From a virus: 64,000 nucleotides of DNA. The position numbers were made by a program, and so were the translations under genes. Positions 1 through 64,000 of this stretch are shown here, in pieces. The notes below the pieces were generated by a model that worked only from the letters and a program-made list of their open reading frames with translations, did no database searches and was not told the origin of the DNA. The first letter of the stretch is position 1. Each line of letters starts with the position of its first letter. The DNA lies in IMG/VR virus record IMGVR_UViG_3300047476_001831, positions 18,086-82,085 of that record; one strand, given 5' to 3'.

Positions 1-486
1 AAATGACTTTTTAAATTCCTCCCAAATTTCACCAACTGAAGAATTAATTATTTCTGAAAATATAGTTGGTTCGTAAGGTTTAATGTTTAATTTTAGATTT
101 GCTTCTTCTGGTGTTCTATCACCCTTCAATCTATTACAAGATGAACAACAAGTTACTAAATTAGTCCAAGTATTTTGACCCCCTCTAGATTTGGGTAAAA
201 TATGGTCAATAGTTAGATTTCTTTTACTACCACAATAAGTACACTCATGATTATCCCTTTTATATAATCTGTGTCTATTAATTTTTAACTTATGAACTCT
301 ATACTTCACAAAATTTAACAGTCTTATAATCAAGGGACGAATAAAATTACTCCTACCTGATGATATTGGTTTATCACTAGCTTTAATAACTTCAGCTTTC
401 CCTTTATTTACTAAAGTGAAACCTTTATAAACACTTGTTATGTTTATTGGTGTGAAATCCGCGTTAAGAACTAATACCTTTTCCAT
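1..486 (-). CDS. HNH endonuclease, C-terminus cut by window edge
   Basis: The frame reads from ATG at 486 to base 1 without a stop, so at least 162 residues are present and the C-terminus lies outside the window. It starts MEKVLVLNADFTPI, a start common to a family of small bacterial and phage HNH nucleases. A zinc-binding CTYCG pair (about residue 83) is followed by the HNH core TIDHILPKSRGG and then CCSSCNRLKGDRTPEEA. The family nicks or cuts DNA; whether this copy is a homing enzyme or a genome-processing nuclease cannot be told. A late-promoter-like motif lies upstream at 505-517. Domain assignment is secure. Confidence 0.9.
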   Translation of the reverse strand, partial: MEKVLVLNADFTPINITSVYKGFTLVNKGKAEVIKASDKPISSGRSNFIRPLIIRLLNFVKYRVHKLKINRHRLYKRDNHECTYCGSKRNLTIDHILPKSRGGQNTWTNLVTCCSSCNRLKGDRTPEEANLKLNIKPYEPTIFSEIINSSVGEIWEEFKKSF

Positions 487-504
487 AGATTTGATTAAAA
501 ATAC

Positions 505-517
505 TTATATAAATATT
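505..517 (-). promoter_or_regulatory. late-promoter-like motif
   Basis: Read on the minus strand this is AATATTTATATAA, about 19 bases upstream of the HNH start at 486. It matches the ATATTTATnnATAA motif found ahead of the structural genes. Confidence 0.45.
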
Positions 518-650
518 AAACAATAAAACTGACAAAAAAAACTTTAGTGACCATTATTCAAGATTTTTTTAATTTGTCAATAAAAAATGAATGAATATTT
601 TTTTTATTTCAGATTTTTCAATATCTTTGTTCTAACAAAAAAATACAACT

Positions 651-1322
651 ATGCTTGACTTCATAAAAATTACAATCGCGGCTTTCATCTTTTTCTCTGT
701 TTTGGGTTATATGAACGAAAACAATTTAACATTAGTTGAAATGTTTACAACTTTTCCTAATAGTGAAAAAATAGATTCAGTTAGTCTTAAAATTGATACG
801 TATGAACAAATTGTTAGTGAATACCCAACTAATGAATCAACAATTTCTGAACCTACAGTTAACAATGAAACTGTAATTGTTAAAGCTTTGGGTAATGTTG
901 ATAATAGTGATTTGACAGATGCCGTTAACATCATTAAAAATTTTTATGGTTATAATTGTGTTATTGGTAATGCCGAACCTATTACTGATGAACTTTATAT
1001 ACCTGGTACTACTGAAATCCTTAATGCTCAAACCTGTCTTGATAAGTTCAATACAAATAACAAAGTTGTATATATTGTTGACAAAAGACTTTGGGCTAGA
1101 GGTGAACATTTAAGAGGATACGCATCAGTCGGTGGTGGATTTGTAATTGTTCGTGGTGAAAAAAGTTTTTTACAAGAAACAATAATTCACGAAATTGGTC
1201 ATACTCTTGGTTTAGGTCATTGTGATGATATGAGTTGTATTATGGCAGTTAATAATGACTTAGAGGATAGTGGTACTTTTTGTAACAAATGTAGAAATCA
1301 AATCAGTCATACTTTCCAATAA
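651..1322 (+). CDS. archaemetzincin-like zinc metalloprotease, membrane-anchored or secreted
   Basis: A 223-residue protein with a hydrophobic N-terminal segment (residues 5-20, signal peptide or anchor). Near residue 177 it has HEIGHTLGLGHC, then CIM five residues on, then a C-x2-C pair (CNKC). The archaemetzincin signature is HExxHxxGxxHCx4CxM followed by CxxC; every element is here, but the spacer between CxM and CxxC is 12 residues rather than the usual 17. Family members are zinc peptidases with a structural zinc site. A -7-like TATCTTTG box at 622-629 lies upstream. Substrate unknown; export could mean action on envelope proteins. Catalytic motif certain, subfamily likely. Confidence 0.85.
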   Translation: MLDFIKITIAAFIFFSVLGYMNENNLTLVEMFTTFPNSEKIDSVSLKIDTYEQIVSEYPTNESTISEPTVNNETVIVKALGNVDNSDLTDAVNIIKNFYGYNCVIGNAEPITDELYIPGTTEILNAQTCLDKFNTNNKVVYIVDKRLWARGEHLRGYASVGGGFVIVRGEKSFLQETIIHEIGHTLGLGHCDDMSCIMAVNNDLEDSGTFCNKCRNQISHTFQ

Positions 1323-1330
1323 TTTAAACT

Positions 1331-1711
1331 ATGAAATCATCAACAGAAAAATTATTGAAATTTTACCAAGAAAATGGAATACTAGAGCTTAGTGAAGTAA
1401 CAGGTCAATCCTTGGAAAAGTTAAATCAATTACTTAACCTTAATCTCAAAACATTTGAGGATATCAATTTTGAAAAACACGAGGAATTGGGTGGTGTAGT
1501 GGGTAGAATTACATTTGAAAATGGATATGGTGCATCAGTTGTTAGTCATATAATGTCATATGGTGGTAAACTAGGACTTTATGAGTTAGCCGTACTTGAC
1601 AAAGAGGGTGAATTAACTTATGATACACCTATAACAAATGATGTCGTAGGTCATTTAACTCCTAAAGAAGTAACAAATTATTTAATAAAAATCCAAGATT
1701 TAAAAAATTAA
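1331..1711 (+). CDS. conserved phage protein, unknown function
   Basis: 126 residues. The second half (FENGYGASVVSHIMSYGG and a GELTYDTPITNDVVGHLT stretch) has the look of a small soluble family repeatedly found in large phage genomes; no function is known to me. The N-terminal 30 residues are helical and leucine-rich. It starts 8 bases after the metalloprotease stop and is followed 4 bases later by the next gene, so all are probably cotranscribed. No Shine-Dalgarno sequence is visible. Confidence 0.85.
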   Translation: MKSSTEKLLKFYQENGILELSEVTGQSLEKLNQLLNLNLKTFEDINFEKHEELGGVVGRITFENGYGASVVSHIMSYGGKLGLYELAVLDKEGELTYDTPITNDVVGHLTPKEVTNYLIKIQDLKN

Positions 1712-1715
1712 AATT

Positions 1716-1988
1716 ATGCCAACAATTTATCAAGATGTTGAAGCTGAAGTCGATATTGATGTTGAAGATTTTATTGACGAATGCTCTGATAGAGAAATAG
1801 AAAAACTAATCAAATATTTGATTGCTGAAGGTAAATTACCCAAAACTTTAACGAAATATGGTCAGAGTCAAAATCTTTCAGTAAATGATGTTCTTTGGTA
1901 TGAAACAATATCAAAAATACAGAGTAATAGATTAGCTATGACTGATGAGGAAATTGAAATAATTGAAAAAATTGCAAAAAGATTTTAA
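1716..1988 (+). CDS. small acidic protein, unknown function
   Basis: 90 residues with an acidic N-terminal half (EAEVDIDVEDFIDE) and a helical, mixed-charge C-terminus (TDEEIEIIEKIAKRF). I do not recognise it. It sits in the short-spacer run from the metalloprotease toward the DUF2828 gene. Confidence 0.8.
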   Translation: MPTIYQDVEAEVDIDVEDFIDECSDREIEKLIKYLIAEGKLPKTLTKYGQSQNLSVNDVLWYETISKIQSNRLAMTDEEIEIIEKIAKRF

Positions 1989-1990
1989 TC

Positions 1991-2167
1991 ATGTATATTA
2001 TCATTAAAAAAATTGAACAACCCAACGGTGTGGTTCTTCCTGTAGTTATTTTGGATGCAAATAGTGAGGTGTGGGAATTCCCCACTTCTGAAGATGCTGA
2101 ACACATCAGAGATATATTCGAGACGAACTCTGACTCAGGTCACAAATATGAAATAAAAAAGATTTAG
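1991..2167 (+). CDS. 58-residue hypothetical protein
   Basis: ATG at 1991, two bases after the previous stop, and TAG at 2165-2167. The translation (MYIIIKKIEQPNGVVLP at the start) reads like a small beta-rich phage protein. The tight spacing and ordinary codon use support a real gene; function unknown. Confidence 0.65.
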   Translation: MYIIIKKIEQPNGVVLPVVILDANSEVWEFPTSEDAEHIRDIFETNSDSGHKYEIKKI

Positions 2168-2173
2168 AATTAC

Positions 2174-2204
2174 TTGACAAGTTAGAATTAATCACTTAGG
2201 TTTT
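2174..2204 (+). promoter_or_regulatory. putative Bacteroidota-type promoter
   Basis: TTGA, 19 bases, TAggTTTT. It resembles TTTG-N19-TAnnTTTG and lies 24 bases ahead of the DUF2828 start. Confidence 0.45.
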
Positions 2205-2227
2205 ACAACACAATTAAAAGAAACGAT

Positions 2228-3625
2228 ATGAACTTCATTGATGCTTTACAATCAGAGGATACTTTAACGGAAAACGGAATGGTAACAAATTCTTCAACTT
2301 TGAACGAATGTGTAAACCTATTCTTCACAATTGGTGCTATGAGAGGACAAGATAAGCAAAGACTTATTTCCACATTCTCAAAAGCATTCAATGAGAATCC
2401 GTTAACTGCATTGAAAATCTTATTTTGGGTTAGAGATGTAAGAGGTGGCGCAGGTGAAAGACAAATCTTCCGTGATATTCTAAAATATCTAGTGGAGAAT
2501 CATCCGAATGTAGTAAAACAAAACATTCAAGCAATACCACATTTTGGTAGATGGGATGACCTTTCAGTTCTTTTTGGTACCGAGTTGGAAGCTGATGCTA
2601 CCAATATGTTTGTAAGTGGTCTAATTGTAGAAAATGGACTATGTGCAAAGTGGATACCAAGAAAGGGTGTTATCTTCAATGCAATTAGAAAGGTATTGAA
2701 AACCACCCCTAAAAACCTTCGTAATCTGTTGGTAGGAATTTCTAATACTGTTGAGCAAAAGATGTGTGCTAACCAATGGAATGAGATTGAGTATGAAAAG
2801 ACTCCATCATTGGCTATGGGTAGATACACAAAGGCTTTTGCAAAACACGACTTAGGTGGTTTTACTGAGTATTTAAATAAGTTAAAAAAAGGAGAAACCA
2901 AAGTCAATGCGGGTGCTGTATATCCTTACAATGTGGTTCAAACAATGAATCAAGGTAGTTGGGAATTAGCAAACGAGCAATGGAAATCTTTACCAAACTT
3001 TATGGAAGGTACAACTGAAAGGATTTTACCTGTGGTTGATGTATCTGGGTCAATGGGTTCAGTAGTTTCTGGTAGTATAACTTGTCTAGATGTAGCAATT
3101 TCTTTGGGATTATATATCTCTGAAAGAAATGAAGGGGTGTTCAAAGATAGTTTCATTACTTTCTCTGAAAAACCTCAACTTCAAGTACTTTCAGGTTCAT
3201 TGAGAGAACGTTACAACCAAATGAGTCAAGCTGATTGGGGTATGAATACAAATCTTGAATTAGTATTTAATGTTGTCCTAAATCAAGCTTTGAAACACAA
3301 AGTTCTGCCTGAAGATATGCCTTCTAAAATATTGATTATGTCTGATATGGAATTTGACCAAGCTACAAGACAATCTGAAAGTGCGATACAGATGATTAGA
3401 AGACAATATGAAGAAAGTGGTTATTCACTACCACAAATCATATTTTGGAACATCCAATCTAGGGGAGGAAACTTCCCAGTAAGACATAATGAATCGGGGA
3501 CTGCATTAATCTCAGGACTTTCACCAAGTATTGTAAAGTCAGTATTGGGTGGAAAAGAGATGACACCAATATCTATTATGAATGAGACAATCAATTCAGA
3601 AAGATATTCAATCATCGAGATGTAA
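2228..3625 (+). CDS. DUF2828 / TROVE-vWA (Ro60-like) protein
   Basis: 465 residues. The N-terminal half is an all-helical repeat region typical of the DUF2828/TROVE group (ALKILFWVRDVRGGAGERQ near residue 60, then HFGRWDDL). The C-terminal half is a von Willebrand A domain with an intact MIDAS: DVSGSMGS near residue 272, a Thr in GMNTNLE, and MSDMEFD. TROVE proteins such as Ro60/Rsr form a ring that binds misfolded RNA and Y RNAs, working with exonucleases in RNA quality control. DUF2828 proteins are related in plan, but their RNA binding is inferred. The gene is immediately followed by folded noncoding DNA and a tRNA array, consistent with an RNA-handling role. Confidence 0.88.
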   Translation: MNFIDALQSEDTLTENGMVTNSSTLNECVNLFFTIGAMRGQDKQRLISTFSKAFNENPLTALKILFWVRDVRGGAGERQIFRDILKYLVENHPNVVKQNIQAIPHFGRWDDLSVLFGTELEADATNMFVSGLIVENGLCAKWIPRKGVIFNAIRKVLKTTPKNLRNLLVGISNTVEQKMCANQWNEIEYEKTPSLAMGRYTKAFAKHDLGGFTEYLNKLKKGETKVNAGAVYPYNVVQTMNQGSWELANEQWKSLPNFMEGTTERILPVVDVSGSMGSVVSGSITCLDVAISLGLYISERNEGVFKDSFITFSEKPQLQVLSGSLRERYNQMSQADWGMNTNLELVFNVVLNQALKHKVLPEDMPSKILIMSDMEFDQATRQSESAIQMIRRQYEESGYSLPQIIFWNIQSRGGNFPVRHNESGTALISGLSPSIVKSVLGGKEMTPISIMNETINSERYSIIEM

Positions 3626-3788
3626 AAGAAAAAGGAAAAATTGGTTCATAAAGAATGATTCCTGCAAACTAACAAACATTGAATCATTTATATAAGAACC
3701 GAGTTGGTTTACTCATTTTCCCAATCGCAAGGGAATAAATAAAAAAATCAAAAAACTCATTCTGAGACCAATTTTTCCATTTTTCTTT
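3625..3788 (+). ncRNA. candidate structured RNA next to the Ro60-like gene
   Basis: The two ends pair over about 21 bp: 3625-3645 (with GGAAAAATTGGT at 3634-3645) against 3767-3788 (with ACCAATTTTTCC at 3767-3778), with a single bulged A at 3779. Inside are two hairpins: AATGATTC (3654-3661) with GAATCATT (3681-3688), and TTCCC (3718-3722) with GGGAA (3731-3735). There is no credible reading frame. The closed-ends-plus-internal-loop layout recalls Y RNAs, but no sequence family was recognised. Transcription is inferred. Confidence 0.5.
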
Positions 3789-3832
3789 ACTTAATGAAAC
3801 TTTTTAATTAATTTAGCGTTATATAGAACAAA

Positions 3833-3953
3833 GGATAGATTCAGCAAACTATAAATCAAAACTTGTAAATTTGAAAAAAACTATCCTGACAATTTAGGTA
3901 ATAACGAATGGGTTCAGCAATTGACTTTTGAATGCAAACCAAAAAAACCATTC
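3833..3953 (+). ncRNA. two further hairpins sharing a loop motif
   Basis: GGATAG (3833-3838) pairs with CTATCC (3881-3886), and GAATGG (3906-3911) pairs with CCATTC (3948-3953). In both, the base after the stem begins with ATTCAGCAA or GTTCAGCAA; the hairpin at 3654-3688 has the similar ATTCCTGCAAACTA. The repeated stem plus TTC(n)GCAA loop suggests several copies of one protein-binding RNA unit. Inference from sequence only. Confidence 0.4.
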
Positions 3954-4002
3954 CGAACCAAACTTTTTAATAATTTAGTAATACTTATATACAAATAAAA
4001 CA

Positions 4003-4098
4003 ATGAGAAACTCAATCAATCATATTAGTAAGTCAGTACAGCCGCAATTTAGCAATTGTTGGTCGACTAATCCGTATGGTTCAGATAGAGTGTCGTAA
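4003..4098 (+). CDS. possible 31-residue peptide
   Basis: ATG at 4003 to TAA at 4096-4098, starting MRNSINHISKSV. It sits between the folded region and the terminator at 4128. It may be chance; there is no ribosome-binding sequence, which is uninformative in this genome. Confidence 0.25.
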   Translation: MRNSINHISKSVQPQFSNCWSTNPYGSDRVS

Positions 4099-4127
4099 TA
4101 GGTATAAAGTAATAATTTTTATATGAG

Positions 4128-4158
4128 ACCCTGAACCAAAAAAGTTTAGGGTTTTTTT
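4128..4158 (+). terminator. rho-independent terminator
   Basis: ACCCTGAAC (4128-4136) pairs with GTTTAGGGT (4144-4152) and is followed by a T run to 4158. It ends the DUF2828/folded-RNA unit ahead of the tRNA array. Confidence 0.85.
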
Positions 4159-4188
4159 GTGTTCTTTGACATCGTGGGTAAAATATAC

Positions 4189-4261
4189 TCCCCCTTGGTA
4201 TAATGGTTGATTACATCAGATTTTGATTCTGAGGATGGTGGTTCGATTCCATCAGGGGGAA
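4189..4261 (+). tRNA. tRNA-Gln (TTG)
   Basis: Acceptor TCCCCCT pairs with AGGGGGA. Anticodon loop TTTTGAT on a TCAGA/TCTGA stem gives TTG. T arm GGTTCGATTCC. CCA not encoded. Confidence 0.95.
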
Positions 4262-4281
4262 CTTAAAAAAATTACAAAACA

Positions 4282-4313
4282 TTTGGAAATATCAAAAATT
4301 GATTGTAGTTTTG
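4282..4313 (+). promoter_or_regulatory. Bacteroidota-type promoter in the tRNA array
   Basis: TTTG at 4282-4285, a 20-base spacer, then TAgtTTTG at 4306-4313. Nearly the same 30 bases recur at 4831-4862 and 7569-7600. Confidence 0.7.
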
Positions 4314-4318
4314 TGGAA

Positions 4319-4382
4319 GAGTAAGGAAAGGTCGTAGGTAGCACTGTCCACAACCAGCCTTAAACGTGGTGGATACTTACTC
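4319..4382 (+). ncRNA. folded element between promoter and tRNA-Phe
   Basis: GAGTAAG (4319-4325) pairs with CTTACTC (4376-4382), starting about six bases after the promoter -7 box. An inner CCAC/GTGG pair lies near 4348-4369. It is not a canonical tRNA (no T arm). It could be a processed leader or a small RNA. Confidence 0.4.
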
Positions 4383-4390
4383 TAATTTAT

Positions 4391-4466
4391 GGTGGGATTG
4401 CCAAGTTGGTCAAGGCGAATGGCTGAAGATCATTTAATGTAGGTTCGATTCCTACTCCCACCACCA
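4391..4466 (+). tRNA. tRNA-Phe (GAA)
   Basis: Acceptor GGTGGGA with TCCCACC, anticodon loop CTGAAGA, T arm GTAGG/CCTAC. CCA is encoded at 4464-4466. Confidence 0.92.
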
Positions 4467-4473
4467 AACAAAT

Positions 4474-4548
4474 GTGGTATGTACCCCAACTGGTAGAGGG
4501 GCATCATTGTGGATGATGTATGTGTGGGTTCAAATCCCATCATACCAC
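4474..4548 (+). tRNA. tRNA-His (GTG)
   Basis: Acceptor TGGTATG with CATACCA, extra G at position -1 (4474) opposite C73, as expected for tRNA-His. Anticodon loop TTGTGGA on CATCA/TGATG. Confidence 0.93.
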
Positions 4549-4558
4549 CAAACAAATT

Positions 4559-4641
4559 GGAAGAGGTCCGAATGGACGAGGACACTGTCTTGAAAACAGC
4601 TGGGCGTAATTGCTTTGGGGGTTCGATTCCCTTCTCTTCCG
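4559..4641 (+). tRNA. tRNA-Ser (TGA)
   Basis: Acceptor GGAAGAG with CTCTTCC and G73, anticodon loop CTTGAAA, and the long variable arm of a class II tRNA. Confidence 0.94.
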
Positions 4642-4654
4642 CAACTTATAAAAT

Positions 4655-4726
4655 GTCTCTATGGTGAAAAGGCAATCACACTTGACTGTTAATCAAGTAT
4701 TCCTGGTTCGAGTCCAGGTGGGGACG
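4655..4726 (+). tRNA. tRNA-Asn (GTT)
   Basis: Acceptor GTCTCTA with TGGGGAC (three GU pairs), anticodon loop CTGTTAA on CTTGA/TCAAG, T arm CTGGTTCGAGTCCAG. Confidence 0.93.
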
Positions 4727-4735
4727 CAACTTTTT

Positions 4736-4808
4736 AGTCCCATAGTTCAACGGATTAGAACCTATCACTACGGATGATAAGATACCTGTTCGAATCGGGT
4801 TGGGACTA
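4736..4808 (+). tRNA. tRNA-Arg (ACG)
   Basis: Acceptor AGTCCCA with TGGGACT; anticodon loop CTACGGA on TATCA/TGATA. An A34 here would be edited to inosine by a tRNA adenosine deaminase. Confidence 0.93.
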
Positions 4809-4830
4809 CAAAAAAAAACTTTACTTATTA

Positions 4831-4862
4831 TTTGGAAATAAGAAAAACAAATTGTAGTTTTA
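4831..4862 (+). promoter_or_regulatory. Bacteroidota-type promoter
   Basis: TTTG, a 20-base spacer, TAgtTTTA. It copies the promoter at 4282 and lies ahead of the small membrane gene at 4888 and tRNA-Ser(GCT). Confidence 0.6.
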
Positions 4863-4887
4863 CATAACAATAAAAAATAATAAAAAA

Positions 4888-5040
4888 ATGAGAAATTTAA
4901 TGTTCATCTTGGTTTTCGGTTTTGTACTTAGTATTCTATTACCTCTTCCAAAATTAATAGGCACACCTATGACACTTGTTGTTTTAGGTTTGATTTTGGG
5001 AGTAGTGTCAATTTTAGAAAACACAAGAAAAAAAGTTTAA
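4888..5040 (+). CDS. 50-residue membrane protein
   Basis: ATG at 4888 to TAA at 5038-5040. Two hydrophobic segments (about residues 4-20 and 28-44) make a small hairpin membrane protein with a basic C-terminus. It sits between tRNA genes. Function unknown; small inner-membrane proteins of this size in phages are often host-modulating, but nothing here shows that. Confidence 0.6.
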   Translation: MRNLMFILVFGFVLSILLPLPKLIGTPMTLVVLGLILGVVSILENTRKKV

Positions 5041-5046
5041 TCAATT

Positions 5047-5131
5047 GGAGGGTAAAGTAATCAGGGTCATTACCACCGCCTGCTAAGCGAGTGATACCAA
5101 TAGGTATGTGTTTCGAGTACACTGTCCTCCA
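5047..5131 (+). tRNA. tRNA-Ser (GCT)
   Basis: Acceptor GGAGGGT with GTCCTCC, anticodon loop CTGCTAA, long variable arm GATACC/GGTAT. The discriminator base is A rather than the usual G. Confidence 0.9.
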
Positions 5132-5145
5132 CAAAAAATTAAAAA

Positions 5146-5295
5146 ATGTTATTAATTATTGGTCTTTTATTTTTGATAATTGGAGTAATCTTATTAGTTT
5201 TGTCTTTCATCAAAAGAAACTCGGATTTGTTTGTAATAGGATTTATATTTCTAATCGTTCTTTTGTTGGGAATTATTTATGGTTTAATAATATAG
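5146..5295 (+). CDS. 49-residue membrane protein
   Basis: ATG at 5146; the stop TAG at 5293-5295 overlaps the first two bases of tRNA-Pro. Two hydrophobic spans are separated by a basic turn (IKRNS). Its plan matches the neighbour at 4888, suggesting related small membrane genes. Function unknown. Confidence 0.6.
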   Translation: MLLIIGLLFLIIGVILLVLSFIKRNSDLFVIGFIFLIVLLLGIIYGLII

Positions 5296-5368
5296 GGGTG
5301 TAGCTCAGTTGGTTAAGAGTACTAGTTTTGGGAACTAGTGGTCGCAGGTTCGAGCCCTGTCACCCCTA
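5294..5368 (+). tRNA. tRNA-Pro (TGG)
   Basis: Acceptor AGGGGTG with CACCCCT, anticodon loop TTTGGGA on CTAGT/ACTAG, T arm GCAGGTTCGAGCCCTGT. Confidence 0.94.
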
Positions 5369-5378
5369 CAATACATTT

Positions 5379-5453
5379 TGTCCTGTAACTCAGTTGGTTT
5401 AGAGTACTACGCTGATACCGTAGGTGCCGTGGGTTCAAGTCCCACCAGGACAA
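5379..5453 (+). tRNA. tRNA-Ile (GAT)
   Basis: Acceptor TGTCCTG with CAGGACA, anticodon loop CTGATAC on CTACG/CGTAG. Confidence 0.94.
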
Positions 5454-5477
5454 CTATTTTTTTAATACTTAAAAATT

Positions 5478-5882
5478 ATGAATCAAGAATTTGTACCCTT
5501 TGAAGAATCCTTGGAATTAAAAGAAATGGGATTTGATGAATTATGTTTTGGATATTACTCGAATGGTCAAATAACGAATGTTGACTTGAATTGGGTAAGT
5601 ACTTCAATCAATCCCCCCACTTTAATTGATGGTGGATTCTATAGTATGAAAAATAGTGACACCACTAATGAACTTAATTGCACTGCACCAATCTATTCAC
5701 AAGTATTCCATTGGTTTATGGAAACCCATAAAATAGATTCCAGTGTGATGGAAATGAAGTTTGTGATTGAGTCTGATGAAGATTTACCGAAATGGTTTTA
5801 TGGGTTCAATAATTATGACGAAACAAAATTAGGATGTTTAAGACAATTAATTAGAAAGGTTAAAAAAAATGGAAAGGGTTAA
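5478..5882 (+). CDS. conserved phage protein (FxPFEES / ELGFDE-type)
   Basis: 134 residues. The opening EFVPFEESLELKEMGFDE and the middle APIYSQVFHWFMET match the pattern of a small family common in phages and prophages; no activity is established to my knowledge. The C-terminus is basic (RKVKKNGKG). It overlaps the next gene by 14 bases, indicating translational coupling. Confidence 0.85.
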   Translation: MNQEFVPFEESLELKEMGFDELCFGYYSNGQITNVDLNWVSTSINPPTLIDGGFYSMKNSDTTNELNCTAPIYSQVFHWFMETHKIDSSVMEMKFVIESDEDLPKWFYGFNNYDETKLGCLRQLIRKVKKNGKG

Positions 5883-6126
5883 AATTGGTGAATACAAAAT
5901 TGGGGATAATTTGATTATCGAATTTGGTGAAAACAATCCCAACAATAAGGAAGTTCAGGTTAGAGCGATAGTTGATATGGAGGTTGTAATTTTATTGGAT
6001 AAGAATCAAAATTATTTAATGGAAACAGTAAAATATATGAATCTTTTATGTAGATTTGGGAACGTTATTCGTGAAAAGAATGATGTGAGATTTCAAACCG
6101 AATTAATTCACGACCCAAGAATCTAA
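5869..6126 (+). CDS. 85-residue hypothetical protein
   Basis: Starts inside the previous gene at 5869. Mixed beta/helix composition, no motif I recognise. It ends three bases before the next gene, so 5478-6426 is probably one operon. Confidence 0.75.
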   Translation: MERVKIGEYKIGDNLIIEFGENNPNNKEVQVRAIVDMEVVILLDKNQNYLMETVKYMNLLCRFGNVIREKNDVRFQTELIHDPRI

Positions 6127-6129
6127 ATT

Positions 6130-6426
6130 ATGCTAAAAAGAATTATCAAAAGGAGTACTTGTAAGTTTTACGAATCAATTAGAAACCGATTTAATATGGA
6201 GTGTGTGTTGAGAGAAGGTGATTATGTTTATGATATTGAGGATGGGAGTGAATGGTTGTTATTGGAAAATCCCAATAAAGGTGGTTCGGCAAAAAGTATT
6301 TGTACATTTGCGCCTGAAGGTTGTGTGTATAAAATAGGAACACCATTCAAAAGATGTTATTTTGATGAGTTTGGTAAATTGAGAAAATACCTCAAAAGAG
6401 GTATGAACCCAGAAAGAAATTTTTAA
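6130..6426 (+). CDS. 98-residue hypothetical protein
   Basis: A basic N-terminus, then a compact region with GDYVYDIEDGSEWLLLE that could be an SH3-like beta fold. Cys residues at several points. No recognised family. tRNA-Lys follows 5 bases after the stop. Confidence 0.75.
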   Translation: MLKRIIKRSTCKFYESIRNRFNMECVLREGDYVYDIEDGSEWLLLENPNKGGSAKSICTFAPEGCVYKIGTPFKRCYFDEFGKLRKYLKRGMNPERNF

Positions 6427-6431
6427 TTAAT

Positions 6432-6506
6432 GACCCTGTGGCTTAGCTGGTTTAAAGCACAATACTTTTAATATTGGGATCGGGAGTTCGAATCTCCCCA
6501 GGGTCA
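6432..6506 (+). tRNA. tRNA-Lys (TTT)
   Basis: Acceptor GACCCTG with CAGGGTC, anticodon loop CTTTTAA on CAATA/TATTG, T arm GGGAGTTCGAATCTCCC. Confidence 0.95.
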
Positions 6507-6731
6507 CTTAGGTATAGTTTGGATTATTAATCCCATTGAACTTGCGGTTACTTTATATGTGAATAATGAAGGGGTAAAATTAATACCCATTTGTTTGAAA
6601 TCGAAAACTTCGAATTCTTGTTCCTCATAAACTCCAACAATCGAACTTGTTTCGTTATTGATGTATAAGGAATCAAAGGTTTTTAAGTTTATTACTAAAC
6701 CTATTTCAACTGGGGGGATAAGTATTGTCAT
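6504..6731 (-). CDS. 75-residue hypothetical protein on the minus strand
   Basis: Begins MTILIPPVEIGLVINL and is beta-rich in feel. No plus-strand gene occupies 6507-6775. A late-promoter-like motif on the same strand lies just upstream at 6745-6756, which supports it as a genuine minus-strand late gene. Its last codon overlaps the tRNA-Lys end. Function unknown; it might be a small virion protein. Confidence 0.55.
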   Translation of the reverse strand: MTILIPPVEIGLVINLKTFDSLYINNETSSIVGVYEEQEFEVFDFKQMGINFTPSLFTYKVTASSMGLIIQTIPK

Positions 6732-6744
6732 TTAATGGTTTTGT

Positions 6745-6756
6745 TAAATAAATATT
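6745..6756 (-). promoter_or_regulatory. late-promoter-like motif
   Basis: Minus-strand AATATTTATTTA, 14 bases before the start at 6731. Confidence 0.4.
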
Positions 6757-6775
6757 GAATTTAAATTAAATTTTT

Positions 6776-7459
6776 ATGTCAACAACTTGGAATGAAATTT
6801 GGAAAAATAGGAAGGTAGAATTTGATTCGTTGGATTATTCTAATTTATTGAAACTGAATGGTTATGATGGTCCTCAAAGTAATCTAACTCCACAAAATTT
6901 AAATCTAGCTCATAAGATTTATGCGGAAAAAATGAATTTAAAACCTAATCAGAGTATTTTTGAGGTTGGTTGTGGGGCAGGTTCTTTCCTGTACAATTGG
7001 TATAATAGTGGACATAAAGTTGGTGGATGTGACATATCTAAAAACTTATTGGAATGTACAAAAAAAATCTTACCAAGAGGTGAATGGTATTTAGCTTCAG
7101 ATAGTGAATTTGAAAAAGAGCCTAAATGGGATCACTTGGTATCTTTTGGTGTGTGTATGTATTTAACACCAAGAGAGGTTTTGAATTTAATCGATAGAAT
7201 GATAAATAAAGCGAATTTTAGTGTATCATTATTCGAAATCTCTGATTTAGACAAGATGATAGATTGTGAAAAAGAAAGAAGAAGAATGATTCCTAATTAT
7301 GAGGTTAAATACAAAGACTTAAACCATTTTTATCATAGTAAAAATGATATTTCTGAACATTTAAATAAGTTAGGTTTAAATTATACCATTTATGATCAAT
7401 ACATACCTGGTTATGAAAATTCTAAATGGAGATTTAATGTAACTATTAATTTGGTTTGA
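6776..7459 (+). CDS. class I SAM-dependent methyltransferase
   Basis: 227 residues with the Rossmann-fold methyltransferase motif I (FEVGCGAGSFLYNWY, near residue 62), motif II acidic residue in GGCDISKNLLE, and a post-motif VSFGVCMYLTPREVL. It most resembles small-molecule or lipid methyltransferases rather than DNA enzymes (no DPPY/NPPY). Substrate unknown. It lies among tRNA genes, so an RNA substrate is possible but not shown. Confidence 0.85.
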   Translation: MSTTWNEIWKNRKVEFDSLDYSNLLKLNGYDGPQSNLTPQNLNLAHKIYAEKMNLKPNQSIFEVGCGAGSFLYNWYNSGHKVGGCDISKNLLECTKKILPRGEWYLASDSEFEKEPKWDHLVSFGVCMYLTPREVLNLIDRMINKANFSVSLFEISDLDKMIDCEKERRRMIPNYEVKYKDLNHFYHSKNDISEHLNKLGLNYTIYDQYIPGYENSKWRFNVTINLV

Positions 7460-7473
7460 TTAATATAAATTCT

Positions 7474-7548
7474 ACTTCCTTAGCTCAGTTGGTTTAGAGT
7501 AACATCCTTACAAGGTGAAGGTCATTGGTTCGAATCCAATAGGAAGTA
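7474..7548 (+). tRNA. tRNA-Val (TAC)
   Basis: Acceptor ACTTCCT with AGGAAGT; anticodon loop CTTACAA; T arm TTGGTTCGAATCCAA. Confidence 0.92.
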
Positions 7549-7568
7549 CAAAAAAACTTTACAAAGTG

Positions 7569-7600
7569 TTTGGAAATATGAAAAACAAGTTGTAAGTTTG
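7569..7600 (+). promoter_or_regulatory. Bacteroidota-type promoter
   Basis: TTTG, a 20-base spacer, TAagTTTG. It is closely similar to the boxes at 4282 and 4831. Confidence 0.7.
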
Positions 7601-7609
7601 TAAGACACT

Positions 7610-7685
7610 AGTTTTGTAGCTTAATGTGTGAAAGCGTTCAATGGGTAACTGTTGAAAGATTTAGGTTAGAATCCTGTCAGGACTA
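7610..7685 (+). tRNA. tRNA-like gene with enlarged anticodon loop
   Basis: Acceptor AGTTTTG with CAGGACT, D stem GCTT/AAGC, and a weak T arm with loop TTAGAAT are present. The anticodon stem TTCAA/TTGAA encloses ten bases (TGGGTAACTG) instead of seven, so no anticodon can be assigned. It may be decayed or a tRNA-derived RNA. Confidence 0.55.
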
Positions 7686-7694
7686 CAAAAAAAA

Positions 7695-7830
7695 TGTACC
7701 TCGATGCCTCTCATAAGAACGGCACACTAGCAGAGGTCTTGTTGCTTGTAAACGAATAGCCCAAGGTATAAGTTAGGAAGCTTAACTCAACCTATCCCCC
7801 ACTGACGAGTGGGGTGAAGTTGGGGGATTA
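7695..7830 (+). ncRNA. folded noncoding stretch with mutually exclusive stems
   Basis: CCTCT (7707-7711) can pair with AGAGG (7732-7736), and AGTTA (7771-7775) with TAACT (7783-7787). ATCCCCC (7794-7800) can pair with GGGGGAT (7822-7828), but CCCCACT (7797-7803) can instead pair with AGTGGGG (7808-7814) around GACG. No gene fits here. It lies between a tRNA-like gene and an exported-protein gene; it could be a small RNA or a switching leader. Confidence 0.4.
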
Positions 7831-7887
7831 AAAAGAAATATTATATATCTGCAATATATAAAATTCATTAACTTAAAAACAATCAAT

Positions 7888-8853
7888 ATGAAAAAATTAA
7901 CTTTATTTATTTTAATCAATTTTTTTTTAAACAATTTTAATTGTTACTCTCAAATAAAAACTTTAGAAGTCAGTAAACAAAAAGAAATTTTAGATACAAT
8001 AACATATGACAGCTCAAAAAATTTTTTAGGCGAGAATGTTTATATGTATAAAAATCAAGAATTATATGTAATGCCACAACACCCTAGTTTAAGGAAATAT
8101 GGGTATAGTTATTTTTACACTGACTATAAAAAGGAGGTAAAATACAAGTGTTGTGATGGTATTGGTTCAAAATATAGTGATTTAGTTGGTCAATATTTTC
8201 TTGTCGTAGATATAATAAAAATAGAAAAATCTGTTGATGATATTGTAGATACCGATAAGTTTTACCTCAAATTAAGGAATAAAAAAACATCTGAAATACT
8301 ATACTTCAAATATAACACCAAATATGAATCTGATTTTCCTTTTTTAGTTGTTGGATATTATGAAAAACAAAATGAAATTAATGTTGGTAAAGAAATTATT
8401 CTAAAAAATGGAAAATGGTTAGAAATATGGTATGGTAAAGGAGAACCAATAATAGATTTAAAGACCGGTAGTATTTTGAATATTCAACAAGGTAGTAAAT
8501 GGAAATGTGTAAATGTTATGGTTGAGGAGAAATGTTTTACTTTTGCTATGATTTTAGAAAATAATTTAGGACACACAATATTTTTACCATTATCATCATA
8601 TAATAAACCAAGTTTCAAGATACAATGGGGAATATATAATCCGATAGAGGTAAAAAATTATATTGAAAGATTTGGTGTTGAGAATTGGGAAATAATTTTG
8701 AATAGTGAAATAAAAATTGGATTTACTGAAGAAATGGTTAAACTTGCTTGGGGGTTACCTAAAAAAATAAACAGAACGTCTGGTTTGGATCAATGGGTTT
8801 ATGAAAATCAATATCTTTACTTTAACAATGGTAAATTAGAAGCGTATAATTAA
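7888..8853 (+). CDS. secreted protein with SmpA/BamE-like C-terminal segment
   Basis: 321 residues. A clear signal peptide (basic start, hydrophobic residues 5-20, SQ cut region) sends it out of the cytoplasm. The last ~55 residues (IKIGFTEEMVKLAWGLP... QWVYENQYLYFNNGKL) follow the pattern of the SmpA/OmlA/BamE fold, here as a tail rather than a lipoprotein. The central region is unrecognised. In a phage this could alter the infected cell's envelope; that is inference. Confidence 0.75.
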   Translation: MKKLTLFILINFFLNNFNCYSQIKTLEVSKQKEILDTITYDSSKNFLGENVYMYKNQELYVMPQHPSLRKYGYSYFYTDYKKEVKYKCCDGIGSKYSDLVGQYFLVVDIIKIEKSVDDIVDTDKFYLKLRNKKTSEILYFKYNTKYESDFPFLVVGYYEKQNEINVGKEIILKNGKWLEIWYGKGEPIIDLKTGSILNIQQGSKWKCVNVMVEEKCFTFAMILENNLGHTIFLPLSSYNKPSFKIQWGIYNPIEVKNYIERFGVENWEIILNSEIKIGFTEEMVKLAWGLPKKINRTSGLDQWVYENQYLYFNNGKLEAYN

Positions 8854-8863
8854 TTATAAAATT

Positions 8864-8948
8864 GGTCGGGTGGCCGAGTTGGTTAAGGCAATAGTCTGCA
8901 AAACTATCGAAAAACATTTCATCGTGGGTTCAAGTCCCACCCCGACCT
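8864..8948 (+). tRNA. tRNA-Cys (GCA) with long variable arm
   Basis: Acceptor GGTCGGG with CCCGACC and U73, the usual Cys determinant. Anticodon loop CTGCAAA on ATAGT/ACTAT. The variable region is about 16 bases with a GAAA/TTTC stem, a class II shape not normal for tRNA-Cys. Confidence 0.88.
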
Positions 8949-8988
8949 CAAAAAATAGTTCAGTTAGTTATTTTTACTCATTTTGTTG

Positions 8989-9000
8989 ATATTTATATAT
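8989..9000 (+). promoter_or_regulatory. late-promoter-like motif
   Basis: ATATTTATATAT directly abuts the ATG at 9001; the same TTGTTGATATTTATATATA string precedes the intron HNH gene at 17386. Confidence 0.45.
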
Positions 9001-9732
9001 ATGAAATGGAATGATAACGATATTGAAAAATTGATTGATTTAGTTAATCAAGGATTAAAACCGAATAGGATTGCTGAGATTTTTGGGGTTTCGTATAAAA
9101 CGATAACTAACAAAATGTTTAGGATGGGTTTACAAGTAATTTATACGACAAATAAAACTTGTAAAAATTGTGGTAATAGTTTTGAATCTTATTTGAGTAA
9201 AAACAAATTGTTTTGTAATTCATCTTGTTCAACGACATTCAATAATAAAAATCGTAAACATACTGAAGAAACTAAAAATAAAATTGCAAAAACCCTAAAG
9301 AATAAGCCAACTAAACCTAAAGTTAAAAAAATCAAAACTTGTAGGATTTGTAATAACGAGGTTGTTGAAAAATATAAGATTGTTTGTGAAGATTGTAGAT
9401 TGGAGTATTATCAATATTATAGACCTTCTTGTACTTTTCAGTTTGATGTAAAAGATTATCCACAAGAATTTGATTTGAGTTTAATTGAACAACATGGATG
9501 GTATTCTCCAACAAATAAAAAAAATAATTTAGGGGGTGTCACAAAAGACCATAAATATTCAGTGATGGAGGGTTTTAGAAATAAGATAGACCCAAGTATT
9601 TTATCACATCCTGTAAATTGTAAATTACTTTTATTTTCAGAGAATTCATCCAAAAATGATAAATCATCATTAACCTTAAATGAACTACTTGAAAATATTG
9701 AAATTTGGAATAAAAAATACGGAAATAGTTAA
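9001..9732 (+). CDS. free-standing HNH-type homing endonuclease-like protein
   Basis: ATG at 9001 (243 residues) is preferred over an upstream TTG, because the upstream codons are the promoter-like motif. An N-terminal helix-turn-helix (NRIAEIFGVSYKTITNKM) is followed by two Cys-pair zinc knuckles (CKNCGNSF... CNSSC and CRICN... CEDC). A C-terminal nuclease region has DHKYSVMEGF and HPVNCKLL. The flanking tRNA-Cys and tRNA-Trp are intact, so it is not in an intron. Such enzymes cut cognate phage DNA to spread their own gene. Confidence 0.8.
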   Translation: MKWNDNDIEKLIDLVNQGLKPNRIAEIFGVSYKTITNKMFRMGLQVIYTTNKTCKNCGNSFESYLSKNKLFCNSSCSTTFNNKNRKHTEETKNKIAKTLKNKPTKPKVKKIKTCRICNNEVVEKYKIVCEDCRLEYYQYYRPSCTFQFDVKDYPQEFDLSLIEQHGWYSPTNKKNNLGGVTKDHKYSVMEGFRNKIDPSILSHPVNCKLLLFSENSSKNDKSSLTLNELLENIEIWNKKYGNS

Positions 9733-9760
9733 AAGTTATTATTATCTTTACATAACATAT

Positions 9761-9835
9761 GGGGATGTAGCTCAATTGGTTTAGAGTGGTGGTCTCCAAA
9801 ACCACAGGTTATAGGTTCGAGTCCTATCGTCCTCG
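9761..9835 (+). tRNA. tRNA-Trp (CCA)
   Basis: Acceptor GGGGATG with CGTCCTC, anticodon loop CTCCAAA on GTGGT/ACCAC. A TATCTTTA -7-like box lies at 9743-9750. Confidence 0.95.
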
Positions 9836-9849
9836 CAAAACTTAAAAAA

Positions 9850-10050
9850 ATGAAAGAAATTAAATACAGATTTTTGTTAACTTTTTATTCGGCTTTTATT
9901 TTTTTTCTAATTATGATTCCACAGATTCTAATTAGTAAACACATTTTTAATTTGAAATTTAATGAATATCTAATGTGGGGTGTTTTATATATCTCATATG
10001 ATTTCACAACAAAATTTATTTTACCCAAGAAAAAGAAAAAAGATATTTAA
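9850..10050 (+). CDS. 66-residue membrane protein
   Basis: Basic N-terminus, two hydrophobic spans (about residues 10-27 and 38-56), and a lysine-rich tail (LPKKKKKDI). Likely a two-pass membrane protein. Function unknown. Confidence 0.65.
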   Translation: MKEIKYRFLLTFYSAFIFFLIMIPQILISKHIFNLKFNEYLMWGVLYISYDFTTKFILPKKKKKDI

Positions 10051-10051
10051 T

Positions 10052-10372
10052 ATGGTAAGGGATTACATAATCGAGACATTATTGAAAATAAAAGAACACG
10101 ATGAAAAGGTACATAAACTCTATACTCTCGGAGTTGATATTATTGACTTTGACAACTCCTTTTCGCAACTTGAAAAAAGTATTCCGACCTTACTCCGAAA
10201 AGAAAAAGACAAACAATTCGGATACATTCAGGACTTAGTTGGTTGGTGGTTATACGAAGATGTTGATAAAATAATTTATGTTGATGATATAGAGATTAAT
10301 GTTGACAAAGTCGTGGAATTTGTTGACTATTTATTAAGAGAGTATGGAACAAATGACATACCCACAAATTAG
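10052..10372 (+). CDS. 106-residue hypothetical protein
   Basis: ATG at 10052, one base after the upstream stop; an in-frame start at 9980 would overlap the membrane gene deeply and is not preferred. Acidic and helical, with FGYIQDLVGWWLYEDVDKIIYVDD. It resembles small host-interaction proteins in composition only. It is followed after two bases by the next gene. Confidence 0.75.
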   Translation: MVRDYIIETLLKIKEHDEKVHKLYTLGVDIIDFDNSFSQLEKSIPTLLRKEKDKQFGYIQDLVGWWLYEDVDKIIYVDDIEINVDKVVEFVDYLLREYGTNDIPTN

Positions 10373-10374
10373 AT

Positions 10375-11016
10375 ATGGCTTATATTGAAAGTAATTTTTT
10401 CCCACTTAAAGTTTATGTTCGTAATGAATATATGTATCAGAACCAAAAAGGTTTTGGGGAGTTTACTGAGGCTGTAATCACATCAATTAGATGTTTACCT
10501 GGACAAGCAACATTATTTCAAGTATTGTTAAATAATGGTGTTATGAGAGATAAATTACCCTCTCATGCCTTGTTAACAAAACCTGAATTACCAAATCCTG
10601 ATTTTCCATTTCATTACCTACAAATATGGAACTCTTTTTCTTACAATTTCTCACTTATACAATTGAATTATTTACCTAATGCACCAGTCAGTGTTTTTAT
10701 GAAAAACAAAAAATGGATGGATGGTAATTATTTTGCAACAATAAATTGGGGATCAAGTGATATGAACACCAATCTAAGTTTAGCTGAGGATGGTATGGAA
10801 CACAAGTGTCACCATATTATATTACTAAAAAATGGACAAATTGCATTACAACCGAATAATAGAATTAAATGGTTTGAAGCAAGTTTTGTAACCAAAGATT
10901 TTCCTAAAAAACCTGATTATTTGGTTAATGACCAAATATGGAATTGTGAAACAACAGAAAAGTGGGCAACTGAAGATTCGGATTATATGTTCTACGATAA
11001 CGATTTAAAAAATTAA
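10375..11016 (+). CDS. 213-residue hypothetical protein
   Basis: Soluble, with many aromatic residues, and contains HKCHHIILLKNGQIALQPNNR. The central MDGNYFATINWGSSDMN and the terminal YMFYDND suggest a beta-rich fold. Not recognised. It lies in a close-spaced run with the SET-domain gene two bases downstream. Confidence 0.8.
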   Translation: MAYIESNFFPLKVYVRNEYMYQNQKGFGEFTEAVITSIRCLPGQATLFQVLLNNGVMRDKLPSHALLTKPELPNPDFPFHYLQIWNSFSYNFSLIQLNYLPNAPVSVFMKNKKWMDGNYFATINWGSSDMNTNLSLAEDGMEHKCHHIILLKNGQIALQPNNRIKWFEASFVTKDFPKKPDYLVNDQIWNCETTEKWATEDSDYMFYDNDLKN

Positions 11017-11018
11017 TT

Positions 11019-11402
11019 ATGTTCAAATATAAAGTAGAAGTAAAAAATTCAAAGAATCCTAAAATGGGATTAGGTTTGTTTGCAAATGAAATTATAAAAA
11101 GTGACACAATTGTTTGGGAGTTTATTGAGGGTTTGGATATAAGAATAGACCAAGATACCTTAAACAAATTAAATGATACTCAAAGGGAGTTTTTCAAGAA
11201 ATATGGGTGGAAGGAAGATGATGGAAATTATTATTCCTCTTGTGATTTAACGAATTTTATAAATCATAGTTTTACCCCCAATCTGATTTGTGTTGGAGAG
11301 ATAATAAAAACAAATAAAGATATTGAAATTGGTGAAGAATTATTTATCAATTATGAAGAATTCGATGTTGAGTTCGACACTTACAAAAATGAACTTATTT
11401 AA
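11019..11402 (+). CDS. SET-domain protein (protein lysine methyltransferase-like)
   Basis: 127 residues containing the compact SET signature: SKNPKMGLGLFANEIIKSD near the N-terminus, the pseudoknot element NFINHSFTPNL near residue 83, and DIEIGEELFINYEEFD near residue 107. SET enzymes transfer methyl from SAM to lysines of proteins. The NHSFTPN and ELFINY residues for SAM and lysine binding are present, so it may be active. The length fits a minimal SET domain with no pre- or post-SET zinc region. Targets could be host or phage proteins. Confidence 0.85.
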   Translation: MFKYKVEVKNSKNPKMGLGLFANEIIKSDTIVWEFIEGLDIRIDQDTLNKLNDTQREFFKKYGWKEDDGNYYSSCDLTNFINHSFTPNLICVGEIIKTNKDIEIGEELFINYEEFDVEFDTYKNELI

Positions 11403-11411
11403 TTTTTAAAG

Positions 11412-11912
11412 ATGAAAGAAATGGTAATTGTAAACTTCTACAAAAAATATGAAGCAAATTGGGATGAACTCCAAATGATAGCCTTGGACACAATTGCCAA
11501 AATGGAAGAAAGTTTGGAAGATGTTGAAATTGGTGAACTTTCAGTTTATCAACAATATGAAGATTATAGGACAGCTTGTATGCAAGGATTAAAAACATTT
11601 ATCCTTCAAGTATTAAATGATTGGGAGAATATGAACATTTTAGTGTTGAATGGGGAGTTTTATAAGAAATTCGAGTTCTTAGAAATGGAAGGGATTCTAA
11701 ACGATTGGGAATACTCAAGTTTATATAGAAATTCAAAAGAACTATTCACCTTCTTTAATAAAGAAAAGTTTCAACTAACACCAGAACAATTTGATTTTAT
11801 TCATGCTCTTTATTCAAAAAATGATGATGTAATTTGTAACTTATTGTCATTTGAATATGAGGTAAGGGAAATAAGTGAAGAAGATGACAATACTGACGAT
11901 TTAATTGATTAA
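11412..11912 (+). CDS. 166-residue acidic hypothetical protein
   Basis: Strongly acidic, helical, ending in EEDDNTDDLID. No recognised motif. It lies between the SET gene and a membrane gene with spacers of 9 and 2 bases. Acidic phage proteins of this type often bind host enzymes, but nothing specific is visible. Confidence 0.75.
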   Translation: MKEMVIVNFYKKYEANWDELQMIALDTIAKMEESLEDVEIGELSVYQQYEDYRTACMQGLKTFILQVLNDWENMNILVLNGEFYKKFEFLEMEGILNDWEYSSLYRNSKELFTFFNKEKFQLTPEQFDFIHALYSKNDDVICNLLSFEYEVREISEEDDNTDDLID

Positions 11913-11914
11913 TT

Positions 11915-12226
11915 ATGAAAAACAATATTTTTACAAAAGAAATAAAAGTCGCTGATGCTAATACATCAGTTAGTGAATTACTAAGAGAAACACTAATTAA
12001 TTTCAGTTGGGGTTTCTTTGGTAACTCAATTGTTGTGTTTATGGCCAAAGAAATTGATATCGCAGTATTGGTTAATTTCTTCTTATATTATATCCTAATT
12101 TCAATGATTGTTAATCGTGCTAAATATGAAACTAACTTGGGGAAATTCTTTGTTTTACCCGGTTCAGCAGCTCTTGGAGCATTCACAGGATATAAAGTAG
12201 CACAAATTATTTCAACTTTTTTGTAA
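11915..12226 (+). CDS. 103-residue membrane protein
   Basis: A soluble N-terminus of about 25 residues, then hydrophobic stretches around residues 28-45, 48-66 and 78-100, the last with GSAALGAFTGYKVAQI. It could be a holin-like or other phage inner-membrane protein; no lysis neighbour is present. Confidence 0.75.
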   Translation: MKNNIFTKEIKVADANTSVSELLRETLINFSWGFFGNSIVVFMAKEIDIAVLVNFFLYYILISMIVNRAKYETNLGKFFVLPGSAALGAFTGYKVAQIISTFL

Positions 12227-12233
12227 CATACTT

Positions 12234-12267
12234 GACACTTTTTCGTTTTATCATTATATTTAATAAA
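12234..12267 (+). promoter_or_regulatory. promoter of a small transcription unit
   Basis: It reads TTGACA-N17-TATATT, and equally TTGA-N19-TATATTTA. It is followed by a micro-ORF and a terminator. Confidence 0.5.
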
Positions 12268-12288
12268 AAAATAGTAAAAACTTCACAA

Positions 12289-12360
12289 ATGAAATACAAT
12301 CTCTATATGGACTTAACGATAGCAACTGAGGGTAGAAACCCTCGGATGGAGATGATATGA
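12289..12360 (+). CDS. 23-residue micro-ORF in a short transcription unit
   Basis: ATG at 12289 to TGA at 12358-12360, starting MKYNLYMDLTIATEG. A GAGGGT-AGAA-ACCCTC hairpin lies within it. With its own promoter (12234) and terminator (12389), the unit spans about 160 bases; it could be a small RNA, a peptide or an attenuator. Confidence 0.35.
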   Translation: MKYNLYMDLTIATEGRNPRMEMI

Positions 12361-12388
12361 TAATAGGTTTTAATTGTTAATAATGTCA

Positions 12389-12423
12389 ATCCATCTTCCT
12401 AAAAAAAAGATGGATTTTTTTTT
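12389..12423 (+). terminator. rho-independent terminator
   Basis: ATCCATCTT pairs with AAGATGGAT, followed by eight or more T. Confidence 0.9.
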
Positions 12424-12432
12424 GTCACAAAG

Positions 12433-12463
12433 TTTGGAAATTAGAAATGGTTTTGTAACTTTG
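12433..12463 (+). promoter_or_regulatory. Bacteroidota-type promoter, nearly leaderless
   Basis: TTTG at 12433-12436, a 19-base spacer, TAacTTTG at 12456-12463. The ATG of the next gene is only five bases further on. Confidence 0.75.
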
Positions 12464-12467
12464 TAGT

Positions 12468-12947
12468 ATGAGAAAACAAACACCATACATATCATCTTCA
12501 GTCGCCATAAAAGGGATTAATGATTCAGTACTTGCGAAGTCAGAGAACAACGATTGTGTAGTAAGAGCTTTTGCTTCAGCATACAATGTATCTTATGATT
12601 TTGCACACAAAAAAGTCGCTGAATTATTTGGAAGAAAAAATAGACAAGGGACATTTTGTTTCAGTATTGTAATGAGACAAATGGAACTTCAAGATGTAAG
12701 GATAAATAAGAAAAAAGTTCAAACAATAAGAAAAGATGTGAATCTATCTTATTGGGTAAAAGTAAAAGGTGTGAACAAATTAAGAAATATGACAACTGCA
12801 AAGTTTTTAGAGGATTTTCCCACTGGAACTTACATTGTCACAGTCAAAGGACATGCTTTTACAATAAAGGATGGAGTGGTAATTGGAAATCCAGAAGATG
12901 CAACTCAAAGAAAAAAAAATATCTTTGGTGCTTGGAAAATAGGATAA
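12468..12947 (+). CDS. papain-like cysteine peptidase-like protein
   Basis: 159 residues. ENNDCVVRAFASAYNVSYDFAH (near residue 26) places a Cys at the start of a helix as in C1/C39-type peptidases. GTYIVTVKGHAFTIKDGVVIGN (near residue 120) supplies the His in a beta hairpin and a following Asn. Related phage proteins are predicted peptidases or deubiquitinase-like folds; the substrate is unknown. The transcript from the promoter at 12433 would start at or next to the ATG. Confidence 0.7.
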   Translation: MRKQTPYISSSVAIKGINDSVLAKSENNDCVVRAFASAYNVSYDFAHKKVAELFGRKNRQGTFCFSIVMRQMELQDVRINKKKVQTIRKDVNLSYWVKVKGVNKLRNMTTAKFLEDFPTGTYIVTVKGHAFTIKDGVVIGNPEDATQRKKNIFGAWKIG

Positions 12948-12961
12948 GATTACTTAACTTT
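12931..12961 (+). promoter_or_regulatory. Bacteroidota-type promoter for tRNA-Asp
   Basis: TTGG at 12931-12934, a 19-base spacer, TAacTTTG at 12954-12961. It overlaps the end of the peptidase gene. Confidence 0.6.
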
Positions 12962-12989
12962 GTAAAGTTAATTGAAATTGAGGAATAAA

Positions 12990-13063
12990 GGGCTATTGGT
13001 GTAGAGGTCGAACATGCCACCCTGTCACGGTGGAGATCAGGGGTTCAAATCCCCTATAGCTCG
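12990..13063 (+). tRNA. tRNA-Asp (GTC)
   Basis: Acceptor GGGCTAT with ATAGCTC, anticodon loop CTGTCAC on CCACC/GGTGG, T arm AGGGGTTCAAATCCCCT. Confidence 0.95.
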
Positions 13064-13080
13064 CAAAAAAAATTAATATT

Positions 13081-13215
13081 ATGACAAAGTTTATTATTGC
13101 TTGTATTGGTATAATTATTTTGGGTTTTATTGGGAACTACATCATTAAAAAATATCCAAATTCTTGGGTTGCAAAATGGTGGGATGATATGACTGATAAT
13201 GCCCATTGGTGGTAA
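13081..13215 (+). CDS. 44-residue membrane protein
   Basis: ATG at 13081 to TAA at 13213-13215. One hydrophobic span (residues 4-23), then a tryptophan-rich tail (WVAKWWDDM, ending HWW). Function unknown. It sits between tRNA-Asp and tRNA-Glu. Confidence 0.55.
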   Translation: MTKFIIACIGIIILGFIGNYIIKKYPNSWVAKWWDDMTDNAHWW

Positions 13216-13222
13216 AATATAT

Positions 13223-13295
13223 GTTCCATTCGACAAGGGGTCTAAGTCACCTCCCTTTCACGGAGGAGTCATGGGTTCGAATCCCATATGGAATA
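13223..13295 (+). tRNA. tRNA-Glu (TTC)
   Basis: Acceptor GTTCCAT with ATGGAAT, anticodon loop CTTTCAC on CCTCC/GGAGG. Confidence 0.94.
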
Positions 13296-13324
13296 CAAAT
13301 CTCAGAAGTAATTAATCTGGGGCT

Positions 13325-13342
13325 GAGAGGTTCGAAACTCTC
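13325..13342 (+). other. orphan T-arm, tRNA remnant
   Basis: GAGAGGTTCGAAACTCTC forms a perfect T arm, but no acceptor, D arm or anticodon arm matches it in the preceding 30 bases. It is probably the 3' relic of a deleted tRNA. Confidence 0.4.
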
Positions 13343-13345
13343 GAA

Positions 13346-13474
13346 TGGCTATGGTGTAAGGGCACACGGTCCCCCTGGGCGACAATATTGCGAAAGGGTA
13401 TCCTTAATAGGAGAGAGTATTGTGAAACGATAGAAGTAAGGGACTGGGGAAGGGTTCGAATCCTTTTTAGTCAA
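13346..13474 (+). tRNA. tRNA-like gene with a large insertion in the anticodon arm
   Basis: Acceptor TGGCTAT can pair with TTAGTCA (six of seven), a D-like GGTGTAAGGGCAC follows, and the T arm AAGGG-TTCGAAT-CCTTT is good. CGGTCCC near 13368 pairs with GGGACTG near 13440, enclosing roughly 65 bases that fold on their own (ACAATATT with AGTATTGT). The anticodon is unreadable. It may be an intron-containing or disrupted tRNA. Confidence 0.4.
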
Positions 13475-13483
13475 CAAACATAA

Positions 13484-13555
13484 TGCAAGGAAGTGTAGAG
13501 GTTGCACATTGGGCTCATAACCCAAAGGTAGTGGGTTCGATTCCCACCCTTGCGT
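13484..13555 (+). tRNA. tRNA with CAT anticodon (Met or Ile2)
   Basis: Acceptor TGCAAGG with CCTTGCG, anticodon loop CTCATAA on TTGGG/CCCAA. Whether it is charged with Met or lysidine-modified for Ile cannot be told. Confidence 0.9.
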
Positions 13556-13564
13556 CAAACACAA

Positions 13565-13639
13565 TGCAAGATGGACTGGAAGTGGTTCCAGCTCGGTCTC
13601 ATAAGCCGTACCATGTGGGTTCGACTCCCACTCTTGCAT
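13565..13639 (+). tRNA. second tRNA with CAT anticodon
   Basis: Acceptor TGCAAGA with TCTTGCA, anticodon loop CTCATAA. Its acceptor is close to that of the previous gene, but the arms differ, suggesting an old duplication. Confidence 0.88.
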
Positions 13640-13652
13640 CTAAATTATTAAT

Positions 13653-13737
13653 GGGAAAGCGCCGAAGTAGGAGAGTCGGGGATGACTGTAAATCATTTGC
13701 TTTAGCTGAGGGGGTTCGAATCCCTCTTTTCCCACCA
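13653..13737 (+). tRNA. tRNA-Tyr (GTA)
   Basis: Acceptor GGGAAAG with TTTTCCC, anticodon loop CTGTAAA on GATGA/TCATT, long variable arm. A73 and CCA are encoded (13734-13737). Confidence 0.92.
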
Positions 13738-13782
13738 CAATGCAGTAACAGCTCAATGAAGTTTGAAACATAAACAATAAAA

Positions 13783-13857
13783 AGCATCAATAGCTCAATT
13801 GGTAGAGTCCTTGTCTTCCAAACAAGATGTTACGAGTTCGAATCTCGTTTGATGCTC
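13783..13857 (+). tRNA. tRNA-Gly (TCC)
   Basis: Acceptor AGCATCA with TGATGCT, anticodon loop CTTCCAA on CTTGT/ACAAG, T arm ACGAGTTCGAATCTCGT. Confidence 0.94.
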
Positions 13858-13876
13858 AAAATATAAATAAACCGCT

Positions 13877-14086
13877 ATGAATCAGTTACAATTTAATAAT
13901 CTTAAAGTGGGTGATAAAATACATATAAAATCTCGTGATGGTTTATACACCTTCTTGAAAAAAGATTTTAGATATGGAGAAATACACATTACTTGTAACA
14001 GATGGCAATATGAAGAAAATCCAATAAGGATAACAACTTTTGATGACTTCAAATGTTTAGCTGGTGGTTTATGGAGGATAAGATAA
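13877..14086 (+). CDS. 69-residue hypothetical protein
   Basis: Opens MNQLQFNNLKVGDKIHIKSRDG, a pattern of small beta-barrel (SH3-like) proteins. It ends with LAGGLWRIR. No recognised family. It lies between tRNA-Gly and tRNA-Ala. Confidence 0.7.
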   Translation: MNQLQFNNLKVGDKIHIKSRDGLYTFLKKDFRYGEIHITCNRWQYEENPIRITTFDDFKCLAGGLWRIR

Positions 14087-14093
14087 ATTAAAT

Positions 14094-14171
14094 GGGGACG
14101 CATGTACCAAGGCAGGGCGACAGACATTTGCAATGTCCGTGAGGTGAGTTCGATTCTCACCGTTTCCACCA
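14094..14171 (+). tRNA. tRNA-Ala (TGC)
   Basis: Acceptor GGGGACG with CGTTTCC (two GU pairs), anticodon loop TTTGCAA, CCA encoded at 14169-14171. Confidence 0.9.
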
Positions 14172-14183
14172 AAAAAAAGTTAT

Positions 14184-14786
14184 ATGAAAAAAGTATTTTT
14201 ATTTTTGATGTGTTTTGTATTACTCACATCGTTTTCAACCCCACCTTTGAGGGTTTTATTCATTGGAGATAGTTTAACTTGTTATACTGGTGGTTGGCAA
14301 GACCAAGTGTGTAGATATTTTGGATATCAAAGTGTCAATAGGTCAGTTGGTGGTAAAAGAACTGAATGGATGAGGTTGACATTAAATGAACATTTGAAGA
14401 GGGATTCATCTTTCACTTATTGTTTTATCTATGGGGGTTGTAATGATGCTTATTCTTATGTGAATCTTCAAGGCGCTGTAAACAATATACAGATGATGGT
14501 GGATAGTTGTAATAGGAGGGGAATTAAGCCTATTGTAATCGTTGGTTATGACCCAGCTAAAGTATCAATCAAAACTGTTTATGATGCTGCAACCACAAAG
14601 AGATGTAGAGAAAGATATGTGGAGTTTCAAAAGTTAATGGTTCATCCTGAAACTGGACTTAAAAATTGTAAAATCATTCCAAAGGATACAACAGTAACAT
14701 TTCAGGATGCCGGTGATGGAATCCATCTTGGTGGAAATGGACAAAGGAAATTTGCTAATTGGGTAATAAATCACTTAAATCAATAA
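14184..14786 (+). CDS. SGNH/GDSL-family hydrolase, exported
   Basis: 200 residues with a signal peptide (MKKVFLFLMCFVLLTSFS). Block I is FIGDSLTCY (nucleophile Ser near residue 30), block II Gly in NRSVGGKRT, block III Asn in YGGCNDAYS, and block V DGIHLGGNG supplies Asp and His. All catalytic positions are present. SGNH enzymes hydrolyse esters of lipids, sugars or peptidoglycan; export suggests a cell-surface substrate, for instance removal of acetyl groups. Host-derived cargo is plausible. Confidence 0.88.
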   Translation: MKKVFLFLMCFVLLTSFSTPPLRVLFIGDSLTCYTGGWQDQVCRYFGYQSVNRSVGGKRTEWMRLTLNEHLKRDSSFTYCFIYGGCNDAYSYVNLQGAVNNIQMMVDSCNRRGIKPIVIVGYDPAKVSIKTVYDAATTKRCRERYVEFQKLMVHPETGLKNCKIIPKDTTVTFQDAGDGIHLGGNGQRKFANWVINHLNQ

Positions 14787-14788
14787 TA

Positions 14789-15061
14789 ATGAAATATATA
14801 ATTCCAACAGTTTTTATTACAATTATGTGGATTTTTTTAATTACTGGAATCCTTAATACTATCCCAACACCTAAAATAGAAAATGGGGATATTCTTAAAA
14901 ATTGTGTAATTGATACGATGTATGTTACAGAATCCCCATCTACAATTGAATATGGAAAACGATATAATTACAAGACAAGTTGTGATGAAGTTATTTTAAC
15001 CAAGAGAAAGGATGTATATTCAATTGGTGATACAATAACTTATGTATATAAAAAAAGATAA
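14789..15061 (+). CDS. 90-residue membrane-anchored protein
   Basis: ATG at 14789, two bases after the hydrolase stop, preferred to an in-frame start at 14759 inside that gene. One N-terminal hydrophobic span (residues 5-23), then a small beta-rich domain (DEVILTKRKDVYSIGDTITY). Unknown function; probably cotranscribed with the exported hydrolase. Confidence 0.7.
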   Translation: MKYIIPTVFITIMWIFLITGILNTIPTPKIENGDILKNCVIDTMYVTESPSTIEYGKRYNYKTSCDEVILTKRKDVYSIGDTITYVYKKR

Positions 15062-15069
15062 TACACTTT

Positions 15070-15143
15070 GCCGACATAGCTCAGCTGGCCAGAGCACGTG
15101 ATTTGTAATCTCGGGGTCGTGGGTTCAAATCCCTCTGTCGGCT
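15070..15143 (+). tRNA. tRNA-Thr (TGT)
   Basis: Acceptor GCCGACA with TGTCGGC, anticodon loop TTTGTAA. The anticodon stem has a mismatch. Confidence 0.92.
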
Positions 15144-15173
15144 CAAATATTTTTCAAAATTATTCCACTATTG

Positions 15174-15204
15174 TTGTGTGAATTAAAAACTCTTCTTATA
15201 TTTG
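15174..15204 (+). promoter_or_regulatory. Bacteroidota-type promoter
   Basis: TTGT, a 19-base spacer, TAtaTTTG at 15197-15204, 22 bases before the next start. Confidence 0.6.
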
Positions 15205-15226
15205 TGAACACTAAAACGGAAACACA

Positions 15227-15457
15227 ATGGCAAAAGAGAAAAAAACAATTCAAGTTGAGTTTATTAAAAACTTTGCAAATCTACAATTAGCAAATCCAAA
15301 TAACTCAATTCAAGCGAAACTTGGAGTAATTGCGATGTTAGAAAAGGTTTTAAGTGAAGCAAATGCTTACAAAGGTTATATGTATTTGTCTTTAGGTCCT
15401 AACAATACACCACCTGAATTTGGTAGTGAGGGATGGGCATCAAGAAAGTATTTCTAA
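15227..15457 (+). CDS. 76-residue hypothetical protein
   Basis: Basic start (MAKEKKTIQVEFIK), a helical middle, and the tail EFGSEGWASRKYF. Unknown. It has its own promoter at 15174. The next 118 bases hold no gene I can support. Confidence 0.75.
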   Translation: MAKEKKTIQVEFIKNFANLQLANPNNSIQAKLGVIAMLEKVLSEANAYKGYMYLSLGPNNTPPEFGSEGWASRKYF

Positions 15458-15575
15458 TGGTTGTGACACCTAGTAATTCACAAGTAGTGGTTGACACTTT
15501 GAATGTTACCTGACTTTAAGGTTTTGAAGAGTAAAACCAGAAATCTTCTAAAAAACTTCTAAAAAATTTACAACT

Positions 15576-15836
15576 ATGGCACTGATTTATTTAGTTATTG
15601 ATAGACTTGATAAGATTCCAATTTTAACAGCATCCACGCGTGAAAAGGCGAAAGAACTCTTGGATGAGTTTATGGGATTACCTCCATACTTTGAAGATAA
15701 GGATGTGGAATATTTGGGTTATTTTCCTTACAATTGTAAATGGCCTGACATATATGAGGGTGACTTTAAGTATAGAGATGGGGAAGATATACAAGTGTTC
15801 AGTTTGTATTGTATGACATTAGATGAATTGAATTGA
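15576..15836 (+). CDS. 86-residue hypothetical protein
   Basis: Acidic, with STREKAKELLDEFMGLPPYFED and YKYRDGEDIQVFSLYCMTLDEL-like composition. It resembles small phage proteins of unknown role. It ends a few bases before a tRNA-like locus. Confidence 0.7.
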   Translation: MALIYLVIDRLDKIPILTASTREKAKELLDEFMGLPPYFEDKDVEYLGYFPYNCKWPDIYEGDFKYRDGEDIQVFSLYCMTLDELN

Positions 15837-15842
15837 TAATAT

Positions 15843-15958
15843 AGTCCTGTGGCGGAATTGGTAGACGCTAAGTAAGATGGTGTACATTTGTCCCATAAGA
15901 AAGACCGATGCAACAGAAATGTGAAGGGTCGTATAGGTTCAAATCCTATCTTGACTAC
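15843..15958 (+). tRNA. tRNA-Leu-like gene with aberrant middle
   Basis: The D arm GTGGCGGAATTGGTAGACGC is almost identical to that of tRNA-Leu(TAG) at 18400, and a T arm ATAGG-TTCAAAT-CCTAT is present, with AGTC/GACT of the acceptor pairing. Between the arms are about 64 bases instead of about 33, and no anticodon arm forms. It contains an ACATTT/AAATGT stem. Either a decayed gene or one interrupted by a small insertion. Confidence 0.4.
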
Positions 15959-15960
15959 AA

Positions 15961-16168
15961 TGAGTAAGAGATACTCAGTGGTCTTTTATCCAAGACCCAT
16001 TTAACAATGGATAGGTTCAATTTGGACAACCTCAATGCCAAATCGTGGGAATAAAGGCAGGTAGCAGAGCCTCCCAGTAGCTTGACTAATTTTAAGAGGG
16101 ATGACCCACAGGTTTATTGAAAGCAAGAAAACCGATATATCTACTCACTTGGAATCTCAGAGTGGGGA
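15961..16168 (+). ncRNA. candidate folded RNA between tRNAs
   Basis: No gene fits these ~200 bases. Hairpins follow one another: GAGTA/TACTC (15962-15976), GGTCTT/AAGACC (15980-15997), AGGTT/AACCT (16013-16032), and AGGC/GCCT (16055-16072) inside a GTGGG/CCCAC pair. The density is above what the AT-rich surroundings show. It may be a processed small RNA or part of a larger ornate RNA. Confidence 0.4.
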
Positions 16169-16173
16169 AATTT

Positions 16174-16245
16174 GCACCCATAGTTAAAAGGATATAACCT
16201 ATCTCTTCTAAAGATATATTCCTAGTTCGAGTCTAGGTGGGTGTA
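16174..16245 (+). tRNA. tRNA-Arg (TCT)
   Basis: Acceptor GCACCCA with TGGGTGT, anticodon loop CTTCTAA on TATCT/AGATA. Confidence 0.94.
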
Positions 16246-16269
16246 CTAACTATAAAAAAAACATAAACA

Positions 16270-16689
16270 ATGAAAAACTTTTTATTTTCTATACTCTTTA
16301 TTTTACCATTAGTTTCATTTGGTCAATTAGGAAAAACACAAAAAGAAATCAAAGAAACTTTAGGTAATGAATATGCAGTAGATTTTGTGGATAGATTTAC
16401 AAACTACATTTATGATTTCAATTTCCTATATGAAGACAAATGGATGACTGAAAGATATATTTTCACATTTGAAAGGGTAAATGGTGATATGTATTGCACA
16501 AATTGGCAAATAGTTCGTCCAATTGAAACATACAATCAAACATATTGGGAGTTAGAAGATTATTTCAAACTAAACGATACCATTTATATTGGTGAAATTG
16601 ATAAAACCAAAATGAATATAAACTTGTTTAGAGGAGAGGGTTATTATTGTATAAATGTCACATATAAACCAGAATATAAATTAAATTAA
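16270..16689 (+). CDS. secreted 139-residue protein
   Basis: A signal peptide (MKNFLFSILFILPLVSFG, cut before Q) typical of Bacteroidota exported proteins. The mature part is rich in aromatic residues and beta-prone. No recognised domain. It is one of several exported small proteins in the tRNA region. Confidence 0.75.
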   Translation: MKNFLFSILFILPLVSFGQLGKTQKEIKETLGNEYAVDFVDRFTNYIYDFNFLYEDKWMTERYIFTFERVNGDMYCTNWQIVRPIETYNQTYWELEDYFKLNDTIYIGEIDKTKMNINLFRGEGYYCINVTYKPEYKLN

Positions 16690-16698
16690 ATTAAAATT

Positions 16699-16872
16699 AT
16701 GAAGTTCAAAGTAGGAGACAAAGTTTTCAAACCAAAAGGTTACAAATTCCCAGGTATTGTTGTTGCGGTATTCCAAACCACATCAGGTGACACGAGAGTT
16801 GTTGCAGAGTTAATTGATAACGGAATGTTACACATTTTTAGTGAGAGTCAATTGGAACTTGATAATAACTAA
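16699..16872 (+). CDS. 57-residue hypothetical protein
   Basis: ATG at 16699 to TAA at 16870-16872. MKFKVGDKVFKPKGYKFPG followed by a beta-rich region and ESQLEL looks like a small KOW/SH3-type barrel seen often in phages. Function unknown. Confidence 0.7.
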   Translation: MKFKVGDKVFKPKGYKFPGIVVAVFQTTSGDTRVVAELIDNGMLHIFSESQLELDNN

Positions 16873-16891
16873 ATTAAAAACTAATATTGAG

Positions 16892-17131
16892 ATGAAAAAA
16901 ACCCCAATTCAAAATGTTATTGACAAAGTTGAGAAACTCGTAAGAGAAAGTGAAGTTGGTACAGAGGAAAGAAGAAAACTGAATCTTGTAGTTTCTTATC
17001 TGTGGGACGAACTTGACAATGAGAGGAAAAATATGACTGAAGTGTTTGATTCTTGTAAAAAAGAACATAGGGAGGTAACAGGAAAAATGTGGGTTAATAA
17101 ACATTTTATGGATTACGAAAAATTTTTATGA
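16892..17131 (+). CDS. 79-residue helical protein
   Basis: ATG at 16892 is preferred; an in-frame start at 16814 would overlap the preceding gene. Charged, coiled-coil-like (VIDKVEKLVRESEVGTEER). Unknown. Its stop overlaps the next start. Confidence 0.65.
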   Translation: MKKTPIQNVIDKVEKLVRESEVGTEERRKLNLVVSYLWDELDNERKNMTEVFDSCKKEHREVTGKMWVNKHFMDYEKFL

Positions 17132-17259
17132 TGGAAAACGAAAATCAGGGTAAAACACCAAAACAAATCAAATTATCCTACCAAATCTTTGCAGGTTCAA
17201 TGTTGGGTTTAATTATATTAGGTTTGGTTTATCTCATTAAGTTGGGATTTGGATTGTAA
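17128..17259 (+). CDS. 43-residue membrane protein
   Basis: ATGATG at 17128/17131 overlaps the previous stop. A charged N-terminus and one hydrophobic span (residues 20-40). Single-pass small protein of unknown role, ending 5 bases before the split tRNA-Leu. Confidence 0.55.
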   Translation: MMENENQGKTPKQIKLSYQIFAGSMLGLIILGLVYLIKLGFGL

Positions 17260-17360
17260 ATGAAGGTTGGGTGGTGTAATGGTAGCCACGCAAGACTTAA
17301 AGAAAACTCGTAAAATTCTAAAAAAAATGTGTTTGTTAGTTCGGTTTAGGTACATTTGTT

Positions 17361-17374
17361 GATATTTATATATA
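17361..17374 (+). promoter_or_regulatory. late-promoter-like motif inside the intron
   Basis: GATATTTATATATA, 12 bases upstream of the HNH ATG; the same string precedes the HNH gene at 9001. Confidence 0.45.
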
Positions 17375-17385
17375 AAGAAGTTTAT

Positions 17386-18219
17386 ATGAAAACAAAATAC
17401 AACAAAGAGGTATTAACCGAGGCAATTAGAAAAAGTTTTTCGATTGCCGAAACTTGTAGAAATCTGTCAATTAGACCTAGTGGTGGTAATTACAAAACAT
17501 TAAATTCTTTAATAAAAGAATACGATATTGACATTACTCACTTTACAGGACAAGGTTGGAATGTTGGATTGAAATTTAGACCAATGAAAACTTACTTATT
17601 AGAAGATATCTTGGTTGAAGATTCACAATATAGAAGTTCTTACAAACTAAAAAACAAATTGTTTGAAAATGGGATTAAACAAGAAAAATGTGAGGTTTGT
17701 TCAAATTCGGTATGGAACAATAAAAAAATTCCTCTTGAACTCCACCATATAAATGGAGTGAATACTGATAACAGAATAGAAAACTTACAGATTTTATGTT
17801 GTAATTGTCACGCACAAACTGAAAATTTTAGAAAAGGGAAGAGTGCTCTCGCTGAAAAGAGGGAAGTAGAATACCGTAAATTCAAGGAAGCCTCAGCTAG
17901 TAATGTTGGTGGTAATCTTGAGCCAAGTCTCAGGAATGAGAAAGGTGCAGAGACTAGACACGGTACATCTAAGTCTAAAAAACCAAAAAGACTTTGTAGT
18001 CTTTGTGATAAAGTTTTGAAGAATAATCAGACAACATATTGTTCAACAGAATGTTATTATCAAGGAACAAAAGGTAAAAGACCCCCAGTATTTGAACTTA
18101 TTAAAAAATTTGAAGACCTAAAAACATTTGTTAGTGTTGGAAAATTTTATAATGTTAGTGATAATGCAGTTAGGAAATGGTGTTCTTATTATGGTATTTT
18201 AGATATGGTGAAGGTATAG
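17386..18219 (+). CDS. intron-encoded HNH homing endonuclease
   Basis: 277 residues from ATG 17386; an upstream in-frame TTG would translate the promoter motif. CEVCSNSVWNNKK, then the HNH core LELHHINGVNTDNR and IENLQILCCNCHAQT (zinc Cys pairs plus catalytic His). A linker around residues 165-195 (SASNVGGNLEPSLRNEKG) is the translation of the ribozyme core. The C-terminus has another Cys-pair knuckle and a helix-turn-helix (VGKFYNVSDNAVRKWC) for site binding. The stop lies within the S element. It would cut intron-less tRNA-Leu genes to spread the intron. Confidence 0.92.
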   Translation: MKTKYNKEVLTEAIRKSFSIAETCRNLSIRPSGGNYKTLNSLIKEYDIDITHFTGQGWNVGLKFRPMKTYLLEDILVEDSQYRSSYKLKNKLFENGIKQEKCEVCSNSVWNNKKIPLELHHINGVNTDNRIENLQILCCNCHAQTENFRKGKSALAEKREVEYRKFKEASASNVGGNLEPSLRNEKGAETRHGTSKSKKPKRLCSLCDKVLKNNQTTYCSTECYYQGTKGKRPPVFELIKKFEDLKTFVSVGKFYNVSDNAVRKWCSYYGILDMVKV

Positions 18220-18320
18220 TCCAGACTACAAACAAGAAATTGGTGGTGAAAACCATAGTAGTAAGAAAATCTTGTGGTCAGTAAGACCGTGCGGGTTCGA
18301 GTCCCGCCCCGACTACTAAA

Positions 18321-18394
18321 GATTCTATAGCTCAATTGGTTAGAGCTTTCCGCTCATAACGGAGGGGTTCGAGGTTCAAGTCCTCGTGGAATCA
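18321..18394 (+). tRNA. third tRNA with CAT anticodon
   Basis: Acceptor GATTCTA with TGGAATC, anticodon loop CTCATAA on TTCCG/CGGAG. With two others at 13484 and 13565, the set may be initiator, elongator and Ile2, but which is which is not decided. Confidence 0.92.
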
Positions 18395-18399
18395 CAATT

Positions 18400-18485
18400 G
18401 CCTAAGTGGCGGAATTGGTAAACGCAATTGTCTTAGAAACAATCGTCACATAAATGACTTGTGGGTTCGACTCCCACCTTGGGTA
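18400..18485 (+). tRNA. tRNA-Leu (TAG)
   Basis: Acceptor GCCTAAG with CTTGGGT, anticodon loop CTTAGAA on ATTGT/ACAAT, variable arm GTCA/TGAC. Confidence 0.95.
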
Positions 18486-18518
18486 CAATATTTTTTCACG
18501 TCTAATTCAATTAATTAA

Positions 18519-18797
18519 ATGAAAGACATTATAAAAACTTTTTTATTCCTCAATTTAATATTCTATACTTTGGGGATGTATCACTTCAATACAATAAACA
18601 TCTTTAAGTTTGATGAAATTGATAGTATATTAAATCAACATACCGATTCTAACAATTCAATTAATTTTTTATTAGGTTGTGAATTGGTGTTATTTTTTAT
18701 TTCATTTCTATTAAAAAAGATTACTACAATGTTATATATCTTATTAGGATTTTTGTTAGTAATGTATTTCTTGGGGTTTCTAAATCCTGAACAATAA
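18519..18797 (+). CDS. 92-residue membrane protein
   Basis: Three hydrophobic segments (about residues 5-22, 46-64 and 68-88) with a polar loop. Likely an inner-membrane protein. Unknown function. Confidence 0.65.
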   Translation: MKDIIKTFLFLNLIFYTLGMYHFNTINIFKFDEIDSILNQHTDSNNSINFLLGCELVLFFISFLLKKITTMLYILLGFLLVMYFLGFLNPEQ

Positions 18798-18798
18798 G

Positions 18799-18810
18799 AT
18801 ATTTATTGTT
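18799..18810 (+). promoter_or_regulatory. late-promoter-like motif
   Basis: GATATTTATTGT directly before the ATG at 18811. Confidence 0.35.
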
Positions 18811-18990
18811 ATGAAAAGAATTTTTATTTTCATTTTAATCACATTTCTAATCTCTTCTTGTAATGTCTTTTACAGAGAGAATTGTGCGTCTTATTCCCAA
18901 TCTAGTATTAGACACAAAACCAAAAGTCCCAACTTAAAATATAAAGGAAAAGGAAACTCATTACCAAGATATATGAGAAATAGGGACTAA
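18811..18990 (+). CDS. 59-residue lipoprotein
   Basis: ATG at 18811 to TAA at 18988-18990. MKRIFIFILITFLISSCN is a classic lipoprotein signal peptide with lipobox ISSC. The mature part is short, basic and polar. Probably anchored to the outer or inner membrane; it might block superinfection, but this is a guess. Confidence 0.7.
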   Translation: MKRIFIFILITFLISSCNVFYRENCASYSQSSIRHKTKSPNLKYKGKGNSLPRYMRNRD

Positions 18991-19037
18991 TCTTATTTGA
19001 TTTTTTCATCCTTTATTTATATGTTTCTGTAAAAATT

Positions 19038-19346
19038 ATGGAACTGAAAATACTAAAAAAAGATACCAATGTTACTTACTATTTTCCCCACGGAAATAAC
19101 GAACCATATTGTGTTACCTTCTTAAAATCAGGATGGAAAGGACAATATCACGTAATATCTGAATGGGGTGATTCTGGTGACTTTACACACAGATTGATGA
19201 GTCCGATTCAAATAATAGATTTGTATCATATTGATGCTAACGATTTACCTATAAATGACCAAGTATATTGTGTAACTAAACAAGAGATTTTGAATCATCC
19301 AAATGATTATGATTTAGGTGAATTTGTTAGGAGAAAAATTTCTTAA
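19038..19346 (+). CDS. 102-residue hypothetical protein
   Basis: Beta-rich, with WKGQYHVISEWGDSGDFTHR and IDLYHIDANDLP. No recognised family. A weak -7 box (TATCTTTG, 19362-19369) follows it for the next gene. Confidence 0.75.
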   Translation: MELKILKKDTNVTYYFPHGNNEPYCVTFLKSGWKGQYHVISEWGDSGDFTHRLMSPIQIIDLYHIDANDLPINDQVYCVTKQEILNHPNDYDLGEFVRRKIS

Positions 19347-19386
19347 TCCGAATAGTTTGTTTATCTTTGTATGAAACAAAATAGTT

Positions 19387-19560
19387 ATGAAAAAGGAGAA
19401 CAAAATAAAAACAACAATTGATGCCATAGGGAATGGTGCTCGTTTGGTTTATTTAGAGAAAAATCCACATGGATATTCTTCTGTAACAAAGATTCATAAA
19501 AGTAATAAACAATATTCACGTAAAAACAAAAGATATGAAATACAAAATCTATTTGGATGA
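19387..19560 (+). CDS. 57-residue basic protein
   Basis: ATG at 19387 to TGA at 19558-19560. Very basic, with ENKIKTTIDAIGNGARLVY and a KSNKQYSRKNKRYE tail; possibly nucleic-acid binding. It overlaps the cREC gene start by 26 bases in another frame. Weak promoter at 19362. Confidence 0.6.
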   Translation: MKKENKIKTTIDAIGNGARLVYLEKNPHGYSSVTKIHKSNKQYSRKNKRYEIQNLFG

Positions 19561-19963
19561 TGAAAGAACTCCAAACGACAAAGATTGGGTAATCGTTAGA
19601 AACTATGGTCAATTTATCAAAAAAATATCCGATATTGGATTGGAGAATATTGATATGATTTCATTTGATCACGATTTAGGTGACACTGCCGTTGAGGAAT
19701 ATTATAGAAATGTTATTAAAAAAGGTATATTAGATTATGACAATATCGAAGAAAGAACTGGTTATGATGCGGCTAAATGGTTGGTCGGATATTACATGGA
19801 CAATTACACCAACTCAACTCATTTTCCTCAAGTATTTGTCCACTCAGCCAATCCTGTGGGAGCTGCTAATATTGTTAATTATATTAATGGTTTCCTAAGA
19901 CATATGGACAAAAAAGAAACCGCAAAATTGAAAGTTCACCCGTTCACCATTCAAGATAAATAA
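19535..19963 (+). CDS. cyclic-phosphate-processing receiver (cREC) domain protein
   Basis: 142 residues with the receiver-like pattern of the cREC family: YLDDERTPNDKDW at the N-terminus (acidic pocket), MISFDHDLGD near residue 40 (equivalent of the phospho-acceptor Asp), and VFVHSANPVGAANI near residue 108. cREC domains were predicted to process cyclic phosphates at RNA ends in RNA-repair contexts. Its presence in a phage rich in tRNAs and with a Ro60-like protein fits RNA repair, but enzymatic activity is inferred. Confidence 0.82.
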   Translation: MKYKIYLDDERTPNDKDWVIVRNYGQFIKKISDIGLENIDMISFDHDLGDTAVEEYYRNVIKKGILDYDNIEERTGYDAAKWLVGYYMDNYTNSTHFPQVFVHSANPVGAANIVNYINGFLRHMDKKETAKLKVHPFTIQDK

Positions 19964-20455
19964 ATGAATATCTTTTTTTTGGATTATGATGTTGTCAAAT
20001 GTGCCAAATACCATTGTGACAAACACGTTGTTAAAATGATTTTGGAATCAGCACAATTACTTTGTTCTGCACACCACGTTACAAACTCCAAATTAGAAAT
20101 TCCTTACAAACTTTCACACAGAAACCACCCCTGTTCAATATGGGTTAGAGAATCGTTATCAAACTATTTCTATCTATGTGAATTGGGGTTGGAATTGTGT
20201 AAAGAATACACTTATCGTTATGGTAAAAGACATAAGTCCCAAGATGTTATTGAGTGGTGTGTAATAAATCCTATTAATGTAATTGATAAAGATTTTACTG
20301 AGCCACCCAAGGCTATGCCTGATGAATATAAGGTTAAATCTGTAATTGAAAGTTATAGGAATTATTATATTGGTGCAAAAAAATCTTTTGTTTCTTGGAA
20401 AAATCGTGATATTCCCTATTGGTTTTGTGAAGAAAATCACTTAGAATTAGTATAA
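19964..20455 (+). CDS. conserved phage protein (CDKHVVKM family)
   Basis: 163 residues starting one base after cREC. The block YHCDKHVVKMILESAQLL, then SHRNHPCSIWVRES and WKNRDIPYWF, is a strongly conserved pattern I associate with a widespread phage family. The conserved His, Asp, Lys and Arg look catalytic, but the activity is not established to my knowledge. Adjacency to cREC suggests a shared RNA or nucleotide role. Confidence 0.82.
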   Translation: MNIFFLDYDVVKCAKYHCDKHVVKMILESAQLLCSAHHVTNSKLEIPYKLSHRNHPCSIWVRESLSNYFYLCELGLELCKEYTYRYGKRHKSQDVIEWCVINPINVIDKDFTEPPKAMPDEYKVKSVIESYRNYYIGAKKSFVSWKNRDIPYWFCEENHLELV

Positions 20456-20461
20456 AAAATT

Positions 20462-20722
20462 ATGACAGAGGAAAAATTCAATGAGTTGAAAACTCTAAAA
20501 GAAGAAATAAATAAATTGGAGCGTAAGTTATCTACGATTAATAATTTGTTGGAATCCGTTAATTTGAATATGGAAATCAAAGGAACTTCCACTTGTCATT
20601 TCAAGATTAACAGATTTATTAATATTGATGGGGATGATTTTATTAAAACTATTTTAGATTCCGAGAGAAAAACAACTGAATTTAATTTATCACAACTAAA
20701 ACAAGAATTTGAAGCCAAATAA
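20462..20722 (+). CDS. 86-residue coiled-coil protein
   Basis: The N-terminal 30 residues form a heptad pattern (FNELKTLKEEINKLERKLS); the rest is polar and helical. Small phage coiled-coil protein, function unknown. Confidence 0.7.
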   Translation: MTEEKFNELKTLKEEINKLERKLSTINNLLESVNLNMEIKGTSTCHFKINRFINIDGDDFIKTILDSERKTTEFNLSQLKQEFEAK

Positions 20723-20724
20723 TT

Positions 20725-20814
20725 ATGGATACATATAATAAAATTATGACAGCAATTTTGATGACCTTATTTTTCATTTTAATATGGAGAGTAAGAAAAA
20801 AAAGAAGAGCATGA
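20725..20814 (+). CDS. possible 29-residue membrane peptide
   Basis: ATG at 20725 to TGA at 20812-20814, one hydrophobic span flanked by a basic tail. It overlaps the next gene start. Could be chance. Confidence 0.3.
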   Translation: MDTYNKIMTAILMTLFFILIWRVRKKRRA

Positions 20815-21410
20815 TTCTTAAAAAACATATTGGGGTAATAGTTTTTAGTGTTGGGGTTATTTCATTATTTTGTACTTTTTGGTTTATTGGGTTAATCAAA
20901 AATCCATTTAAAAAAAATGAACTTAGAATTGAAAACACAAACATATTAGTTGACGATATAAAAGTAATATCTCAACTTTTTACTTCGTCATACTATACTG
21001 AAATAGTTGTAGATTCAATTAAAAAAACACCTGGAATATTCTCGGATTATAATTATCATTTGGTTATTGTAGCACGAGGAACATCTTATATTGGTACAGA
21101 CCTCTCACAACTAGACACATCAAATATTGTAATTAGTAAAGAAGATGATAAAATAAATTGTACTCTAATACTACCCTCAGCAAAAATATTTAACACGGTT
21201 GTTAATCCATCAGGATTTAGTATTTTTATGGATAGTAAAGGATTTACACCTAACGAAGTTCAATCAACTAAGAACAAGGCCTTAATTGAAATTGAGAAGG
21301 ATGTGGTAAAGAATGGGATGTTAGAAAAAGCGAATGAAAGAACAAAAAAATTATTTACTGACTTATTAGTTGGGATGGGATTTTCTAAAGTTACGATTAT
21401 TATCAAATGA
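20784..21410 (+). CDS. DUF4230-like membrane-anchored protein
   Basis: 208 residues with a basic start, one transmembrane span (about residues 14-36) and an extracytoplasmic domain. The domain pattern (YHLVIVARGTSYIGTDLS, then IILPSAKIF-type, then a terminal LFTDLLVGMGFSKVTIIIK) matches DUF4230, a family common in Bacteroidota and Firmicutes. Its role is unknown. The next gene encodes a divergent paralogue. Probably host-derived. Confidence 0.72.
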   Translation: MESKKKKKSMILKKHIGVIVFSVGVISLFCTFWFIGLIKNPFKKNELRIENTNILVDDIKVISQLFTSSYYTEIVVDSIKKTPGIFSDYNYHLVIVARGTSYIGTDLSQLDTSNIVISKEDDKINCTLILPSAKIFNTVVNPSGFSIFMDSKGFTPNEVQSTKNKALIEIEKDVVKNGMLEKANERTKKLFTDLLVGMGFSKVTIIIK

Positions 21411-21991
21411 GAAAAATATTAATATTAATAGTGTTCTTTTTTATTTCTTGTGTTAAAGAAAAAGAATTACCCAATGAAGACCAAATCCTTAATAAGGTTA
21501 GTGAAATGTCTACATTAGGTACGGTTGAATATAACTTAACTAAGATTATTCAAGTTGATGACAAACAATGGTATTCTATCGGACCTAGGAAGATATTGTT
21601 GGAGTGTAAAGCGTATGTAAAAGCTGGAATTGATTTTAGAGAAATTAAAATTGTTGAAATTAATGATAGTTTAAAAAGTATTAAGGTTGAGATACCTGAT
21701 GCAAAAATACTGATAGTTAATATCCCACCAAATGACATAAGAGTAATAAATACTCACGTTGGTTTGTTAAGGGCAAACTTTACCCACGAAGAATTGGATG
21801 AAATCCAAAAACAAGCCGAAGAAGATATCAATAACAAAATACAGGATTTGAATATTTTGTTTGATGCAAAAAAGAATGGGAAATTATTTTTACAAAACTT
21901 TTTAAGAAATTTAGGTTTCCAACGAATTACAATTATTGATAATAATTATATAATACCCACTATATCCAACTATGACACACAAACTAACTAA
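21407..21991 (+). CDS. DUF4230-like lipoprotein
   Basis: 194 residues beginning with a lipoprotein signal (MRKILILIVFFFISCVKEK, lipobox ISC). The mature domain shows the same order as its neighbour: CKAYVKAGIDF, VEIPDAKILIV, and the terminal FLQNFLRNLGFQRITI. It overlaps the previous gene by 4 bases, so the pair is co-translated. One copy is membrane-spanning and one lipid-anchored, suggesting they work together at the envelope. Confidence 0.72.
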   Translation: MRKILILIVFFFISCVKEKELPNEDQILNKVSEMSTLGTVEYNLTKIIQVDDKQWYSIGPRKILLECKAYVKAGIDFREIKIVEINDSLKSIKVEIPDAKILIVNIPPNDIRVINTHVGLLRANFTHEELDEIQKQAEEDINNKIQDLNILFDAKKNGKLFLQNFLRNLGFQRITIIDNNYIIPTISNYDTQTN

Positions 21992-22238
21992 ATTTCAAAC
22001 CCAAACTTGGGAAAAAATACAACCAATAATAAAAAAACATCCATACGAAGTAACTTTTAATTTTGATGATGATTTTGTAATTACACAACAAATAAAAGAT
22101 AAGAATTACACCATTACTTTATTTCCAAAAGATGAAGTTTCATTCACAATATATAGACCTGATGGTGGTAGTAATTTGTATTTTTATAGTGATGTGTCTA
22201 AGTTTTTGTATGACTTAAAATCTTTGGTTGATTTATAA
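21972..22238 (+). CDS. 88-residue hypothetical protein
   Basis: Overlaps the previous gene by 20 bases. Contains a beta-rich FNFDDDFVITQQIKDKNYTIT and FYSDVSKFLYDLKSLVDL. Not recognised. Confidence 0.7.
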   Translation: MTHKLTKFQTQTWEKIQPIIKKHPYEVTFNFDDDFVITQQIKDKNYTITLFPKDEVSFTIYRPDGGSNLYFYSDVSKFLYDLKSLVDL

Positions 22239-22263
22239 TCTCCAAAAATATTTTTTAAAAAAT

Positions 22264-22298
22264 CCCCATTTTAATTTTGATATTAGGATGGGGTTTTT
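22264..22298 (+). terminator. terminator overlapping a promoter
   Basis: CCCCAT (22264-22269) pairs with ATGGGG (22288-22293) before a T run. The 18-base loop contains the TTTG box of the next promoter. Confidence 0.7.
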
Positions 22299-22306
22299 TA
22301 TCTTTG
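22276..22306 (+). promoter_or_regulatory. Bacteroidota-type promoter
   Basis: TTTG at 22276-22279, a 19-base spacer, TAtcTTTG at 22299-22306, 24 bases before the start at 22330. Confidence 0.78.
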
Positions 22307-22329
22307 TAAGACAATAAAACGAAATAGAA

Positions 22330-22815
22330 ATGGGAACAAATTACTACAGAATACCAAGTGTTGAAGAAATGGAAAAAAGAAAAGAAGAATTGATTGACAA
22401 TATCAACTCCTTGGATATTTCACCATTGTCAATTGAAAGAAAATTTACAACAATCCAAAAAGAAAATGATTGGGATACTTATTCAATTTGGGATTTGTTC
22501 ACCGAAAATACAAGTATTCATTTAGGTAAGCGTAGTAGTGGATGGAAATTTTTATGGAACTTTCATCAAAACAAATTCTACTCCAACAAAGAAGAACTAT
22601 TTAATTTTATAAGAAGTGGTAGAGTTGTAGATGAATATGGTGATGAAATGGAAGTTGAGGAGTTTATCACAATGGCATTAGAGTGGGGACAACCTAATGG
22701 TTTAGATAGTGAAACATATCGTAAAGAACATCCTCGTCAATACCACTACGATTTTGAAGAAAAAGAAAAATATATTGATGGGCTTAGAGTTTCACCTCAT
22801 ACAGATTTTTGTTAA
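22330..22815 (+). CDS. conserved phage protein (MGTNYY family)
   Basis: 161 residues. The opening MGTNYYRIP and the middle SIHLGKRSSGWKFLW, followed by VVDEYGDEMEVEEFITM, match a family recurrent in phages of many hosts; the function is not known to me. Expressed from a strong early-type promoter at 22276. The three genes to 23544 form one operon closed by a terminator. Confidence 0.85.
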   Translation: MGTNYYRIPSVEEMEKRKEELIDNINSLDISPLSIERKFTTIQKENDWDTYSIWDLFTENTSIHLGKRSSGWKFLWNFHQNKFYSNKEELFNFIRSGRVVDEYGDEMEVEEFITMALEWGQPNGLDSETYRKEHPRQYHYDFEEKEKYIDGLRVSPHTDFC

Positions 22816-22836
22816 CAATTTAAAATATTAAGAACT

Positions 22837-23130
22837 ATGGCAAAGAGATTATCATATGAAGAAAAGAAAGAAAAATTATTGGTTGATATAATCAATAAAA
22901 TGTTTGAAATTGCAGGACATGATGTTACCTTTGAGGATATCAAAGACCGAAAAGATGATTGGTATAATCAATGGACTATGACTGAAGACCAATACAATGA
23001 ATGGAGAAAATGGGGTGCTAAACAAATCAAAAAGTTGATGAAGTTAACTGATGTTTATGCTGACAGACAAATGGCAATGATTGGATTGAATTATGGATTG
23101 AAATTTGAAAAACCTATAGAAATATCTTAA
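22837..23130 (+). CDS. 97-residue conserved phage protein
   Basis: Charged and helical, with DWYNQWTMTEDQYNEWRKWG and MAMIGLNYGLKFE. I recall similar small proteins in large phages but no function. Cotranscribed with the MGTNYY gene. Confidence 0.75.
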   Translation: MAKRLSYEEKKEKLLVDIINKMFEIAGHDVTFEDIKDRKDDWYNQWTMTEDQYNEWRKWGAKQIKKLMKLTDVYADRQMAMIGLNYGLKFEKPIEIS

Positions 23131-23544
23131 ATGGAAAAAGACATAATCACCTATCAAAGTGTTTTCTTGGATGATGTAAACATTACAGTCCTATTTAAAG
23201 AAAATGAAAATTACGATATTGTTAAAAATCTTTTTGACAAATATGGATTTGGTTTTTATTATCCGAAATCAAAAACAATTATAATTGATGGTGAGATATT
23301 TCTTGATACTGAACTAACATTTGATGATTTGAGATTTGTTGAGGCACACGAGATAGGTCATCTGTTGTTAAATCACAAAGGTGGAATTAGATATGATGAA
23401 GACGAAATTGATGCTGATTTAGTTGCATATATGTTACTCAAAAAACAAGGATTAACCACCGATAGATTGGTGGATACATTTGAAGAAAGACACGGAGTTG
23501 AGTTTTCAACAGAATTACTCAAAAGAGTAAAAAACAAGTTTTAA
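23131..23544 (+). CDS. ImmA/IrrE-type metallopeptidase
   Basis: 137 residues, starting right after the previous stop. The zinc motif HEIGHLLLNHKG lies near residue 72, and the downstream EIDADLVAYMLL supplies the third ligand region (E-x2-A-D). This is the minimal ImmA/IrrE (M78) fold. Family members cleave repressors (ImmA), often with a partner HTH protein; none is adjacent here. The target could be a host or prophage repressor. Confidence 0.88.
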   Translation: MEKDIITYQSVFLDDVNITVLFKENENYDIVKNLFDKYGFGFYYPKSKTIIIDGEIFLDTELTFDDLRFVEAHEIGHLLLNHKGGIRYDEDEIDADLVAYMLLKKQGLTTDRLVDTFEERHGVEFSTELLKRVKNKF

Positions 23545-23550
23545 CAACAA

Positions 23551-23575
23551 AGTCCAACTTAGGTTGGACTTTTTT
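23551..23575 (+). terminator. rho-independent terminator
   Basis: AGTCCAAC pairs with GTTGGACT, then a T run. Confidence 0.92.
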
Positions 23576-23597
23576 AATTTAATTGGTATTTATTTGT

Positions 23598-23605
23598 TAT
23601 AAATA
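23598..23605 (+). promoter_or_regulatory. late promoter (TATAAATA)
   Basis: An exact TATAAATA within TTATAAATAAATTA, 22 bases upstream of the start at 23628. Confidence 0.6.
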
Positions 23606-23627
23606 AATTATCAAAAATTTGTATTGA

Positions 23628-24233
23628 ATGTCCTCAGATATTATTGTAGCATTTATTTCAGGGGTGATGGGACCTGTGACATTATTATATGCAAAACACT
23701 TATTAGATAAAAGAAAGAAAAAACCTGATATGTTACAAGATGCACTCAAAGTTGGGGAACTTGTAATGTCAAAAATAGAACATATAAGAGACGAATTGAA
23801 TTGTGATAGAGTTTGGGTTACTCAGTTCCATAATGGAGGTAACTTCTATCCAACAGGGAAATCTATGGCTAAATTCAGTATGATATATGAAGTTGTTGGG
23901 CCTAATACAAATTCTAAACAAAACAACTTTAAAAATTTGCCAGTAAATCTTTTCACAAAATCAATTAATGAATTATTTGAAAATGATATAATTGAAATTC
24001 CTGATTTCAAAGATGAAACAATTGCAACATTTGGATTAAAATATATTGCTGAAGAAACGAATTGTAAGTCACAATATATTTTCGCAATTAAAACTTTGGA
24101 TAATAAGTTTATTGGAACTCTCGGAATTGATTATACAAAAAGAAAAACAAAATTGGATATGGAAACAATAAACCACATTGCAGTTCATGCTGGAACATTA
24201 GGTGGTGTACTAATGAATCATTTAAAACAATAG
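23628..24233 (+). CDS. membrane-anchored GAF-like protein
   Basis: 201 residues. An N-terminal hydrophobic segment (residues 5-24) anchors a soluble domain: RVWVTQFHNGGNFYPTGKS, then YIFAIKTLDNKFIGTLGIDYT and VHAGTLGGVL, the order seen in GAF-type sensor folds found in phages of this kind. The ligand is unknown. It is preceded by a late promoter and followed by virion-like genes, so it may be a virion or late membrane protein. Confidence 0.7.
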   Translation: MSSDIIVAFISGVMGPVTLLYAKHLLDKRKKKPDMLQDALKVGELVMSKIEHIRDELNCDRVWVTQFHNGGNFYPTGKSMAKFSMIYEVVGPNTNSKQNNFKNLPVNLFTKSINELFENDIIEIPDFKDETIATFGLKYIAEETNCKSQYIFAIKTLDNKFIGTLGIDYTKRKTKLDMETINHIAVHAGTLGGVLMNHLKQ

Positions 24234-24234
24234 T

Positions 24235-24990
24235 ATGTCTAATGTAAAAAATAATATTAAAAGTATTTCAAACATTAATCTCACAAATTTGAATGAATTT
24301 AGAGATAATGTAGATGAAAATTTTGGGAAAGCCCTTGAACTTTTGATTACTAATTGGGTAAGTAATGGTAAATTCACAATAAGTATTGCAACAATTCCAA
24401 ACGATAACAGTAAAGTTAAATTTTCTACATTTTTGTCAGGAACAACAACTGACGTTAAATATGATTTTCTTAAACATATTAATGAAAATATAAATACAAA
24501 TGACCAAATAAAAAAACTAGGACAATTTTCAGTTGACACTTCAAACAATGAATTAGGTTTTAAATCATCAACAACTCCAGCTGTAGATTGGAAAAATTAT
24601 CCTTGTGTTACAAGTTCAACAGATAAAAAAGAAGTAAAATTAGTTGATGGTAGTGTTACTTATGAAATAAGTGGATTCACATATTACGCTAATGGTACAA
24701 AAAAAGATAAAACCGGGAATGTATCAAATTATGTTTGTTCTGAAGATAAAAAAACAATTATGTCAGCTTCAACAACAACATTAACTGTAGGAGGTGGTTC
24801 ACCAAGTAGTGGAGGTTCAACTGGATTAGCAACAGGTAGGTCAGCTATTGCCGCTGAATTAGAAAAACAAGGTGCCGGGGGAAGTCTTGCAACAACTGTT
24901 AAAAATTTAAAAACTACTACCACCGAATCAACATCAAATAAAACTTTACTTGAAGAAGTAAAAAGAATGAAAAAATTAATGTCATTATGA
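24235..24990 (+). CDS. probable virion-associated protein, paralogue of 47872-48714
   Basis: 251 residues. The middle has WKNYPCVTSS and YYANGTKKDKTGNVSNYVC; the protein at 47872 has WSNYPCVTNS and YNWFANGRRGNITSGE in the same order, so the two share a domain. A Gly/Ser/Thr-rich linker follows, then a C-terminal KTLLEEVKRMKKLMSL tail of a kind repeated in neighbouring proteins. A late promoter lies upstream of its operon. Exact role unknown. Confidence 0.7.
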   Translation: MSNVKNNIKSISNINLTNLNEFRDNVDENFGKALELLITNWVSNGKFTISIATIPNDNSKVKFSTFLSGTTTDVKYDFLKHINENINTNDQIKKLGQFSVDTSNNELGFKSSTTPAVDWKNYPCVTSSTDKKEVKLVDGSVTYEISGFTYYANGTKKDKTGNVSNYVCSEDKKTIMSASTTTLTVGGGSPSSGGSTGLATGRSAIAAELEKQGAGGSLATTVKNLKTTTTESTSNKTLLEEVKRMKKLMSL

Positions 24991-25631
24991 GTTTTGTAAA
25001 ACCAATTAAATATGGAACACTTACTAGTGATTCATCTAAAACATTTGTTTACACACCAGAACAAAATGATCAAATTGTAGCACCATTTGATGGTGTTATT
25101 ACTGATACCAATTTAAACAAATGTGGTGGTTTTATACAATTATCTCATTTGATTGGTGGAAAACTTATCTATTCTGAAATATGTGGTGTAAATAAAAATA
25201 TTTTGGTAGGTAGTGGTATGGAGGTAAAAAAGGGTGAAGTTATTGGACAATGTGGTGGAAAAGATGTTACGTTTGAAGTAAAGGATTCAAATAAAGATAA
25301 GATAACTATAGCACAATTCTTTTCTACTAAATCAGAGGTTGAAAAGAATAAGAAAGAAGATGAAACTAAAAAGTCTGATGACTCTAAGAAAAAAGAAGAA
25401 AAGAAAAAACAAGAAAAGAATCAAGAGGATAATTTAAATGAACCCAAGGATAAAAAAGGTTGGGATTGGAAAAATCCAAGAAATCCTAAAGAGCTTCCTA
25501 ATTTGTTTACAAGTTTAATGTTAACCCCTTTTGCAATGATAGAAAAAGGACTTACATCAAAGAAAAAAGAAAACAAAGAAGAAGATGAAAAATTAAACGA
25601 AGAACTAAAAAGAATTAAAAAATTATTATAA
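24987..25631 (+). CDS. degenerate M23/LytM-like protein
   Basis: 214 residues, overlapping the previous gene by 4 bases. Residues 25-95 (IVAPFDGVIT, LSHLIGGKLIYSEICGV, GMEVKKGEVIGQCGG, VTFEVKD) have the strand order of an M23 peptidase, but the zinc ligands are missing: VTFEV replaces the catalytic HxH. It is therefore probably a binding or structural domain. A long lysine/glutamate-rich linker follows, ending in the tail motif EELKRIKKLL shared with its neighbour. Confidence 0.72.
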   Translation: MSFVKPIKYGTLTSDSSKTFVYTPEQNDQIVAPFDGVITDTNLNKCGGFIQLSHLIGGKLIYSEICGVNKNILVGSGMEVKKGEVIGQCGGKDVTFEVKDSNKDKITIAQFFSTKSEVEKNKKEDETKKSDDSKKKEEKKKQEKNQEDNLNEPKDKKGWDWKNPRNPKELPNLFTSLMLTPFAMIEKGLTSKKKENKEEDEKLNEELKRIKKLL

Positions 25632-25636
25632 TAAAA

Positions 25637-25670
25637 AATCCCCATCCAAAAGGTGGGGATTCTTATTTTT
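25637..25670 (+). terminator. rho-independent terminator
   Basis: AATCCCC (25637-25643) pairs with GGGGATT (25655-25661), then a T-rich run. Confidence 0.85.
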
Positions 25671-25686
25671 TGGTTAGAAATTAAAA

Positions 25687-25851
25687 CTATTTCTCAACCT
25701 TAGCAGAATCAACAGAAGGGGTTGTTACTGTAGTAGTTTCAACTGCTGTAGAATCTGTTGCAGGAGTTGTTTCTTCAGTAGATGCAGTAGAACCACAAGA
25801 AGCTAAAATAGTGCTTAGAACTACGATTGTTCCAAAAAGTACGTTTTTCAT
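25687..25851 (-). CDS. 54-residue lipoprotein
   Basis: Minus-strand ATG at 25849-25851, stop at 25687-25689. The signal peptide MKNVLFGTIVVLSTILASC has lipobox ILASC. The mature part is a low-complexity Thr/Glu/Ala/Val chain (SVDSAKVEK at the end). It resembles short outer-membrane lipoproteins of Bacteroidota. It is the only gene on this strand in this segment, so it probably has its own promoter. Confidence 0.75.
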   Translation of the reverse strand: MKNVLFGTIVVLSTILASCGSTASTEETTPATDSTAVETTTVTTPSVDSAKVEK

Positions 25852-25968
25852 TTTTTAAAAATTTTTTTTAAGATTTAATTTTGTATTTGTTATTGAACAC
25901 TTAATAAATACACAATTATGGATAAGAAGTCAAATCTATTTGATTTTTTTTTGTTAAAATTTATACTT

Positions 25969-26343
25969 ATGAAAAAAATATATAATATGAATTGGAAACA
26001 CACCTTAATTATCGTGGTGTCTATTCTTTTTATTGGTATGGGACTTGGATATCTAATCAGTTATAATGCTGTGGAAACAAGATCCATCAATCAACAAATT
26101 ATAGATACTGAAAGAAAAGTAATTGATTCCTTATTTAAGGAATTAACCATTATGAAAGCTGAGAGAGAGAAAATGGAATCTCAACTAGATGAACTCACTG
26201 CTGGTATTAGAATCAGTGAAACGAATTTGTCAACAAAAATAAACCAACTAAAAATTCAAAACAATGTTAAGATTGACGCTATTACTAGTAGTACTAATGA
26301 CCAGCTTCTCGATGGGTTACGCGCAAGATTCTATAAAAAATAA
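25969..26343 (+). CDS. N-terminally anchored coiled-coil protein (spanin-like?)
   Basis: ATG at 25969 is chosen; 25918 is also in frame. 124 residues with a transmembrane span (HTLIIVVSILFIGMGLGYLI), then a long coiled coil. The layout is that of an inner-membrane spanin (Rz), and the next gene, with a signal peptide, overlaps it by 80 bases, as Rz1 overlaps Rz. The partner is larger than usual and not a lipoprotein, so the lysis role is tentative. Confidence 0.65.
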   Translation: MKKIYNMNWKHTLIIVVSILFIGMGLGYLISYNAVETRSINQQIIDTERKVIDSLFKELTIMKAEREKMESQLDELTAGIRISETNLSTKINQLKIQNNVKIDAITSSTNDQLLDGLRARFYKK

Positions 26344-26758
26344 TTCAGATACAATCAAACCTCAAATTGATTTAATGATAATTAATGGTGATACCTTATT
26401 CACTATCAACAGAAAGTTAGCTGAAACTATTGCAATAGAACATGATTCTTTGGAGTTAACAGCGGAACGATTAAATGATTGTACAGATGCTTTGATAAGT
26501 TGTATTGATGTGAAAAACCAATATAAAGTAGCATTAGAAAAATCAGAGGGAATTACTGATATGTTGAAGAAGGAATTGGATAAAAAGGATAGGATTATAC
26601 AAGGTTATCAAACAATAGATGTATCACAACAAAAAATTATTGGGGAACTACATAATGAGTTTAAGAAAGCAAGAAATAGAAATAAGTGGTTGACAGGCAT
26701 TACAATTGGAGGGACTACTTTAGGGTTTACTTCAATAATCCTTTTACTTCTAAAATGA
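26264..26758 (+). CDS. exported coiled-coil protein with C-terminal membrane span
   Basis: 164 residues. A signal peptide (LTLLLVVLMTSFSMGYAQ), a periplasmic coiled coil (TAERLNDCTDALISC, KSEGITDMLKKELDKKD) and a C-terminal transmembrane helix (residues 142-163). The 80-base overlap in another frame with the upstream anchored coiled-coil gene suggests a paired complex spanning the periplasm. Confidence 0.7.
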   Translation: MLRLTLLLVVLMTSFSMGYAQDSIKNNSDTIKPQIDLMIINGDTLFTINRKLAETIAIEHDSLELTAERLNDCTDALISCIDVKNQYKVALEKSEGITDMLKKELDKKDRIIQGYQTIDVSQQKIIGELHNEFKKARNRNKWLTGITIGGTTLGFTSIILLLLK

Positions 26759-26774
26759 TTTATTTAGATTTAAT

Positions 26775-26788
26775 ATGTCTTCGGACAT
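26775..26788 (+). other. UUCG-loop hairpin
   Basis: ATGTC-TTCG-GACAT, an unusually stable RNA tetraloop in the 52-base gap before the next gene; a processing or stability element is likely. Confidence 0.5.
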
Positions 26789-26810
26789 TAAATTTAAATA
26801 ATTTATTATT

Positions 26811-27191
26811 ATGGAAATTACTTATTTTGCTTTAGGTATGCTCTCGATGGTGGCTCTAGTATTTGTTGGAGTTATTGTTTGGGGTGTGTTTAAGGTTATG
26901 AAAATTGAAAACCAAATTGTTGGTATAAAAGAAAGTCATAGATTTGATGTTGATAACATTCAACGTCAATTCGATAATGTCTATAGGTCTATTGGTGAAC
27001 TTAGAGATGATTCGTACAGAGGAATTCACGAGTTTAATAAAGATGTTCACAAAAAAATTGAAGATATTGAAGGGCATCATAACATTAAGTTCGATGAAAT
27101 TTCAAGAATGGTTAATGATATGTATAATGATGCTTGTAGATATACAGATAGAAGATTTGATAAAGCAAAACCACAAAAAGAAGTTCTATAA
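26811..27191 (+). CDS. membrane-anchored coiled-coil protein
   Basis: 126 residues. An N-terminal transmembrane span (LGMLSMVALVFVGVIVWGVF), then a charged coiled coil (VDNIQRQFDNVYRSIGELRDD) with histidines. It lies directly after the two coiled-coil envelope genes and ends at a terminator; probably part of the same envelope-spanning group. Confidence 0.7.
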   Translation: MEITYFALGMLSMVALVFVGVIVWGVFKVMKIENQIVGIKESHRFDVDNIQRQFDNVYRSIGELRDDSYRGIHEFNKDVHKKIEDIEGHHNIKFDEISRMVNDMYNDACRYTDRRFDKAKPQKEVL

Positions 27192-27197
27192 ATTAAA

Positions 27198-27228
27198 AAC
27201 CCCTCTTTATCGGAGGGGTTATTTTTTT
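27198..27228 (+). terminator. rho-independent terminator
   Basis: AACCCCTC pairs with GAGGGGTT, then a T run that abuts the 3' end of the tmRNA on the other strand. Confidence 0.9.
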
Positions 27229-27608
27229 GGTGGAGGCATAGGGAGTCGAACCCTTTCCTGTCCATCTTAACTATTAAGGACTACATGCTTAGGACAACAT
27301 TATTCACAATGTTCCGAGTTAGTTAATTTTTGATACCCCAAAATCAACAAAATCAGTCAATTCATTTTTAGGGATGAGAATTGATTAGACAACCCTATAG
27401 TACTTCTGTTCCTGAGTGAATGTACCCCGACTCGAAAGTAATGACCTATTGACTAGGCTACTACTGCTTCTTCAGCACGGATTAAACCTACTGCAGAAAG
27501 TTTGTTGATAACGTTGCCGTTTATCGTTTCAAACCAGTTTAACAGACTTAGTTTAGGTCTGGCATGCCCCAAATAACTAACTATGTCAGTCGATACCAAA
27601 TTGCCCCC
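27228..27608 (-). ncRNA. ssrA: tmRNA (transfer-messenger RNA)
   Basis: 381 nt on the minus strand. The ends form a tRNA-like acceptor: 5' GGGGGCA pairs with 3' TGCCTCC, followed by encoded ACCA. The T arm is AGGGTTCGACTCCCT. The 5' region GGTATCGACTGACA and the GGGGCATGCC segment are typical of tmRNA. An internal reading frame (27456-27518, stop TAG at 27453-27455) encodes a tag starting GNVINK and ending AEEAVVA, longer than usual and ending AVVA instead of ALAA. tmRNA frees stalled ribosomes and tags the product for proteolysis. Promoter at 27630-27660. Confidence 0.93.
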
Positions 27609-27629
27609 ATATTTTCAAATAACAATACT

Positions 27630-27660
27630 CAAATATAAATATAGTTATTGATTAAACCAA
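27630..27660 (-). promoter_or_regulatory. promoter of the tmRNA
   Basis: Minus strand: TTGG, a 19-base spacer, TAtaTTTG, 22 bases before the tmRNA 5' end. Confidence 0.65.
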
Positions 27661-27670
27661 TAAATTAAGG

Positions 27671-27685
27671 TATTTATTAATAAAA
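27671..27685 (+). promoter_or_regulatory. late-promoter-like motif
   Basis: TATTTATTAATAAAA, 9 bases ahead of the ATG at 27695. Confidence 0.5.
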
Positions 27686-27694
27686 ATATTTTTT

Positions 27695-29095
27695 ATGACA
27701 CCAAAGGAATTAGCTGATGAACAATCAAAGGTGATATTTGAGAATGACGATGTTATGTTCATTGAAATATATGGTTATCAGGCAATGGAATATTATGGTT
27801 CTGAATACTTGAATCGTACATATAAACCGAATAAATTAAGAGGTGGGGATTTGTATTTAGTTATTGATAAAAATGGAGATAACAATTATCAAATATTTGA
27901 ACCGAAACATGGTAATGTTGAGATTGAGGATTTTGATGGTAGAATGAAAGAATTTGTTGATGTGATTAAAAAATATCCTGATTTAGAAAAAATACTTATT
28001 GATTTGGTAACAATTAATACACCCTATGGGATGTTGTTAGCGATAAAAAATGGTATTGATGTTGATAGATGGAGATTAAGAGATATTGATGATTGTTTTT
28101 CTAAAGTAGTTTTGAACCAAAAAAATCCAGGAAAAAGTATGATTGAGCTGAGTTTTGATGAGAGTGAATTTTTCGATTTTTTTGAGTTTACTAATGGGGA
28201 TTGGGACAAGAAAATACTATCTAGTTTATTTGGTGGTAGGTATGGTGGATACTATGGATATGACATTTATGATAGTGATACGATTTATTACGATTGGAAA
28301 GAAGGATACATTTTGAGAAATATTAATGATGAAAATGAACAATTACTTACAAAAATAGTAACAATCGCATCACCAGCTCTATTGAAATTCAAAGATAATC
28401 AAGACAAATATTATGAAAGTGTTTCCAAATTTTTAGATGACAACTTTAACGGTGAGGCGGAGAATATGAAAGATGAATATAAGGATTTGTTAAATAATGG
28501 AGCTGATGAAAAAATTAAGAAATTTGCAATAAGTGATATTGGTGATCCATTTAGAGACTATGGTGTGATAGTAAAGGGTGAAAAATATTTTAGTAATTAT
28601 GTTACAACCGTAAATGTCCTATTAACACTATATAAAATGATGGGTGTTGACAAATCCGCAACTTTGAAAGAATTATTTGAAAAATTAGGTAAAAGTTTGA
28701 ATTTGAATATTGGAAACTATAACGAGATTGGAAGAGAAGCTTACGAAATTGATGAGGAAAGATGGAATGATGTGGTTAAATCTAACTTGGAGGAAATTCT
28801 AGAATACATAGAAGAAAATCCTGAACAATTTGAAGGAACAAAAAAATATGGTGAAGTTCTTCAAGCAATAGATAAGATGGGATATGAAATCGGTAGTGAT
28901 TATCCTTTACCTTATGATAGAAAAAAAATATTTAGAATTGATGATATAAACAAAGAAAACTTAAGAATTATTTTAAGTTACAATGGTGATAAAGGATTCG
29001 AAAGGAGAACTTATTCTTTAGAGGAATTCAATAATTTTTTACAATCACCAGAATTATTTGAAAGTTTAGTAAAAAAATTAAAAAAAATGTTGTAA
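27695..29095 (+). CDS. 466-residue protein of unknown function
   Basis: Large, acidic and aromatic-rich (NNYQIFEPKHG, GGRYGGYYGYDIYDSD), with a helical C-terminal third. It ends in ESLVKKLKKML, a basic hydrophobic tail like that on other late proteins here. A late-promoter motif precedes it. I recognise no enzyme motif; it may be packaged in or on the virion. Confidence 0.75.
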   Translation: MTPKELADEQSKVIFENDDVMFIEIYGYQAMEYYGSEYLNRTYKPNKLRGGDLYLVIDKNGDNNYQIFEPKHGNVEIEDFDGRMKEFVDVIKKYPDLEKILIDLVTINTPYGMLLAIKNGIDVDRWRLRDIDDCFSKVVLNQKNPGKSMIELSFDESEFFDFFEFTNGDWDKKILSSLFGGRYGGYYGYDIYDSDTIYYDWKEGYILRNINDENEQLLTKIVTIASPALLKFKDNQDKYYESVSKFLDDNFNGEAENMKDEYKDLLNNGADEKIKKFAISDIGDPFRDYGVIVKGEKYFSNYVTTVNVLLTLYKMMGVDKSATLKELFEKLGKSLNLNIGNYNEIGREAYEIDEERWNDVVKSNLEEILEYIEENPEQFEGTKKYGEVLQAIDKMGYEIGSDYPLPYDRKKIFRIDDINKENLRIILSYNGDKGFERRTYSLEEFNNFLQSPELFESLVKKLKKML

Positions 29096-29104
29096 GATTG
29101 TGTT

Positions 29105-29923
29105 ATGAAACACGATTACAATTTACTAAAAAAGGTTTTGTCCGTACCTACCAAGACATACAAAGAGGACTTAATGATTCAATTCCTTTGTGAATGGTTA
29201 ACAGAAAACAACATCCCATATAATGTTGATAAAATGGGTAATGTTTATGCGACCAAACAAACAGATGAAATTGAATACTTTCCTTGTGTTGTTGCTCACA
29301 CAGATACAGTCCACGAATTAGACACAATCAACATCCGAGAAATGATGTTACCCAACGACCAAAATGAATTAAAGATGGCGTTGAAAGCATTTAATGATGA
29401 AGGATTACCCACAGGAATTGGGGGTGATGATAAATGTGGTGTCTATGTATGTTTGGAACTATTAAAAAGTTTACCAAATATTAAAGCAGCTTTCTTTGTC
29501 TCAGAGGAAACTGGTTGTCACGGTTCAAGAAAGGCTGATAAAGATTTTTTCTCAAACGTTGGTTATGTACTACAATTTGACGCCCCAGGTAATTGGATGG
29601 TAAGTGAATATTGTATGGGTGTTAAACTTTTTGATAAAGAATCTGACTTTTTCAATAAATGTGACAAGGTATTAACTGAAGGTTTCAATAATAGAAACAA
29701 ATATCAGTCACATCCATACACAGATGTTTATGCACTTAAACAACAATTTGATTTTTCATGTATTAATTTTGCGGTTGGATATTATAACTATCATACTCCT
29801 CACGAGTATGTTATTGTTGATGATGTATTCAATACTTTGGATATTGCAAATAAAATGATTGGTGAATTGGGATGTGAAAAATATGAAAAGAAGTTAGAAT
29901 CAAGAGGAAATTCAATCCTTTAA
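29105..29923 (+). CDS. M20/M28-like zinc peptidase
   Basis: 272 residues. VVAHTDTVHEL (zinc His and Asp, near residue 62), GGDDKCGVYVCLELL (bridging Asp), FVSEETGCHGS (Glu-Glu pair) and YYNYHTPHEYV (C-terminal His) follow the order of dinuclear zinc exopeptidases of the PepT/M20-M28 clan. Likely an aminopeptidase or dipeptidase acting on peptides in the cytoplasm. Phage copies are uncommon; it may finish off peptides produced by the ClpC system nearby. Confidence 0.85.
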   Translation: MKHDYNLLKKVLSVPTKTYKEDLMIQFLCEWLTENNIPYNVDKMGNVYATKQTDEIEYFPCVVAHTDTVHELDTINIREMMLPNDQNELKMALKAFNDEGLPTGIGGDDKCGVYVCLELLKSLPNIKAAFFVSEETGCHGSRKADKDFFSNVGYVLQFDAPGNWMVSEYCMGVKLFDKESDFFNKCDKVLTEGFNNRNKYQSHPYTDVYALKQQFDFSCINFAVGYYNYHTPHEYVIVDDVFNTLDIANKMIGELGCEKYEKKLESRGNSIL

Positions 29924-29925
29924 AG

Positions 29926-29939
29926 ATATTTATAATTTA
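29926..29939 (+). promoter_or_regulatory. late-promoter-like motif
   Basis: ATATTTATAATTTA, 11 bases before the start at 29951. Confidence 0.5.
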
Positions 29940-29950
29940 AAAAGATTAAA

Positions 29951-30424
29951 ATGAAAAAAATTATTTATTTGACTGAAAGTGATTTATATAGGATTAGTGA
30001 AAAAATCATAAAGGAGGGCGAGATTGAAGAGGGGATTTTTGATGGAATAAGTAACATCTACCAAGGACTAAAAGGTGTATGGAGAGGTGAGGGGTTTGAA
30101 TTTTTCAAACATTTAAGTTCACTCAAAAATTTAGCTAAAGAACTTAAAAAGTTAGATAAACCAAATGTAAAAATAATGACAAAGCTTACTGAATTAAAAA
30201 GTAAGATATCAAGTTCAAAAATGCCTGATGATAAAAAAGGACAACTAATATATGAAATTGATGAAGCTCTTAAAAATTTTAATGAATATTCAACACACAT
30301 TGATAATTTAGAAAAGGTTGCATCTGAAAGATTACAGGGTACATCAAATTTTACAGGTAATCCAAAAAGTGGATTAACATCACAACCAACATCAACACAA
30401 CAAACTGGTCTTACACCACCATAA
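29951..30424 (+). CDS. late protein with N-terminal TES-type motif
   Basis: 157 residues starting MKKIIYLTESDLYRISEKI. Proteins at 48724 (RITESDRNEILEL) and 50955 (RITESQLNNLVKKI) start alike. The middle is a coiled helical region and the end is Thr/Gln/Pro-rich and disordered. A virion or prohead-targeting role for the shared start is my inference. It faces the clp gene across a shared terminator. Confidence 0.72.
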   Translation: MKKIIYLTESDLYRISEKIIKEGEIEEGIFDGISNIYQGLKGVWRGEGFEFFKHLSSLKNLAKELKKLDKPNVKIMTKLTELKSKISSSKMPDDKKGQLIYEIDEALKNFNEYSTHIDNLEKVASERLQGTSNFTGNPKSGLTSQPTSTQQTGLTPP

Positions 30425-30425
30425 A

Positions 30426-30454
30426 AAAAAGGGACTATTCAGTCCCTTTTTTCT
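30426..30454. terminator. bidirectional terminator
   Basis: AAAAGGGACT pairs with AGTCCCTTTT, with A and T runs on the two sides, so it stops both converging genes. Confidence 0.92.
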
Positions 30455-32465
30455 TTTTAACCTTTTTAACTTCTTTTGGTTTGAAAATAACATTTTCTTC
30501 TTCTACTGTAAGTGTATATTCATCATTCTCAACTACATTTCCATTTAATACTTCCTCCGATATAAAATCTTCAATTTTATCTTGTATTGCACGTTTGATT
30601 GGTCTAGCTCCATAAGTTTCATCAAAACCTACTTTGGATATTAGTTCCAATACTTTTTCATCACAATTGATGTTATAATTTAAACCTTTCAATCTACTGA
30701 TTAATTTATCAATTTCTAGTTTAACTATTTGTTTAACTTCATCTTCTTTCAATGTGTTGAAAACAATAATTTCGTCAATACGATTTAAAAACTCAGGGGC
30801 AAAAAACTTTTTGAGTTCTTTTTTCAGAGTGTCTCTTTTTTGTTCCTCTTCAATATATGTGTTCGTCATTGTTTTAAATCCAACACCAGTCCCAAAGTCT
30901 TGTAATTTTTTAACACCCAAATTTGATGTCATAATAATGACACAATTTTTAAAGTTAATTTTTCTACCCAATCCATCAGTAAGATGTCCATCATCTAAAA
31001 CTTGGAGTAAGGTTGAAAATACATCTTTATTAGCCTTTTCAATTTCATCAAAAAGAATTACAGAATATGGTTTATTTTTAACTTGTTCTGTTAATTGTCC
31101 CCCTTCATCATAACCAACATAACCAGGAGGTGAACCAATCAATCTTGATATTGTGTGTTTTTCTTGGAACTCTGACATATCTACACGAATAAGATTATCT
31201 TCACTTCCAAAGATTTCTTTTGCTAATTGTTTTGCAAGATAAGTTTTACCCACACCTGTTGACCCTAAGAAAATAAATGAACCAATTGGTTTAGATGGGT
31301 CTTTAATACCTAATCTGTTTCTTCTTATGGCTTTAGCTATTTTAGAAACAGCTTCAGACTGACCAATTACTTTTGAAGATAGATTTTCATCTAATGAAGA
31401 TAATTTATTGGTTTCATCTGAACTCATTTTTGATACAGGTATTTTAGTCATATTAGATACTACTTCATATACTAATTCAGAACTAACCTCTTTTTTCTTA
31501 TGTAATAAATCAAATTCAAATTTCTTTTTTTCATCTTCCAATCTATCTAAGATTTTTGTTTCCTTGTCTCTTAAATCTGCAGCTAATTCGTAGTTTTGAG
31601 TTTTAACAACCTCAATCTTTTCTTGTTTGATTCGTTGTGCTTGAAGTTTTAAATCTTCAATAACTTGGGGCATTTTGATTTCAACTTGACTTCTTGCCCC
31701 AACTTCATCAATAATATCAAATGCTTTATCTGGGAACTCTCTGTCTGTGATATATCTTTCCGCTAAATCAACACATAATTTTAAAACCTCATCGGTATAA
31801 CTTACTTTGTGGTAATTTTCATATTTTTCTTTAACATTGATAAGGATTTGTAATGTTTCATCTTTTGATGATGGGTCAACAATTACTTTTTGGAAACGTC
31901 TTTCTAATGCCCCATCTTTTTCAAAGTTCTTTCTATATTCATCTAGTGTTGTTGCACCAATACATTGGATTTCACCCCTTGCCAAAGCTGGTTTGAATAT
32001 GTTTGATGCGTCTAAAGAACCTGAAGAATTACCAGCACCTACTATTTGATGGATTTCATCTATAAATAATATAATATTTGGGGCTGATTGTAACTCTTCA
32101 ATAATTACTTTCATTCTTTCTTCAAATTGGCCACGATACTTAGTTCCAGCAACAATTGAAGTCATATCCAAAGACATAATTCTCTTATCCATTAGATTTC
32201 TTGGACATTCACCATTCAATATTTTTAGTGCTAATCCTTCAACAATTGCAGTTTTACCACAACCTGGTTCACCAATTATAATTGGGTTGTTTTTCTTTCT
32301 TCTTGATAAGATTTGTGCAATCCTTGTGATTTCTCTATCACGACCTACAACCGGGTCAAGTTTTCCTTCTTCAGCAAGTTTTACCAAATCTTTTGCAAAG
32401 TTATTTAGTACTGGTGTATCACCCTTACCTTTACTTGAGTAATCTCCATCTTTAGAATCTATCAT
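30435..32465 (-). CDS. ClpC-like AAA+ unfoldase lacking the N-domain
   Basis: 676 residues. The first AAA+ module has Walker A GEPGCGKT (near residue 67) and Walker B IILFIDEIH; the second has GSTGVGKTYLAK and VILFDEIEKA, sensor and box VII FLNRIDEII. Between them is a ClpC-type middle with a UVR-like YELAADLRDKE rather than the long ClpB coiled coil. A VGF tripeptide sits in the loop that in ClpA/ClpC docks on ClpP (GTGVGFKTM), so it could feed host ClpP. The normal N-terminal substrate domain is absent, implying a dedicated adaptor. Confidence 0.9.
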   Translation of the reverse strand: MIDSKDGDYSSKGKGDTPVLNNFAKDLVKLAEEGKLDPVVGRDREITRIAQILSRRKKNNPIIIGEPGCGKTAIVEGLALKILNGECPRNLMDKRIMSLDMTSIVAGTKYRGQFEERMKVIIEELQSAPNIILFIDEIHQIVGAGNSSGSLDASNIFKPALARGEIQCIGATTLDEYRKNFEKDGALERRFQKVIVDPSSKDETLQILINVKEKYENYHKVSYTDEVLKLCVDLAERYITDREFPDKAFDIIDEVGARSQVEIKMPQVIEDLKLQAQRIKQEKIEVVKTQNYELAADLRDKETKILDRLEDEKKKFEFDLLHKKKEVSSELVYEVVSNMTKIPVSKMSSDETNKLSSLDENLSSKVIGQSEAVSKIAKAIRRNRLGIKDPSKPIGSFIFLGSTGVGKTYLAKQLAKEIFGSEDNLIRVDMSEFQEKHTISRLIGSPPGYVGYDEGGQLTEQVKNKPYSVILFDEIEKANKDVFSTLLQVLDDGHLTDGLGRKINFKNCVIIMTSNLGVKKLQDFGTGVGFKTMTNTYIEEEQKRDTLKKELKKFFAPEFLNRIDEIIVFNTLKEDEVKQIVKLEIDKLISRLKGLNYNINCDEKVLELISKVGFDETYGARPIKRAIQDKIEDFISEEVLNGNVVENDEYTLTVEEENVIFKPKEVKKVKKKKGTE

Positions 32466-32521
32466 AATTTGTTTTTACTTAATAATAATATTTTATTCAA
32501 TATTTTCAACTGGTTATACTA

Positions 32522-32534
32522 TGACAAAATGTCA
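32522..32534. promoter_or_regulatory. palindromic operator candidate between clp and UVR genes
   Basis: TGACA-AAA-TGTCA, with a further CTGACA half-site near 32554. The divergent position suggests one regulator for both genes. Confidence 0.4.
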
Positions 32535-32635
32535 GTGTAATTTTTAATAAAACTGACAATCTTGATTATTTTATATAAATGGTATATTATTCGTGTTATA
32601 GAAATTAAAATAAACTTTAAAACAAAAATATTAAT

Positions 32636-33079
32636 ATGTCAAACAGAGATTTTTTAAAAAAATTTGATGAAATTTTACAAGAGATTTTTGGCGAGGTTAA
32701 GGGTAACCCATCAACACCATTTCAAAGTTTTTCTGACAACCTAAATTATGATAATTTAAATTCAGATTTCAGTAAGTTTAGAAATTCTGTAAGAAAAACA
32801 AAAGATGGAATTGTTACAACAATTTATTATGTAATTGGTGATGATAATAAATGGACTTCAGCTAATGATAACAATCTTAAAAATTTACAAAAAGAATTAG
32901 ATGAGTGTATTAAAAATGAGGATTTTGAAAAAGCTGTCGTGTTACGTGACAAAATAAAGAATTTTAAAAATAACTCAACCAAAATTGAAAATTTGAAAAA
33001 AGAGATGGATATTGCAATTAAAGAACAAAACTTTGAAAAAGCAATTGAAATCAGAGATGAATTAAAAAAAATAAATTAA
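32636..33079 (+). CDS. UVR-motif protein, possible ClpC adaptor
   Basis: 147 residues. The C-terminal half holds two UVR repeats: LQKELDECIKNEDFEKAVVL with RDKI, and LKKEMDIAIKEQNFEKAIEI with RDEL. In Bacillus and relatives, McsA, a UVR protein, works with ClpC. The N-terminal half is different and has no zinc Cys pairs. Divergent placement 170 bases from the clpC-like gene, whose own N-domain is missing, makes an adaptor role attractive. Confidence 0.8.
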   Translation: MSNRDFLKKFDEILQEIFGEVKGNPSTPFQSFSDNLNYDNLNSDFSKFRNSVRKTKDGIVTTIYYVIGDDNKWTSANDNNLKNLQKELDECIKNEDFEKAVVLRDKIKNFKNNSTKIENLKKEMDIAIKEQNFEKAIEIRDELKKIN

Positions 33080-33086
33080 CCCTAAC

Positions 33087-33110
33087 CCCCATTGAACTTG
33101 GGGGTTTTAA
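33087..33110 (+). terminator. rho-independent terminator
   Basis: AACCCCCA pairs with TGGGGGTT, then TTT. Confidence 0.8.
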
Positions 33111-33122
33111 ATTTAAAATATT

Positions 33123-33365
33123 ATGGCAATAATAAGAGAACAAATTAATGGTACTAAAATCATCAATGAAATTCAGTCTAGTAATATTAGAAAAACTGAG
33201 TTTGATACTGAAACAAAAGAGTTAGTTGTGGAATTTAACAACGGACTAAGATATTCTTATGAAAATGTACCCCATCAAGTTTATACACAATTCAGAATGT
33301 CAGAATCTCAAGGTAAGTATTTTAATTCCAAAATTGCAAAGACTTATAAATACAAAAAGTTATGA
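33123..33365 (+). CDS. KTSC-domain protein
   Basis: 80 residues. LVVEFNNGLRYSYENVPHQVY and SQGKYFNSKIAKTYKYKKL fit the KTSC domain, found alone or fused to nucleases and synthetases and linked to RNA or DNA handling by context. The Ser and Cys of the name are partly replaced (IAKTY). No enzymatic role proven. Confidence 0.8.
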   Translation: MAIIREQINGTKIINEIQSSNIRKTEFDTETKELVVEFNNGLRYSYENVPHQVYTQFRMSESQGKYFNSKIAKTYKYKKL

Positions 33366-33383
33366 TAATTATTGTGGAAACAC

Positions 33384-33399
33384 AATATATTTATTATAG
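33384..33399 (+). promoter_or_regulatory. late-promoter-like motif
   Basis: AATATATTTATTATAG directly before the ATG at 33400. Confidence 0.4.
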
Positions 33400-34146
33400 A
33401 TGGAAAATCTTAATTCTGTAATATCAAGTTTTAACTTACAAAAGACATTACAACCTAAAATTTGGGTTGACAATGGTAAAAAAATGAATCCAAAGGTTAG
33501 AAAAAATCTTTTGGAAATAGCATATCAATTCATAGACTCATTTGGATTGGATGTCGTGGTTGATGACATCATAGTAGTTGGTTCTATCGCTAACTACAAT
33601 TGGTCAAAATTTTCTGATATTGATTTACATATATTGATAGACTATAATCAATTCCCTAAAAAACTAAAACCTCTCTACATTGAATATTTTGATCTTAAAA
33701 AGATAGTCTTTAATCAAAAAAGGGATATTAAAATGTTTGGGTATGATGTTGAAGTATATGCTGAAGACAGTGATATGAAAGGGGTTAGTGGTGGAATTTA
33801 TTCAATTTTGAATGACGAATGGTTATCAAAACCAAAAAAGGAAAGTATGGATAAACCAAATTTTACGTCAATCAAACAAAAGTCAAAACAATGGATGAGA
33901 ATTATTGATGGTGTGATTGAAAATATTGAAAACGAATCCCCCAATGAGATTAAAAACATTATTAAAAAATACAAAGAGAAACTAAAAAAATATAGGTTAT
34001 GTGGACTTGAGAAAGGTGGGGAAATGTCAACTGAAAATTTAGTATTTAAAGTCTTAAGAAGAAATGGTTATATTGAAAAATTATACAATATACCAACTAA
34101 ACTCATAGATAAAAAACTTTCTTTGGATGAAAAGCTAAAGAATTAA
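33400..34146 (+). CDS. nucleotidyltransferase-fold protein
   Basis: 248 residues. VVGSIANYNWSKFSDIDLHIL near residue 61 is the GS-x-D-x-D core of the polymerase-beta-like superfamily; a third acidic residue could be the E/D in YDVEVYAED. The C-terminus is helical and basic. Phage relatives are annotated only as nucleotidyltransferases; adenylation of RNA or protein is possible. It has its own late-type promoter. Confidence 0.82.
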   Translation: MENLNSVISSFNLQKTLQPKIWVDNGKKMNPKVRKNLLEIAYQFIDSFGLDVVVDDIIVVGSIANYNWSKFSDIDLHILIDYNQFPKKLKPLYIEYFDLKKIVFNQKRDIKMFGYDVEVYAEDSDMKGVSGGIYSILNDEWLSKPKKESMDKPNFTSIKQKSKQWMRIIDGVIENIENESPNEIKNIIKKYKEKLKKYRLCGLEKGGEMSTENLVFKVLRRNGYIEKLYNIPTKLIDKKLSLDEKLKN

Positions 34147-34156
34147 ATAATTCTGT

Positions 34157-34170
34157 ATATTTATATTTAA
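34157..34170 (+). promoter_or_regulatory. late-promoter-like motif
   Basis: ATATTTATATTTAA, 15 bases before the ATG at 34186; probable start of the head operon. Confidence 0.5.
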
Positions 34171-34185
34171 AAAACAAAAAAAATT

Positions 34186-35370
34186 ATGGGAAATTTAAAA
34201 CCTATTGGTAGTGAAAAATTACAAGGATTAGATAAAATTAGAAGAATTATCGAAATATCTAATTACAATCTTAATACTCCGAAATCAATCAACGAGGATT
34301 CATCAAACGAATATAAAAAAACATTAGCTGATGGTAATACATATCACATTGTTAAAGAAAAAAGTGGATATGTTATTAAAAAAGGATTAAATGAATCTGT
34401 TGCAGAATATATTGAACCAATTAAAAACAGAAAATTTTATCCATCGTATTCTCAAGCTCTTAAAAGATTAAATATTATAACTAAAGAAGTTAACATAGTT
34501 GAGGGGCAAGTTAAAAATCTTTCATTATTTAATGAAAGTGAGGATATGGAATATTACTTAGATTTAGAAGAACAAGAAACAACTCCAGCACCAGCTCAAG
34601 CTCCAGTACCTGCAGGTCCACCAGCTCCAGCTGAACCTACAATACCTGAACCAGAAATACCTACAGAAGAACCTATGCCAGAACCTGAAATGCCTCCAAT
34701 GGATGAAGAAGGTGAGGACGATGAAGAAATGATTACTATGAAATCAGTTCAAAAGGCAACTGGAAAATTGGCTCAAAAGATTAGAGCTTTTTTAGGTAAT
34801 GAAGAAAATGAAATGACTTCAGAGGATACTAAATATGTTATTAATTCTATTCTTTCAGCATTAGATTTATCATCTTTGGATGACGAAGATTTAGATGAAA
34901 TTATGTCTAAATTTGAAGGCGAAGAAGGTGGAGAAGAGGAAATGGGTAGTGAAGAAGGATTATCACCTGAAATTGGTGGTGAAATGGGAGGAGAAATGTC
35001 ACCAGAGGAAATGAGTCCTGAACCTCCAGTAGCACCTGAAGGTGGTGAAATGGCAGAATATCGTTTACATGGTGCAAGAAAAAATAGACATATGCAGAAA
35101 ATGGAAGAAATGTTTGAAGACATTTTTTCTGAATCAAAAATTGATAAAGTTTTAAGTAAATATTTTGTTGAACAAACACCTAAAAAACAAGATAGAACAA
35201 TAACGAAAATACAGAATTTAGCTGAATCTTTTAAACAAGAAGTAAAATCAGTTAAACTTTATGAAAAATACAATAATTCCAAATTTTTAGGTAAAAACAA
35301 ATACGGTCAATTGGTATTTGAAATGAACGACAAAAGAATTAGAGTTAATCCTAATGGGGAAATTTTATGA
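34186..35370 (+). CDS. probable prohead/virion protein with Pro/acidic linker
   Basis: 394 residues. An N-terminal domain, a Pro-Ala-Glu linker (residues 143-180), an acidic helical middle rich in Glu, Gly and Met, and a basic C-terminal domain. The composition resembles core or scaffold-linked proteins of T4-type heads. It overlaps the next gene by 4 bases and opens the head operon. No enzymatic motif. Confidence 0.72.
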   Translation: MGNLKPIGSEKLQGLDKIRRIIEISNYNLNTPKSINEDSSNEYKKTLADGNTYHIVKEKSGYVIKKGLNESVAEYIEPIKNRKFYPSYSQALKRLNIITKEVNIVEGQVKNLSLFNESEDMEYYLDLEEQETTPAPAQAPVPAGPPAPAEPTIPEPEIPTEEPMPEPEMPPMDEEGEDDEEMITMKSVQKATGKLAQKIRAFLGNEENEMTSEDTKYVINSILSALDLSSLDDEDLDEIMSKFEGEEGGEEEMGSEEGLSPEIGGEMGGEMSPEEMSPEPPVAPEGGEMAEYRLHGARKNRHMQKMEEMFEDIFSESKIDKVLSKYFVEQTPKKQDRTITKIQNLAESFKQEVKSVKLYEKYNNSKFLGKNKYGQLVFEMNDKRIRVNPNGEIL

Positions 35371-35774
35371 ATTTTTTGATATACGTTAATAAGTTAGGCC
35401 AAAATTATAAAGGAGAAAATTTATATGAATTCATTTTCTCAGAAAACTTGGAAAGTATTTGGGGTGAATCATGGGATAGTAAACCAGCAAATGGTTATCC
35501 ATCTCCACCTGATTTAGAACTTGTATCAAAAGTTGGATTGTTAAAAAACGTTTTAGATTTTGAAGTCTTACAAAATTCAGATATATTTTCAATGATTGAT
35601 GGTATGGATGATGTAATTGCCTTAGCATGGGAAAATGAATCTGAAAATGTTAATTTTGACAAACAAAAAAGATTGGTTTTCAGATTTGGGGATAAAATTG
35701 AAGATGTAAAAAATAAACTATACGAAAGAGACATCGTATTAGAATTTGAAAGAAAAGTACAATATGAATCTTAA
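35367..35774 (+). CDS. 135-residue head-operon protein
   Basis: Starts inside the previous stop. NKLGQNYKGENLYEFIFS, then WGESWDSKPANGYPSPP, then VLEFERKVQYES. I have the impression of a family that recurs ahead of the terminase in T4-like marine phages, but no function is known to me. Confidence 0.78.
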   Translation: MNFLIYVNKLGQNYKGENLYEFIFSENLESIWGESWDSKPANGYPSPPDLELVSKVGLLKNVLDFEVLQNSDIFSMIDGMDDVIALAWENESENVNFDKQKRLVFRFGDKIEDVKNKLYERDIVLEFERKVQYES

Positions 35775-36495
35775 TAAAAAAATCGGTTTCTTATTAGATA
35801 ATGGTTTAAGTCCCAATTTTATATCTTCAATGAATGAGGGTCAGGTTAATACAATTTTTAATCGTTTGGTTGAGAATAAAAAAGAGACAAAGGAGGCTGT
35901 TCAAACAACTCAAAAATCTGGATATGAAACAAAAATAACACCAGGTACTAAAGCTAATATCCAAATTGATGGTACTATAATTTCATCATCACCTGATAAA
36001 GGTATTACAATTCAGTCAACAAAAGCACCAGTAGGAACCGGTGAACAAACTGAAGGTGAGATGACAGAAAAATTTGAATCAAAAGCACAACAAGGTTTAT
36101 TTTGGGCACGTTGTAACAAATGTAAGGATGAAAATTGTAAGTGGTGTAAAATGGCGAAAGAATTTTCAAAGAGTACATCCAAGAAACAATATGAAAAAAT
36201 GCCAGAAAAAAAACATCCAGAAAAGACTGTAAAATATAAGAAAAAGAAAAAAACAAACGAGGAGTTTACAATGGCAAATTATTTTGATAAAGTTGCTAGT
36301 GTATATGCGAATAATGCTATGGGTAAAACTGTTGACTCATTGACTAAGGAACAATTTGTAAAAAAACATATAAATAAAATTGTAGAAAACAATTTAAGAC
36401 CAACTATGAAAAAAAGAGATTTATTAAAATTAATTGAATCTGAAATCAAACATAAAAAAGGTTTGAACGAAGATTTTTATATGGATGAAATTTGA
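35764..36495 (+). CDS. head-operon protein with Cys cluster
   Basis: ATG at 35764 (243 residues) is chosen over a TTG at 35746. A central CNKCKDENCKWCKMAKEF forms a CxxC...CxxC cluster able to bind zinc. The C-terminus (RDLLKLIESEIKHKKGLNED) resembles in reverse order the TES-type segments of other late proteins. Unknown role in the virion or packaging. Confidence 0.72.
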   Translation: MNLNKKIGFLLDNGLSPNFISSMNEGQVNTIFNRLVENKKETKEAVQTTQKSGYETKITPGTKANIQIDGTIISSSPDKGITIQSTKAPVGTGEQTEGEMTEKFESKAQQGLFWARCNKCKDENCKWCKMAKEFSKSTSKKQYEKMPEKKHPEKTVKYKKKKKTNEEFTMANYFDKVASVYANNAMGKTVDSLTKEQFVKKHINKIVENNLRPTMKKRDLLKLIESEIKHKKGLNEDFYMDEI

Positions 36496-36499
36496 CTTT

Positions 36500-36754
36500 A
36501 TGTCGGATGTTGAGACAGCCCCAATCATCAAACCTAAAATCAAACCTAAAAGAGAAACTGAACCAGAATGGGAACCGGATGAAGAAGAACCTGTAATTCC
36601 TGATCCAAATGCAGACCCAGAACCTCAAGCGGATACTGACTTAGAACTTCAAGCAAAAGAAGACGATTTTAGTGAATACAAAGATGATTTTGATTTTATT
36701 ATGTCAAGAATGAATGAAAGTTTATACAAACCAATCAAAGTTAATAGATTCTAA
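36500..36754 (+). CDS. 84-residue acidic protein
   Basis: ATG at 36500; an in-frame ATG at 36485 is also possible. Pro/Glu/Asp-rich linker-like sequence (EPVIPDPNADPEPQAD) ending in FIMSRMNESLYKPIK. Likely disordered. Head operon, two bases before the next gene. Confidence 0.65.
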   Translation: MSDVETAPIIKPKIKPKRETEPEWEPDEEEPVIPDPNADPEPQADTDLELQAKEDDFSEYKDDFDFIMSRMNESLYKPIKVNRF

Positions 36755-36756
36755 TA

Positions 36757-37914
36757 ATGAAAAGATTACTATATGAAGCACCTGTTGATGATTTTATGAG
36801 TCAAGAGGCCAAAGAAAAGATTCTTGGTGCTCAAAATAGAAAATATCAAAAGGCAAAAGAAGAAAGTGGGGATATATGGTTAGGTGAATTAATGGTTTAT
36901 TTACCAAAAATAGAAAGTCAACATTATGGTAAATTGTTAAAACTCGCTAAAGCTTTATTTTTTTCAAGATTTCCAAAAATCAAAGAAAGAATTGATAATG
37001 GTTCAGTTACTCTTAATGTAAATTTTTCAACTGGAGTGAATCCAAGAAAAACACAACAAACAATTACACCTCAGTTTATAGAAAAAGCAAAAGAGGTCGA
37101 CCCATTGTTTGATGAAAGAGTTAAGGCCAGAAATTTTATTAATGCAACGACTCAAGGTAGTGCTTGGGCTGAGGGATTTAATTTGTATAAAGATGTTGAA
37201 TCACAATTAAATCAATTAGATCCTGAATTGACAAAACAATATAAAAAGTTTGAGAATTCAGCAACAGTATATTATAATGACAATTTAAATAATTTGGAAC
37301 AAATGGCAAAAAGAGCAACAAATAGAGTAGCTTATGCTGATGTTGTTCCAGACCAAAGAAATCCTGGTAGTTGGATTATTAATGTTGAAGCCCCAAATTT
37401 TCCTTTATTGATGCACGAGTTGTATAAAGCTGGGAGATACTTTAATTCTCTACTTTATTTACCAAAAGACAAAGACGTTAATAATACTCTTACAAAAATT
37501 ACTGATATTCATAAACACGAAATTCGTAATATGATTACTGGTAGAGAAATCAGTTCTAAATTGAGATTCTTATGGGGTGAATTAATTGATGATTACGAAA
37601 CTTGGATGGATAGTGCAATACAAACTCAATTTAACAAATTAGCAAACGACAATCCAAAACTATTTAATGAAATTATGTATGATGGTGTTTTAAGTGGAAA
37701 ACCAGCCGCAATGGATAAGTTTGAAAAATTTTCACAAATGATAGTAAATACGATAAAGAAAAATCCTCCCAAAATGGAGAAACCAAATTATGATGAACTA
37801 ATTAAATCTGAAAGAGGAATGGAATATGATGATGAAGATGATGAGGAATATGAAGATGAAGAAGACGATTTAAGTTGGTTAGACGATGTTGATTATGATG
37901 AAGATAAAGATTAA
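36757..37914 (+). CDS. 385-residue head-operon protein
   Basis: Mostly helical, with WLGELMVYLPKIESQHYGKLL and FPLLMHELYKAGRYFNSLLYLP, and an acidic tail (DDEDDEEYEDEEDD). It lies just upstream of the terminase with a terminator between them. No recognised domain; it could assist packaging or sit in the head. Confidence 0.75.
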   Translation: MKRLLYEAPVDDFMSQEAKEKILGAQNRKYQKAKEESGDIWLGELMVYLPKIESQHYGKLLKLAKALFFSRFPKIKERIDNGSVTLNVNFSTGVNPRKTQQTITPQFIEKAKEVDPLFDERVKARNFINATTQGSAWAEGFNLYKDVESQLNQLDPELTKQYKKFENSATVYYNDNLNNLEQMAKRATNRVAYADVVPDQRNPGSWIINVEAPNFPLLMHELYKAGRYFNSLLYLPKDKDVNNTLTKITDIHKHEIRNMITGREISSKLRFLWGELIDDYETWMDSAIQTQFNKLANDNPKLFNEIMYDGVLSGKPAAMDKFEKFSQMIVNTIKKNPPKMEKPNYDELIKSERGMEYDDEDDEEYEDEEDDLSWLDDVDYDEDKD

Positions 37915-37929
37915 ATAAAATTATGACAA

Positions 37930-37960
37930 AACCCCCATTTAGAAATAAGTGGGGGTTTTT
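37930..37960 (+). terminator. rho-independent terminator
   Basis: ACCCCCA pairs with TGGGGGT, then TTTT. It lies between the head-operon gene and the terminase, which argues against a terminase start upstream of it. Confidence 0.85.
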
Positions 37961-37975
37961 ATATTTATATAAAAT
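37961..37975 (+). promoter_or_regulatory. late-promoter-like motif for terminase
   Basis: ATATTTATATAAAAT, 7 bases before the ATG at 37983. Confidence 0.5.
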
Positions 37976-37982
37976 ACAATTT

Positions 37983-39752
37983 ATGAGTTTAACAAAAGAA
38001 CAAGTGATGATAGAGTATGTAAGATGTATGAAAGATACACCTTACGCACTAAGAACATATTTGGAAACATACGACAACACCGTGTCAAAATATGTTCCTT
38101 TAGAGTTATTCCCAGACCAAGTTTCATTATTAAATGATTATGAACAATACAATGAGAATATCGCATTAAAATACAGACAGGCTGGTGTATCAACAGTAAC
38201 TGCAGCTTGGATTTCAAAAAAAATAGCTTTTGCCAAAAAGACAAAACCAGAAAAGATTTTGATTATTGCCAACAAATTGGACACCTCTTTAGAAATGGCC
38301 AATAAAATTAGAATGTTCATTAGTCAATGGCCTAGTTGGGTTGGAATTGACTTTGCGACTGAAAAGAACTCTCAAAAACATTATAAAACAAATAATGGTT
38401 GTGAAGTTAAGGCTGTTGCAACATCTAAGGATGCTTTACGTGGTTTTACCCCAACAATTCTTGTATTTGACGAAGCTGCGTTCATTGATGCTGATTCTGA
38501 TTTTTGGGCTGCTTGTATGGCTTCATTATCAACTGGGGGTAAAGTTATTGTTGTTTCAACTCCAAATGGTTACGACCCAATTTATTATGAAATATATAAC
38601 CAAGCAAGTAGAGGTATGAATGATTTCAAAATCTCTGAAATGTATTGGTTTAGAGACCCAAGATACACCAAGGATTTATATTTGGTTAAAACTCAAGATG
38701 TTATTCATTATCTTTTAAATAAGGAAGAATACTCCAAAGAAAGTATTAATAGTTGGGAATCTATTCCATTTGAGGAAAGAAATTACGATGAACTCAAAAT
38801 GATGATGGATTCTGGTTACAAACCTTGTTCGTCTTGGTTTGAGGGTATGGTCAAAAAATTGAAGTACGACAAACGTAAAGTTTCTCAAGAGTTGGAGTGT
38901 AACTTTTTAGGTTCTGGTGACAATGTATTTGATTCTTTGTTAATGCAAAAGATTAAAGAAAATTACATAAGAGAACCCCAAAATAAGATGATTGGTAATT
39001 CTTTATGGTTATGGAAAGAACCTGTGATGGGACATAAATACGTGATGGGTGTTGATGTTAGTAGAGGTGACAGTGAAGACTTTAGTTCATTTCAAATTAT
39101 TGATTTTGATGAAAGAGAACAAGTTGCAGAATATGTGGGAAAATTACCACCAGATACGATGGCCGAATTATGTTATAAATGGGGTAATATGTATAATTGT
39201 TTTATTGTAATAGACATTACAGGTGGTATGGGTGTTTCAACATCAAGGAAACTACAAGAAATGGGTTACAAAAATTTGTATGTTGATGGTGTTGATTTAG
39301 CTAATAAATGGAAATATGACCCCAAGGCATTAGATAAAATACCCGGATTAAATTTTAACAACAAACGTGTTCAAATTATTGCATCATTTGAAGAAGCAAT
39401 GAGACATGAGTTTAAGATTTATAGTATGAGATTGTTCAATGAAATGAATACTTTTGTATATATAAATGGAAGACCTGACCATCAAAAGGGTCAACATGAC
39501 GACTTAATTATGTCAATTGCGATGGCCACTTATGTTGCCGAATCGTCATTTACTAGTTTAGAGAGGGTTACAGAACAAACAAAAGCAATGTTGGATTCTT
39601 GGTCAGTAAGTAACAATGAAAATGTTACTAAACAAATAGAATTTAATCCGGTAATGCCATATTATCAAGATAACAATTTCAATAGACATAATCAACAACA
39701 AATCAGTAAAGAGGATTATATGAAATATTCTTGGTTATTTGGTGGGAGATAA
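37983..39752 (+). CDS. terminase large subunit (T4 gp17-like)
   Basis: 589 residues from ATG 37983; an in-frame ATG at 37923 would have to translate through a terminator and a promoter. Packaging ATPase: Walker A-like KYRQAGVST (near residue 62), Walker B ILVFDEAAF (near residue 160), coupling VVSTPNG. The nuclease domain carries GVDVSRGDSED, VIDITGGMG and a final HDDLIMSIA acidic site. It pumps and cuts the DNA concatemer at the portal. Followed by a small gene and the portal gene. Confidence 0.95.
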   Translation: MSLTKEQVMIEYVRCMKDTPYALRTYLETYDNTVSKYVPLELFPDQVSLLNDYEQYNENIALKYRQAGVSTVTAAWISKKIAFAKKTKPEKILIIANKLDTSLEMANKIRMFISQWPSWVGIDFATEKNSQKHYKTNNGCEVKAVATSKDALRGFTPTILVFDEAAFIDADSDFWAACMASLSTGGKVIVVSTPNGYDPIYYEIYNQASRGMNDFKISEMYWFRDPRYTKDLYLVKTQDVIHYLLNKEEYSKESINSWESIPFEERNYDELKMMMDSGYKPCSSWFEGMVKKLKYDKRKVSQELECNFLGSGDNVFDSLLMQKIKENYIREPQNKMIGNSLWLWKEPVMGHKYVMGVDVSRGDSEDFSSFQIIDFDEREQVAEYVGKLPPDTMAELCYKWGNMYNCFIVIDITGGMGVSTSRKLQEMGYKNLYVDGVDLANKWKYDPKALDKIPGLNFNNKRVQIIASFEEAMRHEFKIYSMRLFNEMNTFVYINGRPDHQKGQHDDLIMSIAMATYVAESSFTSLERVTEQTKAMLDSWSVSNNENVTKQIEFNPVMPYYQDNNFNRHNQQQISKEDYMKYSWLFGGR

Positions 39753-39764
39753 TATTTATAAATA
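39753..39764 (+). promoter_or_regulatory. late promoter, palindromic TATTTATAAATA
   Basis: It contains TATAAATA at 39757-39764, 8 bases before the ATG at 39773. Confidence 0.6.
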
Positions 39765-39772
39765 AAAAAAAT

Positions 39773-39919
39773 ATGGGTTTAGTTGATAGAAAAAAACAAG
39801 GTAACAAAATATTAGCGGGGTCTAAATTGAATGTTCCTGGACAAGGTATTGCCTCAGTTAAAATTCAATCTCAAGATAAACCTAGTATTAAAAGTAACAA
39901 ACAAAACACGAACAATTAA
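39773..39919 (+). CDS. 48-residue basic protein
   Basis: ATG at 39773 just after the late promoter. Basic and polar (MGLVDRKKQGNKILAGSKLN), probably disordered. Small genes between terminase and portal are common; function unknown. Confidence 0.6.
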   Translation: MGLVDRKKQGNKILAGSKLNVPGQGIASVKIQSQDKPSIKSNKQNTNN

Positions 39920-39956
39920 CTCTTTAGTTATTGTTACCTAAGATTAAATTAAATTT

Positions 39957-41732
39957 ATGGAACAAAATCAAAACAACTTAACGGTTTGGCAAAGGTTATC
40001 TCATGCGTTTGGTCCCAACGCACTATTGAATCAGGATTATCCGACTTATAAGTTTGATAAAAAAGAACTTTTAAGAACAACTTCCAAACAAGAATATGAA
40101 AAGGAACTACTTCAGGCTCAACAAACATATTATTTAGCAAATCAATGGACAAAAATTGAAAGTAATTTATATACACAAGCGGTATATTATGAACCAACAA
40201 GATTAGCATCGTTTTATGATTATGAATCTATGGAATATACACCTGAAATATCTGCAGCATTAGACATTTATGGAGAAGAATCAACAACAGTTGATGAGGA
40301 TGGGTTTATGTTACAGATTTATTCAGAATCTAAACGTATTAAAGGTATTTTAGCCGACTTATTTAATAATATTTTGGATATCAACACCAACTTACCTATG
40401 TGGACAAGAAACACATGTAAGTATGGTGATAACTTTGTTTATCTCAAATTAGACCCTGAAAAGGGTGTTGTTGGTTGTATGCAATTACCAAACATTGAAA
40501 TTGAACGTTTAGAAAGAGGTATGCCAGCACAAGCAAGTAGACAAAACGTTGAAGAACCTGCTGAAAACAAAGGTTTGAGATTTAAGTGGAAGGCTAAAGA
40601 TATGGAGTTCAATTCATGGGAAATTGCTCACTTCCGTTTATTAGGTGATGACAGAAAACTTCCTTACGGTACATCTATGTTAGAAAAGGCAAGACGTATT
40701 TGGAAACAATTATTGTTATCTGAGGATGCTATGTTAATATATAGAACTTCACGTGCACCTGAAAGAAGGGTATTCAAAGTATTTGTTGGTAATATGGATG
40801 ATAAAGATGTTGAACCATATGTACAACGTGTTGCAAATAAATTTAAACGTAGTCAAGTTGTAGATTCTCAAACAGGTAATGTTGATATGAGATTCAATCA
40901 AATGGCAGTTGACCAAGATTATTTTATTCCTGTTAGAGATGCCGCACAAACAATGCCAATTGAGACTTTGCCTGGTGGACAAAATTTAGGTGAAATTGCT
41001 GATATTGAATATATTCAAAAGAAATTATTAACCGCTTTACGTGTACCAAAAGCTTTCTTAGGTTTTGAAGAACCTGTTGGTGATGGTAAAAACTTATCAT
41101 TGATAGACATCCGTTTTGCTAGAACAATCAATAGAATACAAAAATCTATGATTGCAGAATTAAATAAAATTGCTATCATACATTTATTCCTTTTGGGGTT
41201 TGAAGATGAATTAAACAACTTTACTTTAGGATTAACCAATCCTTCAAGTCAAGCTGATTTATTGAAGATTGATATTTGGAAAGAAAAAATCGCATTATAC
41301 AAAGAATGTGTTACGCCAATTGGTGGAACAGCTCCAACTTCTATTACTTGGGCTAAAAAACACATTTTAGGTTTTTCTGAAGATGAGATTAAAAATGACT
41401 TACAACAACAAAGAATTGAAAAGGCAGTTGATGCCGAACTTACAAATACTGCAACAATCATAACTAAAACAGGTGTATTTGATATGGTTGATAAATTATA
41501 CACTCAAAAAAGTGGTACTACTGCGGGTGGTGCTGCACCACCTCCACCAGCTGGGGCACCTACAACACCGGAAATTCCAGGAGGAATACCTGAAAGTACT
41601 AAAAAAGACAATTTGAAAATACTATTAGAAAGTAAAAGTATTTTAGACGAAGATGGTTACATAGATTTATCTAAAGGTAAAAATTACTTAGGAGAAATGG
41701 AAGCTGAATTGAATAAACTTATTAATGACTAA
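39957..41732 (+). CDS. portal protein (T4 gp20-like)
   Basis: 591 residues. SRAPERRVFKVFVGNM, DYFIPV, IETLPGGQNLGEIADIEYI and ALRVPKAFLGFEE are the diagnostic blocks of T4-type portals. The C-terminus has an Ala/Pro/Gly-rich stretch. It forms the twelve-fold ring at the head vertex through which DNA enters and on which the head assembles. Preceded by terminase and followed by the prohead protease region, the standard order. Confidence 0.94.
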   Translation: MEQNQNNLTVWQRLSHAFGPNALLNQDYPTYKFDKKELLRTTSKQEYEKELLQAQQTYYLANQWTKIESNLYTQAVYYEPTRLASFYDYESMEYTPEISAALDIYGEESTTVDEDGFMLQIYSESKRIKGILADLFNNILDINTNLPMWTRNTCKYGDNFVYLKLDPEKGVVGCMQLPNIEIERLERGMPAQASRQNVEEPAENKGLRFKWKAKDMEFNSWEIAHFRLLGDDRKLPYGTSMLEKARRIWKQLLLSEDAMLIYRTSRAPERRVFKVFVGNMDDKDVEPYVQRVANKFKRSQVVDSQTGNVDMRFNQMAVDQDYFIPVRDAAQTMPIETLPGGQNLGEIADIEYIQKKLLTALRVPKAFLGFEEPVGDGKNLSLIDIRFARTINRIQKSMIAELNKIAIIHLFLLGFEDELNNFTLGLTNPSSQADLLKIDIWKEKIALYKECVTPIGGTAPTSITWAKKHILGFSEDEIKNDLQQQRIEKAVDAELTNTATIITKTGVFDMVDKLYTQKSGTTAGGAAPPPPAGAPTTPEIPGGIPESTKKDNLKILLESKSILDEDGYIDLSKGKNYLGEMEAELNKLIND

Positions 41733-41747
41733 TATTTATAATTAAAA
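41731..41747 (+). promoter_or_regulatory. late-promoter-like motif
   Basis: AATATTTATAATTAAAA overlapping the end of the portal gene, 6 bases before the next ATG. Confidence 0.5.
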
Positions 41748-41753
41748 ACAATT

Positions 41754-42470
41754 ATGAAATTTGGAGTATTAAAATCAAAAATAGATTATGTTCTTTCAGA
41801 ATCATTTAAGAATGAAGAACATTTTAAAGAAGAAGTTAAATTATTCAAAAAGAATATATTAGAAAACAAAACACTAAGTAAACTTTTTTACTTATATGAC
41901 GAATTAAATTCTAAAAAGGGAGTTGATAAAAATATTGTCAACGATTACATAAATGAATCTGTAACAGTTTATGAAAACTTAATTAATAAACTTAAAAGAA
42001 AGGATTTAATAAATGTAAATCAATGGTTATTGGGGGTTAAAGTTGACAATAGTTATGAACATATTGACAATTTGTTTTCAACTGATATTCTCAAACTTGA
42101 AAACAAAATACAGAGTAAAAAAATTATTGCAGAATCACTAACCCAAAAATTAAAGGAAAACAAAGAACTTATCAATATCCCTATAAGTTCTATGATTAAA
42201 TTAGCCAATAAGACTATCAAAAATTTTGTTGAGGGGTTAAATGAAAGTGACAAACAAGAGTTAATTAAATTATTGTCTGAGGATGATAATACACTAGAAA
42301 GTAGATATAATGTTATAAAAGAAGAAGTAATCGGTAAATTAACCAATCACAAAATGAATTCTGATTCTGAAACTTCTTATAAGATTGAAGAAACAATTAC
42401 AAAAATCAAACAAGATAAGTTTGACAAATTATCTTTCTACAAACTAAATAACTTGAATAATAATCTTTAA
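41754..42470 (+). CDS. 238-residue helical head-module protein
   Basis: Almost entirely helical and charged, with NINVPI-type breaks and LSEDDNTLESRYNVIKEEV. It occupies the place between portal and protease where T4-like phages carry prohead core proteins. It overlaps the bS21 gene on the other strand by 4 bases at their ends. Function unknown. Confidence 0.75.
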   Translation: MKFGVLKSKIDYVLSESFKNEEHFKEEVKLFKKNILENKTLSKLFYLYDELNSKKGVDKNIVNDYINESVTVYENLINKLKRKDLINVNQWLLGVKVDNSYEHIDNLFSTDILKLENKIQSKKIIAESLTQKLKENKELINIPISSMIKLANKTIKNFVEGLNESDKQELIKLLSEDDNTLESRYNVIKEEVIGKLTNHKMNSDSETSYKIEETITKIKQDKFDKLSFYKLNNLNNNL

Positions 42471-42661
42471 TTGTTTTCTTTTCTTCTGAAATTTTCAGAA
42501 TAGATTGCTTTTTTAATCTCCGTTCTTTTTTTCACGGATTTTTTTGTGAAATCTTTTCTATTCTTTAGTTCAGTCATCAACTTGGTTTTGATTACTTTAC
42601 TTTTGAATATCTTTAATGCTTTTTCAAGTGGGGTTTTACTGTCTACGTTTACGATTAACAT
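42467..42661 (-). CDS. rpsU: ribosomal protein bS21 (phage-encoded)
   Basis: 64 residues: MLIVNVDSKTPLEKALKIFK, then VIKTKLMTELKNRKDFTKKS, then KRTEIKKAIYSENFRRKE. This is the complete bS21 plan of an N-terminal strand and two basic helices, close to the Bacteroidota form (LKxFKxKxxKTxxxxELRxRxxFxKxSVxRR). bS21 binds the 30S platform near the anti-Shine-Dalgarno sequence; in Bacteroidota it helps sequester it. It is alone on the minus strand in the head operon, so it is likely expressed separately. No strong Shine-Dalgarno precedes it. Confidence 0.9.
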   Translation of the reverse strand: MLIVNVDSKTPLEKALKIFKSKVIKTKLMTELKNRKDFTKKSVKKRTEIKKAIYSENFRRKENN

Positions 42662-42747
42662 ACTTTTAGTTTATGATGATTATTTTTGACTATTAATATA
42701 TAATTATTTATTTTTTTTCACAAGAATAAACTTAAAAAATATTATGA

Positions 42748-43200
42748 ATGAAAAAAGGTAAAACCTGTAAAATACAGGGATTCAAAACAACGAAAGTAGT
42801 GTATGGTACAACTGACTCTTTTGATTTAAAATCAATCTATCTAAATTTACAGACTTGGGTTGAACCAAAAGAAGAACTTGAAAAGTGGGATAGAGTTGTA
42901 TTAAACTTTTCAAGACAAATCAAACACACAATATACAATCATATAAATACAAAATTGTTTGAAAAAAACTTTATTTCTGATTTAGATTTACGTTCTAGTG
43001 GACTTTTAATCAACAAAAAATCTTTCTTAAATCTAGAGGTAAATTTCTTCTTAAAAGAAAAAGAATTAGATTTTAAATCAACCATTCTCAAAAATGAATT
43101 AAAGGATTTAACAAAAAAAATTATTCAAGAAAACTTTAATAACAACCCTTATTTCTCCTTCACTCTCACAAAAAAGTGTAAAAACGAAGTTGGTGAATAA
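42748..43200 (+). CDS. 150-residue head-module protein
   Basis: Basic start (MKKGKTCKIQGFKTTKV), then helical WVEPKEELEKWDRVVLNFSRQIKHTI and a C-terminus of mixed strands. Not recognised; in T4-like phages this slot often holds a small head or neck factor. Confidence 0.72.
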   Translation: MKKGKTCKIQGFKTTKVVYGTTDSFDLKSIYLNLQTWVEPKEELEKWDRVVLNFSRQIKHTIYNHINTKLFEKNFISDLDLRSSGLLINKKSFLNLEVNFFLKEKELDFKSTILKNELKDLTKKIIQENFNNNPYFSFTLTKKCKNEVGE

Positions 43201-43216
43201 TAAATATAAAACTTTT

Positions 43217-43233
43217 AATATTTATTAATAAAA
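43217..43233 (+). promoter_or_regulatory. late-promoter-like motif
   Basis: AATATTTATTAATAAAA, 9 bases before the protease ATG. Confidence 0.5.
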
Positions 43234-43242
43234 AATCACAAC

Positions 43243-43962
43243 ATGAATTTAAGACTTATTAAACCTGGAGAAATAGGTAAAGGTATTTTAATTGAAAATG
43301 ATGGCTGGGTTTCACCAACAAGTGAAAAGAATTCCTATATAATGGAACAAAAAACTTTGTTGGACTATTCTAAACCTTTTGAGTTTTATGCTGTACTACA
43401 AAAATATAACACACCAAATAGAAATGGTAGAATATATCCTGAAAGGATATTAAAGAGAGAAGCTGAAAATTATAAAAAAATGATTGCCAAGGGTACATCA
43501 TTATCTGAGTTAAATCACCCAGAATCATCTTTAATTGATTTGGATAGAGTTTCACACATTATTACAGACGTATGGTGGGAAGGACCTATTTTGATGGGTA
43601 AACTAAAATTATTAACTTCACCAGGTTTTCACGAAAGAGGTATTGTATCAACAAAAGGAGATATGGCCGCTAACTATCTAAGACAAGGTGTTACATTAGG
43701 TATATCATCTCGTGGTGTAGGTTCACTTAAAAAGGTTGGGGAACAAAATGAAGTTCAAGACGATTTTGAACTTATATGTTTTGACTTAGTATCTTCTCCA
43801 TCAACACCGGGTGCTTATTTATTTTTGAACAAAGAGGATAGAGATATGTATGCTGAAAACTTAGAAGAAGATAAAAGAGTTGCTATGGAAAGAAATGTTG
43901 GAGATTTTGGAAACAAATCTCTTGACTTAATGAAAAGATTAAACGATTATTTGGGATATTAA
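43243..43962 (+). CDS. prohead core protease (T4 gp21-like)
   Basis: 239 residues. The His motif SELNHPESS (near residue 90) and the Ser motif GISSRGVGSL (near residue 158) with DLVSSPSTPGAY are the landmarks of the S78/gp21 family, which shares the herpesvirus protease fold. It cleaves scaffold and capsid proteins during prohead maturation. Followed by a small gene and the acidic scaffold, as expected. Confidence 0.93.
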   Translation: MNLRLIKPGEIGKGILIENDGWVSPTSEKNSYIMEQKTLLDYSKPFEFYAVLQKYNTPNRNGRIYPERILKREAENYKKMIAKGTSLSELNHPESSLIDLDRVSHIITDVWWEGPILMGKLKLLTSPGFHERGIVSTKGDMAANYLRQGVTLGISSRGVGSLKKVGEQNEVQDDFELICFDLVSSPSTPGAYLFLNKEDRDMYAENLEEDKRVAMERNVGDFGNKSLDLMKRLNDYLGY

Positions 43963-43985
43963 GTTAAACCAAAAAAATTAAAGAA

Positions 43986-44201
43986 ATGGAAAACGGACAA
44001 AAATATTTCGTTGCAAAAATTAGTGAAGATTTAGTAGACGAAGAATCTGGAAAAGTAAAAAAGATTAAACTTGAAAAATTGGTGATGGGTTACAATCCAA
44101 CCGATGTTGAAGCAAAAGTCACCAAAATCTATGAACATTACACAATGGATTGGAGAATTACAGCAATTGTGGAAAGTAAAATAGATGAAGTAATTGAGTA
44201 A
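43986..44201 (+). CDS. 71-residue protein
   Basis: ENGQKYFVAKISEDLVDEES, then VKKIKLEKLVMGYNPTDVEA and YTMDWRITAIVESKIDEVIE. A small alpha/beta fold of a kind often encoded beside the T4-like scaffold; function unknown. Ends at a terminator. Confidence 0.78.
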   Translation: MENGQKYFVAKISEDLVDEESGKVKKIKLEKLVMGYNPTDVEAKVTKIYEHYTMDWRITAIVESKIDEVIE

Positions 44202-44218
44202 AATTTAATAGAAACTTA

Positions 44219-44258
44219 AAAAAGGGTAGTCAAATATTTGGCTACCCTTGTTTTTTTT
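44219..44258 (+). terminator. rho-independent terminator
   Basis: AAGGGTAG/CTACCCTT stem around a TCAAATATTTGG loop region, then a long T run. Confidence 0.9.
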
Positions 44259-44342
44259 TTATATCAAACGATATTTATTGTTATCGTAAAATGAATTTTT
44301 TGTGTGTACATAAAACACTACAAAAGATTTTTTTAATAAACT

Positions 44343-44360
44343 AATATATTTATATATAAA
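44343..44360 (+). promoter_or_regulatory. late-promoter-like motif
   Basis: AATATATTTATATATAAA, 7 bases before the scaffold ATG; it gives capsid assembly genes their own start. Confidence 0.5.
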
Positions 44361-44367
44361 AACAAAA

Positions 44368-45882
44368 ATGACAGAAAAAAAATCATTAGTTGAAGAAGCA
44401 ATACTACAGATGAAAAATCTAGAAGAAGCTGTTGCTGAAAACGCAAAAGGAATACTTGCCTCTACTATGAGACAAGAAATCAAAGACTTGGTAAAAGAAT
44501 CTCTCAAAGAAGAAGAAGACGATGAAGAGATTGAAAGTGATGACGAAATGGAAGATTCAGAAGACATAGCTGACATCGAGTTCTCTGATGAAGATGAAGA
44601 CATGGACGAAATGGACATGGATGATGAAATGGAGGATGAAGATGAAATGGATATGGAAGATGAAGATGAAATGGATATGTCTGAACTTGATATGGAGGGT
44701 GACACAATAGACCTCACAAATCAACCTACATCACAAGTGCTTAAAGTTTTCAAACTTTTGAGTCCTGAAGATGAAATTATTGTTACTAAGGACGATTCTG
44801 GAAACATCAATCTTAAAGACAATGCAACCGATAAGGAATATATGATTGTTTCTGAAGGTGAATTTGGAATGGATGAAGAGATGTACGAAATGGAAGACGA
44901 AATGTACGAAATGGATGACATGGGAAAAGAAATGTACGAAATGGAAGACGAAATGTACGAAATGAATCACATGGATGAAGAAATGTACGAAATGGAGGAC
45001 GAACTAAACATCGAAGATGAATTAGAAGATGTTTTCAGTGAAGAAGATACTGAAACAATTTATGAGGTTGAATTAGATGACGAATCTGAATTTGATTTAG
45101 ATGAAATGGATTCTGAAGAAGAGGAATTTATGATGGAATCTAAAAAAATGAAAAAAGGATTCAAACCTAAAGGAATGAACTTAGGCGATGCAAAATCTTA
45201 TAAAATTTCACCAAAACCAAATATGGAAGGTGGTTTCAAAGTTGTAAAAACTAAAGCTGACAAAACTATGGGAACTGGAAGTGCATCTTCTTTCAAATAT
45301 GGTAAAGTTGATGATGGTGATTTCAAAATCAAACCTAAAGCTAGAAAAGAAACTAAAGAAGGTATGATGAAAATGCCTAAGAAAATGGAAACAAAAGAGG
45401 CTTCTCGTACTTATGCAATGGGTTCTAAAAGTGGTCGTGGTTTAAGAAAAGGTATTACACCTAATAGAAATCTTACATTTGAATCTACAGATTCTCAAGA
45501 ATTGAATCTACTTAGAGAAAAAAATGAAGAGTACAGAAAAGCATTAAATATTTTTAGAAATAAACTTAATGAAGTTGCAATCTTTAATTCAAACTTGGCG
45601 TACGCAACAAGATTGTTTACAGAACACTCAACTTCTAAACAAGAAAAAATTAATATTCTAAAAAGATTTGATGGTGTTGAAACTCTTAAAGAATCTAAAA
45701 ATCTTTATAAAGTTATAAAAGACGAATTATCAAGTAATATTTCACAACCAATTACTGAATCTGTTGAAAGAACAATTGAAAAAACACCTTCAACTGGTTC
45801 TGCAATTAACTTGATTGAATCAAAAACTTACGAAAATCCTCAATTCATGAGAATGAAGGATTTAATGTCAAAATTAAAATAA
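44368..45882 (+). CDS. prohead scaffold/core protein (T4 gp22-like)
   Basis: 504 residues. A helical start, then a very acidic low-complexity middle (residues 50-260) of Glu, Asp and Met including repeats of EMYEMEDEM, a basic linker (residues 270-360), and a C-terminal helical region (NLAYATRLFTEHSTSKQEKI) seen in T4-like core proteins of marine phages. It builds the internal scaffold and is later cleaved by the gp21-like protease. Position between protease and capsid gene supports this. Confidence 0.85.
   Translation: MTEKKSLVEEAILQMKNLEEAVAENAKGILASTMRQEIKDLVKESLKEEEDDEEIESDDEMEDSEDIADIEFSDEDEDMDEMDMDDEMEDEDEMDMEDEDEMDMSELDMEGDTIDLTNQPTSQVLKVFKLLSPEDEIIVTKDDSGNINLKDNATDKEYMIVSEGEFGMDEEMYEMEDEMYEMDDMGKEMYEMEDEMYEMNHMDEEMYEMEDELNIEDELEDVFSEEDTETIYEVELDDESEFDLDEMDSEEEEFMMESKKMKKGFKPKGMNLGDAKSYKISPKPNMEGGFKVVKTKADKTMGTGSASSFKYGKVDDGDFKIKPKARKETKEGMMKMPKKMETKEASRTYAMGSKSGRGLRKGITPNRNLTFESTDSQELNLLREKNEEYRKALNIFRNKLNEVAIFNSNLAYATRLFTEHSTSKQEKINILKRFDGVETLKESKNLYKVIKDELSSNISQPITESVERTIEKTPSTGSAINLIESKTYENPQFMRMKDLMSKLK
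44871..45003 (+). repeat. tandem repeat in scaffold gene
   Basis: Units of about 24 bases based on GAAATGTACGAAATGGA(A/T)GA repeat about five times, encoding EMYEME/DDEM blocks. Prone to length change by slippage or recombination. Confidence 0.8.
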
Positions 45883-45922
45883 TAAATCAATAAACTCGCT
45901 AAAAAACAAAAACAAATACAAA

Positions 45923-47779
45923 ATGGGAGCATTATTAGAATCGGGTCTTGTTGGTAACATTGGTTTGAAACACCTTAAAGTTATCAAAGAAGATACTATC
46001 AACAAATGGGATAAATTAGGATTCCTTGAAGGTCTTAAAGGCCACCTAAAAGAAAACGTAGCTCAGTTATATGAAAACCAAGCTTCTTTCCTTATCAACG
46101 AAGCAACTTCTGATGGATCATCTGGTTCATTCGAAACTGTTGTTTTCCCTATCGTAAGAAGAGTTTTCTCTAAATTGTTAGCTAACGACATCGTATCTGT
46201 ACAAGCTATGAACTTACCTATCGGTAAATTGTTCTACTTCGTACCTAAAATCCAAGGTTATAGTGGTGGTACTTATAACGGAATTATTGGTAATTCAGGT
46301 GAGCACTACGCTCCTGTAGGAAGTCCTGGTAATTATCCTGGTGTACCTACTTCTGGTTATACTGTAGGTGATGGTACTTATAACCCAACTTACGTAAAAA
46401 ATCTTTATGATTTATTTTATGAAGGAAACGAAGCAGGTCTTAACCCAGCTGGTTTGTTTGACTATTCAAAAGGTCAATGGACTGCAGTTACAGCTTCAGC
46501 TACAACTCAAACTTGGTCAAATGGTGAAATTGTTGACTTCGAAATTACCGAACAAACTAATATTAGAAAGGTTTTAGTTAAAGTATGTGGTTTCCAATAC
46601 GATGGTGTTGGTAAACTTATCGCTCCAGATGGTTCTGAAGTTGATACAGAAACATTCTTATCTGACCTTAAAGTAATTAGAGGTGCCGGTCTTTCTGCTA
46701 CTACTTCACCTTGTGATGTAATTGGTTGGGAAACTAACACATATCCAAACTTATTGTTTAGAGTTGTAACTCAACAATATGGAAAAGGTATTGTTCAACC
46801 TACTTCAGTTTCTAGAACAACTTCATTCCCTACAAATGGTGGTGGTACTTATAACGACACTTGTATCCAAGATGGTTGTATGTTAATTGAGGTTGACTTA
46901 TCTTGTCCAGCTTGTGCTGATTGTGGTTCATCTTCTTTAGATGGTTACACAGGTACAACTATCATGTCAGCTTCTTCGGCTACTTCTTTCACAGTTGTTT
47001 ATAGAAGATACCAAGAACTTGAATTTGAAGACAAAATTGGTGAGGTTTCTTTCGACCTTGAATCAGTAACTGTTTCTGTAACTGAAAGAAAATTAAGAGC
47101 TCAATGGTCTCCTGAACTTGCTCAAGACGTTGCTGCATTCCACAACATCGATGCTGAAGCTGAATTAACTGCTCTTCTTTCTGAGCAAGTTGCTGCTGAA
47201 ATCGACCGTGAAATCTTACGTGACTTGAGAAAAGGTGCAGCTTGGAACTTGAGATGGGACTACAACGGATGGAGAAGAATCTCTACTGGTACTGTAGCTT
47301 ACACTCAAAAAGACTGGAACCAAACTCTTATCACAGCTATCAACCAACTTTCTGCTCAAATCCACAAATCAACTCTTAGAGGTGGTGCTAACTGGATTGT
47401 TGTTTCTTCTGAGGTTTCTGCAATCTTTGATGACTTGGAATACTTCCACGTATCAAATGCTTCTCCTGAGCAAGACCAATACAACATGGGTATTGAAAGA
47501 GTAGGTACATTAGCTGGTAGATACCAAGTATATCGTGACCCTTACTTCCCACCTAACCAAGTGTTAATCGGACATAAAGGTACATCACTTCTTGATACTG
47601 GTTACATCTACGCTCCGTATGTTCCACTTCAATTAACTCCAACAATGTATAATCCGTTCAACTTTACACCAATCAAAGGTATCATGACTAGATACGCTAA
47701 AAAGATGGTAAATAACAGATTTTACGGAAGAATTACTGTTGATGGTGTTAGAACATTTGACTTACAAGAATTGAGATAA
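45923..47779 (+). CDS. major capsid protein (T4 gp23-like)
   Basis: 618 residues. Start MGALLESGLVGNIGLKHLKV, then INEATSDGSSGSFETVVFPIVRRVFSKL, and an end RYAKKMVNNRFYGRITVDGV with FDLQELR, all typical of gp23-type HK97-fold capsid proteins. The N-terminal arm is probably removed by the gp21-like protease. A central insertion (residues 110-350) with a CPACADCG cluster may be a surface domain. Codons are visibly more C-rich than in neighbours, as for a very highly expressed gene. A strong terminator follows. Confidence 0.94.
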   Translation: MGALLESGLVGNIGLKHLKVIKEDTINKWDKLGFLEGLKGHLKENVAQLYENQASFLINEATSDGSSGSFETVVFPIVRRVFSKLLANDIVSVQAMNLPIGKLFYFVPKIQGYSGGTYNGIIGNSGEHYAPVGSPGNYPGVPTSGYTVGDGTYNPTYVKNLYDLFYEGNEAGLNPAGLFDYSKGQWTAVTASATTQTWSNGEIVDFEITEQTNIRKVLVKVCGFQYDGVGKLIAPDGSEVDTETFLSDLKVIRGAGLSATTSPCDVIGWETNTYPNLLFRVVTQQYGKGIVQPTSVSRTTSFPTNGGGTYNDTCIQDGCMLIEVDLSCPACADCGSSSLDGYTGTTIMSASSATSFTVVYRRYQELEFEDKIGEVSFDLESVTVSVTERKLRAQWSPELAQDVAAFHNIDAEAELTALLSEQVAAEIDREILRDLRKGAAWNLRWDYNGWRRISTGTVAYTQKDWNQTLITAINQLSAQIHKSTLRGGANWIVVSSEVSAIFDDLEYFHVSNASPEQDQYNMGIERVGTLAGRYQVYRDPYFPPNQVLIGHKGTSLLDTGYIYAPYVPLQLTPTMYNPFNFTPIKGIMTRYAKKMVNNRFYGRITVDGVRTFDLQELR

Positions 47780-47802
47780 TCAATCTTAAGTAATATTGAC
47801 GA

Positions 47803-47835
47803 GAGGGACAAGTTTTTGTCCCTCTTTTTTTTTTA
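47803..47835 (+). terminator. strong rho-independent terminator
   Basis: AGAGGGACAA pairs perfectly with TTGTCCCTCT, then about ten T. Confidence 0.95.
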
Positions 47836-47845
47836 TCAAGTTATT

Positions 47846-47862
47846 GATATTTATTAATAAAA
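47846..47862 (+). promoter_or_regulatory. late-promoter-like motif
   Basis: GATATTTATTAATAAAA, 9 bases before the ATG at 47872. Confidence 0.5.
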
Positions 47863-47871
47863 TAATTTAAT

Positions 47872-48714
47872 ATGCAAAAGAAATTATATTTCCTAAATGA
47901 GGAAGAGAAAAATAGAATATTAAATCTACACGAAGGTAGAACGAAAAATCAATATTTGATAAATGAACAAATATATGATTTTGCAGGTAAAAGTGGTGAT
48001 GACCCAAAAACAATAACATTAAAAAGTTTTATGACAACAGTTGTTGGACAAAAAGGAAAAATATCAACTTTTTTCCAAAACTTCCCAACAAGTGAACCCA
48101 ATGTCTATAAAAATTTACCTGATACTATCAAAACATCTATTAAAGAATGGTCTAATTATCCTTGTGTAACAAATTCACTAAATGTAAAACCTTTTTTAAC
48201 TAAACAAAATTACATAGCTTTTGTAGGTGGAGGATACAATTGGTTTGCTAATGGGAGGAGGGGAAATATAACGAGTGGTGAGATAGATGATTTTTATTGT
48301 GAAGGTGGAAAAACTGTTAGTGGTTTGGGTGGATGGAAAAAATTCCCTTGTGTATTTAATAACCCAAGTGCGATTGATTATCAGACAAGACAAAAACCTA
48401 CAGAAAAATCTGATTGGATTGAAATTGGTAAAATAGTTTATGGTAAAGTAGGTAAAAAATTTACAGATGGAGATAATCAAAACCAAACTAATTACACTTG
48501 TGAAACTGAAACAAGTCTTAAACAAGGTGGTGGTTCAACTGGAGGTGGAACAAACCAAGTTGCTGGAGGTACTATATTAGCACAAGTTGTGACCCCACAA
48601 GTTGTTACTCAACTAAGAACATTAGGTGGTTTAACTGATACAGCACAAACACTAACTCAAAAAGATATTAATGATTTGTACACAATGTTTTATAATCAAC
48701 TTCCAAAAAAATAA
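47872..48714 (+). CDS. probable virion protein, paralogue of 24235-24990
   Basis: 280 residues. It starts MQKKLYFLNEEEKNRILNLH, one of the N-terminal tag-like sequences shared by late proteins here. The middle WSNYPCVTNS and YNWFANGRRGNITSGE, plus a second KKFPCVFNN copy, match the 24235 protein, so this is a family with one or two Cys-containing domains. A Gly-rich linker and helical end follow. Function unknown. Confidence 0.72.
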   Translation: MQKKLYFLNEEEKNRILNLHEGRTKNQYLINEQIYDFAGKSGDDPKTITLKSFMTTVVGQKGKISTFFQNFPTSEPNVYKNLPDTIKTSIKEWSNYPCVTNSLNVKPFLTKQNYIAFVGGGYNWFANGRRGNITSGEIDDFYCEGGKTVSGLGGWKKFPCVFNNPSAIDYQTRQKPTEKSDWIEIGKIVYGKVGKKFTDGDNQNQTNYTCETETSLKQGGGSTGGGTNQVAGGTILAQVVTPQVVTQLRTLGGLTDTAQTLTQKDINDLYTMFYNQLPKK

Positions 48715-48723
48715 TTTATAGAT

Positions 48724-49221
48724 ATGACAAGATTTAGAATAACAGAAAGTGATAGAAATGAGATTTTAGAACTACATAAAAAGTATAAAATTAATGAAGC
48801 TAGTACAGGTGTTGCTGTACCTGCTACTAATGCTGAAATGGTTGGTGGAAAAACTGTTACAAATACACCAGCAGTACCAGCTACTCAAGTTCAAAATTAT
48901 ACAATTACACAATTACAAGATTTATTGAACCAAAGGGGTTATAATGTAGGAAAAGCTGATGGTTTTTTTGGTAAAAATACTTTGGCTCAAATACAAGCTG
49001 CTTTGGCTGCAACGAAGACATCACAAGGAGCTCTTGCACAACAACAAGCTGCTCAAGGTACAATAACTCAAACAGGTGCACAAAATCAGTCACCAGTTGC
49101 AGGTCTTCCAGTACCAGAACCACAAAAATCTAATGAACCTGAAATTAAAATACCAAAACCTTATGTTAGTGGACAAGTCACTGACAAAACAGGAACTATA
49201 CCAGATTTATTCAAAAAATAA
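48724..49221 (+). CDS. virion protein with peptidoglycan-binding-like domain
   Basis: 165 residues. It begins MTRFRITESDRNEILELHKK (tag-like). Residues 58-95 (YTITQLQDLLNQRGYNVGKA, then DGFFGKNTLAQIQAAL) are a PG_binding_1-type three-helix domain, which binds cell-wall peptidoglycan. The rest is Gln/Ala/Pro-rich. No catalytic domain is present, so it may act in adsorption or with a separate lysin. Confidence 0.8.
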   Translation: MTRFRITESDRNEILELHKKYKINEASTGVAVPATNAEMVGGKTVTNTPAVPATQVQNYTITQLQDLLNQRGYNVGKADGFFGKNTLAQIQAALAATKTSQGALAQQQAAQGTITQTGAQNQSPVAGLPVPEPQKSNEPEIKIPKPYVSGQVTDKTGTIPDLFKK

Positions 49222-49440
49222 TTAACTAGGTTCATTTTTACTAAGAACTCTTATGGATTTGGATATAACTTCAGATTCAGCTAAAGAGTATAATCCATTT
49301 TGATAAGCATAATTTACCGCTTGTACCAAAAGATATATTGCTTGTTCTCTATCTAAAACATCTAATAATGTTTGTAGATGGTCTTCAGTTAACAGTGGTA
49401 CTGAGTTGAATAGTTTTCCGAATAATTTTTCTTCTTGCAT
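49222..49440 (-). CDS. 72-residue helical protein on the minus strand
   Basis: MQEEKLFGKLFNSVPLLTED and an aliphatic helical middle (TLLDVLDREQAIYLLVQAVN). It starts beside a palindromic late promoter that also serves the plus-strand gene at 49470. Unknown function, probably a late protein. Confidence 0.7.
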   Translation of the reverse strand: MQEEKLFGKLFNSVPLLTEDHLQTLLDVLDREQAIYLLVQAVNYAYQNGLYSLAESEVISKSIRVLSKNEPS

Positions 49441-49443
49441 AGA

Positions 49444-49455
49444 TATTTATAAATA
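49444..49455. promoter_or_regulatory. bidirectional late promoter TATTTATAAATA
   Basis: The 12-mer is its own reverse complement and presents TATAAATA on both strands, between divergent genes starting at 49440 (minus) and 49470 (plus). Confidence 0.6.
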
Positions 49456-49469
49456 AATTATATTATCCA

Positions 49470-50405
49470 ATGATAAGACAAATTGTTGATAAAATCAAAC
49501 AAGAATTGATAAAAGAGGCAACATCTGATTCTTCAGGTAGTAGAGGTTCTTTTGTTGTACCATTGAGACCTGGAAAAAGAATATTTGATAAATCACAATT
49601 GGGTCCATTTACCGATTCTGTATCAAAATACTATAGTCAACATTTAGCAACTGACAGTTATGATGGTAGTATGGATACACCTAAGAAAGATATTAAAAAA
49701 ATTGAGTCTAAAGCTAAGAAAGCTTCAATTTATGCTAAGAATCATCCAGTGAGAAACGATGATGATGGTGATGTAATTAATCCATTCCCAGGTCACGATA
49801 TTAAAAGACCCTCGTTAGAAGAAAGAATAAAACCCTATATAAAAAAAATAAATGAAGCGACATCTGGTTATGGGGGTGAATACAACGCACCAATTGAAAT
49901 TGGTATGAAAAAATGGAAGAATCCTGAATTACAACCATTTTCAGATTTTGTTGATACCGATATAAACCATATTAAAATCAAATCCACAACTAAAGATAAT
50001 ATTAAAAAAACTGTTGGTATGTGGGAAAAGGGAAGGGATGGAAGTTATAAACTTGATAAACATTATGTTCATACAGTTAATGAATGGAAATATGAAGAAG
50101 CTCCAATATTAACAGAGGATTTAGCAGTATGGTTTGGTACTAAGAAAAAACCCAAGGGGTCATCACAACCAAAAGGACCTTGGGTTAATATATGTAGAAA
50201 GGTTGATGGAAAACATCCCCCTTGTGGAAGAAGTGAAGCAGATACAAAAGGATATCCAAAATGTAGAGCAGCTGGTGTTGCTGGTAAAATGACTGATACT
50301 GAAAAAAAATCAGCTTGTGCTCAAAAACGTAGAGAAGAAAAAAAAGACCCCAAAGTTGGTAAGGGGAATAAACCAACAATGGTGTCTTACAAACCTAAGA
50401 AATAA
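49470..50405 (+). CDS. DUF5872-like C-terminal domain virion protein
   Basis: 311 residues. It starts MIRQIVDKIKQELIKEATSD, a tag-like helix. The middle is polar with repeated INEATSGYGG/KEATSDSSG spacers. The end (WVNICRKVDGKHPPCGRSEA, then GYPKCRAAGVAG and ACAQKRREEKK) matches a short Cys-rich domain found in many large-phage proteins, catalogued as DUF5872 to my recollection. Role unknown, probably DNA or virion binding. Confidence 0.75.
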   Translation: MIRQIVDKIKQELIKEATSDSSGSRGSFVVPLRPGKRIFDKSQLGPFTDSVSKYYSQHLATDSYDGSMDTPKKDIKKIESKAKKASIYAKNHPVRNDDDGDVINPFPGHDIKRPSLEERIKPYIKKINEATSGYGGEYNAPIEIGMKKWKNPELQPFSDFVDTDINHIKIKSTTKDNIKKTVGMWEKGRDGSYKLDKHYVHTVNEWKYEEAPILTEDLAVWFGTKKKPKGSSQPKGPWVNICRKVDGKHPPCGRSEADTKGYPKCRAAGVAGKMTDTEKKSACAQKRREEKKDPKVGKGNKPTMVSYKPKK

Positions 50406-50847
50406 TTGTAATTTTTGATTGGGTCAAATCTTTAATTGATTTGACCTTTTTGATTATGTTATCCAATGAGTGTTCAATTTGGGACATAATTTGGTCTTCA
50501 TATTCTTGACGAATAGTTTCCACTTTTCCATCATACATTTTGGATAATCTTTCCCAATTTCTTTCACTTACAACAACATCATAATGATAGACGTGGTTTG
50601 TAATACTGATTGTTCCGTGGTCTAATATACAGAACAAATCCAATTCAGCATTTTTAATATAACGTTTACCACTTAGAGGTGCCATTAAAAACTTTGATTC
50701 TGGGTGGGTAATTAGTGAACGTGCAATTGACATACACATTTTTTGTGTATCGGATTTCTTTTGTTCTTGTTTGGTTAATGAATTTCTATTAAATTGTAAC
50801 CATTTAACGTAAGCTCTTTTAAGTAATCTTGTGACGATGTTTTTCAT
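50395..50847 (-). CDS. 150-residue phage protein
   Basis: Basic start (MKNIVTRLLKRAYVKWLQF), then MCMSIARSLITHPESKFLMAPLSGK and IFCILDHGTISITNHVY-like core. I recall similar proteins in T4-like phages of aquatic bacteria, without known function. It converges with the 49470 gene (11-base overlap) and has a clear early-type promoter at 50875-50905, unlike its structural neighbours. Confidence 0.78.
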   Translation of the reverse strand: MKNIVTRLLKRAYVKWLQFNRNSLTKQEQKKSDTQKMCMSIARSLITHPESKFLMAPLSGKRYIKNAELDLFCILDHGTISITNHVYHYDVVVSERNWERLSKMYDGKVETIRQEYEDQIMSQIEHSLDNIIKKVKSIKDLTQSKITIIS

Positions 50848-50874
50848 AGTTTATACTTGTGATTTGATTGACCA

Positions 50875-50905
50875 CAAATATAAGGAGGGTTTTTGATAAA
50901 ACAAA
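50875..50905 (-). promoter_or_regulatory. Bacteroidota-type promoter
   Basis: Minus strand: TTTG, a 19-base spacer, TAtaTTTG; exact match to the consensus, 28 bases upstream of the start at 50847. Confidence 0.75.
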
Positions 50906-50906
50906 A

Positions 50907-50938
50907 AAAAAGGTAGAAAAATATTCTACCTTTTTTAT
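50907..50938 (-). terminator. rho-independent terminator
   Basis: AAAAAGGTAGAA pairs with TTCTACCTTTTT with A/T runs on both sides; it ends the tail operon. Confidence 0.88.
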
Positions 50939-50954
50939 ATGAAAAAAATAGTGA

Positions 50955-51422
50955 TTAACAATAAGGTGGTGAACATTTCTTTTTACCATCTAAACCCTTG
51001 AATCTTCCCTTACATACTTGTACGGCAAACGCATTCGCATAAGCACTGGGATACACCTTAAATTTGGCCTTGGCAGCACTTTTTCCTCTTGCACATAGTT
51101 TCGTACCTGTTTTCTTTTTTCCTTCCATCATAACCGATTCTTCATCATCATAAAATTGATCAGTATATTGAGTTTCATTCATTAGAAAGTCAAATACTTG
51201 GTCTAAGTTTTCTTTTGCTGTTGCAATATGGTCATCAGCCCAATCGTGGCCACCTTGAAGTATTTTCTCAACTTCCATTGGGTCTAATTCCAACAATAAT
51301 TGAGCTTGTCTAATCATTTGTTCAAGGTTACTGAAGAACATATAATTTTGTATTTTTCCGTAATCTTTTTCGGTAACTATTTTTTTAACTAAGTTGTTAA
51401 GTTGTGATTCTGTGATTCTCAT
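50955..51422 (-). CDS. late protein with TES-type N-terminus and Cys-rich end
   Basis: 155 residues. It starts MRITESQLNNLVKKIVTEKD, the clearest copy of the shared N-terminal motif. The end has CARGKSAAKAKFKVYPSAYA, then CKGRFKGLDGKKKCSPPYC, a basic Cys-containing region common in marine phage proteins. The end could bind DNA; the start may be a packaging tag. Confidence 0.78.
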   Translation of the reverse strand: MRITESQLNNLVKKIVTEKDYGKIQNYMFFSNLEQMIRQAQLLLELDPMEVEKILQGGHDWADDHIATAKENLDQVFDFLMNETQYTDQFYDDEESVMMEGKKKTGTKLCARGKSAAKAKFKVYPSAYANAFAVQVCKGRFKGLDGKKKCSPPYC

Positions 51423-51435
51423 TTTTTTATTTTAT

Positions 51436-54255
51436 TTAAGAGTTTAATCCGTTTTGTCCTCCAAGTAAAACAGCATCAAGTAAAGTAACTGCTCTACCAT
51501 TTCCATCAGTCCAAGTTGGGTGAGGTACAGCTACTTTAACTATTGTACTACCACTATCACAAGGACAACATATTTGACAAGCAAAATATTCAGTTCCTGC
51601 TGAAATTGGGTCAAATGTTGGGAATCGTTCACCTAATCTGCAGAAAAGTTGGTTTATGTAAAAATTTTTAGGTTCAAATAATGGGTTAACATTATCAATC
51701 GGACAAGTATTTACAACTTGATAACAAATACCATTTGAGTCACTTATAACTTGATTTGGTAAACCATATGGGAAACCTGTGATTTCCAACCAATTATTTA
51801 AAGTTACATTGACTTGTTGTGGTACTAAAGTATCACAATTGATGACAGTTAAACCAATTGTTGCACCTGAAGAACATTCTTCACAAGATCCGTATATTTC
51901 TGGGTTTGCTTCGAAAACTATAGTTTCACCATATTGGGCGAAAGTATATACATCAATAATTTCAAAACATAACCAGTCTGAGTTACCCCAATGTGAACGA
52001 ACGTAGTCACCTATATTATAAGTTCCACCAGTTGATACTAAAATACCATCGAAAACACCAGTACAATCTTGACAATAAAATAATTGATGTGTCGTTCCAG
52101 TACAAGTTTCACAATCTTGATAATGAATTATACTAGGGTAATTAGTAAGACCGAAAAGATATGAATCTATATTAGTTACACTTTGGATTTGTGTAATTTC
52201 ACAACAAGCACTTAATATAGGATTGAAGAATGTATTACCTAATTGTAGTCGTTCATTTGACGTTGTTTCTCCTGATACAAAATCTGTTGTACAACCTAAT
52301 TCAAATGTTTGTAAATATGAACTGAACCACGTTTCACCTAAACTATTTGTATCAATTCCGTAAACTTGACTTATGCCATCATTACCTAAATTGTTATATG
52401 TTTTTAATAATGTATCTGTTGATACATCAAATTCGTAAATGAGATTACAACTTAAATCTGTGGCATAAAGTCTATTGTTGGTGGGGTTATATTTTATTTT
52501 ATTTTGAATATTACTACAAGAAGAATAAATTACTATTATAAAAGTGTTTGATAATACATTAAATTTAATATAGAAACCACTATTCGTTGAAATGTATAAA
52601 ATGTTATTACTAGGATTATATGTAAATGATTCTGGTGTTGTGCCTAAAGAATATTGATTTACAAATGTCCAACTTGGTGATTGATTATATATTTCTAATG
52701 TATTGTTAGAAGAGTTAAGTGTATAAATCAATGAACCAATTTGAATGATATCTTTGTAACTAGTAAATGTATTACCAAACCCCCCAACAAAAGACATCGT
52801 ATTATGAGATGTCCCACTATATACTAAAATTGTTGCTGCTATTGGAAATCCAATAGATGATGTAGTAACATAAAAATATCCATCATTAGGGTTAAAATAA
52901 ACTTTTTTAGGAATAGCCCCTGATATTGTTAAATTAGTATACGGAGATAAATTAGTATAATCAAAAAAAGTGACATTATAGTTTGGCGATGAAAAAGTAC
53001 TAGTATTTGAAACACAAATTACACCATTTATTTCATCAATGTCCAAACTTTCTGGATTGATTAATACTGAATTAGATTGTTCCACCACCGAAAGTGTTGT
53101 CAAATCAATTTTCCCAATTCTATTTGAATCTCCAAAAGGAATGAAAGCAAAGTTACTCGAATCTATTTTAAAATCTCTTCCTCTGTATAGACCCAAATTT
53201 CCATAGTTTATAAGATTGATTGGTCCACAAACTTCAAGTTGTTCACAAGTTACGTAATCATAAATTAATCCATAACATTCCAAACAATCCTCACAATCTC
53301 CTTGTGGGTCAAAATTAGCTAATTCATTAAGAGTAACAGGTTCACTGGGTGGTACAACATCAGGACTAATTTCATAACAACCATCACCAAAAGATAAATG
53401 TGTTGAAATACCTGGTTCGAAAAGAGATGAAGCCCAAACAATTTGATCAGGACCTCCCAAACAATTAACTAACTTTTTCTTTTCGTTTACATTTGATAGA
53501 CAATCATCACAATTGTTATTTGTGTCATTATATAAACCTAAGTCAGTTACAAATAAATGATTTGCTGGTGGGCTTGATTGTTCTCTAACGACTCCACAAT
53601 ATTGAGTTAAACCATCTAAACCTGTAAAGGTAATTAAATGATCCTTATAACCACTTGAAGGTAATGATACAACAATTGTTGTAATTGTTGTTGTACAAGG
53701 TTCTACAAAATAAAACAACGGTGAGTTGTCGATACAAGTTTGACAATCAGTTTGACTACTATAACTAGTAAGGAAAATTTCAGCTAGTAAACCAAAAAAA
53801 CTAAAACCAACGAATGTAAAACAACCTTGATATTGTTGTGTTTCTCCGAAACCACCAATGTAGAAATCTAAAAAATAAACCTCATCTATTGTTGGTGTTG
53901 GTGTAATTTGATTTATTGGGATGTATATACTACTAATCCCATTTGAAGCATTACAAATGGTAAACTCAAGAAAATTAGAATTAGCTGCTAGACAATCTGT
54001 ACAACCATTTGGTTCAGATGCACCATAAGATGTAATAATTTCAACATTCACTACACCCATTGGATTAGGTTTGAAATTCTGAACTATGTAACAACCCAAT
54101 TCTAAACAACCAAATACAGTATTTTCACAACCTGTTGCACCGCTCATGGTATATACATTACCCACTATTGGAGTTATAAGAGTATCATCGATATTGAAAT
54201 CACGTCTAAGAAATTGACCTGAACAATCTGAAAGTTGTAAATTAATAGTTGCCAT
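51436..54255 (-). CDS. 939-residue Cys-rich adhesin-like tail protein, copy 1
   Basis: Many CxxC(L) elements occur along the chain (GCTDCL, DCQTCI, NCDDCL, DCEDCLECYG, DCETCTG, GSCEECSSG, CQICCPC), alternating with short beta domains. A central block (about residues 370-640) has NHL/YncE-like propeller repeats (SLDIDEINGVICVSN, KVYFNPNDGYFYVT). It ends DAVLLGGQNGLNS. The next gene encodes a paralogue of exactly the same length. Likely a tail fibre or receptor-binding protein; late promoter at 54263. Confidence 0.8.
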   Translation of the reverse strand: MATINLQLSDCSGQFLRRDFNIDDTLITPIVGNVYTMSGATGCENTVFGCLELGCYIVQNFKPNPMGVVNVEIITSYGASEPNGCTDCLAANSNFLEFTICNASNGISSIYIPINQITPTPTIDEVYFLDFYIGGFGETQQYQGCFTFVGFSFFGLLAEIFLTSYSSQTDCQTCIDNSPLFYFVEPCTTTITTIVVSLPSSGYKDHLITFTGLDGLTQYCGVVREQSSPPANHLFVTDLGLYNDTNNNCDDCLSNVNEKKKLVNCLGGPDQIVWASSLFEPGISTHLSFGDGCYEISPDVVPPSEPVTLNELANFDPQGDCEDCLECYGLIYDYVTCEQLEVCGPINLINYGNLGLYRGRDFKIDSSNFAFIPFGDSNRIGKIDLTTLSVVEQSNSVLINPESLDIDEINGVICVSNTSTFSSPNYNVTFFDYTNLSPYTNLTISGAIPKKVYFNPNDGYFYVTTSSIGFPIAATILVYSGTSHNTMSFVGGFGNTFTSYKDIIQIGSLIYTLNSSNNTLEIYNQSPSWTFVNQYSLGTTPESFTYNPSNNILYISTNSGFYIKFNVLSNTFIIVIYSSCSNIQNKIKYNPTNNRLYATDLSCNLIYEFDVSTDTLLKTYNNLGNDGISQVYGIDTNSLGETWFSSYLQTFELGCTTDFVSGETTSNERLQLGNTFFNPILSACCEITQIQSVTNIDSYLFGLTNYPSIIHYQDCETCTGTTHQLFYCQDCTGVFDGILVSTGGTYNIGDYVRSHWGNSDWLCFEIIDVYTFAQYGETIVFEANPEIYGSCEECSSGATIGLTVINCDTLVPQQVNVTLNNWLEITGFPYGLPNQVISDSNGICYQVVNTCPIDNVNPLFEPKNFYINQLFCRLGERFPTFDPISAGTEYFACQICCPCDSGSTIVKVAVPHPTWTDGNGRAVTLLDAVLLGGQNGLNS

Positions 54256-54262
54256 AATTTTT

Positions 54263-54274
54263 TATTTATAAATA
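54263..54274 (-). promoter_or_regulatory. late promoter, palindromic TATTTATAAATA
   Basis: 8 bases upstream of the start at 54255. Confidence 0.6.
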
Positions 54275-54280
54275 TAATAA

Positions 54281-57100
54281 TTAACTGTTTAGTCCATTCA
54301 TTCCCCCCAATCGTACAGCATCAAGTAAAACTATTGTTCTACCTTGACCATTTGTCCATTGAGGATGAGGGACACTAATTTGATTTATTGTTCCTCCTGA
54401 TTCGCAAGGACAACATATTTGACAAGCAAGATATTCAGTACCTGCTGATATTGGATCTAAAGGAATAGTTCTATTACCTACTCCACAGAAGGATTGGTTG
54501 AAATAATAATTTTGAACTTCGAATGGTGGGTAAACATTATCAATTGGGCAAGCATTTACTACTTGATAACAAGTACCATTAATATCTGACACAACACTTA
54601 ACGGAGTTTGGAATGGAAAACCGATTATTTGCGACCAATCATTTAATGTAACATTAACTTGAAGTGCGTTTTGTGTGTCACAATTAATGAGAGTTAAACC
54701 TAAAGTTGCTCCTGATGTACATTCCTCACAAGTATTGAAACCAGGACCTGAAGCAATGAAACTGAAATTACTGTTATTTTGTGAATTATCAGCATAATCA
54801 ATAATCTGAAAACACAACCAATCTGAATTACCAAATTGAGAACGAACGTATTGTCCGATAGAGTAGTCCCCCTGTGGTGCCATCAATATACCCCCAAATC
54901 CGGAACCGCATAACTCAACATAAAAAATATCTTTTGTTGAACCAGTACAAGTTTCACAATCTTGATAATGTAACATACTTATGTACTGTGTTAGGTTTAG
55001 AAATCCAACATCAGTTATACTTGTAACATTTGTAATTTCACAACAAGCACTTAATTGTGTATTAAAAAATACTGTACTAGCCGACAAATATTCGTTTGAT
55101 GATGTTTGTCCCGTAACAAAGTCAGTTGTGCAACCTAAATTAAATAATTTATCGTATGAACTAAACCAAACATTACCACTAGTGTCAATATCTATACCCC
55201 AAACTTGGGATATATTTGAACTATTCAGATTGTCGTATGTTTTTAGTAAAGTATTTGTTGTTGCATCAATTTCATATATATGGTTACAACCTTGGTCTGT
55301 TATATATAATTTGTTATTTAGTGAATCAAATTTAATTTCTTCAAAATTTCCACTACAAAATGTAGTAAATGGATGGAATGTATAACCACTTGATAAAGTA
55401 TCAAATTTTACATATACTGAATTGTTGGTTGCTATATAAATTGTTGTACCATCTACATCTAACGATTTTGGGGTATATGGTATTATAAAGTTTCCTTGGT
55501 AAGTGTATGAAGAATCAAAAACATCGATTGAACCATTTAAATTTAATGCGTAAAATGTTGAACCCACTTGTACAATGTCAGAATAACTATTATTCATATT
55601 ACCGAATGAGTTTATTTCTGCCATTGTACTATATGAAGTACCACTATAAACTCTAATTGGTAAATCTATATTACCACAACAACCTCCATAGACAACATAA
55701 AAGAATCCATCGTTTGAATTGAAATAAACTTTACGTGGATTAATTGTTGTTGCATTTCCAACAAACGAATAATTAGATAAATTACTAGAATCAAAAAAAC
55801 AAACTTGATTTGAAGCTCCAGGAGCAACACAAACTACACCATTTGATTCGTCAATATCCAAACTCCTTGGTTGAGATAAAATGTTTGATGATGTTTGTAA
55901 AATTGTTTGGGATAATAAATTTACTTCGATAATTCTGGAATCATTTAATAGAGGAACAAATGCTCTGTCAGAGTTAGTAATTGCAAAATCCCCTCCACCA
56001 TATCCTTGTGCTGTTGTACTTATAAAATTCTGTGGGCCACAAATTTCGAGTGGTTCACATGTAATGAAATCATAAATTACGCCATAACACTCCAAACAAT
56101 CCTCACAATCTTTCTGAGGATCATAGTTTGCCAATTCATTAATTGTTACCGCACTCATAGGATCAGCAATACCACTTACCTGATAACAACCATTACCTAT
56201 TGATAAATGTGTAGAATTTCCAACATCGAATAAATTTGATGCCCAAACAACTTCAGTTGTATTATCCAAACAATTAACTAATAATCGTTTGTCATTATTG
56301 AAACTCAAACAATAATCACAATCAATACCAGCTTGTGGATTGAAGACACCTAAATCTGTAACGAAAATACCAGTAGTCGTAGTTGATGCGGTTTTACCCA
56401 CAATACCACAAAACTGAGTTAGTTGAGCCAAATCAGTGTATGTAATCAAGTGTCTTTCCAAATTTGATGTCGGAAGAGCAACATAAATAATGAAACCTGA
56501 TGAACAGTCCTCAACTTCATAAACAAGTGGTGATGTACTCAAACAAGTTTGACAATCTGTTTGAGCACTAAATACTGTCAATATTGTTGGAGGTATGAAC
56601 TGTTTATTAGGGTCTATATATGTCAAACCTTGATACTTATAACAAGCTCTATCAAAATAAGAACCCATCTCACTAAAAGAAACATAATATTCTAAAAAGA
56701 AAACATCACCTATATTTGGATATGGTGGTGTAATTTGATTGATTGGGATTGGAAGTTCTCCACCCTCAAAACAAGGTTTAAAAATAACATAGTTAGAAAT
56801 TGCATTCAAACAATCTTCACAACCTGATGGATTTTGAGGTCCATATGAATTGACGATAATTGCCGTTGGTGTGGAGGGACGTGGGGTAAGTTGAAAATCC
56901 TCAACTCTATAACAACCGTATGGTATTCCCGCTTGACAAGGAGGTATTCGACAAGGTAAAGTAATTCCACTTAATGAATAAACATTACCTACTATTAGTT
57001 GATTTGAGTTATCTTCTATTACAACACTATATCCAAGACACTCGAATCCATCAGATGGAACACAAGTACAATTAACTATATTTACAATGTATGATGCCAT
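54281..57100 (-). CDS. 939-residue Cys-rich adhesin-like tail protein, copy 2
   Basis: Same domain order as copy 1: CxxC blocks (GCEDCL, DCQTCL, DCDYCL, DCEDCLECYG, DCETCTG, NTCEECTSG, CQICCPC), a propeller-like middle (SLDIDESNGVVCVAP, KVYFNSNDGFFYVV), and the end DAVRLGGMNGLNS. The N-terminal and central parts diverge most, while the C-terminal ~200 residues and the Cys frame are conserved, as expected when receptor-facing parts change. Its own late promoter is at 57111. Confidence 0.8.
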   Translation of the reverse strand: MASYIVNIVNCTCVPSDGFECLGYSVVIEDNSNQLIVGNVYSLSGITLPCRIPPCQAGIPYGCYRVEDFQLTPRPSTPTAIIVNSYGPQNPSGCEDCLNAISNYVIFKPCFEGGELPIPINQITPPYPNIGDVFFLEYYVSFSEMGSYFDRACYKYQGLTYIDPNKQFIPPTILTVFSAQTDCQTCLSTSPLVYEVEDCSSGFIIYVALPTSNLERHLITYTDLAQLTQFCGIVGKTASTTTTGIFVTDLGVFNPQAGIDCDYCLSFNNDKRLLVNCLDNTTEVVWASNLFDVGNSTHLSIGNGCYQVSGIADPMSAVTINELANYDPQKDCEDCLECYGVIYDFITCEPLEICGPQNFISTTAQGYGGGDFAITNSDRAFVPLLNDSRIIEVNLLSQTILQTSSNILSQPRSLDIDESNGVVCVAPGASNQVCFFDSSNLSNYSFVGNATTINPRKVYFNSNDGFFYVVYGGCCGNIDLPIRVYSGTSYSTMAEINSFGNMNNSYSDIVQVGSTFYALNLNGSIDVFDSSYTYQGNFIIPYTPKSLDVDGTTIYIATNNSVYVKFDTLSSGYTFHPFTTFCSGNFEEIKFDSLNNKLYITDQGCNHIYEIDATTNTLLKTYDNLNSSNISQVWGIDIDTSGNVWFSSYDKLFNLGCTTDFVTGQTSSNEYLSASTVFFNTQLSACCEITNVTSITDVGFLNLTQYISMLHYQDCETCTGSTKDIFYVELCGSGFGGILMAPQGDYSIGQYVRSQFGNSDWLCFQIIDYADNSQNNSNFSFIASGPGFNTCEECTSGATLGLTLINCDTQNALQVNVTLNDWSQIIGFPFQTPLSVVSDINGTCYQVVNACPIDNVYPPFEVQNYYFNQSFCGVGNRTIPLDPISAGTEYLACQICCPCESGGTINQISVPHPQWTNGQGRTIVLLDAVRLGGMNGLNS

Positions 57101-57110
57101 ATTTTTTTTT

Positions 57111-57122
57111 TATTTATAAATA
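57111..57122 (-). promoter_or_regulatory. late promoter, palindromic TATTTATAAATA
   Basis: 11 bases upstream of the start at 57100. Confidence 0.6.
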
Positions 57123-58022
57123 TTATTGGAATTCCGTTTGTAATATCATAGTCGTTGAAATATTATTAGTTCTTTCAACAGAATGATTTTTAATCTCGAA
57201 TGGATAGAACATTTTATTATTATCTTCTTTTCCAAATAAAATGAAATCATAGTTATCCAAAACGGATTCATTTGCAATCAATGGAAAATCTTTAATTACA
57301 AAGTCAGCAATTCCCAACTTCATTATTTTTTCATATCTTTCTTCCATATTATCAATTGGTGTTCTTTTATATGATGAAACAACTTCATCAGAATGAATTC
57401 CAATTGTTAGTATGTCAAATTCTTTTTTTGCCCTTTCGAATAATTTGATGTGACCTTCGTGTAATAAATCAAATACACCTGAAGTTAAACAATGGAAGTT
57501 TTTGAATTGGTAGATGTGCCCAGGATTTTGTTTTACCGAAGCATAACTTTTCTTGATAGGTGTTTCCCAAGTTTCTCCATATCTAATTTTTAAGAATAAT
57601 TCCAAATGTCTTGGGCAATCAAATCTAACACCATCCAAATCTATCTCCTCCAATTCATCGAAAAAGAAACTTCTCATATTTATACCACCAGTCATAGAAA
57701 ATTGTGAATGTAACCACTTTTCTTTTTGATAATAAAAAAAGAAATCAACTATAAAACCCTCAATATTATATCTTAAAAATGCAAAGTTGTTAAACGGATA
57801 AACCTTTTTACCGAGATGACGACTTATTATATTCTCAATTATTTTGATTTTATTTCTGTCATCTAATAAAATTCCAAAATCAATATCATCATCCCAGTCT
57901 AATAATCTACCTTCTCTTTTAGCTCCCAATAATTGACCAAAATCTAACCAACATTTAAAACCAAATTGTGTGATTTCCTTTTGTATTGTTTGTAATTTTT
58001 GTAATATTTCAATTTTGTTCAT
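57123..58022 (-). CDS. LicD-type transferase fused to a cytidylyltransferase
   Basis: 299 residues. N-terminal LicD-like domain: WLDFGQLLGAKREGRLLDWD, then DDIDFGIL (catalytic DxD), VDFFFYY. C-terminal cytidylyltransferase domain: LTSGVFDLLHEGHIKLFERA with the HxGH nucleotide motif, GIHSDEVVSSYKR and NISTT. The second makes CDP-linked phosphoalcohols (glycerol, choline or similar), and the first transfers phosphoalcohol to a glycan. The fusion puts both steps in one chain, inside the tail-fibre operon. Substrate unknown. Confidence 0.87.
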   Translation of the reverse strand: MNKIEILQKLQTIQKEITQFGFKCWLDFGQLLGAKREGRLLDWDDDIDFGILLDDRNKIKIIENIISRHLGKKVYPFNNFAFLRYNIEGFIVDFFFYYQKEKWLHSQFSMTGGINMRSFFFDELEEIDLDGVRFDCPRHLELFLKIRYGETWETPIKKSYASVKQNPGHIYQFKNFHCLTSGVFDLLHEGHIKLFERAKKEFDILTIGIHSDEVVSSYKRTPIDNMEERYEKIMKLGIADFVIKDFPLIANESVLDNYDFILFGKEDNNKMFYPFEIKNHSVERTNNISTTMILQTEFQ

Positions 58023-58027
58023 TTGGA

Positions 58028-59491
58028 TTACTTATAGTTCACAATTTGGAACTTTAATTGTCTTTTATATGTATTAACCTCTCCACTACTTTCAACTTTG
58101 ATGTCAATAAAATATTCATTGGGTATTTTATCTCTTGTATCAAATATGAAGTAGTATTCGTTTGGAGTTCTATTTATTGATGTCCAATCCTGTACTTGAA
58201 CTTCAGTTTGTCCTTCTCTAACATATACACGATAATATGCACTTACTTTTGGTAATAATTTATTTGTTGTATATGCTTGTTTAATTATAACACCAACTTT
58301 ACGAATGTCTGTATTGAAAATCTTTTCATCTTGTTTGATACCGTAATAATCAAAACCATATATTTTAGGATCAACTGAATTTGTACCAATAGTAAATCCA
58401 TTTTTAAATGGTTGTAATGTAAAATCATTAGTTATGTTAGGTAGTGGGAATCCGTTATAAGTTAAACCTGTCCATTTATCTGAGAAAGTACATGGTGTTT
58501 TATATCCAATAAGTGGTGGGACTGTAACTTCATAAACTCCTTGAGTTCTCTGACAAGTAGTTAGAGCAGATAGTCCGGGTATGACAGTACCAGTATTATC
58601 TAATATTGCGACTGTTGGAAGGTTGTCTAAATTAATTGGATTACCATCCTCGTATAAGTAAAGATATAATTTGTTAACTCGTCCTAATGTAAATGAGTTT
58701 CTATCATCTTCAATTAAATCATTGTAAGTTGTTTCCAAATATGGTTCATAAAATGTTTGAGTGTGTCTTGTAAAGAATTGAACTTCATATGTATCAGTTA
58801 AACCACTTAATAATTCAACTTGTGGTTTATAAGCAATAACCCAACCAGTAATTCCACTAACACCACCATTCAATAAATCATTTATTTCATTTGTCATATC
58901 CAATTCAATGTTTTCATCACCGAATTGGAAATGTTGTTCACTTACTAATGTAAGAGCAGAATATGGAGTAGTACCTAAATTACGGTTATTATAAATTCCA
59001 GGTTCTTCCCAAGTATCTATGGTAGTAGTTTCAAACCAATTAGAGGGTCTTGTTGAAAAATTTCTATCAACAATGTTGTATTGATAAATTAAATCGGCAA
59101 AATCATAACCTACACCTTCGTCCCAATTTTGTGGTAAACTTTGGTCAAAATTAATTGGGGGTATTCTTAATAAAACTAAATCAAATGAAGTTGCTCTTTG
59201 TCTTCCTTGTGATGTTGTTGTGTTCAATAATTCTTTATCAAAAGTAGATGTATTAGTCATTCTCAAAGTATGTGTAAGAGTTGTACAACCTGTTGAGATT
59301 AATCTACTTGATATTTTTTCTCTAAGTAGGTCTAAGTCTAAATCAAAAATAAATCTACTATAACCTGATGGGAATTGTGTTACAACTGTTGTACCATAAA
59401 AAAGTTCAGTTACTGGATTTCTTCCAGTATTTGTGTAACTATTTGATATTAATGTATTATTTTTACTAAAATATGACTTGTGGATTGACAT
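58028..59491 (-). CDS. 487-residue tail/baseplate protein
   Basis: Beta-rich with few Lys clusters: GYSRFIFDLDLDLLREKISS, GYDFADLIYQYNIVDRNFST, LYLYLYEDGNPINLDNLPTV. It is followed 5 bases later by the LicD fusion gene and preceded by a late-promoter motif. Its layout suggests a structural tail or fibre-attachment protein made of immunoglobulin-like domains. No specific family recognised. Confidence 0.72.
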   Translation of the reverse strand: MSIHKSYFSKNNTLISNSYTNTGRNPVTELFYGTTVVTQFPSGYSRFIFDLDLDLLREKISSRLISTGCTTLTHTLRMTNTSTFDKELLNTTTSQGRQRATSFDLVLLRIPPINFDQSLPQNWDEGVGYDFADLIYQYNIVDRNFSTRPSNWFETTTIDTWEEPGIYNNRNLGTTPYSALTLVSEQHFQFGDENIELDMTNEINDLLNGGVSGITGWVIAYKPQVELLSGLTDTYEVQFFTRHTQTFYEPYLETTYNDLIEDDRNSFTLGRVNKLYLYLYEDGNPINLDNLPTVAILDNTGTVIPGLSALTTCQRTQGVYEVTVPPLIGYKTPCTFSDKWTGLTYNGFPLPNITNDFTLQPFKNGFTIGTNSVDPKIYGFDYYGIKQDEKIFNTDIRKVGVIIKQAYTTNKLLPKVSAYYRVYVREGQTEVQVQDWTSINRTPNEYYFIFDTRDKIPNEYFIDIKVESSGEVNTYKRQLKFQIVNYK

Positions 59492-59500
59492 CTATATGTT

Positions 59501-59515
59501 TTATACATAAATATC
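59501..59515 (-). promoter_or_regulatory. late-promoter-like motif
   Basis: Minus-strand GATATTTATGTATAA, 9 bases upstream of the start at 59491. Confidence 0.45.
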
Positions 59516-61103
59516 AATTAATTCTAATATTTTGATTAAGTATCAAAGTTTCGGCATTGTTCAATAAATTTTCAATATCTTCTAGTCTTTGACCATTTCC
59601 ACTTGCACGAGATACAGGTTTTATAATTGCAATTGGATGAACGTGTCCTTCCAAAAAGGCATACATTTTTCTAAGAAGTTCTATGATAACCTCACCTCTA
59701 ACTGTAGAATATGTTAAATTTTCCAATGAATTTTTTCCTCTTACAAATGTATTTTGAGGAATACCGTAAATTGTATCTTGTAAATTTATTTTATTTTTTC
59801 TACTCGTTGAATCTTGGGATAACAAATAAATTTTTTGAGCACCCATCACCCCATAACTAATAGGTTCTGACTTAAAACTACTTGGGAAAAGTGTTTGTTG
59901 GATTAAATCGTATTGAGTACCGTAAATTGGTTTTTCACCTTTTTTATTCCAAACTAAGAAATAACCAGTTTGTTTAGAACCTTTATCTAAACATATTGCT
60001 CTAGAAAATTTATTATAATTAATAATTTCCGCAGCATCAGGTGTTGATGTAACAGCACTAAATTTGTTTCCCTTTTCATATGTTTCTGCTGATGGTGTTA
60101 CCACAAATGGAAACTGATTTTGAAATACAGTTTGGTCTGCTGAGGTATAACCACTATAAGTTAAATAACCATCAAAAACACCCTTTATGAATGTATTAAA
60201 TATAAAAACAACTTCTTCAAATGTGTTACCAATTACATCAATTTTTGCACTAGTTTCAGTTAATTGTGTTCCAATTGTTAATTTTGTAATTGTTTCAGAA
60301 TCAAAATTTTGTGTGTTAAATTCTGTATTATCCTTATTCCAATTGTATAGTTTTATATAACCCGTAAAAACATTTGGGGTTACATCGTTTTCTAAATTGT
60401 TAATATGCCAAACAATAACCTTCTCAACAAGTTTAATAACTTCTTTAAGTGAACTTGAACTTTGCGCAGTATCTTGTACTTCTTTGATTGGGAAGTAAGA
60501 TAATTGTAAAAATGCTCTATTTGTATTAGGTGTTGGTAACTGATTATATGATAATCTGGGTGTTTTACCTGCTCTCAAAATTAAATCATTTTCTTTAACA
60601 ATAATATCAGCAGTACCCCTACCTAAAATTCCAACATCCTCTGGTTTTGGGAATATTCCTTCAGTACTACCACCATTTGTAATAATATAACTCCCATCGC
60701 TATTTCTTAGAGATAAACCTTGTTCATATCTAGTACCCGTAGCTAAAAACTTTTTTGAACCTTCTGAATCTTCAAATGGAGTTAATAACGGACTTGAAAA
60801 TGGTCCCTGAATATAAAATTGATTTTCCCTTTTATATTTTTTGTTCATATATATTATATGAACATATTCATTATTTTGTGGAGTTTGATTCAAGAAAAAA
60901 GGTAGTAATGGTAAAAATAAAATAGGATCTTTACTTGTCCATTTCATTTTCTCTTCATCCCAATCAGGTATTGAACCAATGATTGCAGTATAATCATCAG
61001 TTTGAGGTATAACTCTTAGTCTACCTAACATCATTGGGTCTTGATTGTCAAATACCGTACCCGCAAAAATTATTTGATATTCATTTGGTGAACCATCACT
61101 CAT
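59514..61103 (-). CDS. baseplate hub protein with gp5-like OB fold
   Basis: 529 residues. FAGTVFDNQDPMMLGRLRVI at the N-terminus, followed by NEYVHIIYMNKKYKRENQFYIQGPFSS, is the OB-fold block of T4 gp5/VgrG-type hub proteins. A middle domain and a C-terminal helix-rich region (AFLEGHVHPIAI) follow. No lysozyme domain is visible in it. It likely links the tail tube to the membrane-piercing spike. It overlaps the small gene upstream by 4 bases. Confidence 0.82.
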   Translation of the reverse strand: MSDGSPNEYQIIFAGTVFDNQDPMMLGRLRVIPQTDDYTAIIGSIPDWDEEKMKWTSKDPILFLPLLPFFLNQTPQNNEYVHIIYMNKKYKRENQFYIQGPFSSPLLTPFEDSEGSKKFLATGTRYEQGLSLRNSDGSYIITNGGSTEGIFPKPEDVGILGRGTADIIVKENDLILRAGKTPRLSYNQLPTPNTNRAFLQLSYFPIKEVQDTAQSSSSLKEVIKLVEKVIVWHINNLENDVTPNVFTGYIKLYNWNKDNTEFNTQNFDSETITKLTIGTQLTETSAKIDVIGNTFEEVVFIFNTFIKGVFDGYLTYSGYTSADQTVFQNQFPFVVTPSAETYEKGNKFSAVTSTPDAAEIINYNKFSRAICLDKGSKQTGYFLVWNKKGEKPIYGTQYDLIQQTLFPSSFKSEPISYGVMGAQKIYLLSQDSTSRKNKINLQDTIYGIPQNTFVRGKNSLENLTYSTVRGEVIIELLRKMYAFLEGHVHPIAIIKPVSRASGNGQRLEDIENLLNNAETLILNQNIRIN

Positions 61104-61312
61104 TTTTTAGTTCTTTTTTCGTATTCTTTTAAAATAGTATTATAAGTTAACTCTAACTTATCAAGATGTTCTGTCAACTTTAACAAAGTATCTTTCGTAA
61201 ACTTAAAGTCTTCTTGGATAAAATCCATAACAAAAATTAAGTCTTTGTTTGGTGAAGACTTATAATCTTTTATAATTTTAATTGCTTTTTCTGCTTCTTC
61301 AACTTTATTCAT
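61100..61312 (-). CDS. 70-residue helical protein
   Basis: Charged coiled-coil-like chain (VEEAEKAIKIIKDYKSSPNK, LTEHLDKLELTYNTIL). Overlaps the hub gene by 4 bases and follows the 646-residue gene by 2 bases, so translation is coupled. Possibly an assembly chaperone; unknown. Confidence 0.7.
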   Translation of the reverse strand: MNKVEEAEKAIKIIKDYKSSPNKDLIFVMDFIQEDFKFTKDTLLKLTEHLDKLELTYNTILKEYEKRTKK

Positions 61313-61314
61313 AA

Positions 61315-63255
61315 TTAGAAATATAAACCTGATGCTGATAATGGTACAGTCACACCAGCTGGAGTTACTGTAGTTGGTTTTATTGCAACTTGAACCTTTC
61401 CGTTTTCAGTTTTCTCTTTTTCGGCTGCTTTCAATTGTCCATACATTGCCAACACTGTCAAATTTGGACTTCCATCTGGTAACGCTCCAGTAGGAATCCC
61501 TAATTTTTGTAATTCTTCAATAGTACCAATAAATGCTCTTGATTCGGAGTATCCTCCCAAAAATTCTGATGCAAATAATAATGGTAGTGGTACTTGAGAA
61601 GTGAGTGCACCTAAAGCGTCTTGAGCTATTTGACCACCCACAGACATAATTTTTATTAATTCATCAATAACACTTTTACATTTTCTCCAATCGTTTATAA
61701 ATTGACCTACCAAAAAAAGTATTTGAATTAATTTTAGGATTATTGCAGTTATTTTTCTCTGTCTTTCATCTGTAATATCTTGTAGAACTCTTCTTACTAA
61801 CATTAACAAATCTTTTCGTATTATTTCAAAAAGTTCTTGTATGAAAATTGCACTTATTTTTGAAACTAAATTCACAACAAATTTTTTAAAGTTTCTCACA
61901 AAGTCCAATAGATTTTGAATTTCAGCTAAAAATTGTTGTCCAAGAGATAATAACATAGCGTATATTGGTAATAAAATCTTTGGGGTCAACAAAGAAAATA
62001 CAACCCCTTGAGCCATAAGTTTAATAAAATTAGCATCAACAGCAATCCCAATATTTCCATTTGGTATTTCAACATTCCAAGTTGGGTTGTTTATTAATGT
62101 TTGAGTAAGTTGTGTTGCATTGTCAACTTTATTATTGTCAGGGACAAATCTTAAGTCATTCAAAGCACTCAAAATTCCATCTACATCAACTGGTAATAAC
62201 ACATCACCACAGTTTTCATATTGTACTACACCATTTTTTAAGTTAGAAATTTCTAAATCAATGTTTCTTAAATCTATTTCAGAAAACTCAAAAAATGATT
62301 CATCTAATGGGTCATCAACTGGTACTTTTGCAATTCCACTTACATTTATTTCTTGATTGCTATTATCTGTATCAAAACAAATTCCTAAAATTCTCTTTAT
62401 TATAATAGCAAATTTTGAGTTAACTTCAGCTTGATTAGTTCCAATATTACCTTTAATTGACATCGCTCCGGTTAAACCATTCATTATATTTGCCATAATT
62501 GAATCAAATTCAACAATTTGGATTGATTTAAAATAGTCAATTAAAAATTGGGATACAGTTGTTGCGTTATTTGCTCTTTGTGAAAATGTTACTTTATACC
62601 ACGGTCCTGTTTGACCCAAGTTATCTAAATCAGTGTACTCAATGTCAAATAAGTTTTGTCCAGAATTTCCTTTATATGGACTTCCAGTTGCAGCTGAGAA
62701 TGATACGTTTGGTGCTTGTATTCTATTATATAGTTCCCTATTCATTGAAAAGGGAATATCCTGAATTACAACAGGATTTTGTTCATACGTAAGTTTACCT
62801 ATTTCAGATTCTGGGTCTGTTTTAAGTTGATTTAATAAGTCTATGGATGCTACTTTAATATAAACAACTTGTCCTGGTTGGTATCTTTGTTGTTGGTCAC
62901 AACCTATAGCATTTATAGATTCTTCGTATAAAATTTCCGATAACCTAGGTTCAATATTTTTTATAGTTCTAATCAATAGTTTTTTTATAAAACTTACTGA
63001 ACTGGAACTAGAACCTTTAGTAATTGACCCAACATCTAAAAGTTTTTCAAATTGATTTTTTAAATCTTTTTGAAATTTTTTATTTTTTTCTATTGCTTGT
63101 GAAAGTCTATCGGAGGTTTTGGTTTTGTCTCTCTCTTGTGTGTCTCCAGCTCTTTTGGTAACTTTAACATAATCTTCTTTCAGTTCATTATAGGACTGAA
63201 CTGACTCAATTTTTTTTTTGAGATTATTAAAGTCTGCCGATAAGTCTAAACCCAT
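61315..63255 (-). CDS. 646-residue baseplate/tail structural protein
   Basis: N-terminal coiled coil (residues 1-110), a central domain (YQPGQVVYIKVASIDLLNQL, PWYKVTFSQRANN), a long hydrophobic amphipathic stretch (LLTPKILLPIYAMLLSLGQQ, then FLAEIQNLLDFVRNFKKFVV) and a Gly/Pro-rich end. The hydrophobic region could insert in membranes during DNA delivery. I recall similar genes near the hub protein in large aquatic myoviruses; function not established. Confidence 0.72.
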   Translation of the reverse strand: MGLDLSADFNNLKKKIESVQSYNELKEDYVKVTKRAGDTQERDKTKTSDRLSQAIEKNKKFQKDLKNQFEKLLDVGSITKGSSSSSVSFIKKLLIRTIKNIEPRLSEILYEESINAIGCDQQQRYQPGQVVYIKVASIDLLNQLKTDPESEIGKLTYEQNPVVIQDIPFSMNRELYNRIQAPNVSFSAATGSPYKGNSGQNLFDIEYTDLDNLGQTGPWYKVTFSQRANNATTVSQFLIDYFKSIQIVEFDSIMANIMNGLTGAMSIKGNIGTNQAEVNSKFAIIIKRILGICFDTDNSNQEINVSGIAKVPVDDPLDESFFEFSEIDLRNIDLEISNLKNGVVQYENCGDVLLPVDVDGILSALNDLRFVPDNNKVDNATQLTQTLINNPTWNVEIPNGNIGIAVDANFIKLMAQGVVFSLLTPKILLPIYAMLLSLGQQFLAEIQNLLDFVRNFKKFVVNLVSKISAIFIQELFEIIRKDLLMLVRRVLQDITDERQRKITAIILKLIQILFLVGQFINDWRKCKSVIDELIKIMSVGGQIAQDALGALTSQVPLPLLFASEFLGGYSESRAFIGTIEELQKLGIPTGALPDGSPNLTVLAMYGQLKAAEKEKTENGKVQVAIKPTTVTPAGVTVPLSASGLYF

Positions 63256-63256
63256 A

Positions 63257-63631
63257 TTATTTTTTCATTTTATATTGGTTGTCTGACTTAGAGATGTCTC
63301 TTTCCATTAAATCTTTTAATACATCATCGTCCATATCTATATCTGAAAGTGAAAATGATTCTTTAGATGTACTAGTTTTCTCCCATATTGAAGATTGTAG
63401 TTTGGAAAGTGCCAACTTTTTTTCAACACAATCATTAATTATTTTTTGTTGTTTTTCAATGACAGGACCTATTAATGTCATATCTTCAGGTTCTTTCATC
63501 ATAGTCAACATTTTGTTTTGTATTCTTATTGCAGTATTTCTTTGCTCTACAAGTTCGTTGTAGATTTCTTGCATTAAGGATAAAACAGAATCCTTAGATA
63601 AATTAATTTCTTTTTTTAATGGTCTTGGCAT
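63257..63631 (-). CDS. 124-residue helical tail-module protein
   Basis: Helical throughout (VLSLMQEIYNELVEQRNTAI, VIEKQQKIINDCVEKKLALS). One base separates it from the downstream large gene. Unknown; possibly an assembly factor. A late-promoter-like motif lies just upstream. Confidence 0.7.
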   Translation of the reverse strand: MPRPLKKEINLSKDSVLSLMQEIYNELVEQRNTAIRIQNKMLTMMKEPEDMTLIGPVIEKQQKIINDCVEKKLALSKLQSSIWEKTSTSKESFSLSDIDMDDDVLKDLMERDISKSDNQYKMKK

Positions 63632-63632
63632 A

Positions 63633-63650
63633 TAGATAAATATTTATTTT
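63633..63650 (-). promoter_or_regulatory. late-promoter-like motif
   Basis: Minus-strand AAAATAAATATTTATCTA immediately before the start at 63631. Confidence 0.4.
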
Positions 63651-64000
63651 ACCATTTTTTCTACCATAGCTAAATATATGAACTTGAATTTTTTCAATGA
63701 GGTTCGTATTTCTTTGGTATTTAAGTTTGTCATTTCTCTAAGAGAAAGTAAAATGACATTTTTGTTGAATTTGTTATTTGACGCACTTACAAATATTCTA
63801 TCATAATTGTCAAAAATATCGTATAGAGCTTGACCTAGTTTGAGTTCATTTTCATTTAGTGTATTTTGACTAAATAAAACATCTAGTTCTTTTAGAAACT
63901 TTTTAATAATATCTTCAGGTTCAATTGTATCATTATCAATATTGTAAGAATAGTGTTCATCGTTTTCCAAGTCAGATGAAATGTCCTCATAGGATATTTT
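63644..64000 (-). CDS. tail-module protein, N-terminus outside the window
   Basis: The frame stays open to base 64000 (no stop or ATG upstream of residue 1 in the window), so the 5' end is missing. The visible 118 residues are acidic then helical (IIKKFLKELDVLFSQNTLNE, LLSLREMTNLNTKEIRTSLK). In T4-like phages small proteins at this place shape the baseplate; no assignment is made. Confidence 0.65.
   Translation of the reverse strand, partial: KISYEDISSDLENDEHYSYNIDNDTIEPEDIIKKFLKELDVLFSQNTLNENELKLGQALYDIFDNYDRIFVSASNNKFNKNVILLSLREMTNLNTKEIRTSLKKFKFIYLAMVEKMVK

Follow-up and report, generated by a model that had tools for sequence, protein, structure and literature searches.

The tRNA-Leu(UAA) gene of a tailed phage, recognized as such by the portal, major head and terminase genes of its 82-kb record, is interrupted by a group I intron at positions 17299-18265 of the window, the 64,000-nucleotide stretch of IMG/VR record IMGVR_UViG_3300047476_001831 analysed here. 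We consider it very probable that this is a mobile intron whose HNH homing endonuclease is dual-coded with its ribozyme. With somewhat less assurance, we propose that a two-domain endonuclease gene threads its own ribozyme, the complete core coding the linker, and that this arrangement was formed by the merger of a free-standing endonuclease with an ORF-less intron in Bacteroidota and phages. It thus seems that one stretch of bases serves both as folded ribozyme and as the code for a flexible hinge between the halves of an enzyme.

Run in intron mode over the whole window, ARAGORN called a tRNA-Leu(taa) spanning 17265-18316 and put an intron of 967 bases at its position 35; the reversed window gave no call. 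A chance tRNA at this place is ruled out by the call together with the covariance-model match given below. Joined, the exons (17265-17298 and 18266-18316) fold into an 85-nt tRNA-Leu of class II whose anticodon loop has seven bases and whose anticodon is UAA. The preliminary description had restored the same molecule, set it within a phage tRNA array and broken it between U34 and A35, all of which stands, although the gene is better ended at 18316 than at its 18315. A run of A residues at both borders (intron AAA.., exon AAAA) leaves the junction uncertain by up to 3 nt when the tRNA is folded by itself. It was set at U17298^A17299 and G18265^A18266 because of the group I end rules, by which the U of the 5' site pairs with G and the last intron base is G; here U17298 pairs with G17841 and the last intron base is G18265. 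Junctions yielding Phe(GAA) or Ser were ruled out, since CTT^..G|AAA is common to the relatives and the end rules set the site. The end pair of the tRNA is G1.U72. This gene is the sole UAA-reading tRNA-Leu of the record; a second tRNA-Leu in the window reads UAG, and a tRNA search of the other 18 kb found none. Two further intron-bearing ARAGORN calls, at 5379-6507 and 12426-13556, merely joined adjacent tRNA genes and were dropped. Elsewhere in the window, Rfam places a tRNA at 7610-7685 where ARAGORN makes no call, and the phage bears a tmRNA gene at 27228-27608 (-).

Default ARAGORN and Rfam runs on the window miss the intron because the long ORF splits the ribozyme. The Rfam Intron_gpI match at 17791-18045 (44.2 bits, E=1.1e-9) lies under the cut-off of 50, and its placement of P8 and P7' was rejected as wrong, the ORF inside P8 having misled it. 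A covariance model (R1) built from 21 phage introns, all outside the window's own clade, matched 17841-17966 at 99.9 bits (E=1.7e-22), the second-best place in the window reaching E=0.43; structure models thus do find the core of the group I intron that had been proposed from the letters. Introns were gathered through the same core motif in IMG/VR and through HNH-protein relatives from viral and genome contigs, and 58 of them, nearly all inserted at U34^A35, were aligned with MAFFT after removal of their ORFs. This alignment supports P1 to P9 with 94.7% of cells paired, a level compared with at most 82.1% in 500 shuffles and 29-42% in slid alignments. Changes on both sides were seen in 31 of 55 base pairs (at most 27 in the shuffles). 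Of the core helices, P3, P4, P6, the guanosine-binding P7 and P8 are paired and most covary, and within the window sequence P1, P3, P4, P6, P7, P8 and P9 each pair. The intron would be expected to splice itself. The elements are as follows.

17265..17298 (+): 5' exon of tRNA-Leu(UAA), ending CUU (C32 U33 U34); ARAGORN intron mode
17299..18265 (+): group I intron, 967 nt, last base G; Rfam, covariance model, 58-intron alignment, ARAGORN
17841..17846 (+): internal guide sequence (IGS) GAGTGC, its GAGU pairing with exon ACUU 17295-17298 (P1); 99% of P1 cells paired across the 58 introns
17847..17864 (+): P2 hairpin closed by a GAAA loop, with a single G.A mismatch in the window; each base pair shows 2-6 pair types
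17872..17877 (+): 5' strand of P3, UACCGU; 347 of 348 cells paired with 17960-17965
17882..17951 (+): P4, P5/P5a and P6/P6a; 58-intron alignment and covariance model
17952..17956 (+): 5' strand of P7, GACUA; 290 of 290 cells paired
17960..17965 (+): 3' strand of P3, ACGGUA; 58-intron alignment
17966..17969 (+): 5' strand of P8, CAUC; 232 of 232 cells paired
18207..18210 (+): 3' strand of P8, GGUG; 58-intron alignment
18217..18221 (+): 3' strand of P7 (P7'), UAGUC, with the ORF stop codon inside; 58-intron alignment, frame analysis
18225..18262 (+): P9 (ACUAC/GUAGU) around the P9a hairpin 18244-18255; 58-intron alignment
18266..18316 (+): 3' exon of tRNA-Leu(UAA); ARAGORN intron mode

GAGTGC is the conserved guide sequence among these introns. 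At 17841 it lies about 540 bases past the splice site, whereas ORF-less relatives of roughly 195-208 nt have it about 10 bases past, and the nuclease half of the HNH gene therefore fills the P1 loop. Shortly 3' of the 5' splice site, at 17309-17318, stands CGTAAAATTC, kept in the window and in the related loci L004 and L110, with L001 almost matching; it is like the P3-P4 core strand (CCGTAAATTC) and may be a remnant or a decoy strand.

After the nuclease half, the HNH frame passes through the IGS, P2, P3, P4, P5, P6, the 5' strand of P7, the 3' strand of P3 and the 5' strand of P8. Its parts are listed here.

17386..18219 (+): HNH homing endonuclease ORF, 277 aa, crossing the ribozyme core; stop TAG 18217-18219 in P7'
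17386..17838 (+): codons 1-151, N-terminal helical part and HNH nuclease domain, in the P1 loop; AlphaFold, dN/dS
17839..17970 (+): codons 152-195, linker specified by the core of the ribozyme; pLDDT <50 at 152-193, low dS
17971..18216 (+): codons 196-277, Cys-rich finger and helix-turn-helix-like C-terminal domain, in the P8 loop; AlphaFold, dN/dS, homology

In a frame scan, the HNH frame of the window, L001, L004, L005 and L067 had no stop between the guide sequence and the UAG of P7'; the translation of L110 likewise leads from the HNH part across the core to the C-terminal domain, its diverged core having escaped the scan. These straddling examples are metagenomic contigs throughout (IMG/VR and one MAG). 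Phage introns with a P5 about 10 bases shorter have the frame closed before P7' in all except L057. Ten further phage introns of similar core (L035, L036, L037, L048, L050, L060, L061, L074, L076, L080) have an open frame that begins near or upstream of P2 and crosses the core into an endonuclease-like domain.

The HNH gene noticed in the preliminary description is real, its protein matching phrog_10822 over residues 2-265 (E=2.2e-51), but the frame across the core and the two domains flanking it had been overlooked. Although the Pfam HNH match falls below its cut-off, an HNH motif with paired Cys-x-x-Cys is present in the conserved LHHINGxxxDNR and CxNCH. AlphaFold models the 277-aa protein with mostly high pLDDT before residue 152 (except 58-64) and with confidence after about 195, while pLDDT is below 50 at 152-193, the core-coded residues (codon 152 starts at 17839). 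The overall pTM of 0.39 is as expected if the model holds two domains on a flexible tether. A PDB fold search gave weak HNH-type matches only (best E=0.12) and therefore contributed no mechanism.

Related introns are present in other phages and in Bacteroidales genomes. About 57 of 61 distinct introns (>55, from phages and Bacteroidota) were placed by ARAGORN at the CTT^..G|AAA site, and Ser, Phe or Tyr calls among the 61 were discarded as junction slips. The tRNA-Leu(UAA) of phages and Bacteroidota is therefore a recurring insertion site of group I introns, represented by many cases, and the HNH genes found in P1 loops there form several separate lineages. Repeated targeting of this site, one of two origins first suggested for the intron, agrees with these counts and with the free-standing HNH relatives beside tRNA-Leu genes described below. 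The other, transfer from a bacterial intron, is borne out as far as kinship goes, the closest non-phage ribozyme relatives being in Bacteroidales, and transfer may have run in either direction: one starred clade of the ribozyme tree (100/98) unites the straddling phage introns with those of Bacteroidales. The window and L001 are 87.5% identical over nearly exactly the tRNA and intron (17270-18323); their neighbouring protein-coding stretches are mostly 66-76% identical and differ in order. Among 295 genomes from the order to which L113 belongs, a strict core pattern was found in one; the covariance model, run on 395 genomes from the phylum that includes Hymenobacter L154, detected core relatives in 22, so the strict pattern was too narrow. 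Those inspected among the 22 are introns in tRNA-Leu(UAA) and tRNA-Arg(UCU), and a search of plasmids for relatives gave no matches. In L182-L186, Bacteroidota chromosomal group I introns lie in tRNA-Arg(UCU), between tRNA-Pro and tRNA-Cys.

The HNH protein also has free-standing relatives, with both domains or the first only and with a poorly conserved linker, and the C-terminal domain of the window is homologous to their C-terminus. One of them, L006, aligns at the DNA level to window positions 17363-17816 and 18094-18212, omitting the core. The nearest tRNA is tRNA-Leu in 23 of 24 free-standing loci, 12.4 being expected from the tRNAs of the same loci. Some of these genes abut or overlap the tRNA, and that of Hymenobacter L154 lies between tRNA-Gly and tRNA-Leu(UAA). 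A relative in Rhodococcus phage Dorin sits between tRNA-Glu and tRNA-Gly, so the preference for tRNA-Leu is not absolute. The loci L144, L152, L153, L157 and L167 each have an ORF-less tRNA-Leu intron and, just downstream of it, a free-standing HNH gene of this family (the ARAGORN tRNA-Ser label of L157 and L167 was rejected as a junction slip). That free relatives stand beside either intact (23/24 loci) or intron-bearing tRNA-Leu suggests that endonuclease and ribozyme met at one target, and the single element likely arose when an HNH gene that targets tRNA-Leu fused with an ORF-less intron of that tRNA. Two loci show further arrangements. At L153 3266-3850, an HNH gene has been inserted behind tRNA-Leu, and past it the 3' end of the tRNA recurs as a short repeat (CCGAGGCAC) that may mark the insertion; at L018 2905-3760, a phage tRNA-Leu(UAA) has a 772-nt intron with a related HNH gene and a weak core match (19.6 bits).

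The same mechanism could have had the reverse history, the straddling intron being ancestral and the free two-domain HNH genes beside tRNA-Leu having arisen through loss of the ribozyme. Intron-borne and free genes are interspersed in the HNH tree, in which a few rows taken as free (e.g., L018, L144, L152, L157) later proved to be intron-associated, and AU tests did not separate a single origin of the straddling form from multiple origins (p=0.35 and 0.29). L006 clusters with the window, L001 and L004 (support 89), as this history would have it, and the downstream HNH gene of L167 ends in core-coded residues, so some free copies derive from introns. However, the free-standing relatives are more diverse and mostly lack a core-like linker, and we regard ribozyme loss as a rather unlikely account of the whole.

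Selection differs along the frame. Between the window and L001, dS and dN are 0.63 and 0.07 in the N-terminal part, 0.15 and 0.03 in the core and 0.34 and 0.11 in the C-terminal part; between L005 and L067 they are 0.84 and 0.18, 0.13 and 0.11, and 1.01 and 0.11, respectively. Synonymous change in core-coded codons is thus about 2- to 8-fold lower than in the flanking parts, and the core bases are therefore held as RNA. The N-terminal part has a dN/dS of 0.12 (window-L001). For the C-terminal part, the ratio is 0.31 (window-L001) and 0.11 (L005-L067), and this downstream domain is therefore held as protein; it is probably a DNA-binding domain.

These values bear on whether the frame across the core has any function. 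Core creep, the overlap of a homing-endonuclease ORF with the core, is known, for example, from the T4 td/I-TevI intron and the LSU intron of Synechococcus lividus (PMC3073962). Were it of this ordinary kind here, the nuclease half alone would work, and the core frame and downstream domain would be passengers or a separately started small protein. Many one-domain relatives do enter the core and stop at varying points, as core creep predicts (PMC3073962). Many Bacteroidales introns read partly or wholly through the core with the second domain absent. The frame of many one-domain relatives ends in P6, and that of L011 stops in P7, with only a small P8 hairpin and without the C-terminal domain; the nuclease half therefore does not depend on a frame through the core. 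Passenger status for the window's downstream half is nonetheless improbable, as its C-terminal domain is under protein-level selection and shares homology with the C-terminal end of the free two-domain proteins, and the frame is preserved in window/L001, L004, L005/L067 and L110. A degenerate intron in a tRNA pseudogene, to which the one P2 mismatch and the G1.U72 end pair could point, is very hard to credit against seven paired helices in the window, the only UAA-reading tRNA-Leu of the record and an ORF that is intact and under selection.

A two-domain endonuclease gene threaded through its ribozyme would raise a conflict between folding and translation, and a motif in the P1 loop may bear on it.

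17361..17369 (+): GATATTTAT, promoter-like phage motif in the P1 loop, 16 nt 5' of the HNH ATG

This motif occurs eight times in the window against 2.04 expected, and on the + strand 10 of 11 occurrences of (G/T)ATATTTAT in the window precede the ATG of an ORF of at least 50 aa. Copies stand upstream of many ORFs (e.g., at 8988, 17361 and 18798), with the look of a phage promoter, and GATATTTAT also stands 5' of HNH genes in related phage introns. In Bacteroidales, a TTTG-N16-21-TAnnTTTG element is found in 11 of 27 P1-loop leaders against 0.2% of shuffles, the leaders being mutually related and hence not independent. By motif match, the P1 loop may therefore hold a candidate promoter. We envisage that the transcript of the tRNA operon would fold, with P1 formed by exon ACUU and GAGU and followed by P2-P9, and splice itself to give tRNA-Leu(UAA). 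A separate transcript from the promoter-like element would lack the 5' exon, so that it could not be spliced at the 5' site yet could be translated, and the conflict would be resolved in this way. On this transcript, ribosomes would read through the core and make a single 277-aa protein of HNH domain, core-coded flexible linker and C-terminal domain, ending at the UAG of P7'. The protein would then cleave the intronless target site in tRNA-Leu genes of co-infecting phages, and repair would copy the intron in.

Group I introns in the tRNA-Leu(UAA) of cyanobacteria and plastids were reportedly described by Kuhsel and by Xu in 1990, both cited in PMC3984707. The cyanobacterial introns (lineage IC3) are inserted at U34/A35, the same site as the window intron, and in cyanobacterial and plastid introns a short guide pairs with exon CUU. 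They usually lack an ORF, whereas the window intron has an HNH gene that crosses its core. In collaborative homing, a free-standing endonuclease is found near an intron site, as in cyanophage psbA. There as here, a free-standing endonuclease is tied to an intron-occupied gene, but the present family has tRNA-Leu as its target and shows many intermediate arrangements side by side. How a ribozyme and a homing endonuclease unite into one mobile element is a standing question, and at this one target the stages coexist: HNH genes beside intact tRNA-Leu, beside intron-bearing tRNA-Leu, within the P1 loop and across the ribozyme core. The term "collaborative homing" is in use (PMC10448857).

Phage introns seen by the time of a 2014 review were all in protein genes (PMC3984707). 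Introns in phage tRNAs were first reported in 2019 from Lak megaphages, which infect Bacteroidota (PMC6784885); these too lie in phage tRNA genes but, unlike the window intron, are termed enigmatic, and the available part of that report describes neither a group I ribozyme nor a homing endonuclease in them. A search of the open literature found no papers that treat group I introns in the tRNA-Leu of phages or Bacteroidota, which is weak evidence as subscription papers were outside its scope.

The Synechocystis tRNA-fMet intron has its endonuclease ORF in P1 with a 61-nt P1/P2 overlap (PMC3073962 Table 1). This bacterial tRNA intron shares the P1 position of the ORF with the window intron, but it lies in another tRNA, encodes a PD-(D/E)XK nuclease and has no second domain in P8. 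More broadly, the window's homing-endonuclease ORF shares bases with the ribozyme core as in other core-creep introns (PMC3073962). However, the overlaps tabulated there span 0-81 nt against about 140 core bases in the window, whose ORF, unlike theirs, enters before P2, exits in P7' and has a folded domain on either side (PMC3073962). Core creep is already known, and the window form is an extreme case of it, with unusually strong dual coding in which about 140 bases must keep both a catalytic fold and frame-exact open coding.

Follow-up and report, generated by a model that had tools for sequence, protein, structure and literature searches.

The bS21 locus

The window analyzed here is a 64,000-base stretch (bases 18086–82085) of an 82,085-base IMG/VR virus record, the initial 18 kb of which were included in the analysis as a separate locus. 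Its phage setting is clear from the T4-like portal, prohead protease, major capsid protein and terminase genes that it contains. On the plus strand, the large terminase subunit (positions 37923–39752; PF03237, E 1.7e-11) is followed by the T4-like portal protein (gp20; 39957–41732; PF07230, E 1.7e-79) and by an ORF for a 238-aa protein (41754–42470). An rpsU-like bS21 gene (42467–42661) lies on the minus strand, convergent with the 238-aa gene, and the stop codons of the two overlap by four bases (TTAA). On its other side, a divergent intergenic region of 86 bases (42662–42747) carries TTTTGACTATT, an element that most related loci share, and separates bS21 from a plus-strand gene for a 150-aa protein (42748–43200). 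The prohead core protease (gp21-like; 43243–43962; PF03420, E 1.2e-22; phrog_207), an acidic 504-aa protein (44368–45882) and the major capsid protein (gp23-like; 45923–47779; PF07068, E 1.6e-72) follow on the plus strand, with a 71-aa ORF between the first two. The acidic protein is placed in the scaffold position from its location and composition only and has no family match in Pfam and phrog searches.

Translation of 42467–42661 from its ATG start gives a 64-aa protein, MLIVNVDSKTPLEKALKIFKSKVIKTKLMTELKNRKDFTKKSVKKRTEIKKAIYSENFRRKENN; the plus-strand frame across the same interval is broken by stops. The protein matches Pfam Ribosomal_S21 (PF01165) at 45.1 bits (cut-off 27 bits; E 8e-12) over profile positions 2–52 of 55, and its closest solved relatives are ribosomal bS21 chains, 9i5v_9 (E 2e-7) and 7jil_z (E 3e-6), the latter from the Flavobacterium johnsoniae ribosome structure 7JIL (PMC9723584). 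The expected bS21 helices are present in an AlphaFold2 model (pLDDT 88). A Foldseek search of this model against 350,542 PDB chains returned four matches in all, every one of them bS21 and each individually weak owing to the very small size of the protein. Purifying selection on the phage genes (median dN/dS 0.13 for 113 close pairs), together with the Pfam match, rules out a chance ORF or frame artefact. A sequence-only reading had placed a bS21 gene with the full bS21 fold at these positions, giving no strand, and had called the genome Bacteroidota-type; gene and fold are confirmed, and a bS21 of the Bacteroidota kind is supported by Tyr54, the aromatic residue that stacks on the anti-Shine–Dalgarno (anti-SD) sequence.

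The gene order around bS21 is conserved in relatives, as is the antisense location of the gene. All 185 loci that extend from the 238-aa gene to the protease carry both bS21 and the 150-aa gene, a count that represents fewer than 185 independent phages since some contigs were fetched by several searches. Among 100 distinct loci, the four-base stop overlap with the 238-aa gene is found in 78, and the median gap between bS21 and the 150-aa gene is 93 bases.

This arrangement has been described previously. Chen et al. 2022 (PMC9723584) defined five clades (a–e) of freshwater Bacteroidetes jumbo myophages in which bS21 is encoded on the reverse strand amid the genes for terminase, portal, protease and MCP, specifically antisense between portal and prohead protease and flanked by two unassigned genes. 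The window shares this placement as well as an aromatic residue 54, a changed first helix, low GC and many tRNAs, and we found no difference in kind between it and that group. It is therefore another member of a known group, possibly one of the 14 IMG/VR genomes covered there, and novelty can be claimed neither for bS21 in Bacteroidota phages nor for its position. The window phage is T4-like, and its host is probably a freshwater Bacteroidota; SD-depleted genes and the Bacteroidota-type bS21 are indirect signs of a Bacteroidota host. Chen et al. (PMC9723584) report 5–25 tRNAs per phage in this group, and the window has 22 tRNA genes (4189–18486, plus strand) whose anticodons cover almost all amino acids; a tRNA for serine was not found among them.

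The strand arrangement bears on how published expression data should be read. Because bS21 is antisense to its neighbors and its stop overlaps that of the opposite gene, late plus-strand read-through would cover bS21 in the antisense direction. Chen et al. (PMC9723584) describe per-gene coverage, and strand-aware counting is not mentioned in the text, so that the published late-expression data for bS21 are ambiguous. Similar levels for bS21 and its opposite-strand neighbor would also fit read-through.

The 150-aa neighbor is probably bS21_CN/fam498 of Chen et al. Its AlphaFold2 model (pLDDT 90) has a predicted alpha+beta fold, and searches against the PDB gave middling, unrelated matches (best Foldseek E 0.045; best VIA-align Z 7.7, a value within the background range). 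The one strong structural match among viral proteins is the uncharacterized A0A8S5L9A5 of Myoviridae sp. ctPuP5. The fold searches thus gave no clear PDB match and no function for this protein.

Divergence of phage and host bS21

Chen et al. (PMC9723584) found residue 54 to be aromatic in all phage bS21s and traced their difference from bacterial bS21 to the first helix. What we add concerns mainly how the phage proteins differ from host copies. A comparison with host bS21, proposed in the sequence-only reading, was carried out between 80 distinct phage bS21s from loci of the window type and 79 bS21s from Bacteroidia genomes; the docking half is kept and the first-helix face differs. K40, R46 and A52 of the docking half are common to both sets, and residue 54 is aromatic in 80/80 phage (Y/F/H) and 75/79 host proteins. 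Host residues E/D8, E/D10, K/R18, K/R21, E/D24, G27 and K/R30 are absent, or almost so, from the phage proteins, with replacements that are mostly S at 21, I at 24 and K/R at 27; the sample is biased at residue 18 by the peptide patterns of the first scan (EKALKIFK among them). Positions 18, 21, 24 and 28 are spaced by about one helical turn, which suggests that a single face of the first helix has been replaced. The residue pattern agrees with the positions published in PMC9723584 and extends them.

A subgroup with the window-type locus (L323–L342) keeps the host-like D13-R14 and R18 and is changed at 21, 23, 24 and 27. The first-helix pattern is shared in part by this subgroup and by L220/L318, L314, L071 and L076, and L315 and L219 look host-like. 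In a tree built from an alignment of only 64 columns, 79 phage rows are grouped together by a branch with full support. The window protein is at most 53% identical to the sampled host bS21s; it resembles bS21 of Bacteroidia such as F. johnsoniae (PMC9976891) in family, docking half and Tyr54, but differs in its first-helix face, in this low identity and in the absence of an extended SD. A scan of named genomes for a bacterial source of the phage gene yielded four distant matches; of these, one lies on a phage-like contig that had been binned into a Flavobacteriales MAG.

Among deposited phages, the portal matches most closely that of Microcystis phage Mel-JY01 (L216), where bS21 (13557–13784) follows the protease on the same strand as the head genes and is of a different type, unlike in the window. 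The different site and type suggest a separate acquisition. In the cultured Flavobacterium phage immuto, which has the next-closest portal, bS21 is neither annotated nor found.

Shine–Dalgarno sequences in phage and host genes

SD sequences are depleted in the contig, as they are in Bacteroidota and as the sequence-only reading had observed: pairing at or below -5 kcal/mol is seen at 4/114 called gene starts versus 17/114 mock positions, the gene calls being scripted, simple and uncurated. That reading went on to treat the SD-less phage messages as the basis on which a phage bS21 could shift initiation toward them. Its interpretation holds insofar as the phage protein is of the Bacteroidota kind with an aromatic residue 54, but the selectivity argument does not, since Bacteroidia mRNAs are almost all SD-less as well (PMC9976891) and SD absence alone cannot select phage messages. 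A bS21 that hides the anti-SD should favor SD-less mRNAs of phage and host alike. The sole established host mRNA that would be disfavored by such ribosomes is rpsU itself, in hosts that have an SD there. Any selectivity must therefore arise through the altered face of the first helix or through other features. Nor is the idea of a bS21-based shift in initiation new: Chen et al. (PMC9723584) proposed that the phage protein replaces the host copy in ribosomes and, late in infection, picks out phage transcripts.

The SD of rpsU is of interest in its own right. McNutt et al. 2023 (PMC9976891), who also discuss phage bS21, showed that in F. johnsoniae the SD-bearing rpsU mRNA is better translated by ribosomes without bS21, and that SD-dependent translation of rpsU rises when bS21 is lost or carries the Y54A substitution. 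Self-regulated rpsU genes of Bacteroidota are recognized by an extended SD with pairing below about -13 kcal/mol. No SD precedes the window bS21 gene, where pairing of the leader with the 16S tail is +2.1 kcal/mol. Host rpsU leaders split into two sets by their pairing with the 16S tail, and pairing at or below -12 kcal/mol is observed for 15/82 host leaders versus 0/85 leaders of phage bS21 at the window-type locus (Fisher p ~1e-5, uncorrected for relatedness). We found no report of this contrast in the open-access literature that was searched. Given the published autoregulation mechanism, an mRNA without an SD should allow the window bS21 to be made independently of the bS21 feedback by which many Bacteroidota control their own copy. 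The host bS21s closest in sequence to that of the window also lack an SD, however, so its absence in the phage may simply be inherited.

One group of phages provides a contrast. The huge-phage bS21s of L220/L317 (LR756501) and L318 are, like that of the window, Bacteroidota-type with Y/H54 and a non-basic residue 21, but they lie in another genomic setting and are preceded by a GGAGG SD (about -12 kcal/mol); in the L220 contig this strong SD stands before bS21 at about 9001–9192. The most useful new points of this analysis are the pattern of residues, the lack of an autoregulatory SD, to which this SD-keeping lineage forms a counterpart, and the strand caveat.

A different leader element is also present in the window. 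The motif TATTTATA(AATA)AAA stands directly before the start codon in 14/114 window genes, versus 0.4% of random 60-mers; examples are found just upstream of 39773 and 49470 and before two minus-strand genes whose ends lie at 54255 and 57100. The motif is similar to the T4 late promoter TATAAATA, and if it works in the same way, those late mRNAs would have very short leaders.

Possible roles of phage bS21 and other genes of the window

A phage-borne bS21 is among the clearest candidates for viral ribosome remodeling. We think it probable that the window encodes a Bacteroidota-type bS21 that replaces host bS21 on 30S subunits and whose changed first helix helps the phage. Incorporation into host 30S subunits is likely for a bS21 of this kind with an anti-SD-stacking aromatic residue at position 54. 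The conserved C-terminal half would dock on the 30S platform and Tyr54 would keep the anti-SD tail tucked away, leaving the ribosome in the SD-independent mode used by phage and host mRNAs. The altered first helix would then change another contact, with mRNA, another protein or a phage partner, to the benefit of the phage, and synthesis from an SD-less mRNA would let phage bS21 escape the host feedback. A scheme that takes these steps further has the phage protein fill 30S subunits free of feedback, hide the anti-SD, switch off SD-dependent synthesis of host bS21 and so convert the ribosome pool, with the altered helix face adding a new contact to mRNA or to a phage partner such as the 150-aa protein; we regard this as improbable.

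Simple supplementation, in which phage bS21 completes 30S subunits when host bS21 synthesis fails and mRNA choice is unchanged, would account for the conserved docking half and aromatic residue 54, for the SD-less leader that frees the phage gene from feedback, and for the loose binding and late addition of bS21 during assembly (PMC9976891). It leaves the consistent phage–host differences at residues 8, 10, 18, 21, 24, 27 and 30 unexplained, and we consider it unlikely. The altered first-helix face, found in all phages of the window-type locus, would also suit a translation poison, a protein that joins host ribosomes to slow or stop host translation (shut-off) while conferring no preference for phage mRNAs. 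The precedent here is the bS21 of Pelagibacter phage HTVC008M, which enters E. coli ribosomes and leaves them only ~5% active in E. coli extracts (Mizuno et al. 2019, PMC6375957). That assay was run in a foreign host, and a poison fits poorly with a bS21 gene that sits among late head genes, the products of which need the same ribosome pool; we judge this reading improbable. The bS21s of HTVC008M and of the window are both phage-encoded, but the phages and their hosts differ, the host of HTVC008M being an alphaproteobacterium.

Very improbable in our estimation is a structural role or another role away from the ribosome, with phage bS21 acting alongside the linked 150-aa protein, say as part of the head or as a packaged component of the virion. 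The invariable pairing of the two genes across a short common intergenic region is consistent with such a partnership, as are the similar trees and transcription levels reported by Chen et al. (PMC9723584), who raised virion packaging as a possibility. Ribosome binding is nevertheless what the conserved rRNA-docking half and aromatic residue 54 predict, and in other phages (L071, L076, L216) bS21 occurs at other sites without the 150-aa neighbor. Replacement of host bS21 on the 30S subunit is the reading that we favor. We found no published data on incorporation, activity or selectivity of any Bacteroidota phage bS21. Since Bacteroidota bS21 hides the anti-SD, existing tools for F. johnsoniae allow the effect of the phage protein to be assayed, and the residue pattern and the missing self-regulatory SD provide two sharper predictions than a general preference for phage mRNA.

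Several other genes deserve mention. Two adjoining minus-strand ORFs of 939 aa each occupy 51436–54255 and 54281–57100 of the window, the second with no Pfam match, and a 127-aa SET-domain protein is encoded at 11019–11402 on the plus strand (PF00856, E 5e-13). L082 encodes a class II aminoacyl-tRNA-synthetase-like protein of 277 aa (4774–5607, minus strand; PF00152, E 1.5e-14), which is shorter than the usual class II enzyme. Proteostasis genes have been reported for the bS21-encoding Bacteroidetes phage group, and this phage has two: a Clp-type AAA+ ATPase is encoded in the window at 30435–32465 (minus strand) and a full-length HSP70 in L082 at 5933–7798 (plus strand).
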